Positions 1 to 34,828 of a stretch of DNA of 34,828 nt are shown here, one piece after another. How positions within the stretch are numbered: position 1 is the first letter of the stretch; each line of letters opens with the position of its first letter. The notes beneath the pieces were generated by a model. That model was given only the letters and a program-made list of their open reading frames with translations. It had not been told where the DNA came from and did not search any database. The position numbers and the translations under genes are program-made. The DNA is taken from positions 1-34,828 of IMG/VR virus record IMGVR_UViG_3300045777_000088, one strand, 5' to 3'. This DNA is from a virus.

Positions 1-1
1 C

Positions 2-2038
2 CAATTGTTCATCGACGGTATCGGAAGCGGGTGGACGCCAGCTACAACCGCAACTGGCGGGTATGTAGGCCCTTACGCAAGCTGGGCAGGGTACGCAGTT
101 TTTGGCAGCTATTACGACACGACGCTTGGGTTTCAAGCCGGCAACGTCTGTAATGATGGCGTAAGTTTTGACGAGGTTCGCATCAGTCCGTTTGCGGTAT
201 ATACGACAAACTTCACCCCTCCGTCTGCGCCCAACACGTTAGGACTTCCAAACTCTTTGGGCACCGCCAACCCGCCGAACGGGTTTCAACCCGCCACCTA
301 TATCGGAACGTGCCGAGCTGCATGCGACTGGGCCTCCCTCGACAGCCAGCAGTGGATTGCGTTCGGCACCGAATCGAAACTCTACCTCATCAACAACAAC
401 AACCTGTACGACATCACGCCGATGCGCAAGGCGTCGAATCTGACCAACCCGTTCTCGACCGTGGGTGGCACAACCACCGTGACCGTGGTCGACACGGATC
501 ACCGTGCGAATCAGGGCGACTACATGACGATCGTGGGGCCGAACACGGTCGGCGGCCTGACTCTCAACGGCGGTTATCAAATCGTGACCGTCATCGATCC
601 GAACACCTACACCATCACCGCCGCGTCGAGCGCAACCAGCACCGTTACCGGCGGCGGCGGTTCGGTGACGATCCAGTACGACATTTCGGCGGGCCTTGCC
701 ACGAACGGCGAACTTTATGGCTACGGCACCTACGAGTATGGCGAGAACTACTACGGCACTCCCAGGCCGGCGGGAACGGGTGTTCCGGCAAAGCTTCGTA
801 CGTGGTCTCTTTCGAACTGGGGACAGGACCTTGTTGCGTCCTACAACAACGGGGAAATCTACTGGTGGCAGTGGACGACGGGACCGAACTCTCGAGCGGC
901 CTTGATTGCCAATGCGCCGACCGATGTGCAGCGCATCTTGGTCAACGCCGACGCGCAGTTCCTGATTGCGGTCGGAGCTTCCGATGTGACCGGCAACGCC
1001 GATCCGATGAACATTCGATGGTGCTCGGAAAGCGATTTGAACGACTGGTTGCCTGTTGAACTGCCGGTCGCCAACACCGCAGGAGGCCAGCGTTTGAATT
1101 TCGGTTCTCGCATGGTCACCGCCATCCAGTCGCGTCAGCAAAACCTTCTGTGGTCCGACACGCAGCTGTACCAGATGCAATATCAGGGACTTCCCAACAT
1201 CTTTGGGTTCAACGAATTGGGCAAATGCTTCATCGTGGGTCCGAATGCCGTGGTCGATGTGAACGGCGTGGTCTACATGATGTGCTTCGATGATTTCATG
1301 ATCTACGACGGCACGCTTCGAGTCCTTGAATGCGACATGTGGGAAACCGTGTTTGGCCCCGCGGATGAACAAAACCCTCCGACCGTGGGTTTTGATCGCA
1401 GCCAAGCCGAGATGACCTATTGTTCTTCGTACATGACGAAATCCGAAGTGACGTGGTTTTACCCCGCGCTAGGGACAGACGTCATGCAGTACGTTACCTA
1501 TAACTACGATTTGGGGTGCTGGTATGGCGGCACGATGCCCCGAACCTGCTACCACGACACCTCGGCCGCGCTGATCGGGTACCTCGAAAACCCGTATGCG
1601 TTCAACGGCGGGTATCTGTACCTGCATGAGACCGGCTACGACGAGGGAGAGGCCAACGTCACGAACCCCATGTATTTCTTCCTGCAAAGCTGGGATGCAG
1701 GGGTGCGCTCGGATCTTCCCATGCTGATCAACAGCATGATTCCTGATTTTCAGCGCCTTCGAAACGGCCTGCAGTTCAGCTATCTGTGCAAAGAGTACCC
1801 GCAGCAGGCGAGCTACCAGCAAGTCGGCCCGTTCATCATCACGCCTGACACGGAAAAGGTGGACGAGCGTGCTTCGGGAACACAAGTTGCCTTGCTGATC
1901 GAAGCCGCCTCGGTCTCGTCGGTCATCGTCAAAGGACAAGACTTTCGCATGGGTACGTGGCAATCGCAGGCGACGCCGCATGGCAAGCGGTTGGCGGGCG
2001 CGACTCGAGGCGGGGCGATCAACACCAACAATCCATGA
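2..2038 (+). CDS. Tail/DNA-stabilisation structural protein, 5'-truncated (P22 gp10-like)
   Basis: The reading frame is open from the window edge, so the N-terminus is missing; the TTG at position 5 is not taken as the true start. The first ~75 residues look like the end of a LamG/concanavalin-like domain, with a DEVRIS strand followed by a TTNFTPPSAP linker. A beta-rich body follows, with WIAFGTESKLYLI and LYDITPM, then an inserted Ig-like stretch (roughly residues 150-225) rich in Thr and Val. I recognise this pattern from podoviral head-completion or tail-hub proteins of the packaged-DNA-stabilisation type, but the exact family is inferred. The stop overlaps the next start (ATGA), which places it in a late structural operon with the fibre gene. 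It could also be a tail-tube or adhesin-bearing tail protein. Confidence 0.6.
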   Translation, partial: QLFIDGIGSGWTPATTATGGYVGPYASWAGYAVFGSYYDTTLGFQAGNVCNDGVSFDEVRISPFAVYTTNFTPPSAPNTLGLPNSLGTANPPNGFQPATYIGTCRAACDWASLDSQQWIAFGTESKLYLINNNNLYDITPMRKASNLTNPFSTVGGTTTVTVVDTDHRANQGDYMTIVGPNTVGGLTLNGGYQIVTVIDPNTYTITAASSATSTVTGGGGSVTIQYDISAGLATNGELYGYGTYEYGENYYGTPRPAGTGVPAKLRTWSLSNWGQDLVASYNNGEIYWWQWTTGPNSRAALIANAPTDVQRILVNADAQFLIAVGASDVTGNADPMNIRWCSESDLNDWLPVELPVANTAGGQRLNFGSRMVTAIQSRQQNLLWSDTQLYQMQYQGLPNIFGFNELGKCFIVGPNAVVDVNGVVYMMCFDDFMIYDGTLRVLECDMWETVFGPADEQNPPTVGFDRSQAEMTYCSSYMTKSEVTWFYPALGTDVMQYVTYNYDLGCWYGGTMPRTCYHDTSAALIGYLENPYAFNGGYLYLHETGYDEGEANVTNPMYFFLQSWDAGVRSDLPMLINSMIPDFQRLRNGLQFSYLCKEYPQQASYQQVGPFIITPDTEKVDERASGTQVALLIEAASVSSVIVKGQDFRMGTWQSQATPHGKRLAGATRGGAINTNNP

Positions 2039-3588
2039 GCAATTCCCTCACCACCTCTGACATTCAGTTTTTGGGCAACGACCCGACGACGCAGAAGCTG
2101 CGCCGGCTCGTTCAGGATTTGGTCGCCGCCGAAAAAGCGATCAACACGCTCATCAATGAAGTCACGACGTTGCAAAGCGAGGCTGGCTCGACCGGGACTG
2201 AGGTGCTTGCCACCACCGAAGAGCTGGGGCCTAACTTCACCGTGTCCGGGTTGACGGAGGGGCAAGTTCTCAAAGCCTTGTCCGCAACCTCGGCCGCGTT
2301 TGCCAAGCTATCGTTGTCGGACCTGTCAAACGTGCTGATCGAAAACGGTCAGAACGGGCAAGTCCTCACCTTCATCAACAATCAGTGGGTCAATTCTAGT
2401 CCGGACGCGGGGCCATCGGCGCCGCAAGGTCAGAATCAGGGAACCGGTATCGACGTCTACGCGGGGTTATCGGGCGGCAATCTCGTTTTCAATTCAATTG
2501 CCGGCGACGGATCTTCCATCAGCGTCGACATTGTCGGAGAAACCATTGTGGTGTCGTTCATCGGAACGGCTGGCGGCAATGGTGTGGTGGGAGGACCTGG
2601 GCCGCCGGGATTTGATGAGGACCCTGAACCCGGCGAGCCCGGCCCGCCTGGGCAAATTGGGCCGCAGGGCATCCAAGGCGTTCCAGGAGCGACTGGCGGA
2701 ACGACGGTGTTTCAGTACCTGATGGTCGAGAGCCCCGATGCGGGCGAGCCTGGGGATTTTGGGCCGCCGGGGATTCAAGGCATCCAGGGCATTCAGGGGC
2801 CTTCCGGATCGGGCGGCTCGGGATCGACGTTCATTCTGATGGATGCCGACGCCGGCGCCGATGGCGATCCGGGGCCGCCTGGGTTTCAAGGGATCGCAGG
2901 GACAGGCGGTTCGACCGTTGGCGTGCCGGCGACCATCAATGACCTTGTGTGGTGGTGGCAGGGGGATATTGCGTTGGTATCCGCGGGAACCGGCTTGCAG
3001 CGCATGTTCGATTCCGGGCCGTGGACCGGGAATCACGCCAACACGTCGGCCCCAGGCGTGGTGCGGGACGCGACGCAGTTGAATGGCCGCAACGTGTTTA
3101 CGTGGCCCGCATCGACTGCCGGCCGTTGGACGCTGTCAACGGGTATCTCGCTGCCCTCAGCCACCGTGTTTGCAGTCATAAAGCCGAACTACAACGCAAC
3201 CTATACAGGGATCATGTTTTCCGGGGGCAGCGCGTCTTTGGAATACACCCAAGATCGAAGCAACGGCAAAATGGCGTTCGTCAAAAATTCGGCTTCGATT
3301 ATCGGAGAATCGACCACCGCATTGACCAATGGGACTTGGTATCAGGTCAACGCCACCTACAACGGGATCACCGGCAATTACGCTTTTCGCACCGCGCGCG
3401 CCGCCGATGGTTCGGGCACGAATTTGCAGGCCATCACGGCGCAGACAACGGCGTTTGGCTATAACCCACAATCAGGTTCTGAGGACATGCAAGGGGATCT
3501 TGCCGAGTTCATTGTCTACCAACGTGTTTTGAGCGGTGCGGAAATCAGCGCCGTCGAAGCCTACCTTCTCGCCAAATGGGGCGTGTAA
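2035..3588 (+). CDS. Collagen-like tail fibre with LamG-type tip
   Basis: The protein has 517 residues. The ATG at 2035 overlaps the upstream stop and is preferred over a longer frame starting at 1957, which lies inside the previous gene. The N-terminal ~60 residues include a short amphipathic helix suited to trimerisation. Collagen-like Gly-X-Y runs occupy about residues 189-222, 236-262 and 277-292 (GPPG, GEPGPPGQIGPQG, GIQGIQGIQG). Residues ~300-517 are beta-rich with WWWQGDIALV near the start and AEFIVYQRVLSGAEISAVE near the end, typical of LamG/concanavalin-A-like jelly-roll domains that bind carbohydrate. The inferred role is a trimeric host-recognition fibre at the virion tip. Collagen repeats are common length-variable linkers in phage fibres. 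Confidence 0.8.
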   Translation: MSNSLTTSDIQFLGNDPTTQKLRRLVQDLVAAEKAINTLINEVTTLQSEAGSTGTEVLATTEELGPNFTVSGLTEGQVLKALSATSAAFAKLSLSDLSNVLIENGQNGQVLTFINNQWVNSSPDAGPSAPQGQNQGTGIDVYAGLSGGNLVFNSIAGDGSSISVDIVGETIVVSFIGTAGGNGVVGGPGPPGFDEDPEPGEPGPPGQIGPQGIQGVPGATGGTTVFQYLMVESPDAGEPGDFGPPGIQGIQGIQGPSGSGGSGSTFILMDADAGADGDPGPPGFQGIAGTGGSTVGVPATINDLVWWWQGDIALVSAGTGLQRMFDSGPWTGNHANTSAPGVVRDATQLNGRNVFTWPASTAGRWTLSTGISLPSATVFAVIKPNYNATYTGIMFSGGSASLEYTQDRSNGKMAFVKNSASIIGESTTALTNGTWYQVNATYNGITGNYAFRTARAADGSGTNLQAITAQTTAFGYNPQSGSEDMQGDLAEFIVYQRVLSGAEISAVEAYLLAKWGV

Positions 3589-3604
3589 TTTTTAGGAGCA
3601 TTCC

Positions 3605-3982
3605 ATGGCACAGAACAAGATCATCAACATCCAGCCGATCGCCCTGTCGACGACGCTGACGACGAATCTCCTGAACTGCGCCTTGGGGTCGCTTTCAGGT
3701 CCGGTGGGCATGTCGCTGTCGCAACCGTACCTGTTGCTGAAAGCAATTTTCATCGTCAACCGCACGGGCTCTGCCGCGACGGTGAGCCTATGGAAAGGCG
3801 CGACCGGAGCGAACACCGCGGGAACCGAATTCCTGGCATCGGGTTTGAGCATCCCGGCGAACTCGGTCTATCCGATCTACCCGCAGAATGCGCGGCTGGA
3901 TTCAGGTGATTTCCTCGTCGGCGGATCGAACACGGCGAGCGCACTCACGCTCAACATCTCGGCCGAGGTCGGGTTCTCGTAA
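3605..3982 (+). CDS. Small virion-associated protein, unknown
   Basis: This 125-residue protein starts at an ATG with an AGGAG ribosome site eight bases upstream. It is Ser/Thr/Ala/Leu-rich with a beta pattern (FIVNRTGSAATVSLWKGATG, then SIPANSVYPIY and a closing LTLNISAEVGFS). It has no signal peptide or membrane helix. Small beta-sandwich proteins of this kind next to fibre genes are often fibre caps, tail decoration or structural accessory proteins. That is inference from position and composition, since I recognise no named family. Its stop and the next start overlap by one base (TAATG), so translation of the two genes is probably coupled. Confidence 0.7.
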   Translation: MAQNKIINIQPIALSTTLTTNLLNCALGSLSGPVGMSLSQPYLLLKAIFIVNRTGSAATVSLWKGATGANTAGTEFLASGLSIPANSVYPIYPQNARLDSGDFLVGGSNTASALTLNISAEVGFS

Positions 3983-4500
3983 TGGCGCTGCGGTTCATGG
4001 TGCTAGGTGCGCCGCGGTCGGGAACCGCCTGGATGGCGAACTTCCTCTCGACCGATCGCTACCATTGCTACCACGATCCGCTGTTCGAGAGGCATTACGC
4101 CGACTTGGACAACTTGTACTTGCCCGGCAAGCACGTCGGCGTCGCCTGCACCGGCCTTGCGCTGTTTCACAAATGGGTGAACCAGCATCCATGCCCGAAG
4201 GTCATCCTGCACCGAACGCCGGACTTGGTGAATGCGAGCCTAAAAGCCATCGGCCTGCCGCCCGCGCCGCTGCGATTGTTCGAAGCGCTGTGGAAGATCA
4301 AAGGCAAGCACGTCGAGTGGACCGACCTGTTCGGGCATGAGATGGCGAACATCCACCTTCACCTGAAGTTGGGGCCGTTCGACTTGGAGCGATGGGAAAT
4401 GCTCAGGAACATGAAAATCACCGAGATTCACACTCGGCGCAGGCAAGATCCGCAGGTATTATCGCGTCTCATGAAAGATGCGTTTGAGCACGGCCTGTGA
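3982..4500 (+). CDS. Sulfotransferase-like P-loop protein
   Basis: The protein has 172 residues. Its N-terminus reads FMVLGAPRSGTAWM, which matches the 5'-phosphosulfate-binding loop of PAPS-dependent sulfotransferases (GAPRSGT at 9-15). Around residues 74-86, VILHRTPDLVNAS places an Arg (R78) and a Ser (S86) as in the 3'-phosphate-binding loop of that family. The C-terminal half has several His residues (HEMANIHLHLKL) and basic residues. It is shorter than cellular sulfotransferases (about 250-300 residues), so it may be a minimal or degenerate enzyme. It lies between fibre and ejection genes in the late operon, so the inferred target is a virion protein or host surface sugar. An unrelated P-loop role cannot be excluded. 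Confidence 0.6.
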   Translation: MALRFMVLGAPRSGTAWMANFLSTDRYHCYHDPLFERHYADLDNLYLPGKHVGVACTGLALFHKWVNQHPCPKVILHRTPDLVNASLKAIGLPPAPLRLFEALWKIKGKHVEWTDLFGHEMANIHLHLKLGPFDLERWEMLRNMKITEIHTRRRQDPQVLSRLMKDAFEHGL

Positions 4501-4546
4501 CCTTGATTTCTGGAACAATTCGTCATTTCGAGCAAGGAGAGTAGCC

Positions 4547-5590
4547 ATGCCGTGGGGAGCAGTTAAAAGTGGATTGGCAGTGGCCTCGGGCATCGCCGGG
4601 TTGTTCGATTCGAACAACCAAACCAAGGCGCAGCAGGCGGCGATCGCGCCTTTGCAGAACGCGCAATCGACCCTGTACTCGAAAGCCGAAGCCATCGCCA
4701 ACACCCCCTACACCCCCTATTCGGGGACGCAGGTCGCGCCCATCACCGGCAACCAGCAGCAGGCGTTGACGCAAGCGCAGACGGTCGCCAACAACGGCGA
4801 GGCTCAGACCGACGTCGGGAATGCCGAGAATCTCGCCGGCGGGGTTGCCAACAATGGGTGGAGTTCGGCCACTGCGGCCAAATACATGAACCCGTACACG
4901 CAAAACGTGACGGACATCGCGCAGCGGCAGTTGAACAAGCAGTACGCGAACACGATCAACGCGCAGAATTCGCAAGCCGCTTCGAGCGGCGCCTTTGGCG
5001 GGGACCGAGCGGCCCTGACCAACATGAACACCCAGGAAAACTACCTGCAGACCTCGGCCGACACCGCGGCCAAGGGACAGGCCGATGCCTACAATTCGGC
5101 CATTCAGACTTGGCAGGCCGACAATCAGCGGGCGCTAGGCGCGGCGCAGTCCTACCAGGCCTCCGGCAACGACATCACGCAGATGAACAGCCAGCAGATC
5201 AAGGACCTCTTGGCGACCGGAGGCGTCCAGCAGGCGACGCAGCAGATGGGGTTGAACGCCAATTACAACGACTACCTAGACCAGCGCAATTGGTCGACGC
5301 AAGAATTGCAGCCGCTGTTGCAGGCCGCGGGCGGCAAAGGCACGCCGGCGGGGGTGACGCCGACCAACACCGCCTCCGACATCTTGGGGATAGGCTCGGC
5401 GCTGGCGGGGTATTTCGGCAGCAATTCAACCACGCCAAGCACGGCTGTCACTTTCGATTCAAGCAATCCCAACGGCGCGGGCAACATTGCGGAAATCAAC
5501 CCGAACGCGGGACCTGCGGGTTTCAATACCGACAACATCGCGCCGGTCGGCACCGCCAGCCCGAACGGCACCACGTATTTCGGCCAGTAG
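4547..5590 (+). CDS. Putative internal virion / DNA-ejection protein
   Basis: The protein has 347 residues. The ATG at 4547 follows an AAGGAGAG site and is preferred over an upstream in-frame ATG at 4478 that overlaps the previous gene. The N-terminus is hydrophobic and Gly/Ala-rich (AVKSGLAVASGIAGLF). The body is rich in Gln, Asn and Ala with a long helical pattern (ALTQAQTVANNGEAQ, FGGDRAALTNMNTQ, QQATQQMGLNANYNDYL). A second Gly/Ala hydrophobic patch (ILGIGSALAGYFG) lies near residue 285. This composition and its place just before the giant ejection-type gene are typical of podoviral internal virion proteins that leave the capsid with the DNA. The assignment is by character and context. 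Confidence 0.55.
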   Translation: MPWGAVKSGLAVASGIAGLFDSNNQTKAQQAAIAPLQNAQSTLYSKAEAIANTPYTPYSGTQVAPITGNQQQALTQAQTVANNGEAQTDVGNAENLAGGVANNGWSSATAAKYMNPYTQNVTDIAQRQLNKQYANTINAQNSQAASSGAFGGDRAALTNMNTQENYLQTSADTAAKGQADAYNSAIQTWQADNQRALGAAQSYQASGNDITQMNSQQIKDLLATGGVQQATQQMGLNANYNDYLDQRNWSTQELQPLLQAAGGKGTPAGVTPTNTASDILGIGSALAGYFGSNSTTPSTAVTFDSSNPNGAGNIAEINPNAGPAGFNTDNIAPVGTASPNGTTYFGQ

Positions 5591-5599
5591 GAGATTGCC

Positions 5600-7198
5600 A
5601 TGGATGACCAGATAGCCCCGGTCGACGATGCCCCGGACGCTCCGGACGCCGCGCCCGAAAACAGCGACCTAATTGCGGACTACCGCCGGCACCTCTACGA
5701 AAACACCGGCGATCGCGTCGGCGCGCGCGCAGCGGCCCGCCCTGCCGCGCCAGCAGGCGGCGCTGGGCCGATGATTGCGCCCGGGCCCTCTGCGCAACCC
5801 CAGGGCGCAGGACCGGCCGTAGAGGCTCCCAGCGCCCCGGATGCGCCCATGATCGCCCCGGTCGGCCAAGCCCCGCAGGCCCCCAATGCGCCGCAAGCCG
5901 CTCAAGCGCCTCAAGCCCGGCAGGCCGCCATGGCGCGCGGCGCTCCGCAGGCGACGCAGGCCCCGACCATCGACGGCGCTCCGACCAACCCCGTACCGGC
6001 AGGGCTCCCGTTCGGGCCCGGCGCACCTCCCCTGTCGATGGGCGGCGCCACCTCCCCGAGTTCGGGGGCTCAGCCGGACCCGACCAATAAACCCGCGGCG
6101 GCGCACGTCATCAAGGGCAAGAAAACCGAGGACGGCAAGCCGCTGGTGAACATTCAGCCGCCGGATCACGACGCGGACACGGATTTCGACAAGAAAAAAC
6201 TCGCGGACGTGCACACGCCGGCGGATTTGGTCGACGCCCTGAAACCCGGCGCCCGGACCCGGTACATGGACTGGTGGGAACAGCAGCACGGCGACATCAA
6301 CGCCCGCTACGACCAGATGCGCGCGGAATTGGGCGCCCGGCCGGACCCGAACCGGGAACCGACCCGGCAGGAGAAATTTACCGAACTGATGAATTTCGGC
6401 CTCCAACTCATGCAAAACGCCCGGCGCGGCGCGGATCCGGTCGCGGCGGCCGGGCAGTCGGTGCAGCAGGCGTTCGGCGCGCAGAAAGCCAAGCAGCAGG
6501 CGCAGACGGAAGATTACGACACCAAGGTTGCCGGCATCGAAGGCCAGCGCCAAACTCAACTCAAAGATTTGGGCAATTACGGCCAGGCGGTGCGCGAGGA
6601 TTCGCTAATCAAGAATCAGGACGTGCAGACGGCCAACGCCTATGCGTCGATGCTCAAACCGCCCAAGACCGGCCAGCCGATCACGCGCGTCACGCCCGAT
6701 GGCACGCAGCTGCAATACAACCAGGATTCCGGGGCTTGGGACGTCTCCCTGACGAGCGACGGCAAGCCGGTGAAGCTCGACCCCAACACGGGGCCTCGAG
6801 GGGGGCAAAAGGGAGCGCCCGCTCGCATGCAGGAATTCAATCAGTTGATCAATGAGCAGCACATGGATCCGAACCGCGCGCTTGCAGCCGTGTACGGCAC
6901 CGGCGGGTACAAACCTGATGACCCGCAAAAAACCTACAACAGCATCTATTTGGCGGCAAAACGTCAATACGAGCCCGAAGAAGATGCGAAAGCGGAAGCT
7001 GAGCGCATGACCGCAGTGGTTCACGGCGACAATTGGCGCGGCAAAATGGCGAGCCGAAACGCACCGCCCATCAAGGGCAAGCCGCCCGCCCCGCCTTCGG
7101 TCGCCCCGCCGCCGAACAAGATCGGCGTTTTCAACGGCTGGAAGTGGCGCCGCGGCGCCGATGGCAAGCCCGAGGCGGTAGGCCCGGCCAATGGATGA
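5600..7198 (+). CDS. Pro/Ala-rich putative ejection protein
   Basis: The protein has 532 residues, with an ATG preceded by AGGAGA that overlaps the upstream TAG. Residues 1-165 are low-complexity Pro/Ala/Gln (repeated APQA, PQAPN, QAPQA), probably disordered. Residues ~175-370 are charged and helical (TPADLVDALKPGARTRYMDWWEQ, KFTELMNFGLQLMQNARRG) and followed by a Lys/Gln-rich coiled segment. Residues ~375-400 contain a small beta motif (ITRVTPDGTQLQYN). The C-terminus is Pro/Lys-rich. The stop overlaps the start of the giant gene by eight bases, so the two are probably co-translated. It most resembles internal virion proteins that accompany a giant ejected protein, but I know no named family. 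Confidence 0.55.
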   Translation: MDDQIAPVDDAPDAPDAAPENSDLIADYRRHLYENTGDRVGARAAARPAAPAGGAGPMIAPGPSAQPQGAGPAVEAPSAPDAPMIAPVGQAPQAPNAPQAAQAPQARQAAMARGAPQATQAPTIDGAPTNPVPAGLPFGPGAPPLSMGGATSPSSGAQPDPTNKPAAAHVIKGKKTEDGKPLVNIQPPDHDADTDFDKKKLADVHTPADLVDALKPGARTRYMDWWEQQHGDINARYDQMRAELGARPDPNREPTRQEKFTELMNFGLQLMQNARRGADPVAAAGQSVQQAFGAQKAKQQAQTEDYDTKVAGIEGQRQTQLKDLGNYGQAVREDSLIKNQDVQTANAYASMLKPPKTGQPITRVTPDGTQLQYNQDSGAWDVSLTSDGKPVKLDPNTGPRGGQKGAPARMQEFNQLINEQHMDPNRALAAVYGTGGYKPDDPQKTYNSIYLAAKRQYEPEEDAKAEAERMTAVVHGDNWRGKMASRNAPPIKGKPPAPPSVAPPPNKIGVFNGWKWRRGADGKPEAVGPANG

Positions 7199-10100
7199 CG
7201 CATCGCCCTACGAAAGCCTAGAGGATGACACCAGCGGCCCCTACGAGAGTCTCGAGGACGAAAACCCGCACGCCGCGCGCCTGACGCCGCCCGGGGACTT
7301 CCGGCAGGAAGGCGCCTACCAAGGCTGGCTTGAGATGCACGCCAAGCCGCAGCAGCCCGGCCGCGTCACGCGCGACTTGGAGTTCCCCGGCACCGGGTAC
7401 GAAAAAGGCACCGACGCCGACCACACCTTAAGTTTGGGCTCGGACTACAACGCCGTCACCCATGACCTTCGAGGCATGTGGAACAAGTACGCGACCCAAG
7501 ATCCGGTCTCCGGGCAGTTGGATTTGGAGCCCACCGCGGCGCAGATCGATGAATTCGCCCTCCCCGGCATGCGCGGGTTCACCGCGGACTCGAAGTTCGC
7601 CAAGGGCGTGCCGGCCGACCAGTTGGGTTCCTGGAACGACGATCACACCGAGTACCACCCGCCCGGCTGGCAACCGGAATCCGCCACCGCGCGCACGATG
7701 AAAGCCGCGTCCGAGGCGGCGGGACGCACCTACGATCAGGTGTCGGCCGGGTTGGCGCGCGGCAAACAGCGAAACCTCGCCACCGAATCGATGACCGACC
7801 AGGCGCTGGCCGATCAAACCTTGGCCGATCCGCTCAAGATCGGCGCGCAGAGCGCGCGCCAGAACTTGGCGGTCGTCGGCGGTCAAACCGGGATTTTGGA
7901 TCCGGACACCGTGGCCGACCAGATTGCGAGCGCGGAGAAGGCCAAACCGCCGTTGCCAGCGTTCCGGCGCGCCGCGGACGAGCAGCGCGAGAAGGCGGGG
8001 AGTTTCTTGGGCGTGCTCGATTCCTACGTCGAGAACCCTCGAGCAACTCTCGCCACGGTCATGCAGGGACTTTCAGAGGGTGGCGTGTCGCTGGGGCTCG
8101 CAACCGGCGGGGGCGCGGCGGCGGGCGCCGTGGGCGGCCCCGTGGGCGCGGCTTTGGGCACGGCGGCGGGCGCGGGCACAGGCGGGTACTTGGATGCCTA
8201 CGGCAGCACCATCCTGCAGACCATCAAGGCTTCCGGGGTGGACCTCGCGGACAAGGATGCGGTTTCCGCGGCGCTTAAAGACCCCGCTTTGATGGCAAAG
8301 GCGGCGGCGGCCGGAGAGAAAGCCGGCATCCCGGCGGCGATCATCAACGCCATCTCGTTTGGCGTCGCGGGCAAGCTCTACGAACCGGCCAAAACGCTGG
8401 CCGGCGGCGGCCGGCTGGGCACCGCGGCGGGTATTGGCGCCGAAACCGTAGGCCAAGCCGGCATCGGCGCTGGCGGCGAGGCGACGCGCGAGGCGGTTCA
8501 GGACGACAAGATGGACCCCGGCCGCATTGCCGAGGCGGGACTGTCCCAAGTCGCCCCCACCCTGGCGTTCACCGCCCTGCACGCGCGCGGCCGACCGGCC
8601 GAGTCTCAGGCCGAGACCCAAGCCGAGGCCGAGCAGCCGGCCGGCGGGTTCAACATCGATGACGTCAAGCCGCAAACTGGCGCCCCGGCCTTGGGCGGCT
8701 CCAAAGCGAGCGCCAGCGACACGTACTACCCCGGCTACCGTTGGGATCCTGATGCGCCGAATCCGCAGCCAGGGAATCCCGATCGCAAGGGCAAGTACGT
8801 CCCGACCGGCGAGCAGCCGAGCGCCCAAGAGCCCAAGCCTGCCCGCGCGGCGCCGAAAAAGGCTCAGGAAAACAATGCATTGGAAAGTCCGGCCGCGGAA
8901 GAACCGCCGCCGCGCGAGGAACGGCCGGGAGAGCCGCCGATCATCGATGCCGAGTTTCAGGACTTGCCACCCAAAGCCAAGGCTCTCACCCTTCAAGCGA
9001 CAAATCCGGACGCGGTGACGGTCGAACACACCGATTCGGGGTCGGTGGTGAAGGTCGACGATGTCCCCATTTCGACCCACGACACCCCGGAGGCGGCCGA
9101 ACAGGTGGCGCAGGGCGCCCGGGAAGCCATCGAAACCGAGGTCAGCAAGGCCGAACCCGCTGCGGAAACCCCGCTTGAGCGCACGCAGCCAATGCCGCCC
9201 GAGCGGCGCTCCAACACGGAACTGCGCCAGCGCGTCAACGACATGACCCCGGAGCAGCTGCGCGCCGCTTTGCTGCAGGACCATTTGACCCCGCTCCTGT
9301 CGAAACGCGGCTGGGACGAGCGAGACGCTCGCCCGACCATGATCCACATGGACCTGGACAGTTTGAAGGCGCTGAACGATCAGGCGTCCTACGACACCGG
9401 GGACCAGATCCTCAAAGCCGCCGGGCATGCGATCGCGGACGAGTTTGGGTCCGATCACGGCGCTCGAGTGGGCGGCGATGAGTTCAAGGCCGACCACGAC
9501 ACCCCGGAGGCCGCGCACGAAGCGATGAACCGGCTGAACCAGCGCCTAGCCGGGACCAAGATCGAAGTCACCTTGCCGGACGGCCGGAAGGTCAACATCA
9601 ACGGCATCGGCCTCTCGTATGGCGTAGGAGCATCGGACCATGAAGCAGAAACCAACCTCCACGCCCACAAAGCCAGTCGCGAGGCTGAAGGCACACGTTC
9701 CCCCCGCGGCCAACTCCCTGCGGGAACAACTATTACCGCTCCTGAAACAAGGGGGGAAAGTGACCAAAGTCACCCTGCCGCCGAAGAAGCCGGCCGGGAA
9801 GAAATAGCGCCGGAGAAACCCCCGGCGGTCGAAGGTCAGACCCACCTCGGCACGAACGCCGAAGGCGAGCACGTCTACGAGGACGAAAAAGGCGTCCGGA
9901 CGGCGATCAATCCCGAAACCGGGTCGGTGAACACCGAAAACGTCGGCTTGCGGCCGGTGCGCGGCCCAAACGGCACCATCAAATACGAGCATGTGCTCCA
10001 CAACCCGGAAGATCCGCGGTTTGAAGTGGAGAAGCCGGCTGATGTCGAAAAAGCAAAAAGAGCAGCCCGCGCGCCGAAGGTTTCGCGATATACGATCAAT

Positions 10101-13100
10101 GACCTGATAGACGGAGATGGCCCGGAAACTGTCATAGTTCGCCATTATCCAGACGGCAAGGTGACGGCTGCCATTGGCGAAGCCGCAGATGATCGTCATA
10201 TACAAGTAGACATCACGAAGATGATTGAGGCTGGCGCTACTCCCGAGCGAGCCATCGCGCAACATTTTGGGGAGGACACCAGCGGAAAGAACGTCGAACG
10301 TCAGCCAGAGACGCAACCCGCCCCGGATGAGGCGAAAGAGCCACCGGCTGTTGAAGGCGCCGCCGCCGAAGCGCAAACTGAAACCCATGGAAATGGAAAT
10401 CTACCGGCCGAGCGAGTACCCGAAACCGGTGCTCGAGCAGATGAAGGCAATGCCGCCGTTGGCGATCGAAATCGCGAACCGGTGGATGAGGGGATGGCCG
10501 AAAGCGGTGAAAGAGCACCTGAAAACGGGCCAGTACCTGAAATTCCTGAAAGCGCAGGAGGAACAGGAACGGAACGTGTTGAGCCAGCCGGGGAATCGGC
10601 ATCTGGCGAATCACGAGATAGCGGAACTGTACGGCCTGAGTCCGAAGCCGCCGATGCCGGAGACCACCGCCTAGACAACGAGGAATTGGGCAAAGGCAGC
10701 TTGCGCAGCAAGTACCGCGACAACGTCGCCGCCATCAAAATCCTCAAGGCCCTTGATACCGAAGGGCGCGTCGCCACCCCCGAAGAACGATCGGAGCTTG
10801 CGCGCTACGTCGGCTGGGGCGCAATGAAAGGCGTATTCGACCCCGCCAACAAGCAGTGGGCGAAACAGCACGAAGAACTGAAATCCCTTTTGACGCCCGC
10901 CGAATGGCGCGCCGCCCGCGCCTCGACGTTGAACGCTCATTACACCAGCAAGCCAGTCGTCAAAGGCATTTTTGATGCCATCCAACATTTGGGATTCGAT
11001 CGCGGCCGGGTGCTCGAGCCTTCTGTGGGTACGGGCAATTTCTTTGGACTCATGCCGCCCGACATGCGCGGCGGATCCGAACTGCACGGCGTTGAGCTCG
11101 ATCCGCTTACGGCCAAAATTGCCAAGGCTTTGTACCCTTCTGCGAACATCAAACAGATGGGATTTCAGGATTTCGACATTCCCGCGGAGTATTTCGATGC
11201 AGTCATTGGAAACCCACCCTTCGGCAATGAGCCCATCGTGGATAGCGCGCGCAGCCCCTATTCTGGCGCATCGATCCACAATTACTTTCTCTCCAAAGCC
11301 ATCGATAAGCTACGCCCGGGCGGCATCATGGCCGTGGTGGTCTCGCACAACTTCCTGGATGCACGCAACTCCAAAACGCGCGAATGGATCGCGCAACATG
11401 CGGACCTGATCGGCGCCGCGCGTCTCCCGCAAACCGCTTTCAAAGACACCGCCGGCACCGAGGTAGTGACCGACGTTGTTGTGTTACAAAAACGCGCTCC
11501 CAACACCAAAGGCAACGGCGATCAGTGGGTAGACACGGTCACTCAGAAGAACCGCGATCCAAAAACGGATTTGGAGCACGAGCACAGCGTCAATAAATGG
11601 ATGGCAAACCGTCCGGAAAACGTCTTGGGCGAACCCTCGGCCGCCGGAACCATGTACCGGCCTGGCGAATACACGGTCATGCCCACCGGGGATTTGGACA
11701 AACAAATCGACCAATGGGTGCAGCAGCTGCCGCAGGGCATTTACACAGGTGTCGAACGCGGCCCGCTGGAAGCCGATCAACCGGACGTCGCCATTCCGGA
11801 AGGCGTCAAGGTCGGTTCCTATTTCGTCGACTCGTCCGGCGCGGTGCGCACGCGGACCCCGGATGCGCTTGGACGGCAAACCTCAATTCCTTGGCAACAT
11901 CCAAACTTGAAAGCGCTCGATCGCGTCAAACGCATGATCGGACTGCGCGACCTGTTGCGCGAACAGATGCGGATGGAGCGCTCCGGAGAGGCAACGCCTA
12001 AAGACATCGAAAAAAACCGCAAGAAGCTCAACGCCGCCTACGATCAATTCCTGACCAAGTACGGGCTTTTGAACACACCCGTCAACCGTCGATTGTTTTT
12101 GGACGACACCGAGGCTCCGCTGGTATTGGCGCTTGAGTTCGATTACGACCGCGGTGTAGGCAACGCGACGGCGGAACGCGAAGGCATCGAGGCGCGACCA
12201 CCATCGGCCAGAAAAGCCGACATTTTCAAACAGCGGGTGCTGTTCCCGCCGGCCGACAACATCAAGGTCAGCAACGCCAAAGATGCGCTGTTGGCGAGCC
12301 TGAATTTCAAAGGCACCGTCGACCCGCAGTACATGAGCCAGGTGTACGACAAGTCCCCCGAAGCGATCGAACATGAGCTAGGCGATGTGGTGTTCCGCGA
12401 CCCGCAAAAAGGTCTGGTCACCGCGGATGAGTATTTGTCCGGCGACGTCAAAACGAAATTGGAAGAAGCCAAAGCTGCGGCGCTTGAAAAAAACGTCGCA
12501 GCGCTCGAAAAGGTCATCCCCCAGGACAAACTGCCATCGCAGATCCACGCGACGTTGGGTGCGGCATTCGTCCCGGAGGACGTGTACGGCGAGTTCTATC
12601 GACACATTACCGGCGCCCCGCATGAAGTTCGGTACGTCCCGGCTTTGGGCCAGTGGTTCACAAAAGAGAAAGGTCAGTTCGACAACGGTCGCAACGGCGA
12701 CCTGTTTGGCACCAAAGACATATCGGCTCAGGGAATCTTGGATAAGACGATGGCGGGCCAAGCGGTACTCATCACCCGCGTCATGCGCAATTCAGACGGC
12801 AGTACCAGCACGGTCGTCATGCAGAACGAGACTGAACTCGCCCGCGCAAAACAGGAGGCTATCAAAGACGAATGGAAGAAGTGGCTGTGGAGCGACGCCG
12901 AAAGGGCTGATCGGGTGGCGGGCATTTACAATGACAAATTGAATCGCATCGTCAATCGCAAATTCGACGGCCTGCACCTGACGTTTCCAGGCATGTCGCC
13001 GGCCATCAGCCTGTTGGATCATCAGAAAAATGCCGTGTGGCGCGGCCTTCAATCCCGCCAGATGCTTCTCGACCATGTCGTCGGCGCGGGCAAAACCTAC

Positions 13101-16100
13101 GCCATGGCAACCCTCGCCATGGAAATGCGCCGGCTGGGAATATCCAGAAAGCCCATGCTCGCGGTGCCGAATCACCTGACCGGGCAATGGCGATCGGAGT
13201 TTTCCAAACTTTACCCTTCGAGCTATATCCTGGTGGCGGAACCGGAGGATTTTCAGAAAGCCAATCGTCAAAAGTTCTTTTCCAAAATAGCGACCGGCGA
13301 TTGGGACGCGGTCATTGTCGGCCATTCATCGCTCAAGAAAATCGGCTTGCCGCCAGAAACTGAAAAGAAAATCATCACCGAACAGATGGACCGGCTTTCG
13401 GAAGCCATCGAGATGATGAAGCGCGAGCGCGGCGATCGAAACATCATCCGCGACATGGAGAACATCAAGGCGCGTCTTGAGGCAAAGTTCAAGACCAAGG
13501 TCAACAATCTTGGAGAACGCGATAAGGTGGTCAGTTTCGACGAACTGGGCTTGGATTCCCTGATGGTCGACGAACTGCACGAATTCAAAAACCTGTTTTA
13601 CACCTCGACCATGGCTCGAGCGGCCGGCATGGGCAACCCGACCGGATCCGACAAGGCGTTCGATTTGTTCGTCAAATCCCGCTGGCTCACAGATACGTTC
13701 GGAGACAAAGCGCCGATCATCGGAGCAACCGGAACGCCGGTCAGCAATTCGCTCGTCGAGATGTACAACATGCAGCGTTATCTGCAATACCCGACGTTGC
13801 AAAAGATGGGGCTGGATGTCTTTGATTCCTGGGCCAAGCAATTCGGCAACATGGAATCGGTTTACGAGGTCGCCCCATCCGGAACCGGCTGGCGCAATTC
13901 GACGCGGTTTCAAAAATTCGCGAACCTGCCGGCGCTGATGTCGCTTTACAAGACGTTCGCGGACACGGTCACTCTCGATAATTTGAAGGCTCAAGAAACC
14001 GCCCAAGGGCGCACATTCCCAGTGCCAAAGCTCGAAACGGGCGCACCGATCAACGTGGTGGCGCCGCGCTCCAAGCTGCAAGAAAATTTCATGGGCACCC
14101 CCAAAATGCAGATGGCGGCCGATGGCTTGCCGGATTTTGGTTTGTCCGTTCGGCCAGGGGATCCAAACCGCATCAAGAGTTTGCGATTCATCAAAGACGA
14201 CAAAACCGGCAAGTATGAAGCGCGCGGCATGCGCGACGACGACCGGGAATACTCGTTGGGTACGGGGTACGAAACCCAAGAAGATGCCGAGATGGCGATG
14301 GTGCAAAGAGCGCTGACGCCATCGCTTGCCGTTGATCCGGAATCCATCTTGGGGAAATTCGAGAACCTTCGCCGTTTGATGAAGGAAAGCAAAGGCAAGA
14401 TCAACGCCCTGTCGATTACCGGCGCCGCCAACAAAGCGGGATTGGATTATCGATTGATTGACCCGACTGCGCCGGATCATCCAGGTTCGAAGATCAATCG
14501 AGCGGTCGAAAACATCGTTGAGAACTACAAGCGTTGGGATAAAGACAAAGGAACGCAGTTGGTGTTTTGCGATTTGTCCGTGCCGCTGTCGGCCCGCGCT
14601 TCATCCGCGTCCGCGCCCCGGCTGGTGTACGTGCGCGACCCCTCGACGCAATTGCTGACGCACAAGCGCGGCACCATGCACACCGTTGTTGGGCATGAGC
14701 AAATTCCCTATTTCGCGGTCGAGCGCGGCACCAAAGACGAAAAGCGCATCGATGTTTACGACGCCGCATCTGGCCGGCTCGTAAATCAGAACCTCAAAAC
14801 CAAGGCCGAAGCGCATCAGTGGGCAAAAACCACTTTGGATGACGAAAACGCCAGGACCCGCTGGCATCTTGCTCGCAACGAGGTCGGAGAAATCGATCAA
14901 GATTCGATCGACGACTACAACAACACGCAGGAGATTGACCCCGAGGAAACTCCAATATTTGGACGAGACGACATAGCGGGTGCTTCCGGGCCGGCAAAAT
15001 TCAGCGTGTACGACGACATCAAAGCGAAACTGATCAAGGCGGGCATTCCAGCGCGTGAGGTCGCTTTTATTCACGACTACAACTCGCCAACCGCCAAGCA
15101 AAAGCTGTTCGACCAAGTCAATGCCGGAGACATCCGGGTGCTTTTGGGATCCACGGCCAAAATGGGCGCGGGCACCAACGTCCAAAAACGCGCCGTGGGT
15201 TTGCACCACATCGACGCGCCGTGGCGTCCGTCCGATCTTGAGCAGCGGGATGGCCGCGTAATCCGTCGCGGCAACATGCTGTACGACCGCGATCCAGACG
15301 GGTTTCGGATGCGGATATACCGCTACGCCACTGCGCAAACCTATGATACCCGCCGCTGGCAGGTGCTTGAACACAAGGCACGCGGCATCGAACAACTGCG
15401 CAACTACGATTCCTCTATCGAAGAAATAGACGACATCGAAGGTCAAGCGGCCGACGCTGCCGACATGAAAGCCGCCGCATCCGGGGATCCTCTTATCTTG
15501 GAGGAAACCAAGCTGCGCAACGAGGTCCAAGCGCTCGAGCGGCTCTCGGCTGCGACCGCCGACCAGCAAGCCGCCATGCGCCAAAAAGCGCGGCAAGCGC
15601 GGCAGTACGCCAATGTAACGCTGCCGGATCAAATCGCCAGGCTGAAAGCCGAAGGCAAAATCGCGACCGCCAACCCGCCAAGCAAAGAGGGCTGGGCACC
15701 ACTTGAGGTGGCCGGCAAAGAGTTTCATGCCATAGACAAGTTCGAGCCGTATTTGGCCGACATCGTTGCCTCGATGCGGAACAAAGAACTGACCGTTCCG
15801 GTGCGCATCGAGTACCGAGGGCTGGCGTTCCAAATTGAAGCCCGCGCATCTTACGATGGCAGTGTTGCCATCAAGCTCAAAGCGCCGAGCGGCGAGGAAA
15901 TGAGCTATTACACTGCCAAGGATACGGTTTCTCCATCCGGATTCCTGACTCGACTCGCCAATTACGTCGCCAACATTCCCGATCGCATTGAGTTCAACAA
16001 GCGCCAAATCGAAAGCAGCCTAAAAACCGCCGAAGATTCCGAAGAAGCGTCCAAACGCGGTTTCGATAAACAGAAAGAATTGGACGATGCCCGCGCCCGA

Positions 16101-19100
16101 TTCAAAAAGGTTCGCAATGCCCTGTTGGCAAAAGGGCCGCCGGTTTCCGACGAGGAACGGCCCATGTTTGAAAGCGGCACGATCGCGCAGCGGGAAGGCT
16201 TGGAAGATTTGGGGCTCGGTGAGCGCTTGCACGAATTTGAGCGCGGCCAGAAACGCGACATGCTGGCCCGCGGCGACGGCGCCGGCGGCATGCCGAAGGC
16301 CGAGGTGGAGCGCCAAGCGCAGGCAATCATCGACGGTTTCACGATCAAGCCCAAAGGGCTGGTGGTGGTGCAGTCAGCCCGCGAGCTCGCCCGCACCGAC
16401 TTGGGTCCCAACATGCGCGCCGCGGCGGCGGCCGGCGCCAACCCCATCGCCAGCTATTTCCCTGGTACGGGAAAAATCTACATCGTCGCGGACGCCATCA
16501 AGAGCCCTGAACACCTTGCCGGCATTGTGGCGCATGAAATGGTGGTGCATTTCGGCCTGCGGTCCATGCTGGGTTCCCCGTACAGCGCCGAGTACCGCCA
16601 GCTGCTACGAAACATCGCTCAAGCGCTGCCGGCCGCCACGGACTTCCACGGCCGGCGCGAGATTTCAAACTACGACCCGACCCGCAAAAGCCACAAGCAG
16701 ATCGGCGCCGAGGAAGCGCTGGCCTACTACGAACAGGCTCAGGCGCAGGGCGGCAAGATCCCGCCCGCTTGGAAGCAGTGGATCGACAAGGTGCATCAGA
16801 TCGTGCGCGACTGGCTGCGCAAGATTGCGGGCCTACCGGAGAAATTCGACGACCTGTACGTGCGCAATGTCTTGAATGCGCTGCGTCAACACCTTCGAAG
16901 CGGCCGAGACCGATCGACCGGCGAGGGCGATGCCAGCAACGCAATGCCCAAAGACACGTTCTATTCCAGCGTCGAGCGCGTACTGGCCGAGGACGGAGAA
17001 GGTGAAGGCGGCAGTAATTCCCTGCCCGCTCACATCGTCAAAATCACCCCCGAGATGCGCAACTCCGTGCTGGAAGGCATGCCGCTGTTCGCGCGCCCGA
17101 TGTTTGCTCGAGACGGCGATCCGGCGCCGCCTTACGAGGAACCGCTGAAAGAGCGCACGCCGAGCAAGGTCTACATGGCGGCCCGGCGCGCGGCGACTTC
17201 GCTGGTCGACAACCGCCTCGTCATGGACATTCGCAAGATCCTGAACCCCAAGGACGTGAGCGCGGTATCCAAGGAAGTGGCGGCCCGAACGATTCCGTAC
17301 TTGGGCGAACTGGCGCACATGAAAGCGCAAGCACAGGAGCGCCTTGAGGAATTCGCCCGCGTGATCGGCAAACTGTCCCCGCAGGATCAGTTGGACATGA
17401 TCCATGCCATCGAGACCGGCCAACGTCAGCCCATCGCGGCTTTGCAGCCGGCGGCCGATGCCATGCGGCAGATGCTCGACTTCTGGCGCGACCAGGTGCG
17501 GGCGCTGGGCGACGGGTATCTGGAAAACTACCTCGAAAACTACTTCCCGCATTTCTGGCAGGACAAAGCATCGGACGTCGAGAAGCTCTTTGCCAGCATC
17601 CAGGGCCGCAGGACCATGCGCGGGCCGGCGACGTTCCTGAAACAGCGTGTCGTGCCGACCATCCGCGACGGCATCGAGTGGGGATTGACCCCGGCGACCA
17701 TCAACCCCTTGGTCATGACCTTGCTCAAGGTCCATGAAATGCAGCGGTTCATTTCGGGCGTCAGCATGATGCGCTCGTACAAGGAGCACGGCCTTGCGGT
17801 GTTTCAGCGGGCCGGCAAACCCACCCCGGCGGGCTGGGTGAAGATCGACGATCCGATTGCCCGCGTGTCGCAGTGGTCGGAGGAAGAACAGGGGTTCATT
17901 GAGCGCGGCCACTACATCATGCCGGAGGACGGCGGGCGGATCATCAACAACCACCTGTCTGCTTCAAGGCTTCGAAACTTCGCGCCGGCCCAAGCATTCC
18001 GGTTCGCGACGAACCTTCTGAACTCCATGCAGTTGGGCCTGTCGGCCTTCCATTTGGGATTCACGACCCTGGATGCCATGGTCTCGAAGAACGCGCTGGC
18101 GATCGAGCACATGATGCACTTTGAGCCGATCCGCGCGGCCGGGGCGTTCCTCGAGGCCGCCACCCCTGCCGGCGCAATCATGAACATCCGCCGCGGCTAC
18201 CAGCTGATGCAGGCGTACCTGAACCCTTCCGGTGCGACCCCGGAATTGAAAGCGCTGGTCGCGGCGCTGGCGGCCGGCGGCGGTCGGGTAAAAATGGACA
18301 CCTACTTCATGCCGACCCACGGGCAATCCCCGTTCCGCGGGTACGGCTTGGGCGCGATCCGCGGCGACATCCGCGCCGCCTTGGCGCAACCGCACGACAA
18401 GGTCAGCGCTTTGACCAAGGCGATCGGCAACATTCCGGTCGAGTACGCGCAGAAGTTCTGGAACGAACTGCGGGTGTTGGCACGGATCAATCCCGCGTTC
18501 GTGGTGCCGTTTGAAGTTTTAGGCCGCATCACGCGCGCCACCACGTCGCCAATCATGGAGTACATCGTCCCTTGGCAGAAATTGGGCGTGTTCTCGGATT
18601 TGGCGTCGAACTGGATCCGGCGCAATCCCGGCGCCGATGCGGAGGATGTGGCGAAGGCCATGCAATCCATCTGGCGCTCGGTCGACAACCGCTTAGGCGA
18701 AATGGTTTACGACGACAAATTTTGGGACCGCACGTTTAAAGACACGTTGCACCTTACCATTCGCGCGGTCGGCTGGAACTTTGGCACCATCGAGGAAATC
18801 GGCGGGGCGCCGCATGACGTGTTGAAGGCGGTCGACAAAGGCTTACGGACTGGCAAGATCAACGCGGACGATTTTGGTCACAAGGCTACCTACGTGATGG
18901 GCCTCATGTTCACCACGGCGGTCATTGGCGCGATCACGCAGTACCTGATGACTGGGAAGGGCCCGGACGAACTCAAGGACTACATCTTCCCGAAAACCGG
19001 CCGCTTGCTGCCGGACGGGGCCGCAGAGCGCATTGCGCTGCCTTCCTACGCCAAGGACATTTGGGAGTACGCGCACCACCCGGGCACGACCATAATCCAC

Positions 19101-19766
19101 AAAGCCAACCCCATTTTCGGGGAGATTGCGGACCAGTGGAACGGCACCGACTATTTCGGCCACCCCATCTACAACCCGTCCGACAAGAGCACGGTGTTCG
19201 ACTGGCATAGCGAGGACCGCGCCAAGCATTTCTTCGGGGAAGCGCTGCCCTTCTCGGTGCAGGGGCAGAAACAGTTGCAGGGCGCCAAGGAGCCGGGGTT
19301 CACCGGCGAAGCGTTCAGCGCCATGCCGTTCGTCGGGTTGGCGCCGGCCCCGGGCGTGGTGACCAACCCGGAGAAGATCGAATCGTTCCAGCACTACAAG
19401 GAACTGCAGGCGTGGAAGGACAAGCTGCAATTCGATTTGAAGCAGGCGCGCAAGGCCGGCGACAAGACGAAGATTCAGGACATTCAGCGGCAGTTGCAGG
19501 ACAGCCGGCGCGAGAACGCGCAGGAGCACTCCGAGTACATGCGCCGCAAGATGGAAGCGCAGAAGCGCATCCAGGATCAGAAGCGCGGCGGCAACACGTC
19601 GGAGCTCATGCGGACGATCGGGCCGCTCATCGACGGAAGTTCGTCCAGGGCCGAGATGCAGCAACGCATTGAAAAGGCGGGCTATCCGGCGCTGGCTGGG
19701 CTTTTGGGAAATTTACCCGACGAAATTAGGCCACAAGTCAAAGCCAAGCTTGCGGAGTACGCATGA
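7191..19766 (+). CDS. Giant DarB-like virion protein: GGDEF, N6-adenine MTase, SF2 helicase, metallopeptidase-like, ejection region
   Basis: This is a 4191-residue polyvalent protein. Order of parts: unknown N-terminus (1-290); Gly/Ala hydrophobic segments (~299-337, ~372-440) suited to membrane insertion; GGDEF domain (~674-834, motif 761-765); acidic linkers; N6-adenine methyltransferase (~1168-1440, motif I LEPSVGTGNF 1275-1284, NPPF 1341-1344); SF2 helicase (GAGKT 1965-1969, DELH 2127-2130, GATGTP 2178-2183, QRDGRVIRRG 2685-2694) with an extra ~130-residue insert after LVFCD (2457-2461); HExxxH segment (HEMVVH 3115-3120); helical virion region (~3300-4191) with a membrane-like stretch near 3900 and a terminal coiled coil. 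Methylase plus helicase is the architecture of P1 DarB, an anti-restriction protein injected with DNA. The protein is inferred to be packaged and ejected to protect and process incoming DNA. Confidence 0.85.
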   Translation: MDDASPYESLEDDTSGPYESLEDENPHAARLTPPGDFRQEGAYQGWLEMHAKPQQPGRVTRDLEFPGTGYEKGTDADHTLSLGSDYNAVTHDLRGMWNKYATQDPVSGQLDLEPTAAQIDEFALPGMRGFTADSKFAKGVPADQLGSWNDDHTEYHPPGWQPESATARTMKAASEAAGRTYDQVSAGLARGKQRNLATESMTDQALADQTLADPLKIGAQSARQNLAVVGGQTGILDPDTVADQIASAEKAKPPLPAFRRAADEQREKAGSFLGVLDSYVENPRATLATVMQGLSEGGVSLGLATGGGAAAGAVGGPVGAALGTAAGAGTGGYLDAYGSTILQTIKASGVDLADKDAVSAALKDPALMAKAAAAGEKAGIPAAIINAISFGVAGKLYEPAKTLAGGGRLGTAAGIGAETVGQAGIGAGGEATREAVQDDKMDPGRIAEAGLSQVAPTLAFTALHARGRPAESQAETQAEAEQPAGGFNIDDVKPQTGAPALGGSKASASDTYYPGYRWDPDAPNPQPGNPDRKGKYVPTGEQPSAQEPKPARAAPKKAQENNALESPAAEEPPPREERPGEPPIIDAEFQDLPPKAKALTLQATNPDAVTVEHTDSGSVVKVDDVPISTHDTPEAAEQVAQGAREAIETEVSKAEPAAETPLERTQPMPPERRSNTELRQRVNDMTPEQLRAALLQDHLTPLLSKRGWDERDARPTMIHMDLDSLKALNDQASYDTGDQILKAAGHAIADEFGSDHGARVGGDEFKADHDTPEAAHEAMNRLNQRLAGTKIEVTLPDGRKVNINGIGLSYGVGASDHEAETNLHAHKASREAEGTRSPRGQLPAGTTITAPETRGESDQSHPAAEEAGREEIAPEKPPAVEGQTHLGTNAEGEHVYEDEKGVRTAINPETGSVNTENVGLRPVRGPNGTIKYEHVLHNPEDPRFEVEKPADVEKAKRAARAPKVSRYTINDLIDGDGPETVIVRHYPDGKVTAAIGEAADDRHIQVDITKMIEAGATPERAIAQHFGEDTSGKNVERQPETQPAPDEAKEPPAVEGAAAEAQTETHGNGNLPAERVPETGARADEGNAAVGDRNREPVDEGMAESGERAPENGPVPEIPESAGGTGTERVEPAGESASGESRDSGTVRPESEAADAGDHRLDNEELGKGSLRSKYRDNVAAIKILKALDTEGRVATPEERSELARYVGWGAMKGVFDPANKQWAKQHEELKSLLTPAEWRAARASTLNAHYTSKPVVKGIFDAIQHLGFDRGRVLEPSVGTGNFFGLMPPDMRGGSELHGVELDPLTAKIAKALYPSANIKQMGFQDFDIPAEYFDAVIGNPPFGNEPIVDSARSPYSGASIHNYFLSKAIDKLRPGGIMAVVVSHNFLDARNSKTREWIAQHADLIGAARLPQTAFKDTAGTEVVTDVVVLQKRAPNTKGNGDQWVDTVTQKNRDPKTDLEHEHSVNKWMANRPENVLGEPSAAGTMYRPGEYTVMPTGDLDKQIDQWVQQLPQGIYTGVERGPLEADQPDVAIPEGVKVGSYFVDSSGAVRTRTPDALGRQTSIPWQHPNLKALDRVKRMIGLRDLLREQMRMERSGEATPKDIEKNRKKLNAAYDQFLTKYGLLNTPVNRRLFLDDTEAPLVLALEFDYDRGVGNATAEREGIEARPPSARKADIFKQRVLFPPADNIKVSNAKDALLASLNFKGTVDPQYMSQVYDKSPEAIEHELGDVVFRDPQKGLVTADEYLSGDVKTKLEEAKAAALEKNVAALEKVIPQDKLPSQIHATLGAAFVPEDVYGEFYRHITGAPHEVRYVPALGQWFTKEKGQFDNGRNGDLFGTKDISAQGILDKTMAGQAVLITRVMRNSDGSTSTVVMQNETELARAKQEAIKDEWKKWLWSDAERADRVAGIYNDKLNRIVNRKFDGLHLTFPGMSPAISLLDHQKNAVWRGLQSRQMLLDHVVGAGKTYAMATLAMEMRRLGISRKPMLAVPNHLTGQWRSEFSKLYPSSYILVAEPEDFQKANRQKFFSKIATGDWDAVIVGHSSLKKIGLPPETEKKIITEQMDRLSEAIEMMKRERGDRNIIRDMENIKARLEAKFKTKVNNLGERDKVVSFDELGLDSLMVDELHEFKNLFYTSTMARAAGMGNPTGSDKAFDLFVKSRWLTDTFGDKAPIIGATGTPVSNSLVEMYNMQRYLQYPTLQKMGLDVFDSWAKQFGNMESVYEVAPSGTGWRNSTRFQKFANLPALMSLYKTFADTVTLDNLKAQETAQGRTFPVPKLETGAPINVVAPRSKLQENFMGTPKMQMAADGLPDFGLSVRPGDPNRIKSLRFIKDDKTGKYEARGMRDDDREYSLGTGYETQEDAEMAMVQRALTPSLAVDPESILGKFENLRRLMKESKGKINALSITGAANKAGLDYRLIDPTAPDHPGSKINRAVENIVENYKRWDKDKGTQLVFCDLSVPLSARASSASAPRLVYVRDPSTQLLTHKRGTMHTVVGHEQIPYFAVERGTKDEKRIDVYDAASGRLVNQNLKTKAEAHQWAKTTLDDENARTRWHLARNEVGEIDQDSIDDYNNTQEIDPEETPIFGRDDIAGASGPAKFSVYDDIKAKLIKAGIPAREVAFIHDYNSPTAKQKLFDQVNAGDIRVLLGSTAKMGAGTNVQKRAVGLHHIDAPWRPSDLEQRDGRVIRRGNMLYDRDPDGFRMRIYRYATAQTYDTRRWQVLEHKARGIEQLRNYDSSIEEIDDIEGQAADAADMKAAASGDPLILEETKLRNEVQALERLSAATADQQAAMRQKARQARQYANVTLPDQIARLKAEGKIATANPPSKEGWAPLEVAGKEFHAIDKFEPYLADIVASMRNKELTVPVRIEYRGLAFQIEARASYDGSVAIKLKAPSGEEMSYYTAKDTVSPSGFLTRLANYVANIPDRIEFNKRQIESSLKTAEDSEEASKRGFDKQKELDDARARFKKVRNALLAKGPPVSDEERPMFESGTIAQREGLEDLGLGERLHEFERGQKRDMLARGDGAGGMPKAEVERQAQAIIDGFTIKPKGLVVVQSARELARTDLGPNMRAAAAAGANPIASYFPGTGKIYIVADAIKSPEHLAGIVAHEMVVHFGLRSMLGSPYSAEYRQLLRNIAQALPAATDFHGRREISNYDPTRKSHKQIGAEEALAYYEQAQAQGGKIPPAWKQWIDKVHQIVRDWLRKIAGLPEKFDDLYVRNVLNALRQHLRSGRDRSTGEGDASNAMPKDTFYSSVERVLAEDGEGEGGSNSLPAHIVKITPEMRNSVLEGMPLFARPMFARDGDPAPPYEEPLKERTPSKVYMAARRAATSLVDNRLVMDIRKILNPKDVSAVSKEVAARTIPYLGELAHMKAQAQERLEEFARVIGKLSPQDQLDMIHAIETGQRQPIAALQPAADAMRQMLDFWRDQVRALGDGYLENYLENYFPHFWQDKASDVEKLFASIQGRRTMRGPATFLKQRVVPTIRDGIEWGLTPATINPLVMTLLKVHEMQRFISGVSMMRSYKEHGLAVFQRAGKPTPAGWVKIDDPIARVSQWSEEEQGFIERGHYIMPEDGGRIINNHLSASRLRNFAPAQAFRFATNLLNSMQLGLSAFHLGFTTLDAMVSKNALAIEHMMHFEPIRAAGAFLEAATPAGAIMNIRRGYQLMQAYLNPSGATPELKALVAALAAGGGRVKMDTYFMPTHGQSPFRGYGLGAIRGDIRAALAQPHDKVSALTKAIGNIPVEYAQKFWNELRVLARINPAFVVPFEVLGRITRATTSPIMEYIVPWQKLGVFSDLASNWIRRNPGADAEDVAKAMQSIWRSVDNRLGEMVYDDKFWDRTFKDTLHLTIRAVGWNFGTIEEIGGAPHDVLKAVDKGLRTGKINADDFGHKATYVMGLMFTTAVIGAITQYLMTGKGPDELKDYIFPKTGRLLPDGAAERIALPSYAKDIWEYAHHPGTTIIHKANPIFGEIADQWNGTDYFGHPIYNPSDKSTVFDWHSEDRAKHFFGEALPFSVQGQKQLQGAKEPGFTGEAFSAMPFVGLAPAPGVVTNPEKIESFQHYKELQAWKDKLQFDLKQARKAGDKTKIQDIQRQLQDSRRENAQEHSEYMRRKMEAQKRIQDQKRGGNTSELMRTIGPLIDGSSSRAEMQQRIEKAGYPALAGLLGNLPDEIRPQVKAKLAEYA
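9640..9807 (+). CDS. Candidate nested small gene inside giant gene, +1 frame
   Basis: This ORF encodes 55 residues and is read one base ahead of the giant gene. It has its own ATG with TAGGAG nine bases upstream. The product is Lys/Pro-rich with a Leu helix (ANSLREQLLPLLKQGGK) and a basic tail ending KKPAGKK. In its second half, codons mostly end in G or C, whereas giant-frame codons there often end in A or T and give an acidic low-complexity peptide. In its first part the giant frame still looks like the natural end of the GGDEF domain, so true dual coding or a chance ORF are both possible. No function can be assigned. Confidence 0.4.
   Translation: MKQKPTSTPTKPVARLKAHVPPAANSLREQLLPLLKQGGKVTKVTLPPKKPAGKK
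10387..10674 (+). CDS. Nested gene inside giant gene, +1 frame, unknown function
   Basis: This ORF encodes 95 residues, again one base ahead of the giant gene; the frame extends further up with possible starts at 10309 and 10225. The product looks like a real globular protein: MEMEIYRPSEYPKPVLEQM, then RWMRGWPKAVKEHLKTGQY, and NHEIAELYGL. By hand count about 76 of 95 codons end in G or C in this frame, against about 36 of 95 in the giant's frame, where the peptide is a Glu/Pro/Gly/Ala linker. The ribosome site is weak. The TAG at 10672-10674 sits about 20 bases before the methyltransferase part begins. I infer an older small gene now overprinted by the giant frame. Its function is unknown and its expression unproven. 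Confidence 0.55.
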   Translation: MEMEIYRPSEYPKPVLEQMKAMPPLAIEIANRWMRGWPKAVKEHLKTGQYLKFLKAQEEQERNVLSQPGNRHLANHEIAELYGLSPKPPMPETTA

Positions 19767-20245
19767 CCCAGAATCCGAACTTGGTGGCATTCTTGGCGAC
19801 GATCCGGCACAGCGAAGGCACGGACCAATACCCAAACCCTTGGTCCGTGTGCTTTGAGGGGAAATTCACCATCACCGATTTCTCCGAACACCCCGCAGTG
19901 CTCGGCACCTGGCACGGCGAGCCGCTCGATTTCTTGGGTCCCAAGTACGTCGGCATGGTCTCGACCGCCGCCGGGGCCTACCAGCTGATCCGCCCAACGT
20001 GGGAAGCCTGCAAGAAAGCAATGCACCTCCCGGATTTCAGCCCGAGTTCCCAGGATGCCGCGGCGACCTACCTGATCAACAGCAAAAAAGCGCTCAATCT
20101 GGTGACTTCCGGCCAGATTGCGGCGGCTATCACCCTTTGCAGTGGGTTATGGGCCTCCCTTCCAGGTTCGTCGTCTGGTCAGCCGCAAGCAAAAATGGCA
20201 TCCTTGATCCAAGCCTACACAACGGCTGGCGGGGGATTCGCGTGA
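19763..20245 (+). CDS. Endolysin, lambda R-like lytic transglycosylase (GH104)
   Basis: The protein has 160 residues and starts at an ATG that overlaps the stop of the giant gene (ATGA). The N-terminus FLATIRHSEGTD carries the likely catalytic Glu (E18) in the position seen in lambda R. The following FTITDFSEHP, STAAGAYQLIRPTWE, DFSPSSQDAAATYLI and ALCSGLWASLPGSS-type segments match the lambda lysozyme/GH104 fold. The family cleaves the MurNAc-GlcNAc bond of peptidoglycan and forms 1,6-anhydro ends. It has no signal peptide or membrane anchor, so release to the periplasm should need a holin. It heads the lysis cassette with the spanins just downstream. Confidence 0.92.
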   Translation: MTQNPNLVAFLATIRHSEGTDQYPNPWSVCFEGKFTITDFSEHPAVLGTWHGEPLDFLGPKYVGMVSTAAGAYQLIRPTWEACKKAMHLPDFSPSSQDAAATYLINSKKALNLVTSGQIAAAITLCSGLWASLPGSSSGQPQAKMASLIQAYTTAGGGFA

Positions 20246-20481
20246 GATTTGCGCCCGGGACTCGAGACTCCATCACGGATCGGCCGTATTTCGTATTGAG
20301 CGAGTGCAAGCGCTACACCGTTGAGATACCGCTGGCCGAGGGGCGCCCCTACCTCGCTTGGCGTCAGTCGATCAACCTGCCCGAGATGCGAAAGACCATC
20401 CCCGCGGTGTTTTTGGGTGCTCACCCGGACGCCAAGAGCGCCAAAGCCGCGTGCGAAGCCCATGCCGGCCCTCAGTCCTAA
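20242..20481 (+). CDS. Small protein in lysis cassette, unknown
   Basis: This 79-residue protein starts at a GTG that overlaps the endolysin stop (GTGA). The sequence is compact and charged (RFAPGTRDSITDRPYFVL, CKRYTVEIPLAEGRPYL, SINLPEMRKTIPAVFLGA), with no hydrophobic helix. It is therefore not an obvious holin or antiholin despite its position between endolysin and spanin. It overlaps the start of the inner spanin by 20 bases. I recognise no family; a regulator of lysis is possible but only from context. Confidence 0.65.
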   Translation: MRFAPGTRDSITDRPYFVLSECKRYTVEIPLAEGRPYLAWRQSINLPEMRKTIPAVFLGAHPDAKSAKAACEAHAGPQS

Positions 20482-20956
20482 GCTGATTGCGATCCTGGCA
20501 ACCGCCGCCTTGATCGCGGGTTTGGGGTTGTGGGTGGCGTTTGAGCGCGAACACGTCGCGGCGCTGACCGCGCAGGTTTCGAATTTGACGACGCAGCTGG
20601 CCGGCGCGGTCAGCGTGAACCACCAGGACCAGACCGTCATCGACGCCATGCAAAAGACGCTGGCGCAATGGCAGGCAGCAGCCACTGCCGCCGCCGCTCA
20701 AGAGGACGAGGCCAAGACGGCGCTCGCACAGCAATTGCAGGCGCATGCAGCCGTCGAAACCAAAGCCATCCAGTTGGAGCAACAGGACCATGCCATCCCG
20801 AAGTGTCAGGACTTGCTCAATGTCAATCTTGGGGTGTTTTGCCCTAACACCGTGGCTGGTCTCAGGATGCGCAGCGCCGCAAGTGGTCTACAAGGACCGC
20901 CTCGTGAGAATCCCGGTCCCGGACCCGCTGCCGCTGGACCCAGCCCTGTCCGCTGA
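20462..20956 (+). CDS. Inner-membrane spanin (Rz-like)
   Basis: The protein has 164 residues with the start chosen at MPALSPKLIAILATAALIAG, because a single N-terminal membrane helix (about residues 8-26) follows at once; the frame extends upstream only as a shadow of the previous gene. Residues ~30-110 form an Ala/Gln-rich helical periplasmic coil. A Cys pair near the end (CQDLLNVNLGVFC) resembles Rz proteins. The last ~30 residues are Pro/Gly-rich, as expected where the outer spanin gene overlaps in another frame. In Rz/Rz1 systems the two proteins bridge the periplasm and fuse the membranes in the last step of lysis. Confidence 0.85.
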   Translation: MPALSPKLIAILATAALIAGLGLWVAFEREHVAALTAQVSNLTTQLAGAVSVNHQDQTVIDAMQKTLAQWQAAATAAAAQEDEAKTALAQQLQAHAAVETKAIQLEQQDHAIPKCQDLLNVNLGVFCPNTVAGLRMRSAASGLQGPPRENPGPGPAAAGPSPVR

Positions 20957-21110
20957 TTGCCCGCCGTCCGTCACGCTGCCGCTGTCGGGGCCGGTCACGG
21001 TGGGGGATATGATCGCCCGATTGGGCTCCGTCGAGGATGCGCTTTTGACCTGCCGGGAAGAACTGGCGCAGATTCGGGCGGTACAGCCGGTGCTTCCCGC
21101 CCGCGATTGA
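20790..21110 (+). CDS. Outer-membrane lipoprotein spanin (Rz1-like), overlapping Rz
   Basis: The protein has 106 residues from the ATG at 20790. It begins inside the inner-spanin gene in another frame and runs past its end. The chosen start gives a signal peptide with two Arg residues, a hydrophobic core and the lipobox VSGC (Cys27); the alternative ATG at 20820 would lack the basic part. After Cys27 the mature region is short and Pro-rich at first (IPVPDPLPLDP), as in Rz1 proteins, then ends in a small helix. The stop lies at 21110, directly against the stop of the convergent gene on the other strand. Confidence 0.8.
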   Translation: MPSRSVRTCSMSILGCFALTPWLVSGCAAPQVVYKDRLVRIPVPDPLPLDPALSADCPPSVTLPLSGPVTVGDMIARLGSVEDALLTCREELAQIRAVQPVLPARD

Positions 21111-21293
21111 TCAGCGGGATTCGAGCCGCACGCGCAGCGAATGCGCGTCTTTCACCGAAACCGACACGAAACACCCGCGAATCCGCGATTGCTTGTGCGC
21201 TTGGCTCCGCAGGCTGCGTTCGTCCGCTCGATCGCGCCAGATGAACGAATCACCGATCTTCTTGAGCCGCGTCCATGGATACTTGCAATTCAC
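21111..21293 (-). CDS. Small basic protein, unknown
   Basis: This 60-residue protein starts at a GTG that overlaps the stop of the upstream gene (GTGA), and it ends exactly where the outer-spanin gene ends on the other strand. It is rich in Arg, Lys and Ser (YPWTRLKKIGDSFIWRD, KQSRIRGCFVSVSV). The last gene of the recombination operon often encodes a small unknown protein in such phages. The beta-like C-terminus and early aromatic residues hint at a small nucleic-acid-binding fold, but I recognise no family. The start rests on translational coupling; a longer frame upstream is a shadow. Confidence 0.6.
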   Translation of the reverse strand: MNCKYPWTRLKKIGDSFIWRDRADERSLRSQAHKQSRIRGCFVSVSVKDAHSLRVRLESR

Positions 21294-21529
21294 TGAACCA
21301 CCTCCCCTTCCGTTTTGGTGCAGTCGCGCAGTGCTTGCTGGACCGCCCCCATGATGACGGTGTGCGCGGCATCGCCCACCTCGATGTAGCAAACGCCGGC
21401 CATGACCGAGAGAAACCCCAGCCACCAGGCGTCTTTCTGCATGCCGGAAAGTTGCATGGTGTTCTGGATGACCGGAACCAATTGCCGGGCCCGCAGCGCT
21501 CCTTGCTCGACGGATTCCTCCCAGTTCAC
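21290..21529 (-). CDS. Small protein in recombination operon, unknown
   Basis: This 79-residue protein starts with GTG and overlaps the stop of the coiled-coil gene (GTGA). The N-terminal half is helical (NWEESVEQGALRARQLVPVI). A hydrophobic middle (WWLGFLSVMAGVCYI) could be a buried helix or weak membrane segment, and the C-terminus is helical again. No known motif is visible. Tight coupling on both sides shows it belongs to the leftward operon with the exonuclease and annealase. A role in recombination or in host interaction cannot be told apart from sequence alone. Confidence 0.6.
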   Translation of the reverse strand: MNWEESVEQGALRARQLVPVIQNTMQLSGMQKDAWWLGFLSVMAGVCYIEVGDAAHTVIMGAVQQALRDCTKTEGEVVQ

Positions 21530-22536
21530 TTCTTCCTCCCCCGGCCCACGGCGAGCTCGTCCTCAAAATAGACTTCGAAGCAGTCGCCCAAGGTCTCGGC
21601 GGCCAGATCCTTCAACCGGTCGACGACCTCCTGCACCTTGTCGGTGTCCAAGCAGTGATAGCGCATCGGCACCTTGTCGAGCGGCGCTTTCAGGCGAAAC
21701 TTCCACACCCGCCGGCGCGAAACGCCGTCGACCTTGGCAAGCGCCGCCGGCCCCGCGACCGCCGCCGTAGTGGCTTCCTGGGCCGCCGCTTGGGCCTGCG
21801 CCGCCGCTTCGGCCGCCGCCGCAGTCTCCCGCTCGGCCGCCAGTTGCTTGCGCCGGGCCTCAATAGCGGCCTCCCGGTCGATCGCCGCCTGCTTCTTGGC
21901 GTTCTCGGCGTCGATTTCCGCCTGCTTCGCTCGAGCCTCCGCGGCCTTGGCCGCCGCCTGATCCCCGCGGGCCGCCGCCTCGGCCGCCGCCGCCGCCTGA
22001 CGCGCGCGCCATGCTTCCGCTTCCGCAGCCTCTCGTTTCGCCCGTTCCTGGGCCTGCGCGGCTTCCGCAGCCTGCCGCCGTGCAGTTTCCTCGGCCCGGA
22101 GGCGCTCCTGAGCCTCCTTCTCCTTGCGCCGCGCCTCGGCCTCCCTGGCGCGTTCCTCGGCCTGCAAGCGCTGCCGCTCGGCTTCCGCCTCCCGCCGTTT
22201 GGCCTCATCCCAATCGAGCATGGCGCCTTTGATGGTCCGGATCGCTTCCTCCCGCCGCGCGATCGGACCCCGGAAGTAGTCGTCAATCTGGCGCGTACCG
22301 GCCAGGAACGGGGCTTTGAGCTTCACCCGGTCGGCGTCGATGGATTTGATCGACTGGCTGATGTCGGCGGCGAGCTCCGCGGCGGCCGAGTAGTCGGCGT
22401 CCGACTCGATCCGCACGGCGACGGCCTGCCGGTAGACCCGTTCCGCGACCGCTTGGATGTCGGAGGGCAGGGTCGCGGACGCCATCAGGCCGGTGTCGTC
22501 GGCGCCGCGGCTTTGATCGATTGCGAGTTCGTTCAT
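21526..22536 (-). CDS. Coiled-coil protein of the recombination operon
   Basis: The protein has 336 residues. Its ATG follows a GGAGGTG site and overlaps the stop of the annealase gene (ATGA). Residues ~25-115 are helical and charged. Residues ~115-260 form a very long coiled coil of Glu, Ala, Arg, Gln and Lys with almost no break. Residues ~265-330 are a compact C-terminal domain (RRRVWKFRLKAPLDKVPMRY, then CFEVYFEDELAV). Proteins with a long coil and a WKF-type C-terminal domain are common beside phage RecT/Bet genes, and their exact role is not known to me. An accessory role in strand annealing or exonuclease loading is inferred from the operon. Confidence 0.7.
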   Translation of the reverse strand: MNELAIDQSRGADDTGLMASATLPSDIQAVAERVYRQAVAVRIESDADYSAAAELAADISQSIKSIDADRVKLKAPFLAGTRQIDDYFRGPIARREEAIRTIKGAMLDWDEAKRREAEAERQRLQAEERAREAEARRKEKEAQERLRAEETARRQAAEAAQAQERAKREAAEAEAWRARQAAAAAEAAARGDQAAAKAAEARAKQAEIDAENAKKQAAIDREAAIEARRKQLAAERETAAAAEAAAQAQAAAQEATTAAVAGPAALAKVDGVSRRRVWKFRLKAPLDKVPMRYHCLDTDKVQEVVDRLKDLAAETLGDCFEVYFEDELAVGRGRKK

Positions 22537-23549
22537 GACTGCTTCACCTCCCTTTCCTCAAGCAATTCCTTCAAGTCCCTGTATAGGGCCTCGATATCCA
22601 ATGGTATTTCCCGCCCACTGAATTCGAAATCGTCGCAGACTTGGCGGTAGGCTTTCTTCAAGCCGTCCACCGTTTTCTGCATCTTGAGGTACGCGAGCGC
22701 CGAGGCTTCGTTGTACTCGTGCTTGACGTCGGCGGCTTCGGGTTCCGGCTCCAGCCGCTGTTGTTGCGCGGCCGACTGGCCTTGCTGAATCACGGATTCC
22801 GGAACGCCGCGTTCGGTGTTGGTGTTCTGCAGGTTCGCCAGCGGATTGACTTCGCCCCGCCGATCCTTGAGCGCAGCTTTGGCTTGCTCGGTGCGGCTCA
22901 TGCCGGCCGGTTCGCCCGTCGCGCGCCGATTCGTCGTCTGATCGATGATTTGGTCGATCATTTCCTCCATGGTTGGCTCGCCGCCGATTTCATCGGGGAA
23001 TGCCTCGCGAAGGCCCGCCGCTTCGGTGCATTTCGTCAGCATCTGAATGGGCGCCTTGCTCCAGCGCGAGTTGACGCCGCCCTCCTTCGTCAGCCCCACG
23101 ACCTCGCGGTAGTAGACTCGCACTGGAAACGGCACCGAAACCTTCGCTTTCTCGTTCCAGCGATGGAACGTCATGTCGCACCACTCAGGCGCTTCGAACC
23201 CTTCGGGGCCGACCATGGGGCCGTACTCCGGTTTTGAGTGACCAAAGTACAGGCCGGTGCGCTGCGCCGTGATTCTGTACTCGTAAATTCCGGGCAGGAT
23301 CACGTCCCGCCAGATGTAATCCTTGCCCTGCTTCACTTGCATCGGAACGATGTGGCAAGGCTTTTTCAGCACATCGAGCTTGCGCGCCAAGCAGTAGTCG
23401 ATCGCCATCAAGATCGATGCCGTCGCGGCGCCGGGGAAACACGAGTTCTTCAACGTGTTCCATGTATGCGCCTCGACCCCTCGAGCCGCCAGTTGGCTCG
23501 ATAGCTTGCTCTCGTCGCTTGGGACGACAGCGTTTGCGTTTGCACTCAT
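22533..23549 (-). CDS. bet: Single-strand annealing recombinase, RecT/Bet family
   Basis: The protein has 338 residues, with an ATG preceded by a GGGG-type site three bases after the exonuclease stop. The core contains AIDYCLARKLDVLKKPCHIV, a conserved signature of Bet proteins, followed by ILPGIYEYRITAQRTGLY and WSKAPIQMLTKCTEAAGLREAFP, also characteristic. The C-terminal ~130 residues are Gln/Glu-rich and probably flexible. The protein is expected to coat single-stranded DNA made by the exonuclease and anneal it to complementary strands, as in the lambda Red pathway. The exonuclease, annealase and coiled-coil genes are closely spaced in one operon. Confidence 0.92.
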   Translation of the reverse strand: MSANANAVVPSDESKLSSQLAARGVEAHTWNTLKNSCFPGAATASILMAIDYCLARKLDVLKKPCHIVPMQVKQGKDYIWRDVILPGIYEYRITAQRTGLYFGHSKPEYGPMVGPEGFEAPEWCDMTFHRWNEKAKVSVPFPVRVYYREVVGLTKEGGVNSRWSKAPIQMLTKCTEAAGLREAFPDEIGGEPTMEEMIDQIIDQTTNRRATGEPAGMSRTEQAKAALKDRRGEVNPLANLQNTNTERGVPESVIQQGQSAAQQQRLEPEPEAADVKHEYNEASALAYLKMQKTVDGLKKAYRQVCDDFEFSGREIPLDIEALYRDLKELLEEREVKQS

Positions 23550-23552
23550 GAA

Positions 23553-24467
23553 TTACCCCTTTACCTTGTTCAAAAAAACCCGTGAACTGGAAACCTTCGT
23601 CACCGCCTGAGCGATGTCCGGAAACTCGGCCCGCAGCCGGTCGGCGTCGATCGTGCGCCGCTCCTGAGAGTTCCAAGTCGCCAGCACCGAACCCTGCGCG
23701 CCGATCAACGAAACCCTCCTGAGCGTCGCCGCATCGCCCATAAACGCGGTGATGCCCTTGGCGAGAAACTCGATTTCATCTTGGATGGCCTTGGCGCGGG
23801 CCTTCGCTTTGGCGTGCTCGTTGACCAATGCCACCACGTCGGCGGGCGCCTCGATCGACCGGCCGTTGTCTTTCGGATGCAGGCGAAGCACATCCTGCCG
23901 GTCCTGCGGCTCCGGCGGCTCGCGCCGCTTCACCCGCTGCATGAAGGCATCCTCGCCCTCGCGCACCAGGTCGATCAGTTCCTGGTCCCGCGCGACCGAG
24001 TACGTGCGAAACGTCCGCCCGCCGATCAGCACCGGGAAATACACGCCCGGAGCGGTCGGAATGCACGACAAACTGTGCGCTGCGTTGTGCAGGTAATGCA
24101 GCGGGATGTCATCCTCACCATCGCCCCAGCCGCGGTAATCGCCCGACGTCTTGGCCTCGACGATCCAGCCATCCGGGGATAGCCCATCGACCGTGCAGCG
24201 CCGCCATGGCGTCTTGGGATCCTGGAACACCGCTTGCCGGCTGGTCACCGCCAGATGCGTCTCGCGCTCGAACAGCGCCAGCGTGACCGGTTCCAGCGCG
24301 GTGCCGACCATCATCGGGATGGTTTCCTCGATGGGCTCCCCTTCCCCGATTTTCGACAGGTACAGTTCGACCGGGCTGAAAAAGGGGCTGGTGCCCAAGG
24401 CGGCCGAACTTTCGCTTGCGCCGAGATACCCTCGGCGTTCCTCTAACTGTGCTTTCGTGAATGGCAT
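23553..24467 (-). CDS. YqaJ-type viral recombination exonuclease
   Basis: The protein has 304 residues. The start is set at MPFTKAQLEERR (ATG 24467, AAAGGT upstream) rather than at 24533, because the conserved domain begins at once and the promoter lies in between. Motifs fit the lambda-exonuclease/YqaJ PD-(D/E)XK family: YLGASESSAALG, VGTALEPVTLALFE, then VDGLSPDGWIVEAKTSG with the acidic residues and Lys of the active site. It should digest one strand of DNA ends to give single strands for the Bet protein encoded next. The C-terminal ~100 residues are helical and may bind the partner. It is the first gene of the leftward operon. Confidence 0.9.
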   Translation of the reverse strand: MPFTKAQLEERRGYLGASESSAALGTSPFFSPVELYLSKIGEGEPIEETIPMMVGTALEPVTLALFERETHLAVTSRQAVFQDPKTPWRRCTVDGLSPDGWIVEAKTSGDYRGWGDGEDDIPLHYLHNAAHSLSCIPTAPGVYFPVLIGGRTFRTYSVARDQELIDLVREGEDAFMQRVKRREPPEPQDRQDVLRLHPKDNGRSIEAPADVVALVNEHAKAKARAKAIQDEIEFLAKGITAFMGDAATLRRVSLIGAQGSVLATWNSQERRTIDADRLRAEFPDIAQAVTKVSSSRVFLNKVKG

Positions 24468-24504
24468 CGCTATTACCTTTAGGGTTGACGAATGGTGACA
24501 AAGG

Positions 24505-24533
24505 ATATTACCCTTCGCTCGCACGCTTGGCAA
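24505..24533 (-). promoter_or_regulatory. Sigma70-like promoter of the recombination operon
   Basis: Read on the minus strand, TTGCCA (24533-24528) is followed after 17 bases by TAATAT (24510-24505), about 38 bases before the exonuclease start. This matches a sigma70 promoter well and accounts for the leftward exonuclease-Bet operon. A 10-base direct repeat, TGACAAAGGA, occurs at 24496-24505, touching the -10 box, and at 24538-24547, just upstream of the -35 box. The repeat pair may be an operator, although the second copy also serves as the ribosome site of the rightward gene at 24553. Confidence 0.55.
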
Positions 24534-24552
24534 TCACTGACAAAGGACGTTT

Positions 24553-24861
24553 ATGACTGAACTGACCGAAGTGGAGCAATTGCGCAAGACCGTTGAGCGG
24601 CTTCAAAAGACGATGTGCCAAGCGCGGCACGGGATAGTGTGTTTGCGGGCCGAGAATCGCCGGTTGAAAGCCGCGCTTCTGGACTCGGACAAATGCCGCC
24701 GGGCGCTGACTTGGGTGCTGCGGGAGAATATCATCCTCACCGATGGGGTGTTTTTCAAGCGCACGACGATGCGGCCCGCGACTTTGCCGGAGGACATCAG
24801 CGGCGCTTTGGGGTTTGCAGCAAGGGAGGTGGATCTTGAAGCCGAGTTCGTCAAAGGCTAA
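24553..24861 (+). CDS. Small coiled-coil protein, unknown
   Basis: This 102-residue protein starts at an ATG with AAAGGA upstream. Residues 1-45 form a heptad-like helix (VEQLRKTVERLQKTM, then LRAENRRLKAALL), and the rest is mixed. It is the first rightward gene after the divergent promoter region and overlaps the following TTG-start gene by 26 bases. No enzyme motif is visible. Two Cys residues (C27, C34) within the helical part could matter for dimer contacts. It is probably an early gene of unknown role. Confidence 0.65.
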   Translation: MTELTEVEQLRKTVERLQKTMCQARHGIVCLRAENRRLKAALLDSDKCRRALTWVLRENIILTDGVFFKRTTMRPATLPEDISGALGFAAREVDLEAEFVKG

Positions 24862-25027
24862 ACCGGTTCAATTGGCGTTTTCCGTCGAGCGGCAAAGCCG
24901 GTGGCGCTGGTATGTCGTCTGGCCGTTGCAGCTGATGGTGCGGCGGGATGAGGACCGGATCAGCCGGTTCGGCCCGTTCCTCACCCGCTGGGGTGCGTCG
25001 CGGTGGGGCCGGAGGATATTCGAGTGA
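24836..25027 (+). CDS. Small Arg/Trp-rich protein, unknown
   Basis: This 63-residue protein starts at TTG 24836, chosen because AGGGAGGT lies six bases upstream; the frame opens earlier only inside the previous gene. The product is very rich in Arg and Trp (RQSRWRWYVVWPLQLMVRRDE, shortened here to RWRWYVVWPLQLM). A short hydrophobic core is flanked by basic residues, so it could sit at a membrane or bind nucleic acid. The stop overlaps the next start (GTGA). No family is recognised. Confidence 0.55.
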   Translation: MKPSSSKAKPVQLAFSVERQSRWRWYVVWPLQLMVRRDEDRISRFGPFLTRWGASRWGRRIFE

Positions 25028-25524
25028 GCGACGCCCCTATCGCATTTCAGGGCGAGATGATGCTCGCCGGCTGGCAGGAGTCCCATACCCAAGGGGTGCG
25101 CGTAACTTTCTGGTTGGCTGACGCGACAGCGCTGGACCCGTTTCGCAGCGCCACGGTGCGCAAAGGCAAAACCGCCGGCCAGCGTTACATGGCCGTGCTC
25201 GTGGAGGTGGGCGACGACGAAAAACCCGTGCGCCATCCTTCCAATGATGCTCACCTCCTTCTGACCGGCGATGATTTCCTCCGCTACGCCAAATCGATGG
25301 GCAGCGGCCGGGAAGCATGGGATCCGGCCCGGGCGCGCGAATGGGCCAAATACGTCATGGGCGTCAAGTCCCTCTCTGAGCTAGACTCAGACCCTGCCGC
25401 GCTTGCCCGTTACGAACAACTCGTTCGTCGTCCGTTTGCTCGGTGGAACGGCACCTTGGGAGATGATGATGCCTACGATGACGATAGAAACGGCGAAAGC
25501 CTGGATGCAGGCGAACCGGAGTGA
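25024..25524 (+). CDS. Conserved-type phage protein, unknown
   Basis: The protein has 166 residues. The GTG at 25024 is preferred because it overlaps the upstream stop (GTGA) and has GGAGG nine bases before it; a GTG at 25003 lacks such a site. The N-terminal half reads like a compact beta domain (FQGEMMLAGWQESHTQGVRV, FWLADATALDPF, GQRYMAVLVEVGDDEKPV). The second half is helical (DDFLRYAKSMGSGRE, RAREWAKYVMGV) and the tail is strongly acidic. I have seen similar proteins in other phages but cannot name the function. The acidic C-terminus is reminiscent of single-strand DNA-binding proteins, which is only a suggestion. Confidence 0.65.
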   Translation: MSDAPIAFQGEMMLAGWQESHTQGVRVTFWLADATALDPFRSATVRKGKTAGQRYMAVLVEVGDDEKPVRHPSNDAHLLLTGDDFLRYAKSMGSGREAWDPARAREWAKYVMGVKSLSELDSDPAALARYEQLVRRPFARWNGTLGDDDAYDDDRNGESLDAGEPE

Positions 25525-25744
25525 GTTCGAGCGCCTCGTCCACATCGGGTACCTGCCTGCCGTCAAAGCGCAGCGCGCGTGGTGGGCGGCCAAAGCTGCG
25601 CGTGACGCCGGCAACGGAGACTTCCCCCGCCTGCGCGATTACTGGCTCGAATGCCTCAACGATTTCGTGTCCCAAGAACTGAACATTGCGGGCCGCGCCG
25701 AGCTTCGCGGCAAGTTCGATTACAAGGCGAGCGACTACAAATGA
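25469..25744 (+). CDS. Small helical protein, unknown
   Basis: The protein has 91 residues. Three consecutive ATG codons (25463, 25466, 25469) follow GGGAG; the third has the best spacing and is used here. The product is helical and rich in Ala, Trp and Arg (IETAKAWMQANRSEFERLV, VKAQRAWWAAKAARDAG, LRDYWLECLNDFVSQEL). The start lies inside the acidic tail of the upstream gene in another frame, and the stop overlaps the next start (ATGA). No known motif or membrane segment is visible. Confidence 0.6.
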   Translation: MPTMTIETAKAWMQANRSEFERLVHIGYLPAVKAQRAWWAAKAARDAGNGDFPRLRDYWLECLNDFVSQELNIAGRAELRGKFDYKASDYK

Positions 25745-26151
25745 CGCGATTCACCGAGGCCGATTTGGCGAAGTTCCAAGCCAACAGCGGGCGCAAGATG
25801 CCGGCCAGCACGCCGTCCAAGAAAACCCCCAAGTACCGCAACAAGCCCGTCACCGTCGACGGCATCCGCTTTGACAGCAAGCTCGAAGCGAACCGTTTCA
25901 ACGAACTGTGCATGCTCAAGGCCAGCGGCCACATCGAATGGTTCCTGCGCCAAGTGCCGATCGACTGCGGCGGCGGGGTGATCTACCGGGCCGATTTCAT
26001 GATCAAATGGCGCACGACCATGCTGATGCCGGCGAATGTGACGTTTGAGGACACTACGGGCGTCATGACCCAAGCCAAGACCAACAAGATCAAACAGGTC
26101 AAGGCGCTGCATGGGATAGACGTGATCATCGTCAAGGCGCCGTCGAAGTAG
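25741..26151 (+). CDS. DUF1064 nuclease-fold protein with altered active-site motif
   Basis: The protein has 136 residues and starts at an ATG that overlaps the previous stop. The segment KYRNKPVTVDGIRFDSKLEA (residues 31-50) is the hallmark of DUF1064, a phage family with a PD-(D/E)XK nuclease fold. The acidic residue of SKLEA (E49) and the Asp of YRADF (D85) are present. The expected (I/E)DVKG motif reads FEDTTG (102-107), so the usual catalytic Lys is Thr. A Lys-rich stretch follows (QAKTNKIKQVKALHGI) and might replace it. The family is thought to act on branched or single-stranded DNA, but this copy may be inactive or may use a shifted Lys. Confidence 0.8.
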   Translation: MTRFTEADLAKFQANSGRKMPASTPSKKTPKYRNKPVTVDGIRFDSKLEANRFNELCMLKASGHIEWFLRQVPIDCGGGVIYRADFMIKWRTTMLMPANVTFEDTTGVMTQAKTNKIKQVKALHGIDVIIVKAPSK

Positions 26152-26169
26152 CCGCGTTACTGTCCCGGC

Positions 26170-26427
26170 ATGGCGCTCGTCCTCGATACCCTGATCATTC
26201 ACGAATTGGAGTTTTACATCCCGTCGCAAGTTATCCAGGAGCGGCATGCGGAGTGGATCCGCACCGTGTTGACGGTCCCCTCGAGGGCGCACCACATCAG
26301 GGGCCTGTGCCGATTTGGCGGCATGGAGTTGCGGGATTACGATTCGGCAATGGTGTTGATCGACGGAAAGGGCGGGTGGCGCGTGCAGATTCACAGCAAG
26401 CAGTGGATGTTGAGGCAACCGAAATGA
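26170..26427 (+). CDS. Small protein before small terminase, unknown
   Basis: This 85-residue protein starts at ATG 26170 with no clear ribosome site, so the start is uncertain. It is a mixed helix/strand protein (LVLDTLIIHELEFYI, HAEWIRTVLTVP, MELRDYDSAMVLID). Its last codon overlaps the start of the small-terminase gene (ATGA), so it is translated in the packaging operon. No motif or membrane helix is evident and I recognise no family. Confidence 0.55.
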   Translation: MALVLDTLIIHELEFYIPSQVIQERHAEWIRTVLTVPSRAHHIRGLCRFGGMELRDYDSAMVLIDGKGGWRVQIHSKQWMLRQPK

Positions 26428-27074
26428 AGCCCCACGCCGCTTCGAAAACCCGCCGCGCCGTTTCGAAGTCCCTGAAAAGCGTGGCGCCCGCCGAGCCCAT
26501 GCGCGAGCGCGACGTCCTGTTCTGCAAAGCCTATGTGAAGTCCGGCGACCACAACAAGGCATGGGTCGAGGCGGGATTTACGAAGCTGAGCAATTCCAGC
26601 TTCTACGCCTTGCGCAAGGTGCAGAAGTTTCGTGGGTACATCGACCGGCTTTCCGCGAAGGTCGAGGTGCATGTCGCCAAGAAGATCAGCTACGAGCGCA
26701 CCGACATCCTGGCCGGCATCGCGGCGATCGGGTACTGCAACGCCCTGGACTACGTGAAGGTGGTCGACGGCCAGCTGGCGCTCAAGCCCATGACCGAGTT
26801 GACGCGCGAGCAGGCCGCGGCGATCGACAGCCTCTCCTACGACGGCACGACGGTCACCTACACCCTGCCGCGGGCCAAGACGCGCCTGTCGGCCCTGACG
26901 ACCTTGGGCGAGCAGGCGGCGAACTTCAAGAAACCGGCGGCGACCCACAACCACCTCCACGTCGATGTGCCGCTTGAGAAACTGCGCGAGCTCAAGGCGC
27001 AGTTTGCCGCGGCCTTGGGTCCGCAGGTCACGCGCGAAATTTTGGGGTTCACCGAGGAAGAACAGCAGCAATGA
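26424..27074 (+). CDS. terS: Terminase small subunit
   Basis: The protein has 216 residues, starting at an ATG that overlaps the previous stop. After a basic N-terminal tail, residues ~27-75 carry a helix-turn-helix-like region (RERDVLFCKAYVKSGDHNKA, then WVEAGF and a helix) typical of small-terminase DNA-binding domains. The middle is beta/helix-rich (LDYVKVVDGQLALKPMTEL, ITYT-like strands), and the C-terminus is helical (LEKLRELKAQFAAAL). TerS recognises the packaging site and loads the large subunit. The large subunit is about 1.6 kb downstream, with several small genes in between, which is a wider gap than usual. The call rests on sequence character together with the nearby large terminase. 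Confidence 0.8.
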   Translation: MKPHAASKTRRAVSKSLKSVAPAEPMRERDVLFCKAYVKSGDHNKAWVEAGFTKLSNSSFYALRKVQKFRGYIDRLSAKVEVHVAKKISYERTDILAGIAAIGYCNALDYVKVVDGQLALKPMTELTREQAAAIDSLSYDGTTVTYTLPRAKTRLSALTTLGEQAANFKKPAATHNHLHVDVPLEKLRELKAQFAAALGPQVTREILGFTEEEQQQ

Positions 27075-27580
27075 TGGAATTGCGGCCGGTGACGTTCCGC
27101 CAAGCGTGCGCGTTCGTTGCGGCGCTGCACCGGCACAACAAACCGCCTCGAGGCCACAAATTCAGCGTGGGGCTGTACCAAGAAGGGGTAATGGTTGGGG
27201 TCGGCATGGCCGGCCGGCCCGTCGCGCGCCATTTCGACGACGGTTTGACCCTCGAAGTAAATCGAACCTGCACCGATGGCACGGCGAACGCCAACAGCAT
27301 GATCTACGGATCGTTGTGGCGCGCGGCCAAGGCCATGGGGTACCGGCGGATGATCACTTACACCCAGGCCGACGAGAGCGGTGCCAGCCTGCGGGCCGCG
27401 GGATTCATCCGCGTGCGCGAGATTGCGCCTCGCGCCGGCTGGGCGGCATCCAGCGTGAAGTTGCGCGACATGCGCGATCCGGTCGGCAACGGCGGCGTGG
27501 CGCGCGTGCTGTGGGAGATAGGTGTAGTCAAACGACTACACGTTGCCGGGGTTTGTGTCAACACCGAAAAGGCGTCATAA
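27071..27580 (+). CDS. XF1762-family (GNAT-like) protein
   Basis: The protein has 169 residues and starts at ATG 27071, overlapping the small-terminase stop; a second ATG follows at once. The pattern matches the XF1762 phage family: ACAFVAALHRHNKPPRGHKF, GVGMAGRPVARHFDDG, LEVNRTCTDGTANANSMIYG, then YTQADESGASLRAAGF. This family has an acetyltransferase-like fold and occurs widely in phages and prophages, with its substrate unknown to me. After RVLWEI, where I would expect the protein to end, there is an added ~19-residue tail encoded across a perfect 8-bp inverted repeat (27522-27541). This suggests a shifted or extended C-terminus. Confidence 0.8.
   Translation: MMELRPVTFRQACAFVAALHRHNKPPRGHKFSVGLYQEGVMVGVGMAGRPVARHFDDGLTLEVNRTCTDGTANANSMIYGSLWRAAKAMGYRRMITYTQADESGASLRAAGFIRVREIAPRAGWAASSVKLRDMRDPVGNGGVARVLWEIGVVKRLHVAGVCVNTEKAS
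27522..27541. repeat. Perfect 8-bp inverted repeat with 4-base loop
   Basis: GTGTAGTC is followed by AAAC and then GACTACAC, a perfect hairpin near the end of the XF1762-like gene and 12 bases before a likely promoter. It may be an operator, a transcript hairpin, or part of a small insertion that extended the gene. Confidence 0.7.
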
Positions 27581-27581
27581 T
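27553..27581 (+). promoter_or_regulatory. Possible sigma70 promoter for downstream small genes
   Basis: TTGTGT (27553-27558), a 17-base spacer and CATAAT (27576-27581) form a plausible promoter inside the end of the XF1762-like gene. Transcription would begin near 27588, which favours the GTG at 27613 over the TTG at 27583 as start of the next gene. The -35 box is weak. Confidence 0.4.
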
Positions 27582-27612
27582 CTTGCCAGTTTCAACCAAG
27601 TCGGAGACTCAG

Positions 27613-27819
27613 GTGCGTGCCTGTTTGATCGTTCGCGACGCCAACGGTGAGTTGCTGGAACCCCAGCCGACCGCGCCCATCCCGGTGGACCCGGAGAGCG
27701 TGGTGGCCGAGGTGAAGCGCCTGCGCCGGCAGTTCGGACCCAAGATCACGATTGAGTCGGACCAGATCCTGGCGGCCCGGCAGCACATGCGGGAGTGTGA
27801 ACAGCGCCTCAGCGCGTGA
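27613..27819 (+). CDS. Small protein, unknown
   Basis: This 68-residue protein starts at GTG 27613 with GGAG six bases upstream. An in-frame TTG at 27583 would add ten residues but has a poorer site and would lie before the predicted transcript start. The product begins with a strand (RACLIVRDANGELL), has a Pro-rich turn (EPQPTAPIPVDPE) and ends in helices (VVAEVKRLRRQFG, ILAARQHMRECEQR). The fold looks compact, but I recognise no family. Confidence 0.6.
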   Translation: MRACLIVRDANGELLEPQPTAPIPVDPESVVAEVKRLRRQFGPKITIESDQILAARQHMRECEQRLSA

Positions 27820-27864
27820 TAGAGTTTGTCCCCTACGCTCAAATCCCCACGTAGGAGGACGCCG

Positions 27865-28104
27865 ATGGCCGCTCGAGGAATCCGTGATACCCGCATGGGA
27901 CACCCCGGCATCCAGCCGTCCCGCGGCCCGCACCTGGGCCGCCCGGTCATGACCCACCAGCCGATGATCCGTCCTGCATCGCCGCCCGGCTTGCCCTCCG
28001 GGATGCCGCCCGGCCTCCAAGGGCCTCAACCGGTCAATCCGGCCGGCCCCGTGGGGATTCAGCCGTCCGCCCCGCCCATGATGGCTCCGAAGATGAGGGT
28101 CTGA
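27865..28104 (+). CDS. Pro/Gly-rich small protein, unknown
   Basis: This 79-residue protein starts at ATG 27865 with a strong TAGGAGG site upstream. The sequence is low-complexity, rich in Pro, Gly, Met and His (IRDTRMGHPGIQPSRGPHLG, then repeated PPGLP and PQPVNPAG). It is probably disordered. Such proteins near terminases may be virion-associated, but nothing specific can be said. The next gene starts one base after its stop. Confidence 0.55.
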   Translation: MAARGIRDTRMGHPGIQPSRGPHLGRPVMTHQPMIRPASPPGLPSGMPPGLQGPQPVNPAGPVGIQPSAPPMMAPKMRV

Positions 28105-28105
28105 C

Positions 28106-28426
28106 GTGCCCAATCCCTCGATGCGCGATGCCCGCGCCAAGCTTGCCCCGAACCCGGTGTTCACGACCGACGCGAACGGCAACCGGTCGGGCGATCGGCC
28201 CCACGTCGGGCCCGCCTCCCCGGATGTCGTCCACGCCGCGCTGCAGGCTCAGGACGCGCTCGCCAAGTCGCCCCGGCCGACCTCCCAGTCACAGATCGGG
28301 GACGTGCCGGCCAGCCCTTCAGCGCCCGACTCGGCCACCCGCGACCTGACCGTGCAGACCGCCGCATCGCGCCTGCGCAACCGCGGGATGCAGATCGACA
28401 AGCAAATCGACGACGCGGGCGGGTGA
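28106..28426 (+). CDS. Small hydrophilic protein, unknown
   Basis: This 106-residue protein starts at GTG 28106 with GAGGGT upstream, one base after the previous stop. The sequence is rich in Ala, Pro, Ser and Asp (AKLAPNPVFTTDANGNRSGD, DVVHAALQAQDALAKSP) and ends in a short charged helix (RLRNRGMQIDKQIDDAGG). No motif is visible. Its stop overlaps the start of the XRE-type gene (GTGA), so the two are translated together. Confidence 0.55.
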   Translation: MPNPSMRDARAKLAPNPVFTTDANGNRSGDRPHVGPASPDVVHAALQAQDALAKSPRPTSQSQIGDVPASPSAPDSATRDLTVQTAASRLRNRGMQIDKQIDDAGG

Positions 28427-28656
28427 CGAAGAACCAGTCGGAGCAGGTTGACCAAGTCAAACTGATTCTGATCGAAGGGATCGCAGGGAAAATCCGGGCC
28501 AAGTACGATTTCCAGCGGGACGCCGCTGCGGGTTTGAAATTGCACGAGGGCGTCATATCGCGCCTCTGCAATGGCAATTACGATCGGTTCAGCCTGGCGT
28601 TTCTGATCACGCTCGCGTCCCAGCTGGGGTGCTCGGTCAAAATCCAGGTCACCTGA
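28423..28656 (+). CDS. XRE-family helix-turn-helix regulator
   Basis: The protein has 77 residues and starts at a GTG that overlaps the previous stop. The central part (QRDAAAGLKLHEGVISRLCN) is a helix-turn-helix in which AAAGLKL and GVISRLCNG supply the two helices. The following NYDRFSLAFLITLASQLGC is the dimer-side helix seen in small XRE proteins of the COG5606/HigA2 kind. It should bind an operator as a dimer. Its place directly before the large terminase suggests control of the packaging or late genes; no toxin gene is found beside it. Confidence 0.8.
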   Translation: MTKNQSEQVDQVKLILIEGIAGKIRAKYDFQRDAAAGLKLHEGVISRLCNGNYDRFSLAFLITLASQLGCSVKIQVT

Positions 28657-28696
28657 TTCCGCCCCTTGCCGGGGTGCCACGTCGAGAACGTGAGAG

Positions 28697-31312
28697 ATGA
28701 TGTTTGACCAACAGGCCCGCGACGCCTTGGAGCGCGGTGACCCGAACGACCTTCGCAAAATGCTCACCTACATCGGCGCGCTTGAGATGCGCACCGATTT
28801 TGTTTCCTTCTGCAAAGCCGCATGGATTCAGGTCGCGCCGCAGAAGCTCGTCTGGGGTTGGCACCTCGACGCGCTGTGTTTGCCGGCCGAAACCACCATC
28901 ACTACCGAATCAGGACCCATGTCGATTGGCGACATGGTCGAATCCGGTTGGCAAGGAAATGTTGCCAGCTATTGTCATGTTACGGCCCGGACGGAATGGA
29001 AACCCGTCAAAATGCTGATGAAGAACCCGCCTCAACCGTTGTACCGAGTGACTTTTTCGAATGGCACGGTTCTTGAGCTGACTGGCAATCATCCGATATT
29101 TGTCGAAGGGCAGGGGTATGTCCGCGCGGATTTACTTGAAGAAGGTCAGACCGTCTTTGGTTTGCGAGCAGTGCGGCGTGACCTACGTGCAAACCCGAAC
29201 GCGGCCAAGCAGATTTTGCAGCCGTGCGTGTTTTGGTCTATCCAAAGTGAAGCCGGAAACGGTGAAATGCCCGACTTGCGGCGGCAAAAAAACGTGGGGC
29301 GGCAAGGGATGTCGCAAATGCGCTGGAATTCGATCAAAGAAAGGATCGGACATTCCCTGCAAACATTGCGGCAAGCCGGTCTACATTACGCCAGGTCAGT
29401 TGGCAGTCGCGCCGCGCACTCATGGAGTGTTCTGCAATCGAGATTGTTACGCGGCCTATCTCGTCGGCTCCAACAATCACAATTATCTTGGTGGCTACAA
29501 CGCCGCGACCTACAAACGTGGATTCCGGTCGCAGTGCAAGAAGGTTTTGAAGCGGGAGAACTACCGCTGCTTTTTGTGTCAGGTGGATGGGAAATTGGAC
29601 GTCCATCACATCGATCGCGACGAGAGCAATCACGACCTCTGGAACCTCGTCGCGCTGTGCAGGCCTTGCCATTCCAAACAGCATCACAAACCGGTGGCAG
29701 AGATGACTCGATTGGGAGAGTTACTGTCGTCTCGATTGAGAAATCATTACGGGTATGTCCAGCCCTTTACAACATTGAAGTTGCCGACAACAACAATTAC
29801 TTCGCAAACGGAATTCTGGTCCACAATTGCGAACACCTCGTCTACATGACGCAAGGCGAAATCAGATTTTTGATGGTCTCACTTCCGCCTCGTCATACAA
29901 AAAGTTTAATCTCCAGCGTTTTGTGGCCGGCGTGGGACTGGTTGCATCGGCCGACGACCCAGTTCCTATCCGCGTCGGTCGACGACCGCCTTGCGCTTGA
30001 TTTCTCCCGCCTGTCCCGGCGCGTGATTGAGTCTCCCTGGTATCAAACCCTGTTCGCGCCCGACTGGCACCTGATGCCGGACGAGAATGCCGGCCGCCAA
30101 TACCGCAATTCCAAAGGCGGATCCCGAAACTCGACGTCGGTCCAAGGGCGCGTCACCGGCTCCGGCGGCGACTGTCAAATCGGCGATGACTTTCACTCGG
30201 CCAAGAAGATCGAATCGGACGCCACCCGCCAAGCATCCTTGGCTTGGCACGACAACGAGTGGCGATCGCGCCTCAATTCCCCGATGACCGCTCAGAAGCT
30301 CTACATAGGCCAGCGCACGCACGACAGCGACATCTACGGCCACGTGCTCGCGCAGGAAGCGAAGCGCTGGGTGTACCTCTGCCTGCCTTTGGAGTTCGAC
30401 CCCTCGCGCCGCTGCATCACCTACCCCAACAAGGGATTCGGCGTCGAGCCTGGGGCGAAGCCCATCTTCAAAGACCCGCGCAAGGAGGAAGGGGAGATTC
30501 TGGACCCCAACCGGTTCGACGCGGCGACGGCGAAGATCGAAAAGGAAATCATGTCGGCTCGAGCGTGGGCCGCGCAGTACCAGCAGCAGCCCGAGGGCCA
30601 GGGCGGCTTGATCCTAAAGCGCGCGTGGTGGCGTGAGTGGTGCTGGCCGGAAAACAGCCCGAACGCCGGCAAAGAGCGGCCGATGCCGGAGTTCTTTGAG
30701 GTGATTCAGGTCTACGACACCGCGTTCGAGGAAGATGAGGAAGCGGACTTTTCGGCCCGCACGACATGGGGGATTTTCAACTACACCGACATCCGCTACG
30801 ACGAAAACGGGAAAGTCACGCACCGCACGCAGCGGGTGTGCGCCATGCTCTTGGATGCGATGGAGGAACGGTTGTCCTACCCGGACCTTCGCGCCGAGGC
30901 GATCCAGTCGAACATCGACTTCGCGCCCGACGTGATCCTGATCGAGAAGAAGGCCTCCGGGCATAGCCTTCTGCAAGAGCTCCGCAAGAAGAAGCTACCC
31001 GTCAAAGCCGTGGGGCTCGCCGGCTCGAACGGTCGCAACCGCGGCCAGGGCGATTTGATCGCGCGCGCGCACGAGGCGTCGCTGATGCTGGAGAAGGGCG
31101 CGATTTGGTACTGCCCGCGCAGCTGGGCGTTCAAAGTCATCGACCAGGCATCGAAGTTCCCGAACGGCGACCATGACGACATTGTGAGTACCCTCACGAT
31201 GGCTTGGCAGTACATGCGGCGGCACATGGATTTGACCTTGGGGGACGAGGAAAACGACGAGGAAATCAACCCCTTTGCCTGGCACAAGCGCTCGCAGAAG
31301 CGCTACGCCTGA
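28697..31312 (+). CDS. terL: Terminase large subunit precursor interrupted by an intein
   Basis: The precursor has 871 residues. Residues 1-60 are N-extein (ending WGWHLDAL), 61-377 are an intein, and 378-871 are C-extein (starting CEHLVYMTQGEIRF). After splicing the enzyme has 554 residues, a normal size. The ATPase part has PPRHTKS (397-403), where the second position before Lys is usually Gly, and a Walker-B-like CQIGDDFHSA. The nuclease part has IQVYDTAFEEDEEADFSA, DVILIEKKASG and GDHDDIVSTLTMAW, supplying the acidic metal ligands. TerL pumps DNA into the prohead and cuts the concatemer. The intein sits before the Walker A region at a conserved HLDA-CEHL site. The gene ends in a 10-base convergent overlap with a minus-strand gene. 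Confidence 0.93.
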   Translation: MMFDQQARDALERGDPNDLRKMLTYIGALEMRTDFVSFCKAAWIQVAPQKLVWGWHLDALCLPAETTITTESGPMSIGDMVESGWQGNVASYCHVTARTEWKPVKMLMKNPPQPLYRVTFSNGTVLELTGNHPIFVEGQGYVRADLLEEGQTVFGLRAVRRDLRANPNAAKQILQPCVFWSIQSEAGNGEMPDLRRQKNVGRQGMSQMRWNSIKERIGHSLQTLRQAGLHYARSVGSRAAHSWSVLQSRLLRGLSRRLQQSQLSWWLQRRDLQTWIPVAVQEGFEAGELPLLFVSGGWEIGRPSHRSRREQSRPLEPRRAVQALPFQTASQTGGRDDSIGRVTVVSIEKSLRVCPALYNIEVADNNNYFANGILVHNCEHLVYMTQGEIRFLMVSLPPRHTKSLISSVLWPAWDWLHRPTTQFLSASVDDRLALDFSRLSRRVIESPWYQTLFAPDWHLMPDENAGRQYRNSKGGSRNSTSVQGRVTGSGGDCQIGDDFHSAKKIESDATRQASLAWHDNEWRSRLNSPMTAQKLYIGQRTHDSDIYGHVLAQEAKRWVYLCLPLEFDPSRRCITYPNKGFGVEPGAKPIFKDPRKEEGEILDPNRFDAATAKIEKEIMSARAWAAQYQQQPEGQGGLILKRAWWREWCWPENSPNAGKERPMPEFFEVIQVYDTAFEEDEEADFSARTTWGIFNYTDIRYDENGKVTHRTQRVCAMLLDAMEERLSYPDLRAEAIQSNIDFAPDVILIEKKASGHSLLQELRKKKLPVKAVGLAGSNGRNRGQGDLIARAHEASLMLEKGAIWYCPRSWAFKVIDQASKFPNGDHDDIVSTLTMAWQYMRRHMDLTLGDEENDEEINPFAWHKRSQKRYA
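28877..29827 (+). other. Intein within terminase large subunit
   Basis: The intein covers 317 residues. Block A starts CLPAETTI with the nucleophile Cys. Block B is LTGNHPIF with the conserved Thr (precursor T129) and His (H132). Blocks F and G read YNIEVADNNNYFANGILVHN, ending in His-Asn, and the next extein residue is Cys. All standard splicing residues are therefore present and splicing should work. Between block B and block F, the intein frame gives an Arg/Ser/Gln-rich peptide with no recognisable domain. The endonuclease that would normally be there is encoded by the same DNA in the +1 frame (29118-29849). Confidence 0.93.
29118..29849 (+). CDS. HNH homing endonuclease nested out of frame in the intein
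   Basis: The protein has 243 residues in the +1 frame relative to terminase and intein. The ATG at 29118 has CAGGGG just upstream, and a TTG start at 29100 is also possible. Three Cys-pair zinc motifs come first: CEQC with CSRAC, CPTC with CRKC, and CKHC with CNRDC. The HNH core is YRCFLC, then LDVHHIDRDESNHDLWNLV and CRPCHSKQH, with His163-His164, Asn176 and His185. The homing role (cutting intein-less terminase genes to spread the intein) is inferred. The last ~45 codons overlap intein blocks F/G, and the stop lies 22 bases into the C-extein. Fewer codons end in G or C than in neighbouring genes (about 59 of 100 counted), which hints at foreign origin. Confidence 0.85.
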   Translation: MSARIYLKKVRPSLVCEQCGVTYVQTRTRPSRFCSRACFGLSKVKPETVKCPTCGGKKTWGGKGCRKCAGIRSKKGSDIPCKHCGKPVYITPGQLAVAPRTHGVFCNRDCYAAYLVGSNNHNYLGGYNAATYKRGFRSQCKKVLKRENYRCFLCQVDGKLDVHHIDRDESNHDLWNLVALCRPCHSKQHHKPVAEMTRLGELLSSRLRNHYGYVQPFTTLKLPTTTITSQTEFWSTIANTSST

Positions 31313-31533
31313 CGCTTCCAGCCGTTCATGATTTGGCTTACCGTGGCGGCCGGCTTGGGTTTGGGCGCTCGAGGCGTCGGCAGGACGGACGGCGGGCCGG
31401 TGATGGCGATGTCCTGGGGTTGCAAGCACAGATGATCCTGCCCGTGTTCCCACAACGCCCCGCAGCCGTCGCACATGCGCATGGGATGATTGCCGCCAAT
31501 CTTCCATGCCCGCCCGCCGACCTCAATCCACAT
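31303..31533 (-). CDS. Small zinc-finger-like protein, unknown
   Basis: This 76-residue protein starts at ATG 31533, which overlaps the end of the upstream nuclease gene by 11 bases. MRMCDGCGALWEHGQDHLC supplies Cys-x2-Cys and a distal His/Cys set suited to one zinc site. The second half is Pro/Lys-rich (PTPRAPKPKPAATV) and ends in a basic helix. The stop overlaps the large-terminase stop on the other strand by 10 bases. It may assist the adjacent nuclease or bind nucleic acid; no family is recognised. Confidence 0.6.
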   Translation of the reverse strand: MWIEVGGRAWKIGGNHPMRMCDGCGALWEHGQDHLCLQPQDIAITGPPSVLPTPRAPKPKPAATVSQIMNGWKRQA

Positions 31534-31927
31534 CGTCGATAGCCGATCCTTCGAGGGGTATTGCAGCTTGCCCATAAAGGGCGATATTGACGCGCTCCAA
31601 AAGCTCGCGCTGCGAACCGAATCTCGCGGCGAACTTCTTGGAGCCGTCCGCGAGGGAAGGACCGTAAAGCACATGCGCTTCGCGCCGGCCCATGCCTTTG
31701 GGGAGTTGGCCGCGATGATGATAGGAACCCAAGGGTAGGGTCGCCATGTGACCGCCGGAGAGGCGCCGGTAGCCGTTGTCGACGATGTGATGCACCTCGA
31801 CCCGCCCGCAGCCCTCGCGGCCGACCAGGTGGCACGCCACGCAGCCGTGCGCGACCAGGGCCTCGAACCTACGGATTTCAGCCTTGGTGGGCAACTGCCG
31901 CGGACCTTGGAGCGTAGGTACGGCCAA
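31523..31927 (-). CDS. Ref-like RecA-dependent HNH nuclease
   Basis: The protein has 134 residues and starts at TTG 31927, chosen because an in-frame stop lies about 35 bases upstream and PTKAEIRRFEALVAHGC matches the family's N-terminus. The core HGCVACHLVGREGCGRVEVH, HHIVDNGYRRLSGGH and PLGSYHHRG fits the phage P1 Ref/RecA_dep_nuc family: a zinc Cys pair, the HH of the HNH site, then a His-His-Arg segment. P1 Ref cuts DNA at RecA-made displacement loops and increases recombination. P1 Ref has a long basic N-terminal tail that is absent here. The phage thus has a RecA-dependent nuclease beside its own Red-type system. Confidence 0.8.
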   Translation of the reverse strand: MAVPTLQGPRQLPTKAEIRRFEALVAHGCVACHLVGREGCGRVEVHHIVDNGYRRLSGGHMATLPLGSYHHRGQLPKGMGRREAHVLYGPSLADGSKKFAARFGSQRELLERVNIALYGQAAIPLEGSAIDDVD

Positions 31928-32022
31928 TGTGCCGTGACAGCGCCAGCGGAATCTTGGCGATCATGGCGGACGCGGCTTTGCGTTCAGGGCTTTTGCTGCC
32001 GTGCGCCGCGATGCCAGTGGTT

Positions 32023-32604
32023 TCACGTTTCGGCCTGTAATGCCCCAGGAGCGGCGATCGGGGTCCGATCCATACCAGACTGGCCCCCCAAGCCGCTCTC
32101 AGCGCCTCCCGCGTCGGGAATTCGCGCCATGGCCTTTCCGAAAGCATCCAAGCACTCCCCAAGGGTCGGAGTCATGTCCTCGGCCCGGCAACCGTCCCAC
32201 CACTGGGCGAGTTCGCGGCAGGCGGCGCGGCGGGCCTCAAGGCGCAGATCGCCTTGGTAGCGGTCGACCAACCGCCGCTGGTGCAGGTAGGTCAGGAACA
32301 TGCTGTCGACCAGCAGGGAGCCCCAGGAGCGCTCCGGCAGGGTCTCGGCCGCCGGCGCGGCGACTTTGCGCGCCTTGTCCTTCACTTGGCGCCAGATCGA
32401 CCAGATTTCCGGCAGCCTGGGCAGTTTCACCGCCCCGCCGTCGCCCAAGCAATGCTCGACCACCCGGGCGAACTGGATAATCGACATCTTGCCCTGCAAC
32501 CCGTCCCAGTAGGTCTGCAACCGGGCCGGATCCGGCTTCACATCGAGGCCAATGCAGAGTTTCGTCATCAGGGCGTCAAAATCGGGCCGATCGGAGATGT
32601 TCAT
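32023..32604 (-). CDS. Putative replication-associated protein
   Basis: The protein has 193 residues and starts at an ATG that overlaps the stop of the upstream gene (ATGA); a longer frame upstream is a shadow. The N-terminal half is helical with ALMTKLCIGLDVKPDP, LQTYWDGLQGKMSIIQFARV and LPRLPEIWSIWRQVKDKA, a pattern reminiscent of phage helicase-loader or replication accessory proteins. The second half has WGSLLVDSMFLTYLHQRRLV and an amphipathic C-terminus. The neighbouring gene also looks replication-related. No named family is certain. Confidence 0.55.
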   Translation of the reverse strand: MNISDRPDFDALMTKLCIGLDVKPDPARLQTYWDGLQGKMSIIQFARVVEHCLGDGGAVKLPRLPEIWSIWRQVKDKARKVAAPAAETLPERSWGSLLVDSMFLTYLHQRRLVDRYQGDLRLEARRAACRELAQWWDGCRAEDMTPTLGECLDAFGKAMARIPDAGGAESGLGGQSGMDRTPIAAPGALQAET

Positions 32605-32912
32605 TCGCGGCCCTCCGCGATGAGCTCGGCCACCGTCTTGGCTTTCGTTGCCGCCGGGCCCAAATCCTCGAGGTACACCGCTTGCTCGAAAAACGATTGC
32701 GGTTTCATGACCAGTTCCGTCCCTGTTCGCCCGTTCGCATCGCACCAGGCTTTGTAGCGCCCGACCCCGGCCATGATCGTATCCCAAGTCTCGGTCAGCA
32801 AGGCTTTGCGGACGGCGAGCAGAAGGCGGAATCCTCCCCATCCGGCAGGCCCCGATCGTTTGGGATATGCAGTTTGCAGTTGTTCGTTCCAGTCTGGCGG
32901 CATTGCGTTCAT
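32601..32912 (-). CDS. Putative replication-initiation C-domain-like protein
   Basis: This 103-residue protein starts at ATG 32912, overlapping the upstream stop; a second ATG three codons later is possible. The segment PDWNEQLQTAYPKRSGPAGW, then WDTIMAGVGRYKAWCDANGR and GTELVMKPQSFFEQAVYLED, resembles the C-terminal domain of phage replication-organiser proteins, which often ends in a TxYV-KPQ-Fl pattern. Here that domain appears to stand alone without the usual N-terminal winged-helix part. It may work with the product of the next gene. Confidence 0.6.
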   Translation of the reverse strand: MNAMPPDWNEQLQTAYPKRSGPAGWGGFRLLLAVRKALLTETWDTIMAGVGRYKAWCDANGRTGTELVMKPQSFFEQAVYLEDLGPAATKAKTVAELIAEGRE

Positions 32913-33139
32913 GGCGCGTTCCCGAACAGATCGACGGTTTTTTGATGTCTTGCGGCTTTCCGATCAAGTTTCTGTTCGAATCTTGCTTTCGTTTCATCCG
33001 TGATTTGAAGTCCGATGACCTTCCATTTCCAGCCTTTCACCAAAGGCCAATCCAGTCCAATCGCTTGCACCTGATCTCGAGTCCATCCGCCTTGATTGCT
33101 TTGGTGCGCTTCGATCCAGTCTTTCGTAATTCTGAACAC
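32909..33139 (-). CDS. Small conserved-type phage protein, unknown
   Basis: The protein has 76 residues. The GTG at 33139 is chosen because AGGAG lies seven bases upstream; the frame opens earlier across a hairpin region that is unlikely to be coding. The sequence RITKDWIEAHQSNQGGWTRD, then VQAIGLDWPLVKGWKWKVIG, resembles a short domain seen in many phage genomes (a DW-x-GGWT-x-x-Q-x-x-AIG-x-x-WP pattern), function unknown to me. The C-terminus is a basic helix (RFEQKLDRKAARHQK). It is the first gene of the leftward early cluster, next to repeats that may control it. Confidence 0.65.
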   Translation of the reverse strand: MFRITKDWIEAHQSNQGGWTRDQVQAIGLDWPLVKGWKWKVIGLQITDETKARFEQKLDRKAARHQKTVDLFGNAP

Positions 33140-33151
33140 AGCGAAACTCCT

Positions 33152-33167
33152 GTTATAAAACCACCGA
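33152..33167. repeat. Direct repeat copy 1 (16 bp)
   Basis: GTTATAAAACCACCGA recurs at 33235-33250 with a single change (T to C at the fifth base). This copy lies directly upstream of the ribosome site of the leftward gene at 33139, so it may be an operator or part of its promoter. Confidence 0.75.
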
Positions 33168-33176
33168 TCTCGTATC

Positions 33177-33235
33177 CGGGTGGCGAGTTTGTCCCATCCA
33201 GACGCATGAGCCGTCAGGTTGGAACTCACCACCCG
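33177..33235. repeat. Long imperfect hairpin
   Basis: CGGGTGGCGAGTT (33177-33189) pairs with AACTCACCACCCG (33223-33235) with a single wobble or mismatch. Inside it, CCATCC can pair with GGTTGG (one mismatch) and GACG with CGTC. It sits between the two direct repeats. A 7-bp outer stem looks like a tRNA acceptor, but no D or T arm can be formed, so it is not called a tRNA. It could be a structured leader, an operator or an origin element. Confidence 0.65.
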
Positions 33236-33250
33236 TTACAAAACCACCGA
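33235..33250. repeat. Direct repeat copy 2 (16 bp)
   Basis: GTTACAAAACCACCGA is the second copy of the repeat at 33152-33167. It begins on the last base of the hairpin. The 83-base spacing equals about eight helical turns, compatible with one protein binding both copies. Confidence 0.75.
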
Positions 33251-33542
33251 GAGCCCTGTAGAGCCGAGTGAGCGGACAATGCAAGTTCCCGCTTCGGAAA
33301 GCACTTGTCGCGCCTTGCAGCGCTTATCGCGGGTCCCTTCCTTTCGTTCGAACCCTGCCGCTTTGCGAATCCGCACAGTAACGGCTTGCAACGTCATGCG
33401 ACCTGGCGGAATTGACCCCCATCGCGTGACGAACATCACGAAGCGCGGAAATGATTGCGGACTGGTGGGGAGGTTCGGTACGATTGCCTTGGACAGGCTA
33501 TGTGCCCGATCTCTTGCAGTGCTGTCATCACTTCAAGACTTC
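33251..33542. other. Stretch without a convincing gene
   Basis: No ORF here is convincing. A minus-strand ORF (33439 to 33236, 67 codons, basic) ends inside repeat copy 2 but lacks a good ribosome site. A GGTTCGAA string near 33350 (minus strand) is not part of a tRNA. The rightward transcript needed for the terminator at 33543 could start in this stretch, but no clear promoter is visible. Confidence 0.5.
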
Positions 33543-33580
33543 GACGGCCCGGGGGCGTTAACCCTCGGGCCGTTTTCATT
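33543..33580 (+). terminator. Rho-independent terminator, rightward
   Basis: ACGGCCCG pairs with CGGGCCGT, extended by GGG/CCC around a short loop, and is followed by TTTTCATTTCT. This is a strong rightward terminator. No obvious plus-strand gene precedes it, so it may end a small RNA or shield the promoter at 33661 from upstream transcription. Confidence 0.8.
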
Positions 33581-33660
33581 TCTACCCCTTCGTTTCGCCA
33601 AAATCAACACCCGCGTAAGATGCCGCTGACCATCGAATCAGCAATTGTGTTTGCCACCTG

Positions 33661-33690
33661 TTGACAAGCGCTGATTTCAAAGGTGATACT
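33661..33690 (+). promoter_or_regulatory. Strong sigma70-like promoter, rightward
   Basis: A perfect TTGACA (33661-33666) is followed after 18 bases by GATACT (33685-33690), or after 17 by TGATAC. Transcription would start near 33697, about 40 bases before the GTG of the first gene in the rightward cluster. It lies just past a terminator, as expected for an early promoter. Confidence 0.65.
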
Positions 33691-33738
33691 TCCTGACGTC
33701 AACAACAACCGGGGTGACGCCCCGAGAGGATGAAGATC

Positions 33739-33912
33739 GTGAGGAAACTCAAACTGGTGCTGGTGAATGAAACCAGCGGCGAATTGGACGTCATACCCTT
33801 TACCGAACCGAAGGATGACGAGAAACTGACCGAGAAGGTCATGGGTTTGATTTACGACCAGCGGTGGACCCTCAGCGTCGGGGATTCCATCAAGATCGAG
33901 GAACGCACGTGA
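33739..33912 (+). CDS. Small early protein, unknown
   Basis: The protein has 57 residues. The GTG at 33739 is chosen because GAGAGGA lies eight bases upstream; an ATG at 33730 would touch the ribosome site. The product has a strand-turn-strand N-terminus (KLKLVLVNETSGELDVIPF), a charged helix (DDEKLTEKVMGLI) and a C-terminal strand pair (WTLSVGDSIKIEE). It is the first gene after the promoter at 33661 and overlaps the next start (GTGA). Function is unknown. Confidence 0.65.
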   Translation: MRKLKLVLVNETSGELDVIPFTEPKDDEKLTEKVMGLIYDQRWTLSVGDSIKIEERT

Positions 33913-34424
33913 ACTTGCGCGACATGTCACGCCGCGAGGCATCCCAAGCGCTCGATGATGCGATCCGGGATATCTTCACCGCCCCACGGAGGGTCATCAC
34001 CATGAACAACCTGGACAAATTCTGCGGCGGCTGCGGCTATTTGCTGCCCGTTTGCCATTGCAATGATCCGGATCCGGAGAAGTTTGAGCCGCTGGCGCTT
34101 GATGGCGTTGAGGTTCGGGAGCCCGACGAGGATGACACCGAGCACCGCGGGCTGGTTGAGTTCGCGACCTTTCGGGAGGGGGAATTTGTCGAATCGATTT
34201 ACGTGACGCGCGATCACGCGGCGCACCTCGGGCGCGATCTTGCGCAGTTGCTGCAGCCGGTGAAATCGCAGCAATATCCGTCGACGATTCGCTTTGCGAT
34301 GGAATCGCTCAAGCAGTTGGCATCCTCGCTTGAACTTCAGCGGCACGACCTTTACGCGCAGGCTGTGATGGTGTTGTTCAACCACTTGCACGCAACGTTG
34401 GTTGCGAACGGGGATGCGCAATGA
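33909..34424 (+). CDS. Protein with N-terminal Cys/His cluster, unknown
   Basis: The protein has 171 residues from GTG 33909, coupled to the upstream stop with GAGGA nearby. An internal in-frame ATG at 34002 has an even better GGAGGG site and would give 140 residues, so two products are possible. After that ATG comes NLDKFCGGCGYLLPVCHCND, a Cys-rich knuckle able to hold zinc. An acidic linker follows, then VEFATFREGEFVESIYVTRD and long helices (AAHLGRDLAQLLQP, IRFAMESLKQLASSLELQRH). No family is recognised. Confidence 0.65.
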   Translation: MNLRDMSRREASQALDDAIRDIFTAPRRVITMNNLDKFCGGCGYLLPVCHCNDPDPEKFEPLALDGVEVREPDEDDTEHRGLVEFATFREGEFVESIYVTRDHAAHLGRDLAQLLQPVKSQQYPSTIRFAMESLKQLASSLELQRHDLYAQAVMVLFNHLHATLVANGDAQ

Positions 34425-34561
34425 GATGCGCAGGGGCCGGCGCGCCGTGGGAGTACGCCATCCTGCTCTGCGCCATAGCCCTGTGGATCGGCGCGCTGAT
34501 TATGTTTATTGACTGTCTGGTCGACATGTTTATCGATGCCACTATGAGGAAAAAGACATGA
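34421..34561 (+). CDS. Small single-span membrane protein
   Basis: This 46-residue protein, overlapping both neighbours by four bases (ATGA each side), begins [21 protein letters not shown] hydrophobic helix covers about residues 12-30 ([18 protein letters not shown]), followed by an acidic patch and a basic end (MRKKT), so one membrane span is likely. Small membrane proteins in early clusters often act on the host or exclude other phages; this is only a possibility. Confidence 0.6.
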
Positions 34562-34828
34562 AATTGCACATTAAACACAAATTTACCGGAGCGGTGCTGT
34601 TTGAAGGCGATTTCGACACGCTCAAGGACTGCGTAGCGGCGGCGGCAAAAGCCCGCGCGGACCTGGCCGGCGCGGACCTGGCCGGCGCGGACCTGGCCGG
34701 CGCGGACCTGGCCGGCGCGAACCTGGCCGGCGCGAACCTGGCCGACGCGAACCTGGCCGGCGCGAACCTGGCCGACGCGGACCTGGCCGACGCGAACCTG
34801 GCCGACGCGAACCTGGTCGGCGCGAACC
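34558..34828 (+). CDS. Pentapeptide-repeat protein, 3'-truncated by window
   Basis: The ATG at 34558 has GAGGAAA upstream and overlaps the previous stop. The first ~33 residues are a small beta/helix start ([19 protein letters not shown]). From there to the window end the protein repeats A(D/N)LA(G/D), the pentapeptide-repeat motif that folds into a right-handed square beta helix. The DNA is a 15-base tandem repeat with only a few base changes between units, so copies have probably expanded recently. In other systems such proteins mimic DNA and bind gyrase, but many have no known function. Confidence 0.9.

Follow-up and report, generated by a model that had tools for sequence, protein, structure and literature searches.

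A putative diguanylate cyclase domain carried by a giant DarB-like polyvalent phage protein

A single open reading frame of a viral record encodes a giant DarB-like protein with a complete GGDEF domain, and at least 50 non-redundant giant phage proteins carry the same domain with its catalytic residues almost unchanged. The stretch of DNA analysed here, referred to as the window, is the IMG/VR viral record IMGVR_UViG_3300045777_000088 (34,828 bases), and the giant frame spans positions 7191..19766 (4,191 aa; plus strand, as are the features within it and the two genes named below as its neighbours), with an assignment to PHROG 10089, 'DarB-like antirestriction' (1739 bits). By Pfam, unrelated enzymatic domains, namely a GGDEF domain, an N6-methylase and an SF2 helicase, are joined in this one frame, and its product is a polyvalent protein as the term is defined (a giant phage or plasmid protein in which unrelated enzymatic domains are joined). 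The reading we prefer, with somewhat more than even confidence, is that of a competent diguanylate cyclase carried as exchangeable cargo by a DarB-like protein, which would be packaged, ejected and make c-di-GMP early in infection. Both the presence of GGDEF domains in giant phage proteins and the idea of synthesis at entry were already published in 2017; new here are the scale of the survey and the retained active site.

The GGDEF domain and its active site

The domain occupies residues 671-865 of the giant protein (9201..9785; extent taken from pairwise alignments of the family) and matches Pfam PF00990 over residues 695-818 (35.1 bits, E 1.5e-8, curated cut-off 23.8). The isolated domain scores 39.5 bits (E 6e-10) and the GGDEF letters are therefore not a chance five-letter match, an explanation that the score above the cut-off and the AF2 fold together rule out. 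The AF2 model of residues 660-851, computed from an input alignment of 45 rows (the window and relative loci), has a mean pLDDT of 93.7, a pTM of 0.85 and a complete strand-helix order, and its fold core (residues 686-836, nt 9246-9698) lies close to the span of 9210-9690 given in a preliminary description of this DNA. The best PDB match is 3ign (Z 16.9, 1.8 A over 136 residues, VIA-align), and PleD in complex with GTP-alpha-S (2v0n) is matched with a Z of 15.1; the 50 PDB matches listed (Foldseek, VIA-align) are all GGDEF-domain proteins, nearly all of them diguanylate cyclases, and include cyclases bound to GTP and to c-di-GMP. In a viral structure library, A0A516M277_1, part of a large viral protein, ranks first (39% identity, E 1.4e-20), ahead of a protein of Bordetella phage CN1, and the family profile matches PleD with an E value of 8e-41. 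It is nearly certain that the domain is present and complete in the giant frame. The preliminary description had claimed an intact GGDEF domain inside a phage virion protein: Pfam, AF2 and PDB comparisons bear out the first part, and the word 'virion' derives from a homologue, JC1 gp69, discussed below.

The same description had pointed to RVGGDEF, with GGDEF at residues 761-765, and to HMDLDSLKALND (about residues 719-730), which holds the metal-binding Asp721 and the pair N729-D730, and both features are as it stated. The metal-binding residues kept in the window are Asp721 (9351..9353) and Asp763/Glu764, the latter two within the GGDEF motif (9471..9485), whose hairpin also contains G761, G762 and F765. 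The guanine contacts are Asn729 (9375..9377) and Asp738 (9402..9404), and the phosphate contacts would be Lys827 and, with less certainty, Arg830 (9669..9680). We take D721, L725, K726, N729 and D738 to be the equivalents of D327, F331, K332, N335 and D344 in PleD, and D763 and K827 those of E370 and K442. The phosphate contacts of PleD itself are K442 and R446; the arginine that follows Lys827 sits at K+3 in the window sub-family and at K+4 in PleD. A model check of the nucleotide pocket, suggested at the outset, came out in favour of one, with the full GGDEF fold and the pocket residues in place.

Compared with the bacterial diguanylate cyclases PleD, DgcB and DosC, the window domain has the same fold and catalytic residues and differs, besides the K+3 arginine, in two respects: the RxxD I-site for product inhibition is absent from the window, where the equivalent stretch reads FGSD, and no sensory or Rec domain was recognised together with the GGDEF domain. 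Two further family stretches are altered, GHxxGD to SYDTGD and LTGxxNRR to LTPLLSKR. These changes, the K+3 arginine and the missing I-site count against the preferred reading. In hybrid (Hypr, cGAMP-making) GGDEF enzymes, a Ser replaces the second guanine-contacting Asp; this change is not found in the window, and the presence of Asp738 argues for GTP over a hybrid-type specificity. The possibility that the window holds a degenerate pseudo-enzyme was rejected by column comparison, by which no metal or guanine contact is lost. We consider it probable that the domain is catalytically competent.

Relatives of the domain in giant phage proteins

Viral contigs searched with the window domain alone gave only one weak locus, and a search with an alignment of the window and one relative, L033, returned only the contig of L033 itself, the back-translated patterns being too specific in both cases. 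A profile survey that used the GGDEF motif as a pattern was set aside for judging motif retention, and the counts below come from a second search restricted to the N-terminal half of the domain, with the patterns D[SG]LK[WA][VLI]ND and [LV]T[GP][LV][LP][NS][RK]R[AGE][FW] and the motif excluded. Of the 73 loci retrieved, 60 lie in frames longer than 900 aa; removal of duplicates left 51 giant-borne rows, one of which reaches its contig end before the motif (n = 50 there). In columns outside the search patterns, D721 is found in 51/51 rows, G762, D763, E764 and K827 in 50/50 and R830 in 45/50, and the position of Asp738 holds Asp in 44/51 and Asn in 6/51. Asn729 is kept in all 51 rows, an invariance that, as for D723, K726 and D730, is partly by construction because these positions lie in a search pattern. 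A separate 50-row alignment has the same invariant positions, all 50 rows match the Pfam GGDEF family (E 0.01 or better), and, when 15 whole giants are aligned, nearly every invariant column falls within the GGDEF domain. The dN/dS ratios point to purifying selection on the domain (0.07-0.26 in the seven relative pairs with unsaturated dS; two further pairs are saturated).

The hairpin itself is more variable. The first G of the motif is Ser in 39 of the 50 rows, Gly in four, Lys in four, Gln in two and His in one, and the Arg at position -2 is replaced by His in 45, so that the majority form is H-x-S-G-D-E-F; besides the window, the canonical R-x-G-G-D-E-F occurs in four rows (L152, L182, L188 and L190). 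The survey of relatives that had been proposed as a check thus found the catalytic residues retained, with the perfect signature of the window confined to a minority. A variant first G is no proof of a dead enzyme, because enzymes with SGDEF or AGDEF can be active: VCA0965 (AGDEF) makes c-di-GMP, with activity abolished when Ser is introduced, ECA3270 (SGDEF) is active (PMC3974145), and MbaA (SGDEF) acts as a cyclase in vivo (PMC8079147). In the literature examined, we found neither a survey of active-site retention nor the His-x-Ser majority, and both are added here.

In a tree with many weak inner branches and some long rows, the window groups with phage-borne GGDEF domains and the cellular domains included fall apart from them (SH-aLRT 92). 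This group includes the stand-alone proteins of Yuavirus and Vojvodinavirus (YuA gp44, MP1412 and Bordetella phage FP1), which are 36-41% identical to the window domain and share with it a C-terminal K-A-x-R-E...G-x-R...R-G signature; unlike the window domain, they are unfused (about 156 aa), have SGDEF or AGDEF and a shorter loop after the motif. The YuA protein is mentioned in the review literature. Outside the sub-family of the window in this tree, giant frames with a canonical GGDEF were seen in L042, L045, L088, L071 and L077, some of which carry ART-PolyVal or ddrB-ParB domains. Single viral contigs can also hold several GGDEF frames (three in L053 and two in L062).

A probably mosaic giant with a DarB-like core

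The central part of the giant protein (residues 1065-3025; 10383..16265) matches Pfam Eco57I, N6_Mtase, ResIII and Helicase_C, with the methylase motif NPPF at residue 1341 and the SF2 helicase motif GAGKT at residue 1965, and is a methylase-helicase core of the DarB family. DarB of phage P1 travels in the virion and shields DNA in cis. It is 57.6% identical to the 'structural protein' of Pseudomonas phage 8P, and across the closest giants (8P and L027-L032) core identity to the window is 45-59% over about 1,900 residues (55% over 715 residues for the fragment L031). None of these closest giants has a GGDEF domain; a transglycosylase lies near the N-terminus in 4/6 of L027-L032 and in several cultured phages. 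Lessievirus and its relatives (JC1 gp69, Bcep22 gp75) share with 8P and the window the methylase-helicase core and a similar gene order, with the difference that JC1 has an N-terminal transglycosylase in place of the GGDEF domain and that the 8P protein has neither SLT nor GGDEF.

Other parts of the protein have other relatives. The window GGDEF domain is closest to domains of other giants (48% identical to that of L134), and the C-terminal region (residues 3020-4191; 16248..19763) is common to several GGDEF-bearing giants, with 45-50% identity to L134, L156, L158, L164 and L130 over about residues 3255-4191; these five show no DarB core in the sequence covered. The GC content of third codon positions is 0.68 in the core, compared with 0.80-0.82 in the N-terminal part, GGDEF domain and C-terminal region. 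These separate sets of relatives and the GC shift fit a mosaic gene. Because the nearest core relatives are without it, the GGDEF domain appears to be swappable cargo, dispensable to the DarB-core lineage, and because a DarB core is present in only 6/60 GGDEF giant frames (two of them near-identical), its occurrence does not depend on DarB. Its partners in the 15 giants scanned include InPase (7), RadC (5), ResIII (5), ART-PolyVal, LPD38, Eco57I and others. InPase (PF18823) occurs in 14/50 GGDEF contigs, always in the same frame as GGDEF, and within about 55 aa of it, in either order, in L134, L130, L132, L135, L141, L164 and L176, a closeness whose test assumes uniform placement along the frame. 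Enrichment is not significant (14/50 versus 3/16 giants without GGDEF, P 0.53) and the window has no InPase; a pairing in which the pyrophosphatase removes the PPi by-product of the cyclase is possible.

As for the word 'virion', CsCl-purified particles of JC1 yielded 51 unique peptides of gp69, the homologue of the core (PMC9144972), and this proven presence makes the term a well-grounded prediction for the window giant. For P1 DarB, each virion holds about 40 copies, and the first 30 residues of the protein are enough for targeting (PMC9024508). In the window, the giant gene is preceded by a gene resembling a DNA ejection protein (4478..5590; PHROG 4287, E 3e-13) and followed by an endolysin-like gene (19763..20245; PHROG 90, E 8e-32), an order similar to that of JC1, where the homologue lies behind virion-associated genes and ahead of lysis genes. 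By analogy with these phages, we think it likely, with greater confidence than for catalytic competence, that the window giant is delivered with the DNA. The protein also contains HEMVVH (residues 3115-3120; 16533..16550), a zincin-like metallopeptidase motif of the HEXXXH form without a Pfam match, which is possibly a self-processing peptidase motif. Iyer et al. 2017 (PMC5512222) describe the HEXXXH form for the metallopeptidase of polyvalent proteins, in which a zincin-like domain is common, not obligatory. Elsewhere in the window, the frame at 1957-3588 has a Laminin_G_3 domain next to a weakly collagen-like stretch that scores under the Pfam cut-off and probably encodes a tail fibre or an appendage protein, and genes for a RecT-like annealing protein and a RecE-like exonuclease adjoin each other at 22533-24533 on the minus strand.

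Proposed action at DNA entry and alternative readings

In the mechanism that we propose, a DarB-like polyvalent protein carries the diguanylate cyclase module in its N-terminal part as exchangeable cargo. Judging from the JC1 and P1 homologues, this protein would most likely be loaded into the head and leave it together with the DNA. Once inside the new host, the GGDEF domain would bring copies of the protein, or of a proteolytic fragment of it, together in pairs, and the paired domains would bind two substrate molecules, GTP as suggested by Asn729 and Asp738, together with metal ions. The c-di-GMP so made early in infection may alter the physiology of the host or overwhelm a nucleotide-sensing defence. 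The preliminary description had likewise suggested that the phage, if the domain is active and injected, would make cyclic di-GMP or a related dinucleotide at entry, and that this could affect motility, biofilm state or cyclic-nucleotide defence.

A domain that binds GTP or c-di-GMP without synthesis, and acts as a sensor or regulator of the adjoining methylase-helicase in the manner of degenerate bacterial GGDEF domains, is an unlikely alternative to which two observations lend some weight, namely that many bacterial GGDEF domains are regulators and that most relatives deviate at the first G and the -2 Arg. A pure binder would not need the metal-binding acids and the phosphate-contacting Lys, yet these are invariant; the I-site through which c-di-GMP would be bound is missing in the window, and the many different partners of the domain are unsuited to a dedicated regulator of one neighbour. 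Less likely still is an active cyclase that makes a product other than c-di-GMP, or is tuned by the H-x-S-G-D-E-F hairpin, and confuses or blocks nucleotide-based defences. The substitutions in most relatives (Ser in 39/50 and Lys, Gln or His in 7/50 at the first G, His in 45/50 at -2) would suit such an enzyme, and phage counter-defences against cyclic nucleotides are documented, but the residues for GTP specificity, Asn729 and Asp738, are kept, the Hypr Asp-to-Ser change is absent and the window itself carries the canonical motif.

The timing of action is a separate matter. The closest annotated relatives are unfused GGDEF genes that lie among non-structural genes. One such gene is carried by Bordetella phage LK3, whose lysogens form excess biofilm, although the cause was not shown in the source study. 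The enzyme could accordingly act later, after being made from the phage genome in the course of infection or lysogeny (the presumed situation in Yuavirus and Vojvodinavirus), with its presence in the particle incidental or absent; we regard this as improbable for the window, where the domain is part of a DarB-like protein with virion-packaged homologues. The preferred reading of a cyclase delivered with the DNA can be extended, tentatively and with well under even confidence, to the family as a whole: a widespread phage nucleotidyl cyclase family, with its own H-x-S-G-D-E-F hairpin in most members and sometimes an adjoining pyrophosphatase domain, would be a swappable module of probably injected giants that raises a cyclic dinucleotide at DNA entry and so reprograms the cell or saturates nucleotide-sensing defences.

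In the open literature, we found no virion-borne diguanylate cyclase of phage origin that had been tested. The accessible text of Iyer et al. 2017 (PMC5512222) reports GGDEF domains in polyvalent proteins and proposes cyclic-nucleotide synthesis on entry, directed against the host or rivals; one of its examples, the Acetonema longum prophage protein WP_004096050.1, resembles the window giant in joining GGDEF, an adenine methylase and a SWI2/SNF2 helicase. That text calls the domain 'not very widespread' and contains no active-site survey, in contrast to the giants counted here, most of which have the H-x-S-G-D-E-F form. With many members whose catalytic residues are intact, the survey makes the proposal directly testable, and the canonical GGDEF and the H-x-SGDEF forms offer a natural contrast. 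If active and delivered, the domain would give the phage a second-messenger enzyme inside the cell ahead of any expression of its own genes. Since cyclic nucleotides control many of the choices that bacteria make and also drive several defences against phages, a cyclase that arrives ready-made would be a route to host takeover or counter-defence.

What the first reader, a model, noticed from the sequence alone, without database searches (positions are those of the whole stretch)
28877..29849. HNH endonuclease gene nested in the +1 frame of a complete terminase intein
The intein keeps every splicing residue (Cys1, Thr/His of block B, His-Asn end, Cys+1) in frame with the terminase. The domain between blocks B and F is nonsense-like in that frame, but the same DNA in the +1 frame encodes an HNH nuclease with three extra zinc Cys-pair motifs. 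The intein frame stays free of stops for about 190 codons across the HNH region. Two explanations compete: a free-standing HNH gene overprinted into a mini-intein, or two compensating indels that split an ordinary intein-endonuclease fusion. Either would uncouple nuclease expression from terminase expression. I do not know of a described example with a complete endonuclease read entirely out of frame.
Basis: partly seen in the sequence, partly recalled or inferred. Interest (0 to 1): 0.9.

Follow-up and report, generated by a model that had tools for sequence, protein, structure and literature searches.

The report
Endonuclease overprinted out-of-frame inside terminase intein
A phage packaging gene carries a self-splicing insert whose DNA is read twice: one frame keeps the insert and its host protein intact, and the overlapping +1 frame encodes a complete DNA-cutting enzyme; I found the same arrangement in dozens of unrelated phages, including cultured ones, although public annotations show only one frame.

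Summary
Window 28697-31312 is a stop-free TerL ORF with a complete intein (28877-29827). The block B-F interval also encodes an HNH endonuclease in the +1 frame (start ATG 29118 or TTG 29157, stop 29849). The two-indel or sequencing-error reading is refuted: two inteins at the same TerL site from other metagenomes (L107, L108), and inteins of cultured phages (Gordonia Clown, Corynebacterium phi673, Vibrio CP-T1, Pseudomonas MR14, Synechococcus S-EIVl), have the same layout. Of 83 distinct intein loci with an HNH or DUF559-type nuclease, 81 carry it in +1 relative to both splicing halves and none in frame. In 76 the intein frame has 0 stops across 14,533 nuclease codons, against about 707 expected from synonymous shuffles. 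The rest have 15-39 stops or frame-shifted halves: split inteins (known "fractured genes"). Substitutions fall on nuclease wobble positions, so the nuclease frame is under protein-level selection; the intein-frame overlap is only kept stop-free and is predicted disordered inside an intact HINT fold. Most likely mechanism: a homing endonuclease translated separately by internal initiation. [quoted passage not shown] I found no description of this arrangement in a contiguous intein.

The parts
28697..28876 (+). TerL N-extein, ends ...WGWHLDAL
   Evidence: Joined exteins align in one piece to intein-less phage terminases (530 of 792 records cover >=80% in one place)
28877..29158 (+). Intein N-terminal splicing region, blocks A and B (C1, T69..H72)
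   Evidence: TIGR01445 3.7e-9; AlphaFold pLDDT 85-98 over residues 1-100; HMM from relatives 2e-30
29159..29710 (+). Intein-frame linker: stop-free, low-confidence/disordered, no conserved protein in this frame
   Evidence: pLDDT mostly 34-58; 0 stops vs 7.9-9.6 expected; weak F0-F0 similarity to same-site relatives (z 4.3, 4.3, 0.9) vs z 33-51 in the nuclease frame
29105..29110 (+). Candidate Shine-Dalgarno GAAGGG, 7 nt before ATG 29118
   Evidence: Anti-SD duplex -6.9 kcal/mol; inference
29138..29145 (+). Alternative Shine-Dalgarno GAAGAAGG before TTG 29157, the position corresponding to the L107 GTG start
   Evidence: Anti-SD duplex -5.6 kcal/mol; homology to L107 start
29118..29849 (+). 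HNH endonuclease ORF in +1 frame (243 aa from ATG 29118; TTG 29157 also possible); zinc Cys pairs and HNH core (DVHHID..N....LC..CH)
   Evidence: phrog_1271 1e-18; invariant residues over 12 relatives; AlphaFold mean pLDDT 79.1
29711..29755 (+). True dual-coding stretch: HINT strand in the intein frame, nuclease C-terminal tail (LLSSRLRNHYGYVQPF) in +1
   Evidence: Strand E279-293, pLDDT >90; tail motif LxxxYGY shared with L107 and L108
29720..29827 (+). Intein C-terminal splicing region, blocks F and G (..LYNIEVADNNNYFANGILVHN)
   Evidence: TIGR01443 3.4e-8; HMM from relatives 2e-18
29828..31312 (+). TerL C-extein starting C+1 (CEHLVYMTQGE; ATPase and nuclease domains)
   Evidence: phrog_38 terminase large subunit 1.1e-68

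Best explanation
This is a functional homing element made of two overlapping genes. The intein frame, continuous with terL, supplies a HINT splicing domain that removes itself from TerL after translation; the ~180 codons between block B and block F act only as a stop-free linker at the usual site of an intein endonuclease domain. The same DNA in the +1 frame encodes a stand-alone zinc-ribbon HNH homing endonuclease, made by a ribosome that initiates inside the intein (SD-like sequence in block B, then ATG 29118 or TTG 29157) and ends at TGA 29847-29849. The nuclease would cut terL copies lacking the intein, and repair would copy the element in. Shown by computation: both frames, their conservation, stop avoidance, recurrence and frame rule. 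Inferred: splicing, internal initiation, cleavage specificity and homing.
For: Splicing motifs intact; HINT fold with pLDDT 94-98 at both ends, matching solved inteins. Empty-site terminases are continuous. Same-site TerL inteins L107 and L108 keep the +1 HNH and an open intein frame; between the three, the middle aligns in the nuclease frame (z 33-51) but barely in the intein frame (z 0.9-4.3). Stops: 0 observed vs 707 expected over 76 open loci, 1,077 in the third frame; the window alone 0 of 20,000 shuffles. Split relatives show 15-39 stops with little or no avoidance. Substitutions are 60-64% at nuclease wobble positions in close pairs. Seven cultured-phage regions and eight contigs of cellular genome assemblies show the same layout. 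SD-like energies at nuclease starts exceed controls (median -7.2 vs -4.8 kcal/mol). Nuclease stop codons sit at a few fixed places in block F/G.
Against: No translation, splicing or cleavage data. The start codon is ambiguous, and several relatives have no good SD, so programmed frameshifting from the TerL frame is not excluded. The window's nuclease lacks the block-F stop used by most relatives and reads past the intein. Gordonia phage Clown and L108 alone show only borderline stop avoidance (p about 0.05), few stops being expected there.
Confidence: 0.82

Rival explanations
1. An ordinary in-frame intein-endonuclease fusion broken by two compensating indels (sequencing error or real mutations).
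For: Frame switches fall near the block B end and before block F, where a fused nuclease would join; nuclease and intein match otherwise normal families.
Against: Same +1 frame at the same site in L107 and L108, in 76 open loci of two unrelated nuclease families and in cultured phages; no in-frame relative among the 83 classified loci.
Confidence: 0.02
2. The nuclease is made by programmed +1 ribosomal frameshifting from the TerL frame, giving an N-extein/intein-N/HNH fusion rather than a separate protein.
For: The frame is +1 in all the open loci of the survey; some starts lack a strong SD.
Against: Candidate start codons near the first zinc ribbon in all 76 open loci, SD-like enrichment, and split relatives whose nuclease ORF begins with its own ATG. 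I did not run a systematic search for slippery sequences.
Confidence: 0.12
3. The intein is a remnant: the nuclease is a live free-standing gene, but splicing is dead and TerL is made another way or the phage is defective.
For: Splicing not tested; no second copy of terL seen in the own record, which may be a fragment.
Against: All catalytic residues kept; zero stops over the whole ORF against 7.9-9.6 expected in the overlap alone; N- and C-intein blocks conserved with relatives.
Confidence: 0.04

Closest known systems
ShiLan domain (Arsenault, Gosselin and Gogarten 2025, PMC11855218)
   Same: HNH endonuclease hidden out of frame in an insertion that adds no stop to the phage host gene (DNA methylase); thought to home
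   Different: No splicing domain (not an intein), third frame rather than +1, retained in the methylase product. Here a complete intein surrounds and overlaps the nuclease.
Fractured genes / split inteins with a free-standing endonuclease (Dassa et al. 2009, NAR 37:2560; read only as citations, content from memory)
   Same: Free-standing homing endonuclease between intein halves at the canonical position in phage genes; split loci in my set (L002, L007, L085, L095, L110) show the same +1 relation
   Different: There the gene is broken and needs trans-splicing; here the intein frame is continuous and the nuclease is overprinted.
Canonical inteins with in-frame HNH or LAGLIDADG domain
   Same: HINT splicing domain and endonuclease inserted between blocks B and F
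   Different: The nuclease is a domain of the intein in one frame (as in L025); here it is a separate overlapping gene.
Phage zinc-ribbon HNH endonucleases (PHROG 1271; solved 5h0m)
   Same: HNH core with Cys pairs
   Different: Usually free-standing genes, not overprinted.

Membership tests
Intein | Cys/Ser at position 1, block B TxxH, C-terminal His-Asn, C/S/T at +1 | tested here: met
   C1, T69/H72, HN, C+1; TIGR01445 and TIGR01443 above cut-offs
Intein | HINT fold | tested here: met
   AlphaFold pLDDT 94-98 at both ends; Foldseek to mini-inteins, e.g. 5i0a TMt 0.90
Intein | In-frame insertion in a conserved host gene; ligated exteins match intein-less homologues | tested here: met
   Joined exteins align in one piece
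Intein | Autocatalytic splicing | not testable with these tools
   Needs expression of the precursor
Conventional endonuclease-containing intein | Endonuclease domain in the intein reading frame | tested here: not met
   HNH is +1; the intein-frame middle has no domain match and low pLDDT
Split intein / fractured gene | Host gene and intein broken into separate ORFs | tested here: not met
   0 stops in the intein frame
ShiLan-type out-of-frame HNH insertion | Insertion without splicing domain | tested here: not met
   Complete splicing domain present
ShiLan-type out-of-frame HNH insertion | HNH out of frame, host frame free of stops | tested here: met
HNH homing endonuclease | HNH active-site motif and zinc Cys pairs conserved across relatives | tested here: met
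   Invariant VHHID..N....N L..LC..CH and Cys pairs over 12 sequences
HNH homing endonuclease | Site-specific cleavage of the insertion-less allele | not testable with these tools
   Biochemical assay needed

The most novel reading that the evidence does not exclude
Nested-frame inteins are a widespread, previously overlooked class of phage mobile element in which two gene products share DNA. Their fixed +1 geometry lets any nuclease be overprinted, because every intein-frame stop has its T on a nuclease wobble position and NNT always has a synonymous NNC. They would be the intermediate from which natural split inteins arise by simple loss of the stop-free constraint.
Probability: 0.55. Interest if true: 0.88.

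Novelty: new variant of a known kind. Interest (0 to 1): 0.8.

Why it matters
It shows a recurrent case of long same-strand overlapping genes in phages, with a simple rule (+1 frame, stops removed at wobble positions) that can be tested quantitatively. It separates homing-enzyme expression from host-protein expression, and it places continuous inteins with an overprinted nuclease next to split inteins on the HINT tree, making the origin of natural split inteins testable. In the isolate records examined, helicase and terminase CDSs are annotated as single genes, so these nucleases are missing from the annotation.

Tried and rejected
Compensating indels/sequencing error: rejected by recurrence. 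Chance open frame: rejected by shuffles in both directions. Intron reading: not needed, since splicing motifs are intact and the host frame is open (no intron model was searched). A single-query HNH scan of viral contigs gave one locus, L026; profile scans were needed. The phage tblastn with the HNH alone gave only 8 records, mostly free-standing HNHs. HNH fold search gave only weak hits (best E 0.012), not unusual for a small zinc domain. The first codon-position script failed. One C-block comparison used a wrong frame and is discarded. Dassa 2009 is not held in the paper library.

Full report
OBSERVATION. The window is a 34,828-base IMG/VR virus record. ORF 28697-31312 (871 aa) is a terminase large subunit: phrog_38, 1.1e-68. 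Residues 61-377 of this ORF are an intein: TIGR01445 and TIGR01443 score above their cut-offs, PF14890 scores 44-48 bits against a 35.8 cut-off, and Cys1, T69/H72, His-Asn and Cys+1 are all in frame. Between blocks B and F the same DNA in the +1 frame encodes an HNH endonuclease (29100/29118-29849; phrog_1271, 1e-18). Both frames are open together.

IT IS NOT CHANCE. Shuffling synonymous codons of the HNH (protein unchanged) gives 7.9-9.6 expected stops in the intein frame; 0 of 20,000 shuffles were stop-free. Shuffling synonymous codons of the intein gives 3.6 expected stops in the +1 frame, with 1.2% open.

IT IS NOT AN INDEL ARTEFACT. An IMG/VR scan with the intein gave 24 loci. Many carry a nuclease in +1 of an open intein frame. 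Scans with a DUF559/PD-(D/E)XK-type nuclease profile and an HNH profile gave 83 distinct loci, window included, in which nuclease and both splicing halves could be placed. Eighty-one have the nuclease in +1 relative to both halves and none in frame; L011 and L140 have halves in different frames. About ten further loci lacked a recognisable half and were not classified. In 76 loci the intein frame has 0 stops in 14,533 nuclease codons, against 707 expected and 1,077 in the third frame. Five loci have 15-39 stops, close to expectation (slight deficit in L007). At risky wobble positions, codon choice is T in 0 of 1,070 cases in open loci (63% T at safe positions), but 76% T in split loci at both kinds of position. 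The zero in open loci follows from how they are defined; the informative parts are the contrast with split loci and the shuffle expectation. Open loci are not all independent: after dereplication about 60 remain.

CULTURED PHAGES AND CELLULAR GENOMES. Seven isolate regions read directly (Gordonia Clown TerL; Corynebacterium phi673, Pseudomonas MR14, Vibrio CP-T1, 159E43-1b and 1.088.O helicases; Synechococcus S-EIVl TerL) have a single annotated CDS with 0 stops and the nuclease in +1. The DUF559 tblastn hit 40 phage records. Eight contigs of cellular genome assemblies show the same, possibly prophage-derived.

SAME SITE. L107 and L108 have the intein at the same TerL position as the window (HxDxx|CxHL; window WHLDAL|CEHLVYM, L107 WHVDFI|CAHLESI, L108 KHLDCL|CLHLEAV) with a homologous +1 HNH (36-40% identity). 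The middle aligns in the nuclease frame with z 33-51, against 0.9-4.3 in the intein frame. The three form a supported clade on the HINT tree (SH-aLRT 99).

WHICH FRAME IS SELECTED. In pairs at 80-99% identity, 60-64% of differences are at nuclease position 3, and nuclease amino-acid identity (0.86-0.97) exceeds intein-frame identity (0.70-0.92). The intein-frame middle is predicted disordered (pLDDT mostly 34-58) between two halves at 94-98 that match solved inteins. The nuclease tail overlaps a HINT strand (29711-29755), and in most relatives the nuclease stop is a TAG embedded in block F or G, so the edges are dual-coding for both proteins.

HOW IT PROBABLY WORKS (inference). A full-length precursor is translated and the HINT domain splices TerL. 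A ribosome initiating inside the intein makes the nuclease. Candidate starts are ATG 29118 (SD GAAGGG, -6.9 kcal/mol) and TTG 29157 (-5.6), the latter at the position corresponding to the L107 GTG start. Across loci, SD-like energy at the best candidate start is stronger than in controls (median -7.2 vs -4.8; 75% vs 49% at or below -5), which is moderate support. Why +1: with the nuclease in +1, every intein-frame stop has its T at a nuclease wobble position, and NNT always has the synonym NNC, so any nuclease can be encoded without stops. In the +2 arrangement Met followed by an A-starting codon always gives TGA. This is reasoning from the code; L021 is one +2 case.

RELATION TO SPLIT INTEINS. 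Split relatives share the +1 geometry, and most have a C-intein start inside the nuclease tail. On the HINT tree open and split states need 5 changes and the window's clade is mixed, but the tree has only 134 columns and many unresolved forks, so direction is not established.

PRIOR WORK. The ShiLan domain (PMC11855218) is an out-of-frame HNH without splicing domains. Fractured genes (Dassa 2009, not held) are broken genes; what I say of them is from memory. Ten full-text searches found no continuous intein with an out-of-frame endonuclease; most subscription literature was not covered.

LIMITS. No experiment shows translation, splicing or homing here. Surveys were seeded by these nucleases and by this intein, so the share of all phage inteins with this layout is unknown.

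Noticed in passing
window 7191-19766 (+): A 4191-aa ORF combines N6-methyltransferase (PF07669/PF02384) and SF2 helicase domains, resembling DarB-type virion anti-restriction proteins, plus a GGDEF-like hit (residues 695-818, 1.5e-8).
   Followed up: no
L021 4001-4978: TerL intein with an HNH_3 nuclease in the +2 frame while the intein frame stays open (2.1 stops expected, p 0.046): the only +2 case seen.
   Followed up: partly
L026 3833-4931: HNH on the strand opposite to an intein-bearing gene, between its splicing halves; frames are broken by stops, possibly decayed or split.
   Followed up: partly
L011 4001-5087: N-intein ends in one frame while the HNH is fused in frame to the C-intein: a mixed split arrangement.
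   Followed up: partly
L108 2218-4260: Two inteins in one terminase, at the window's site and near the P-loop.
   Followed up: no
window 28423-28656 (+): Small HTH_37/XRE-type protein gene directly upstream of terL (PF13744, 1e-10).
   Followed up: no
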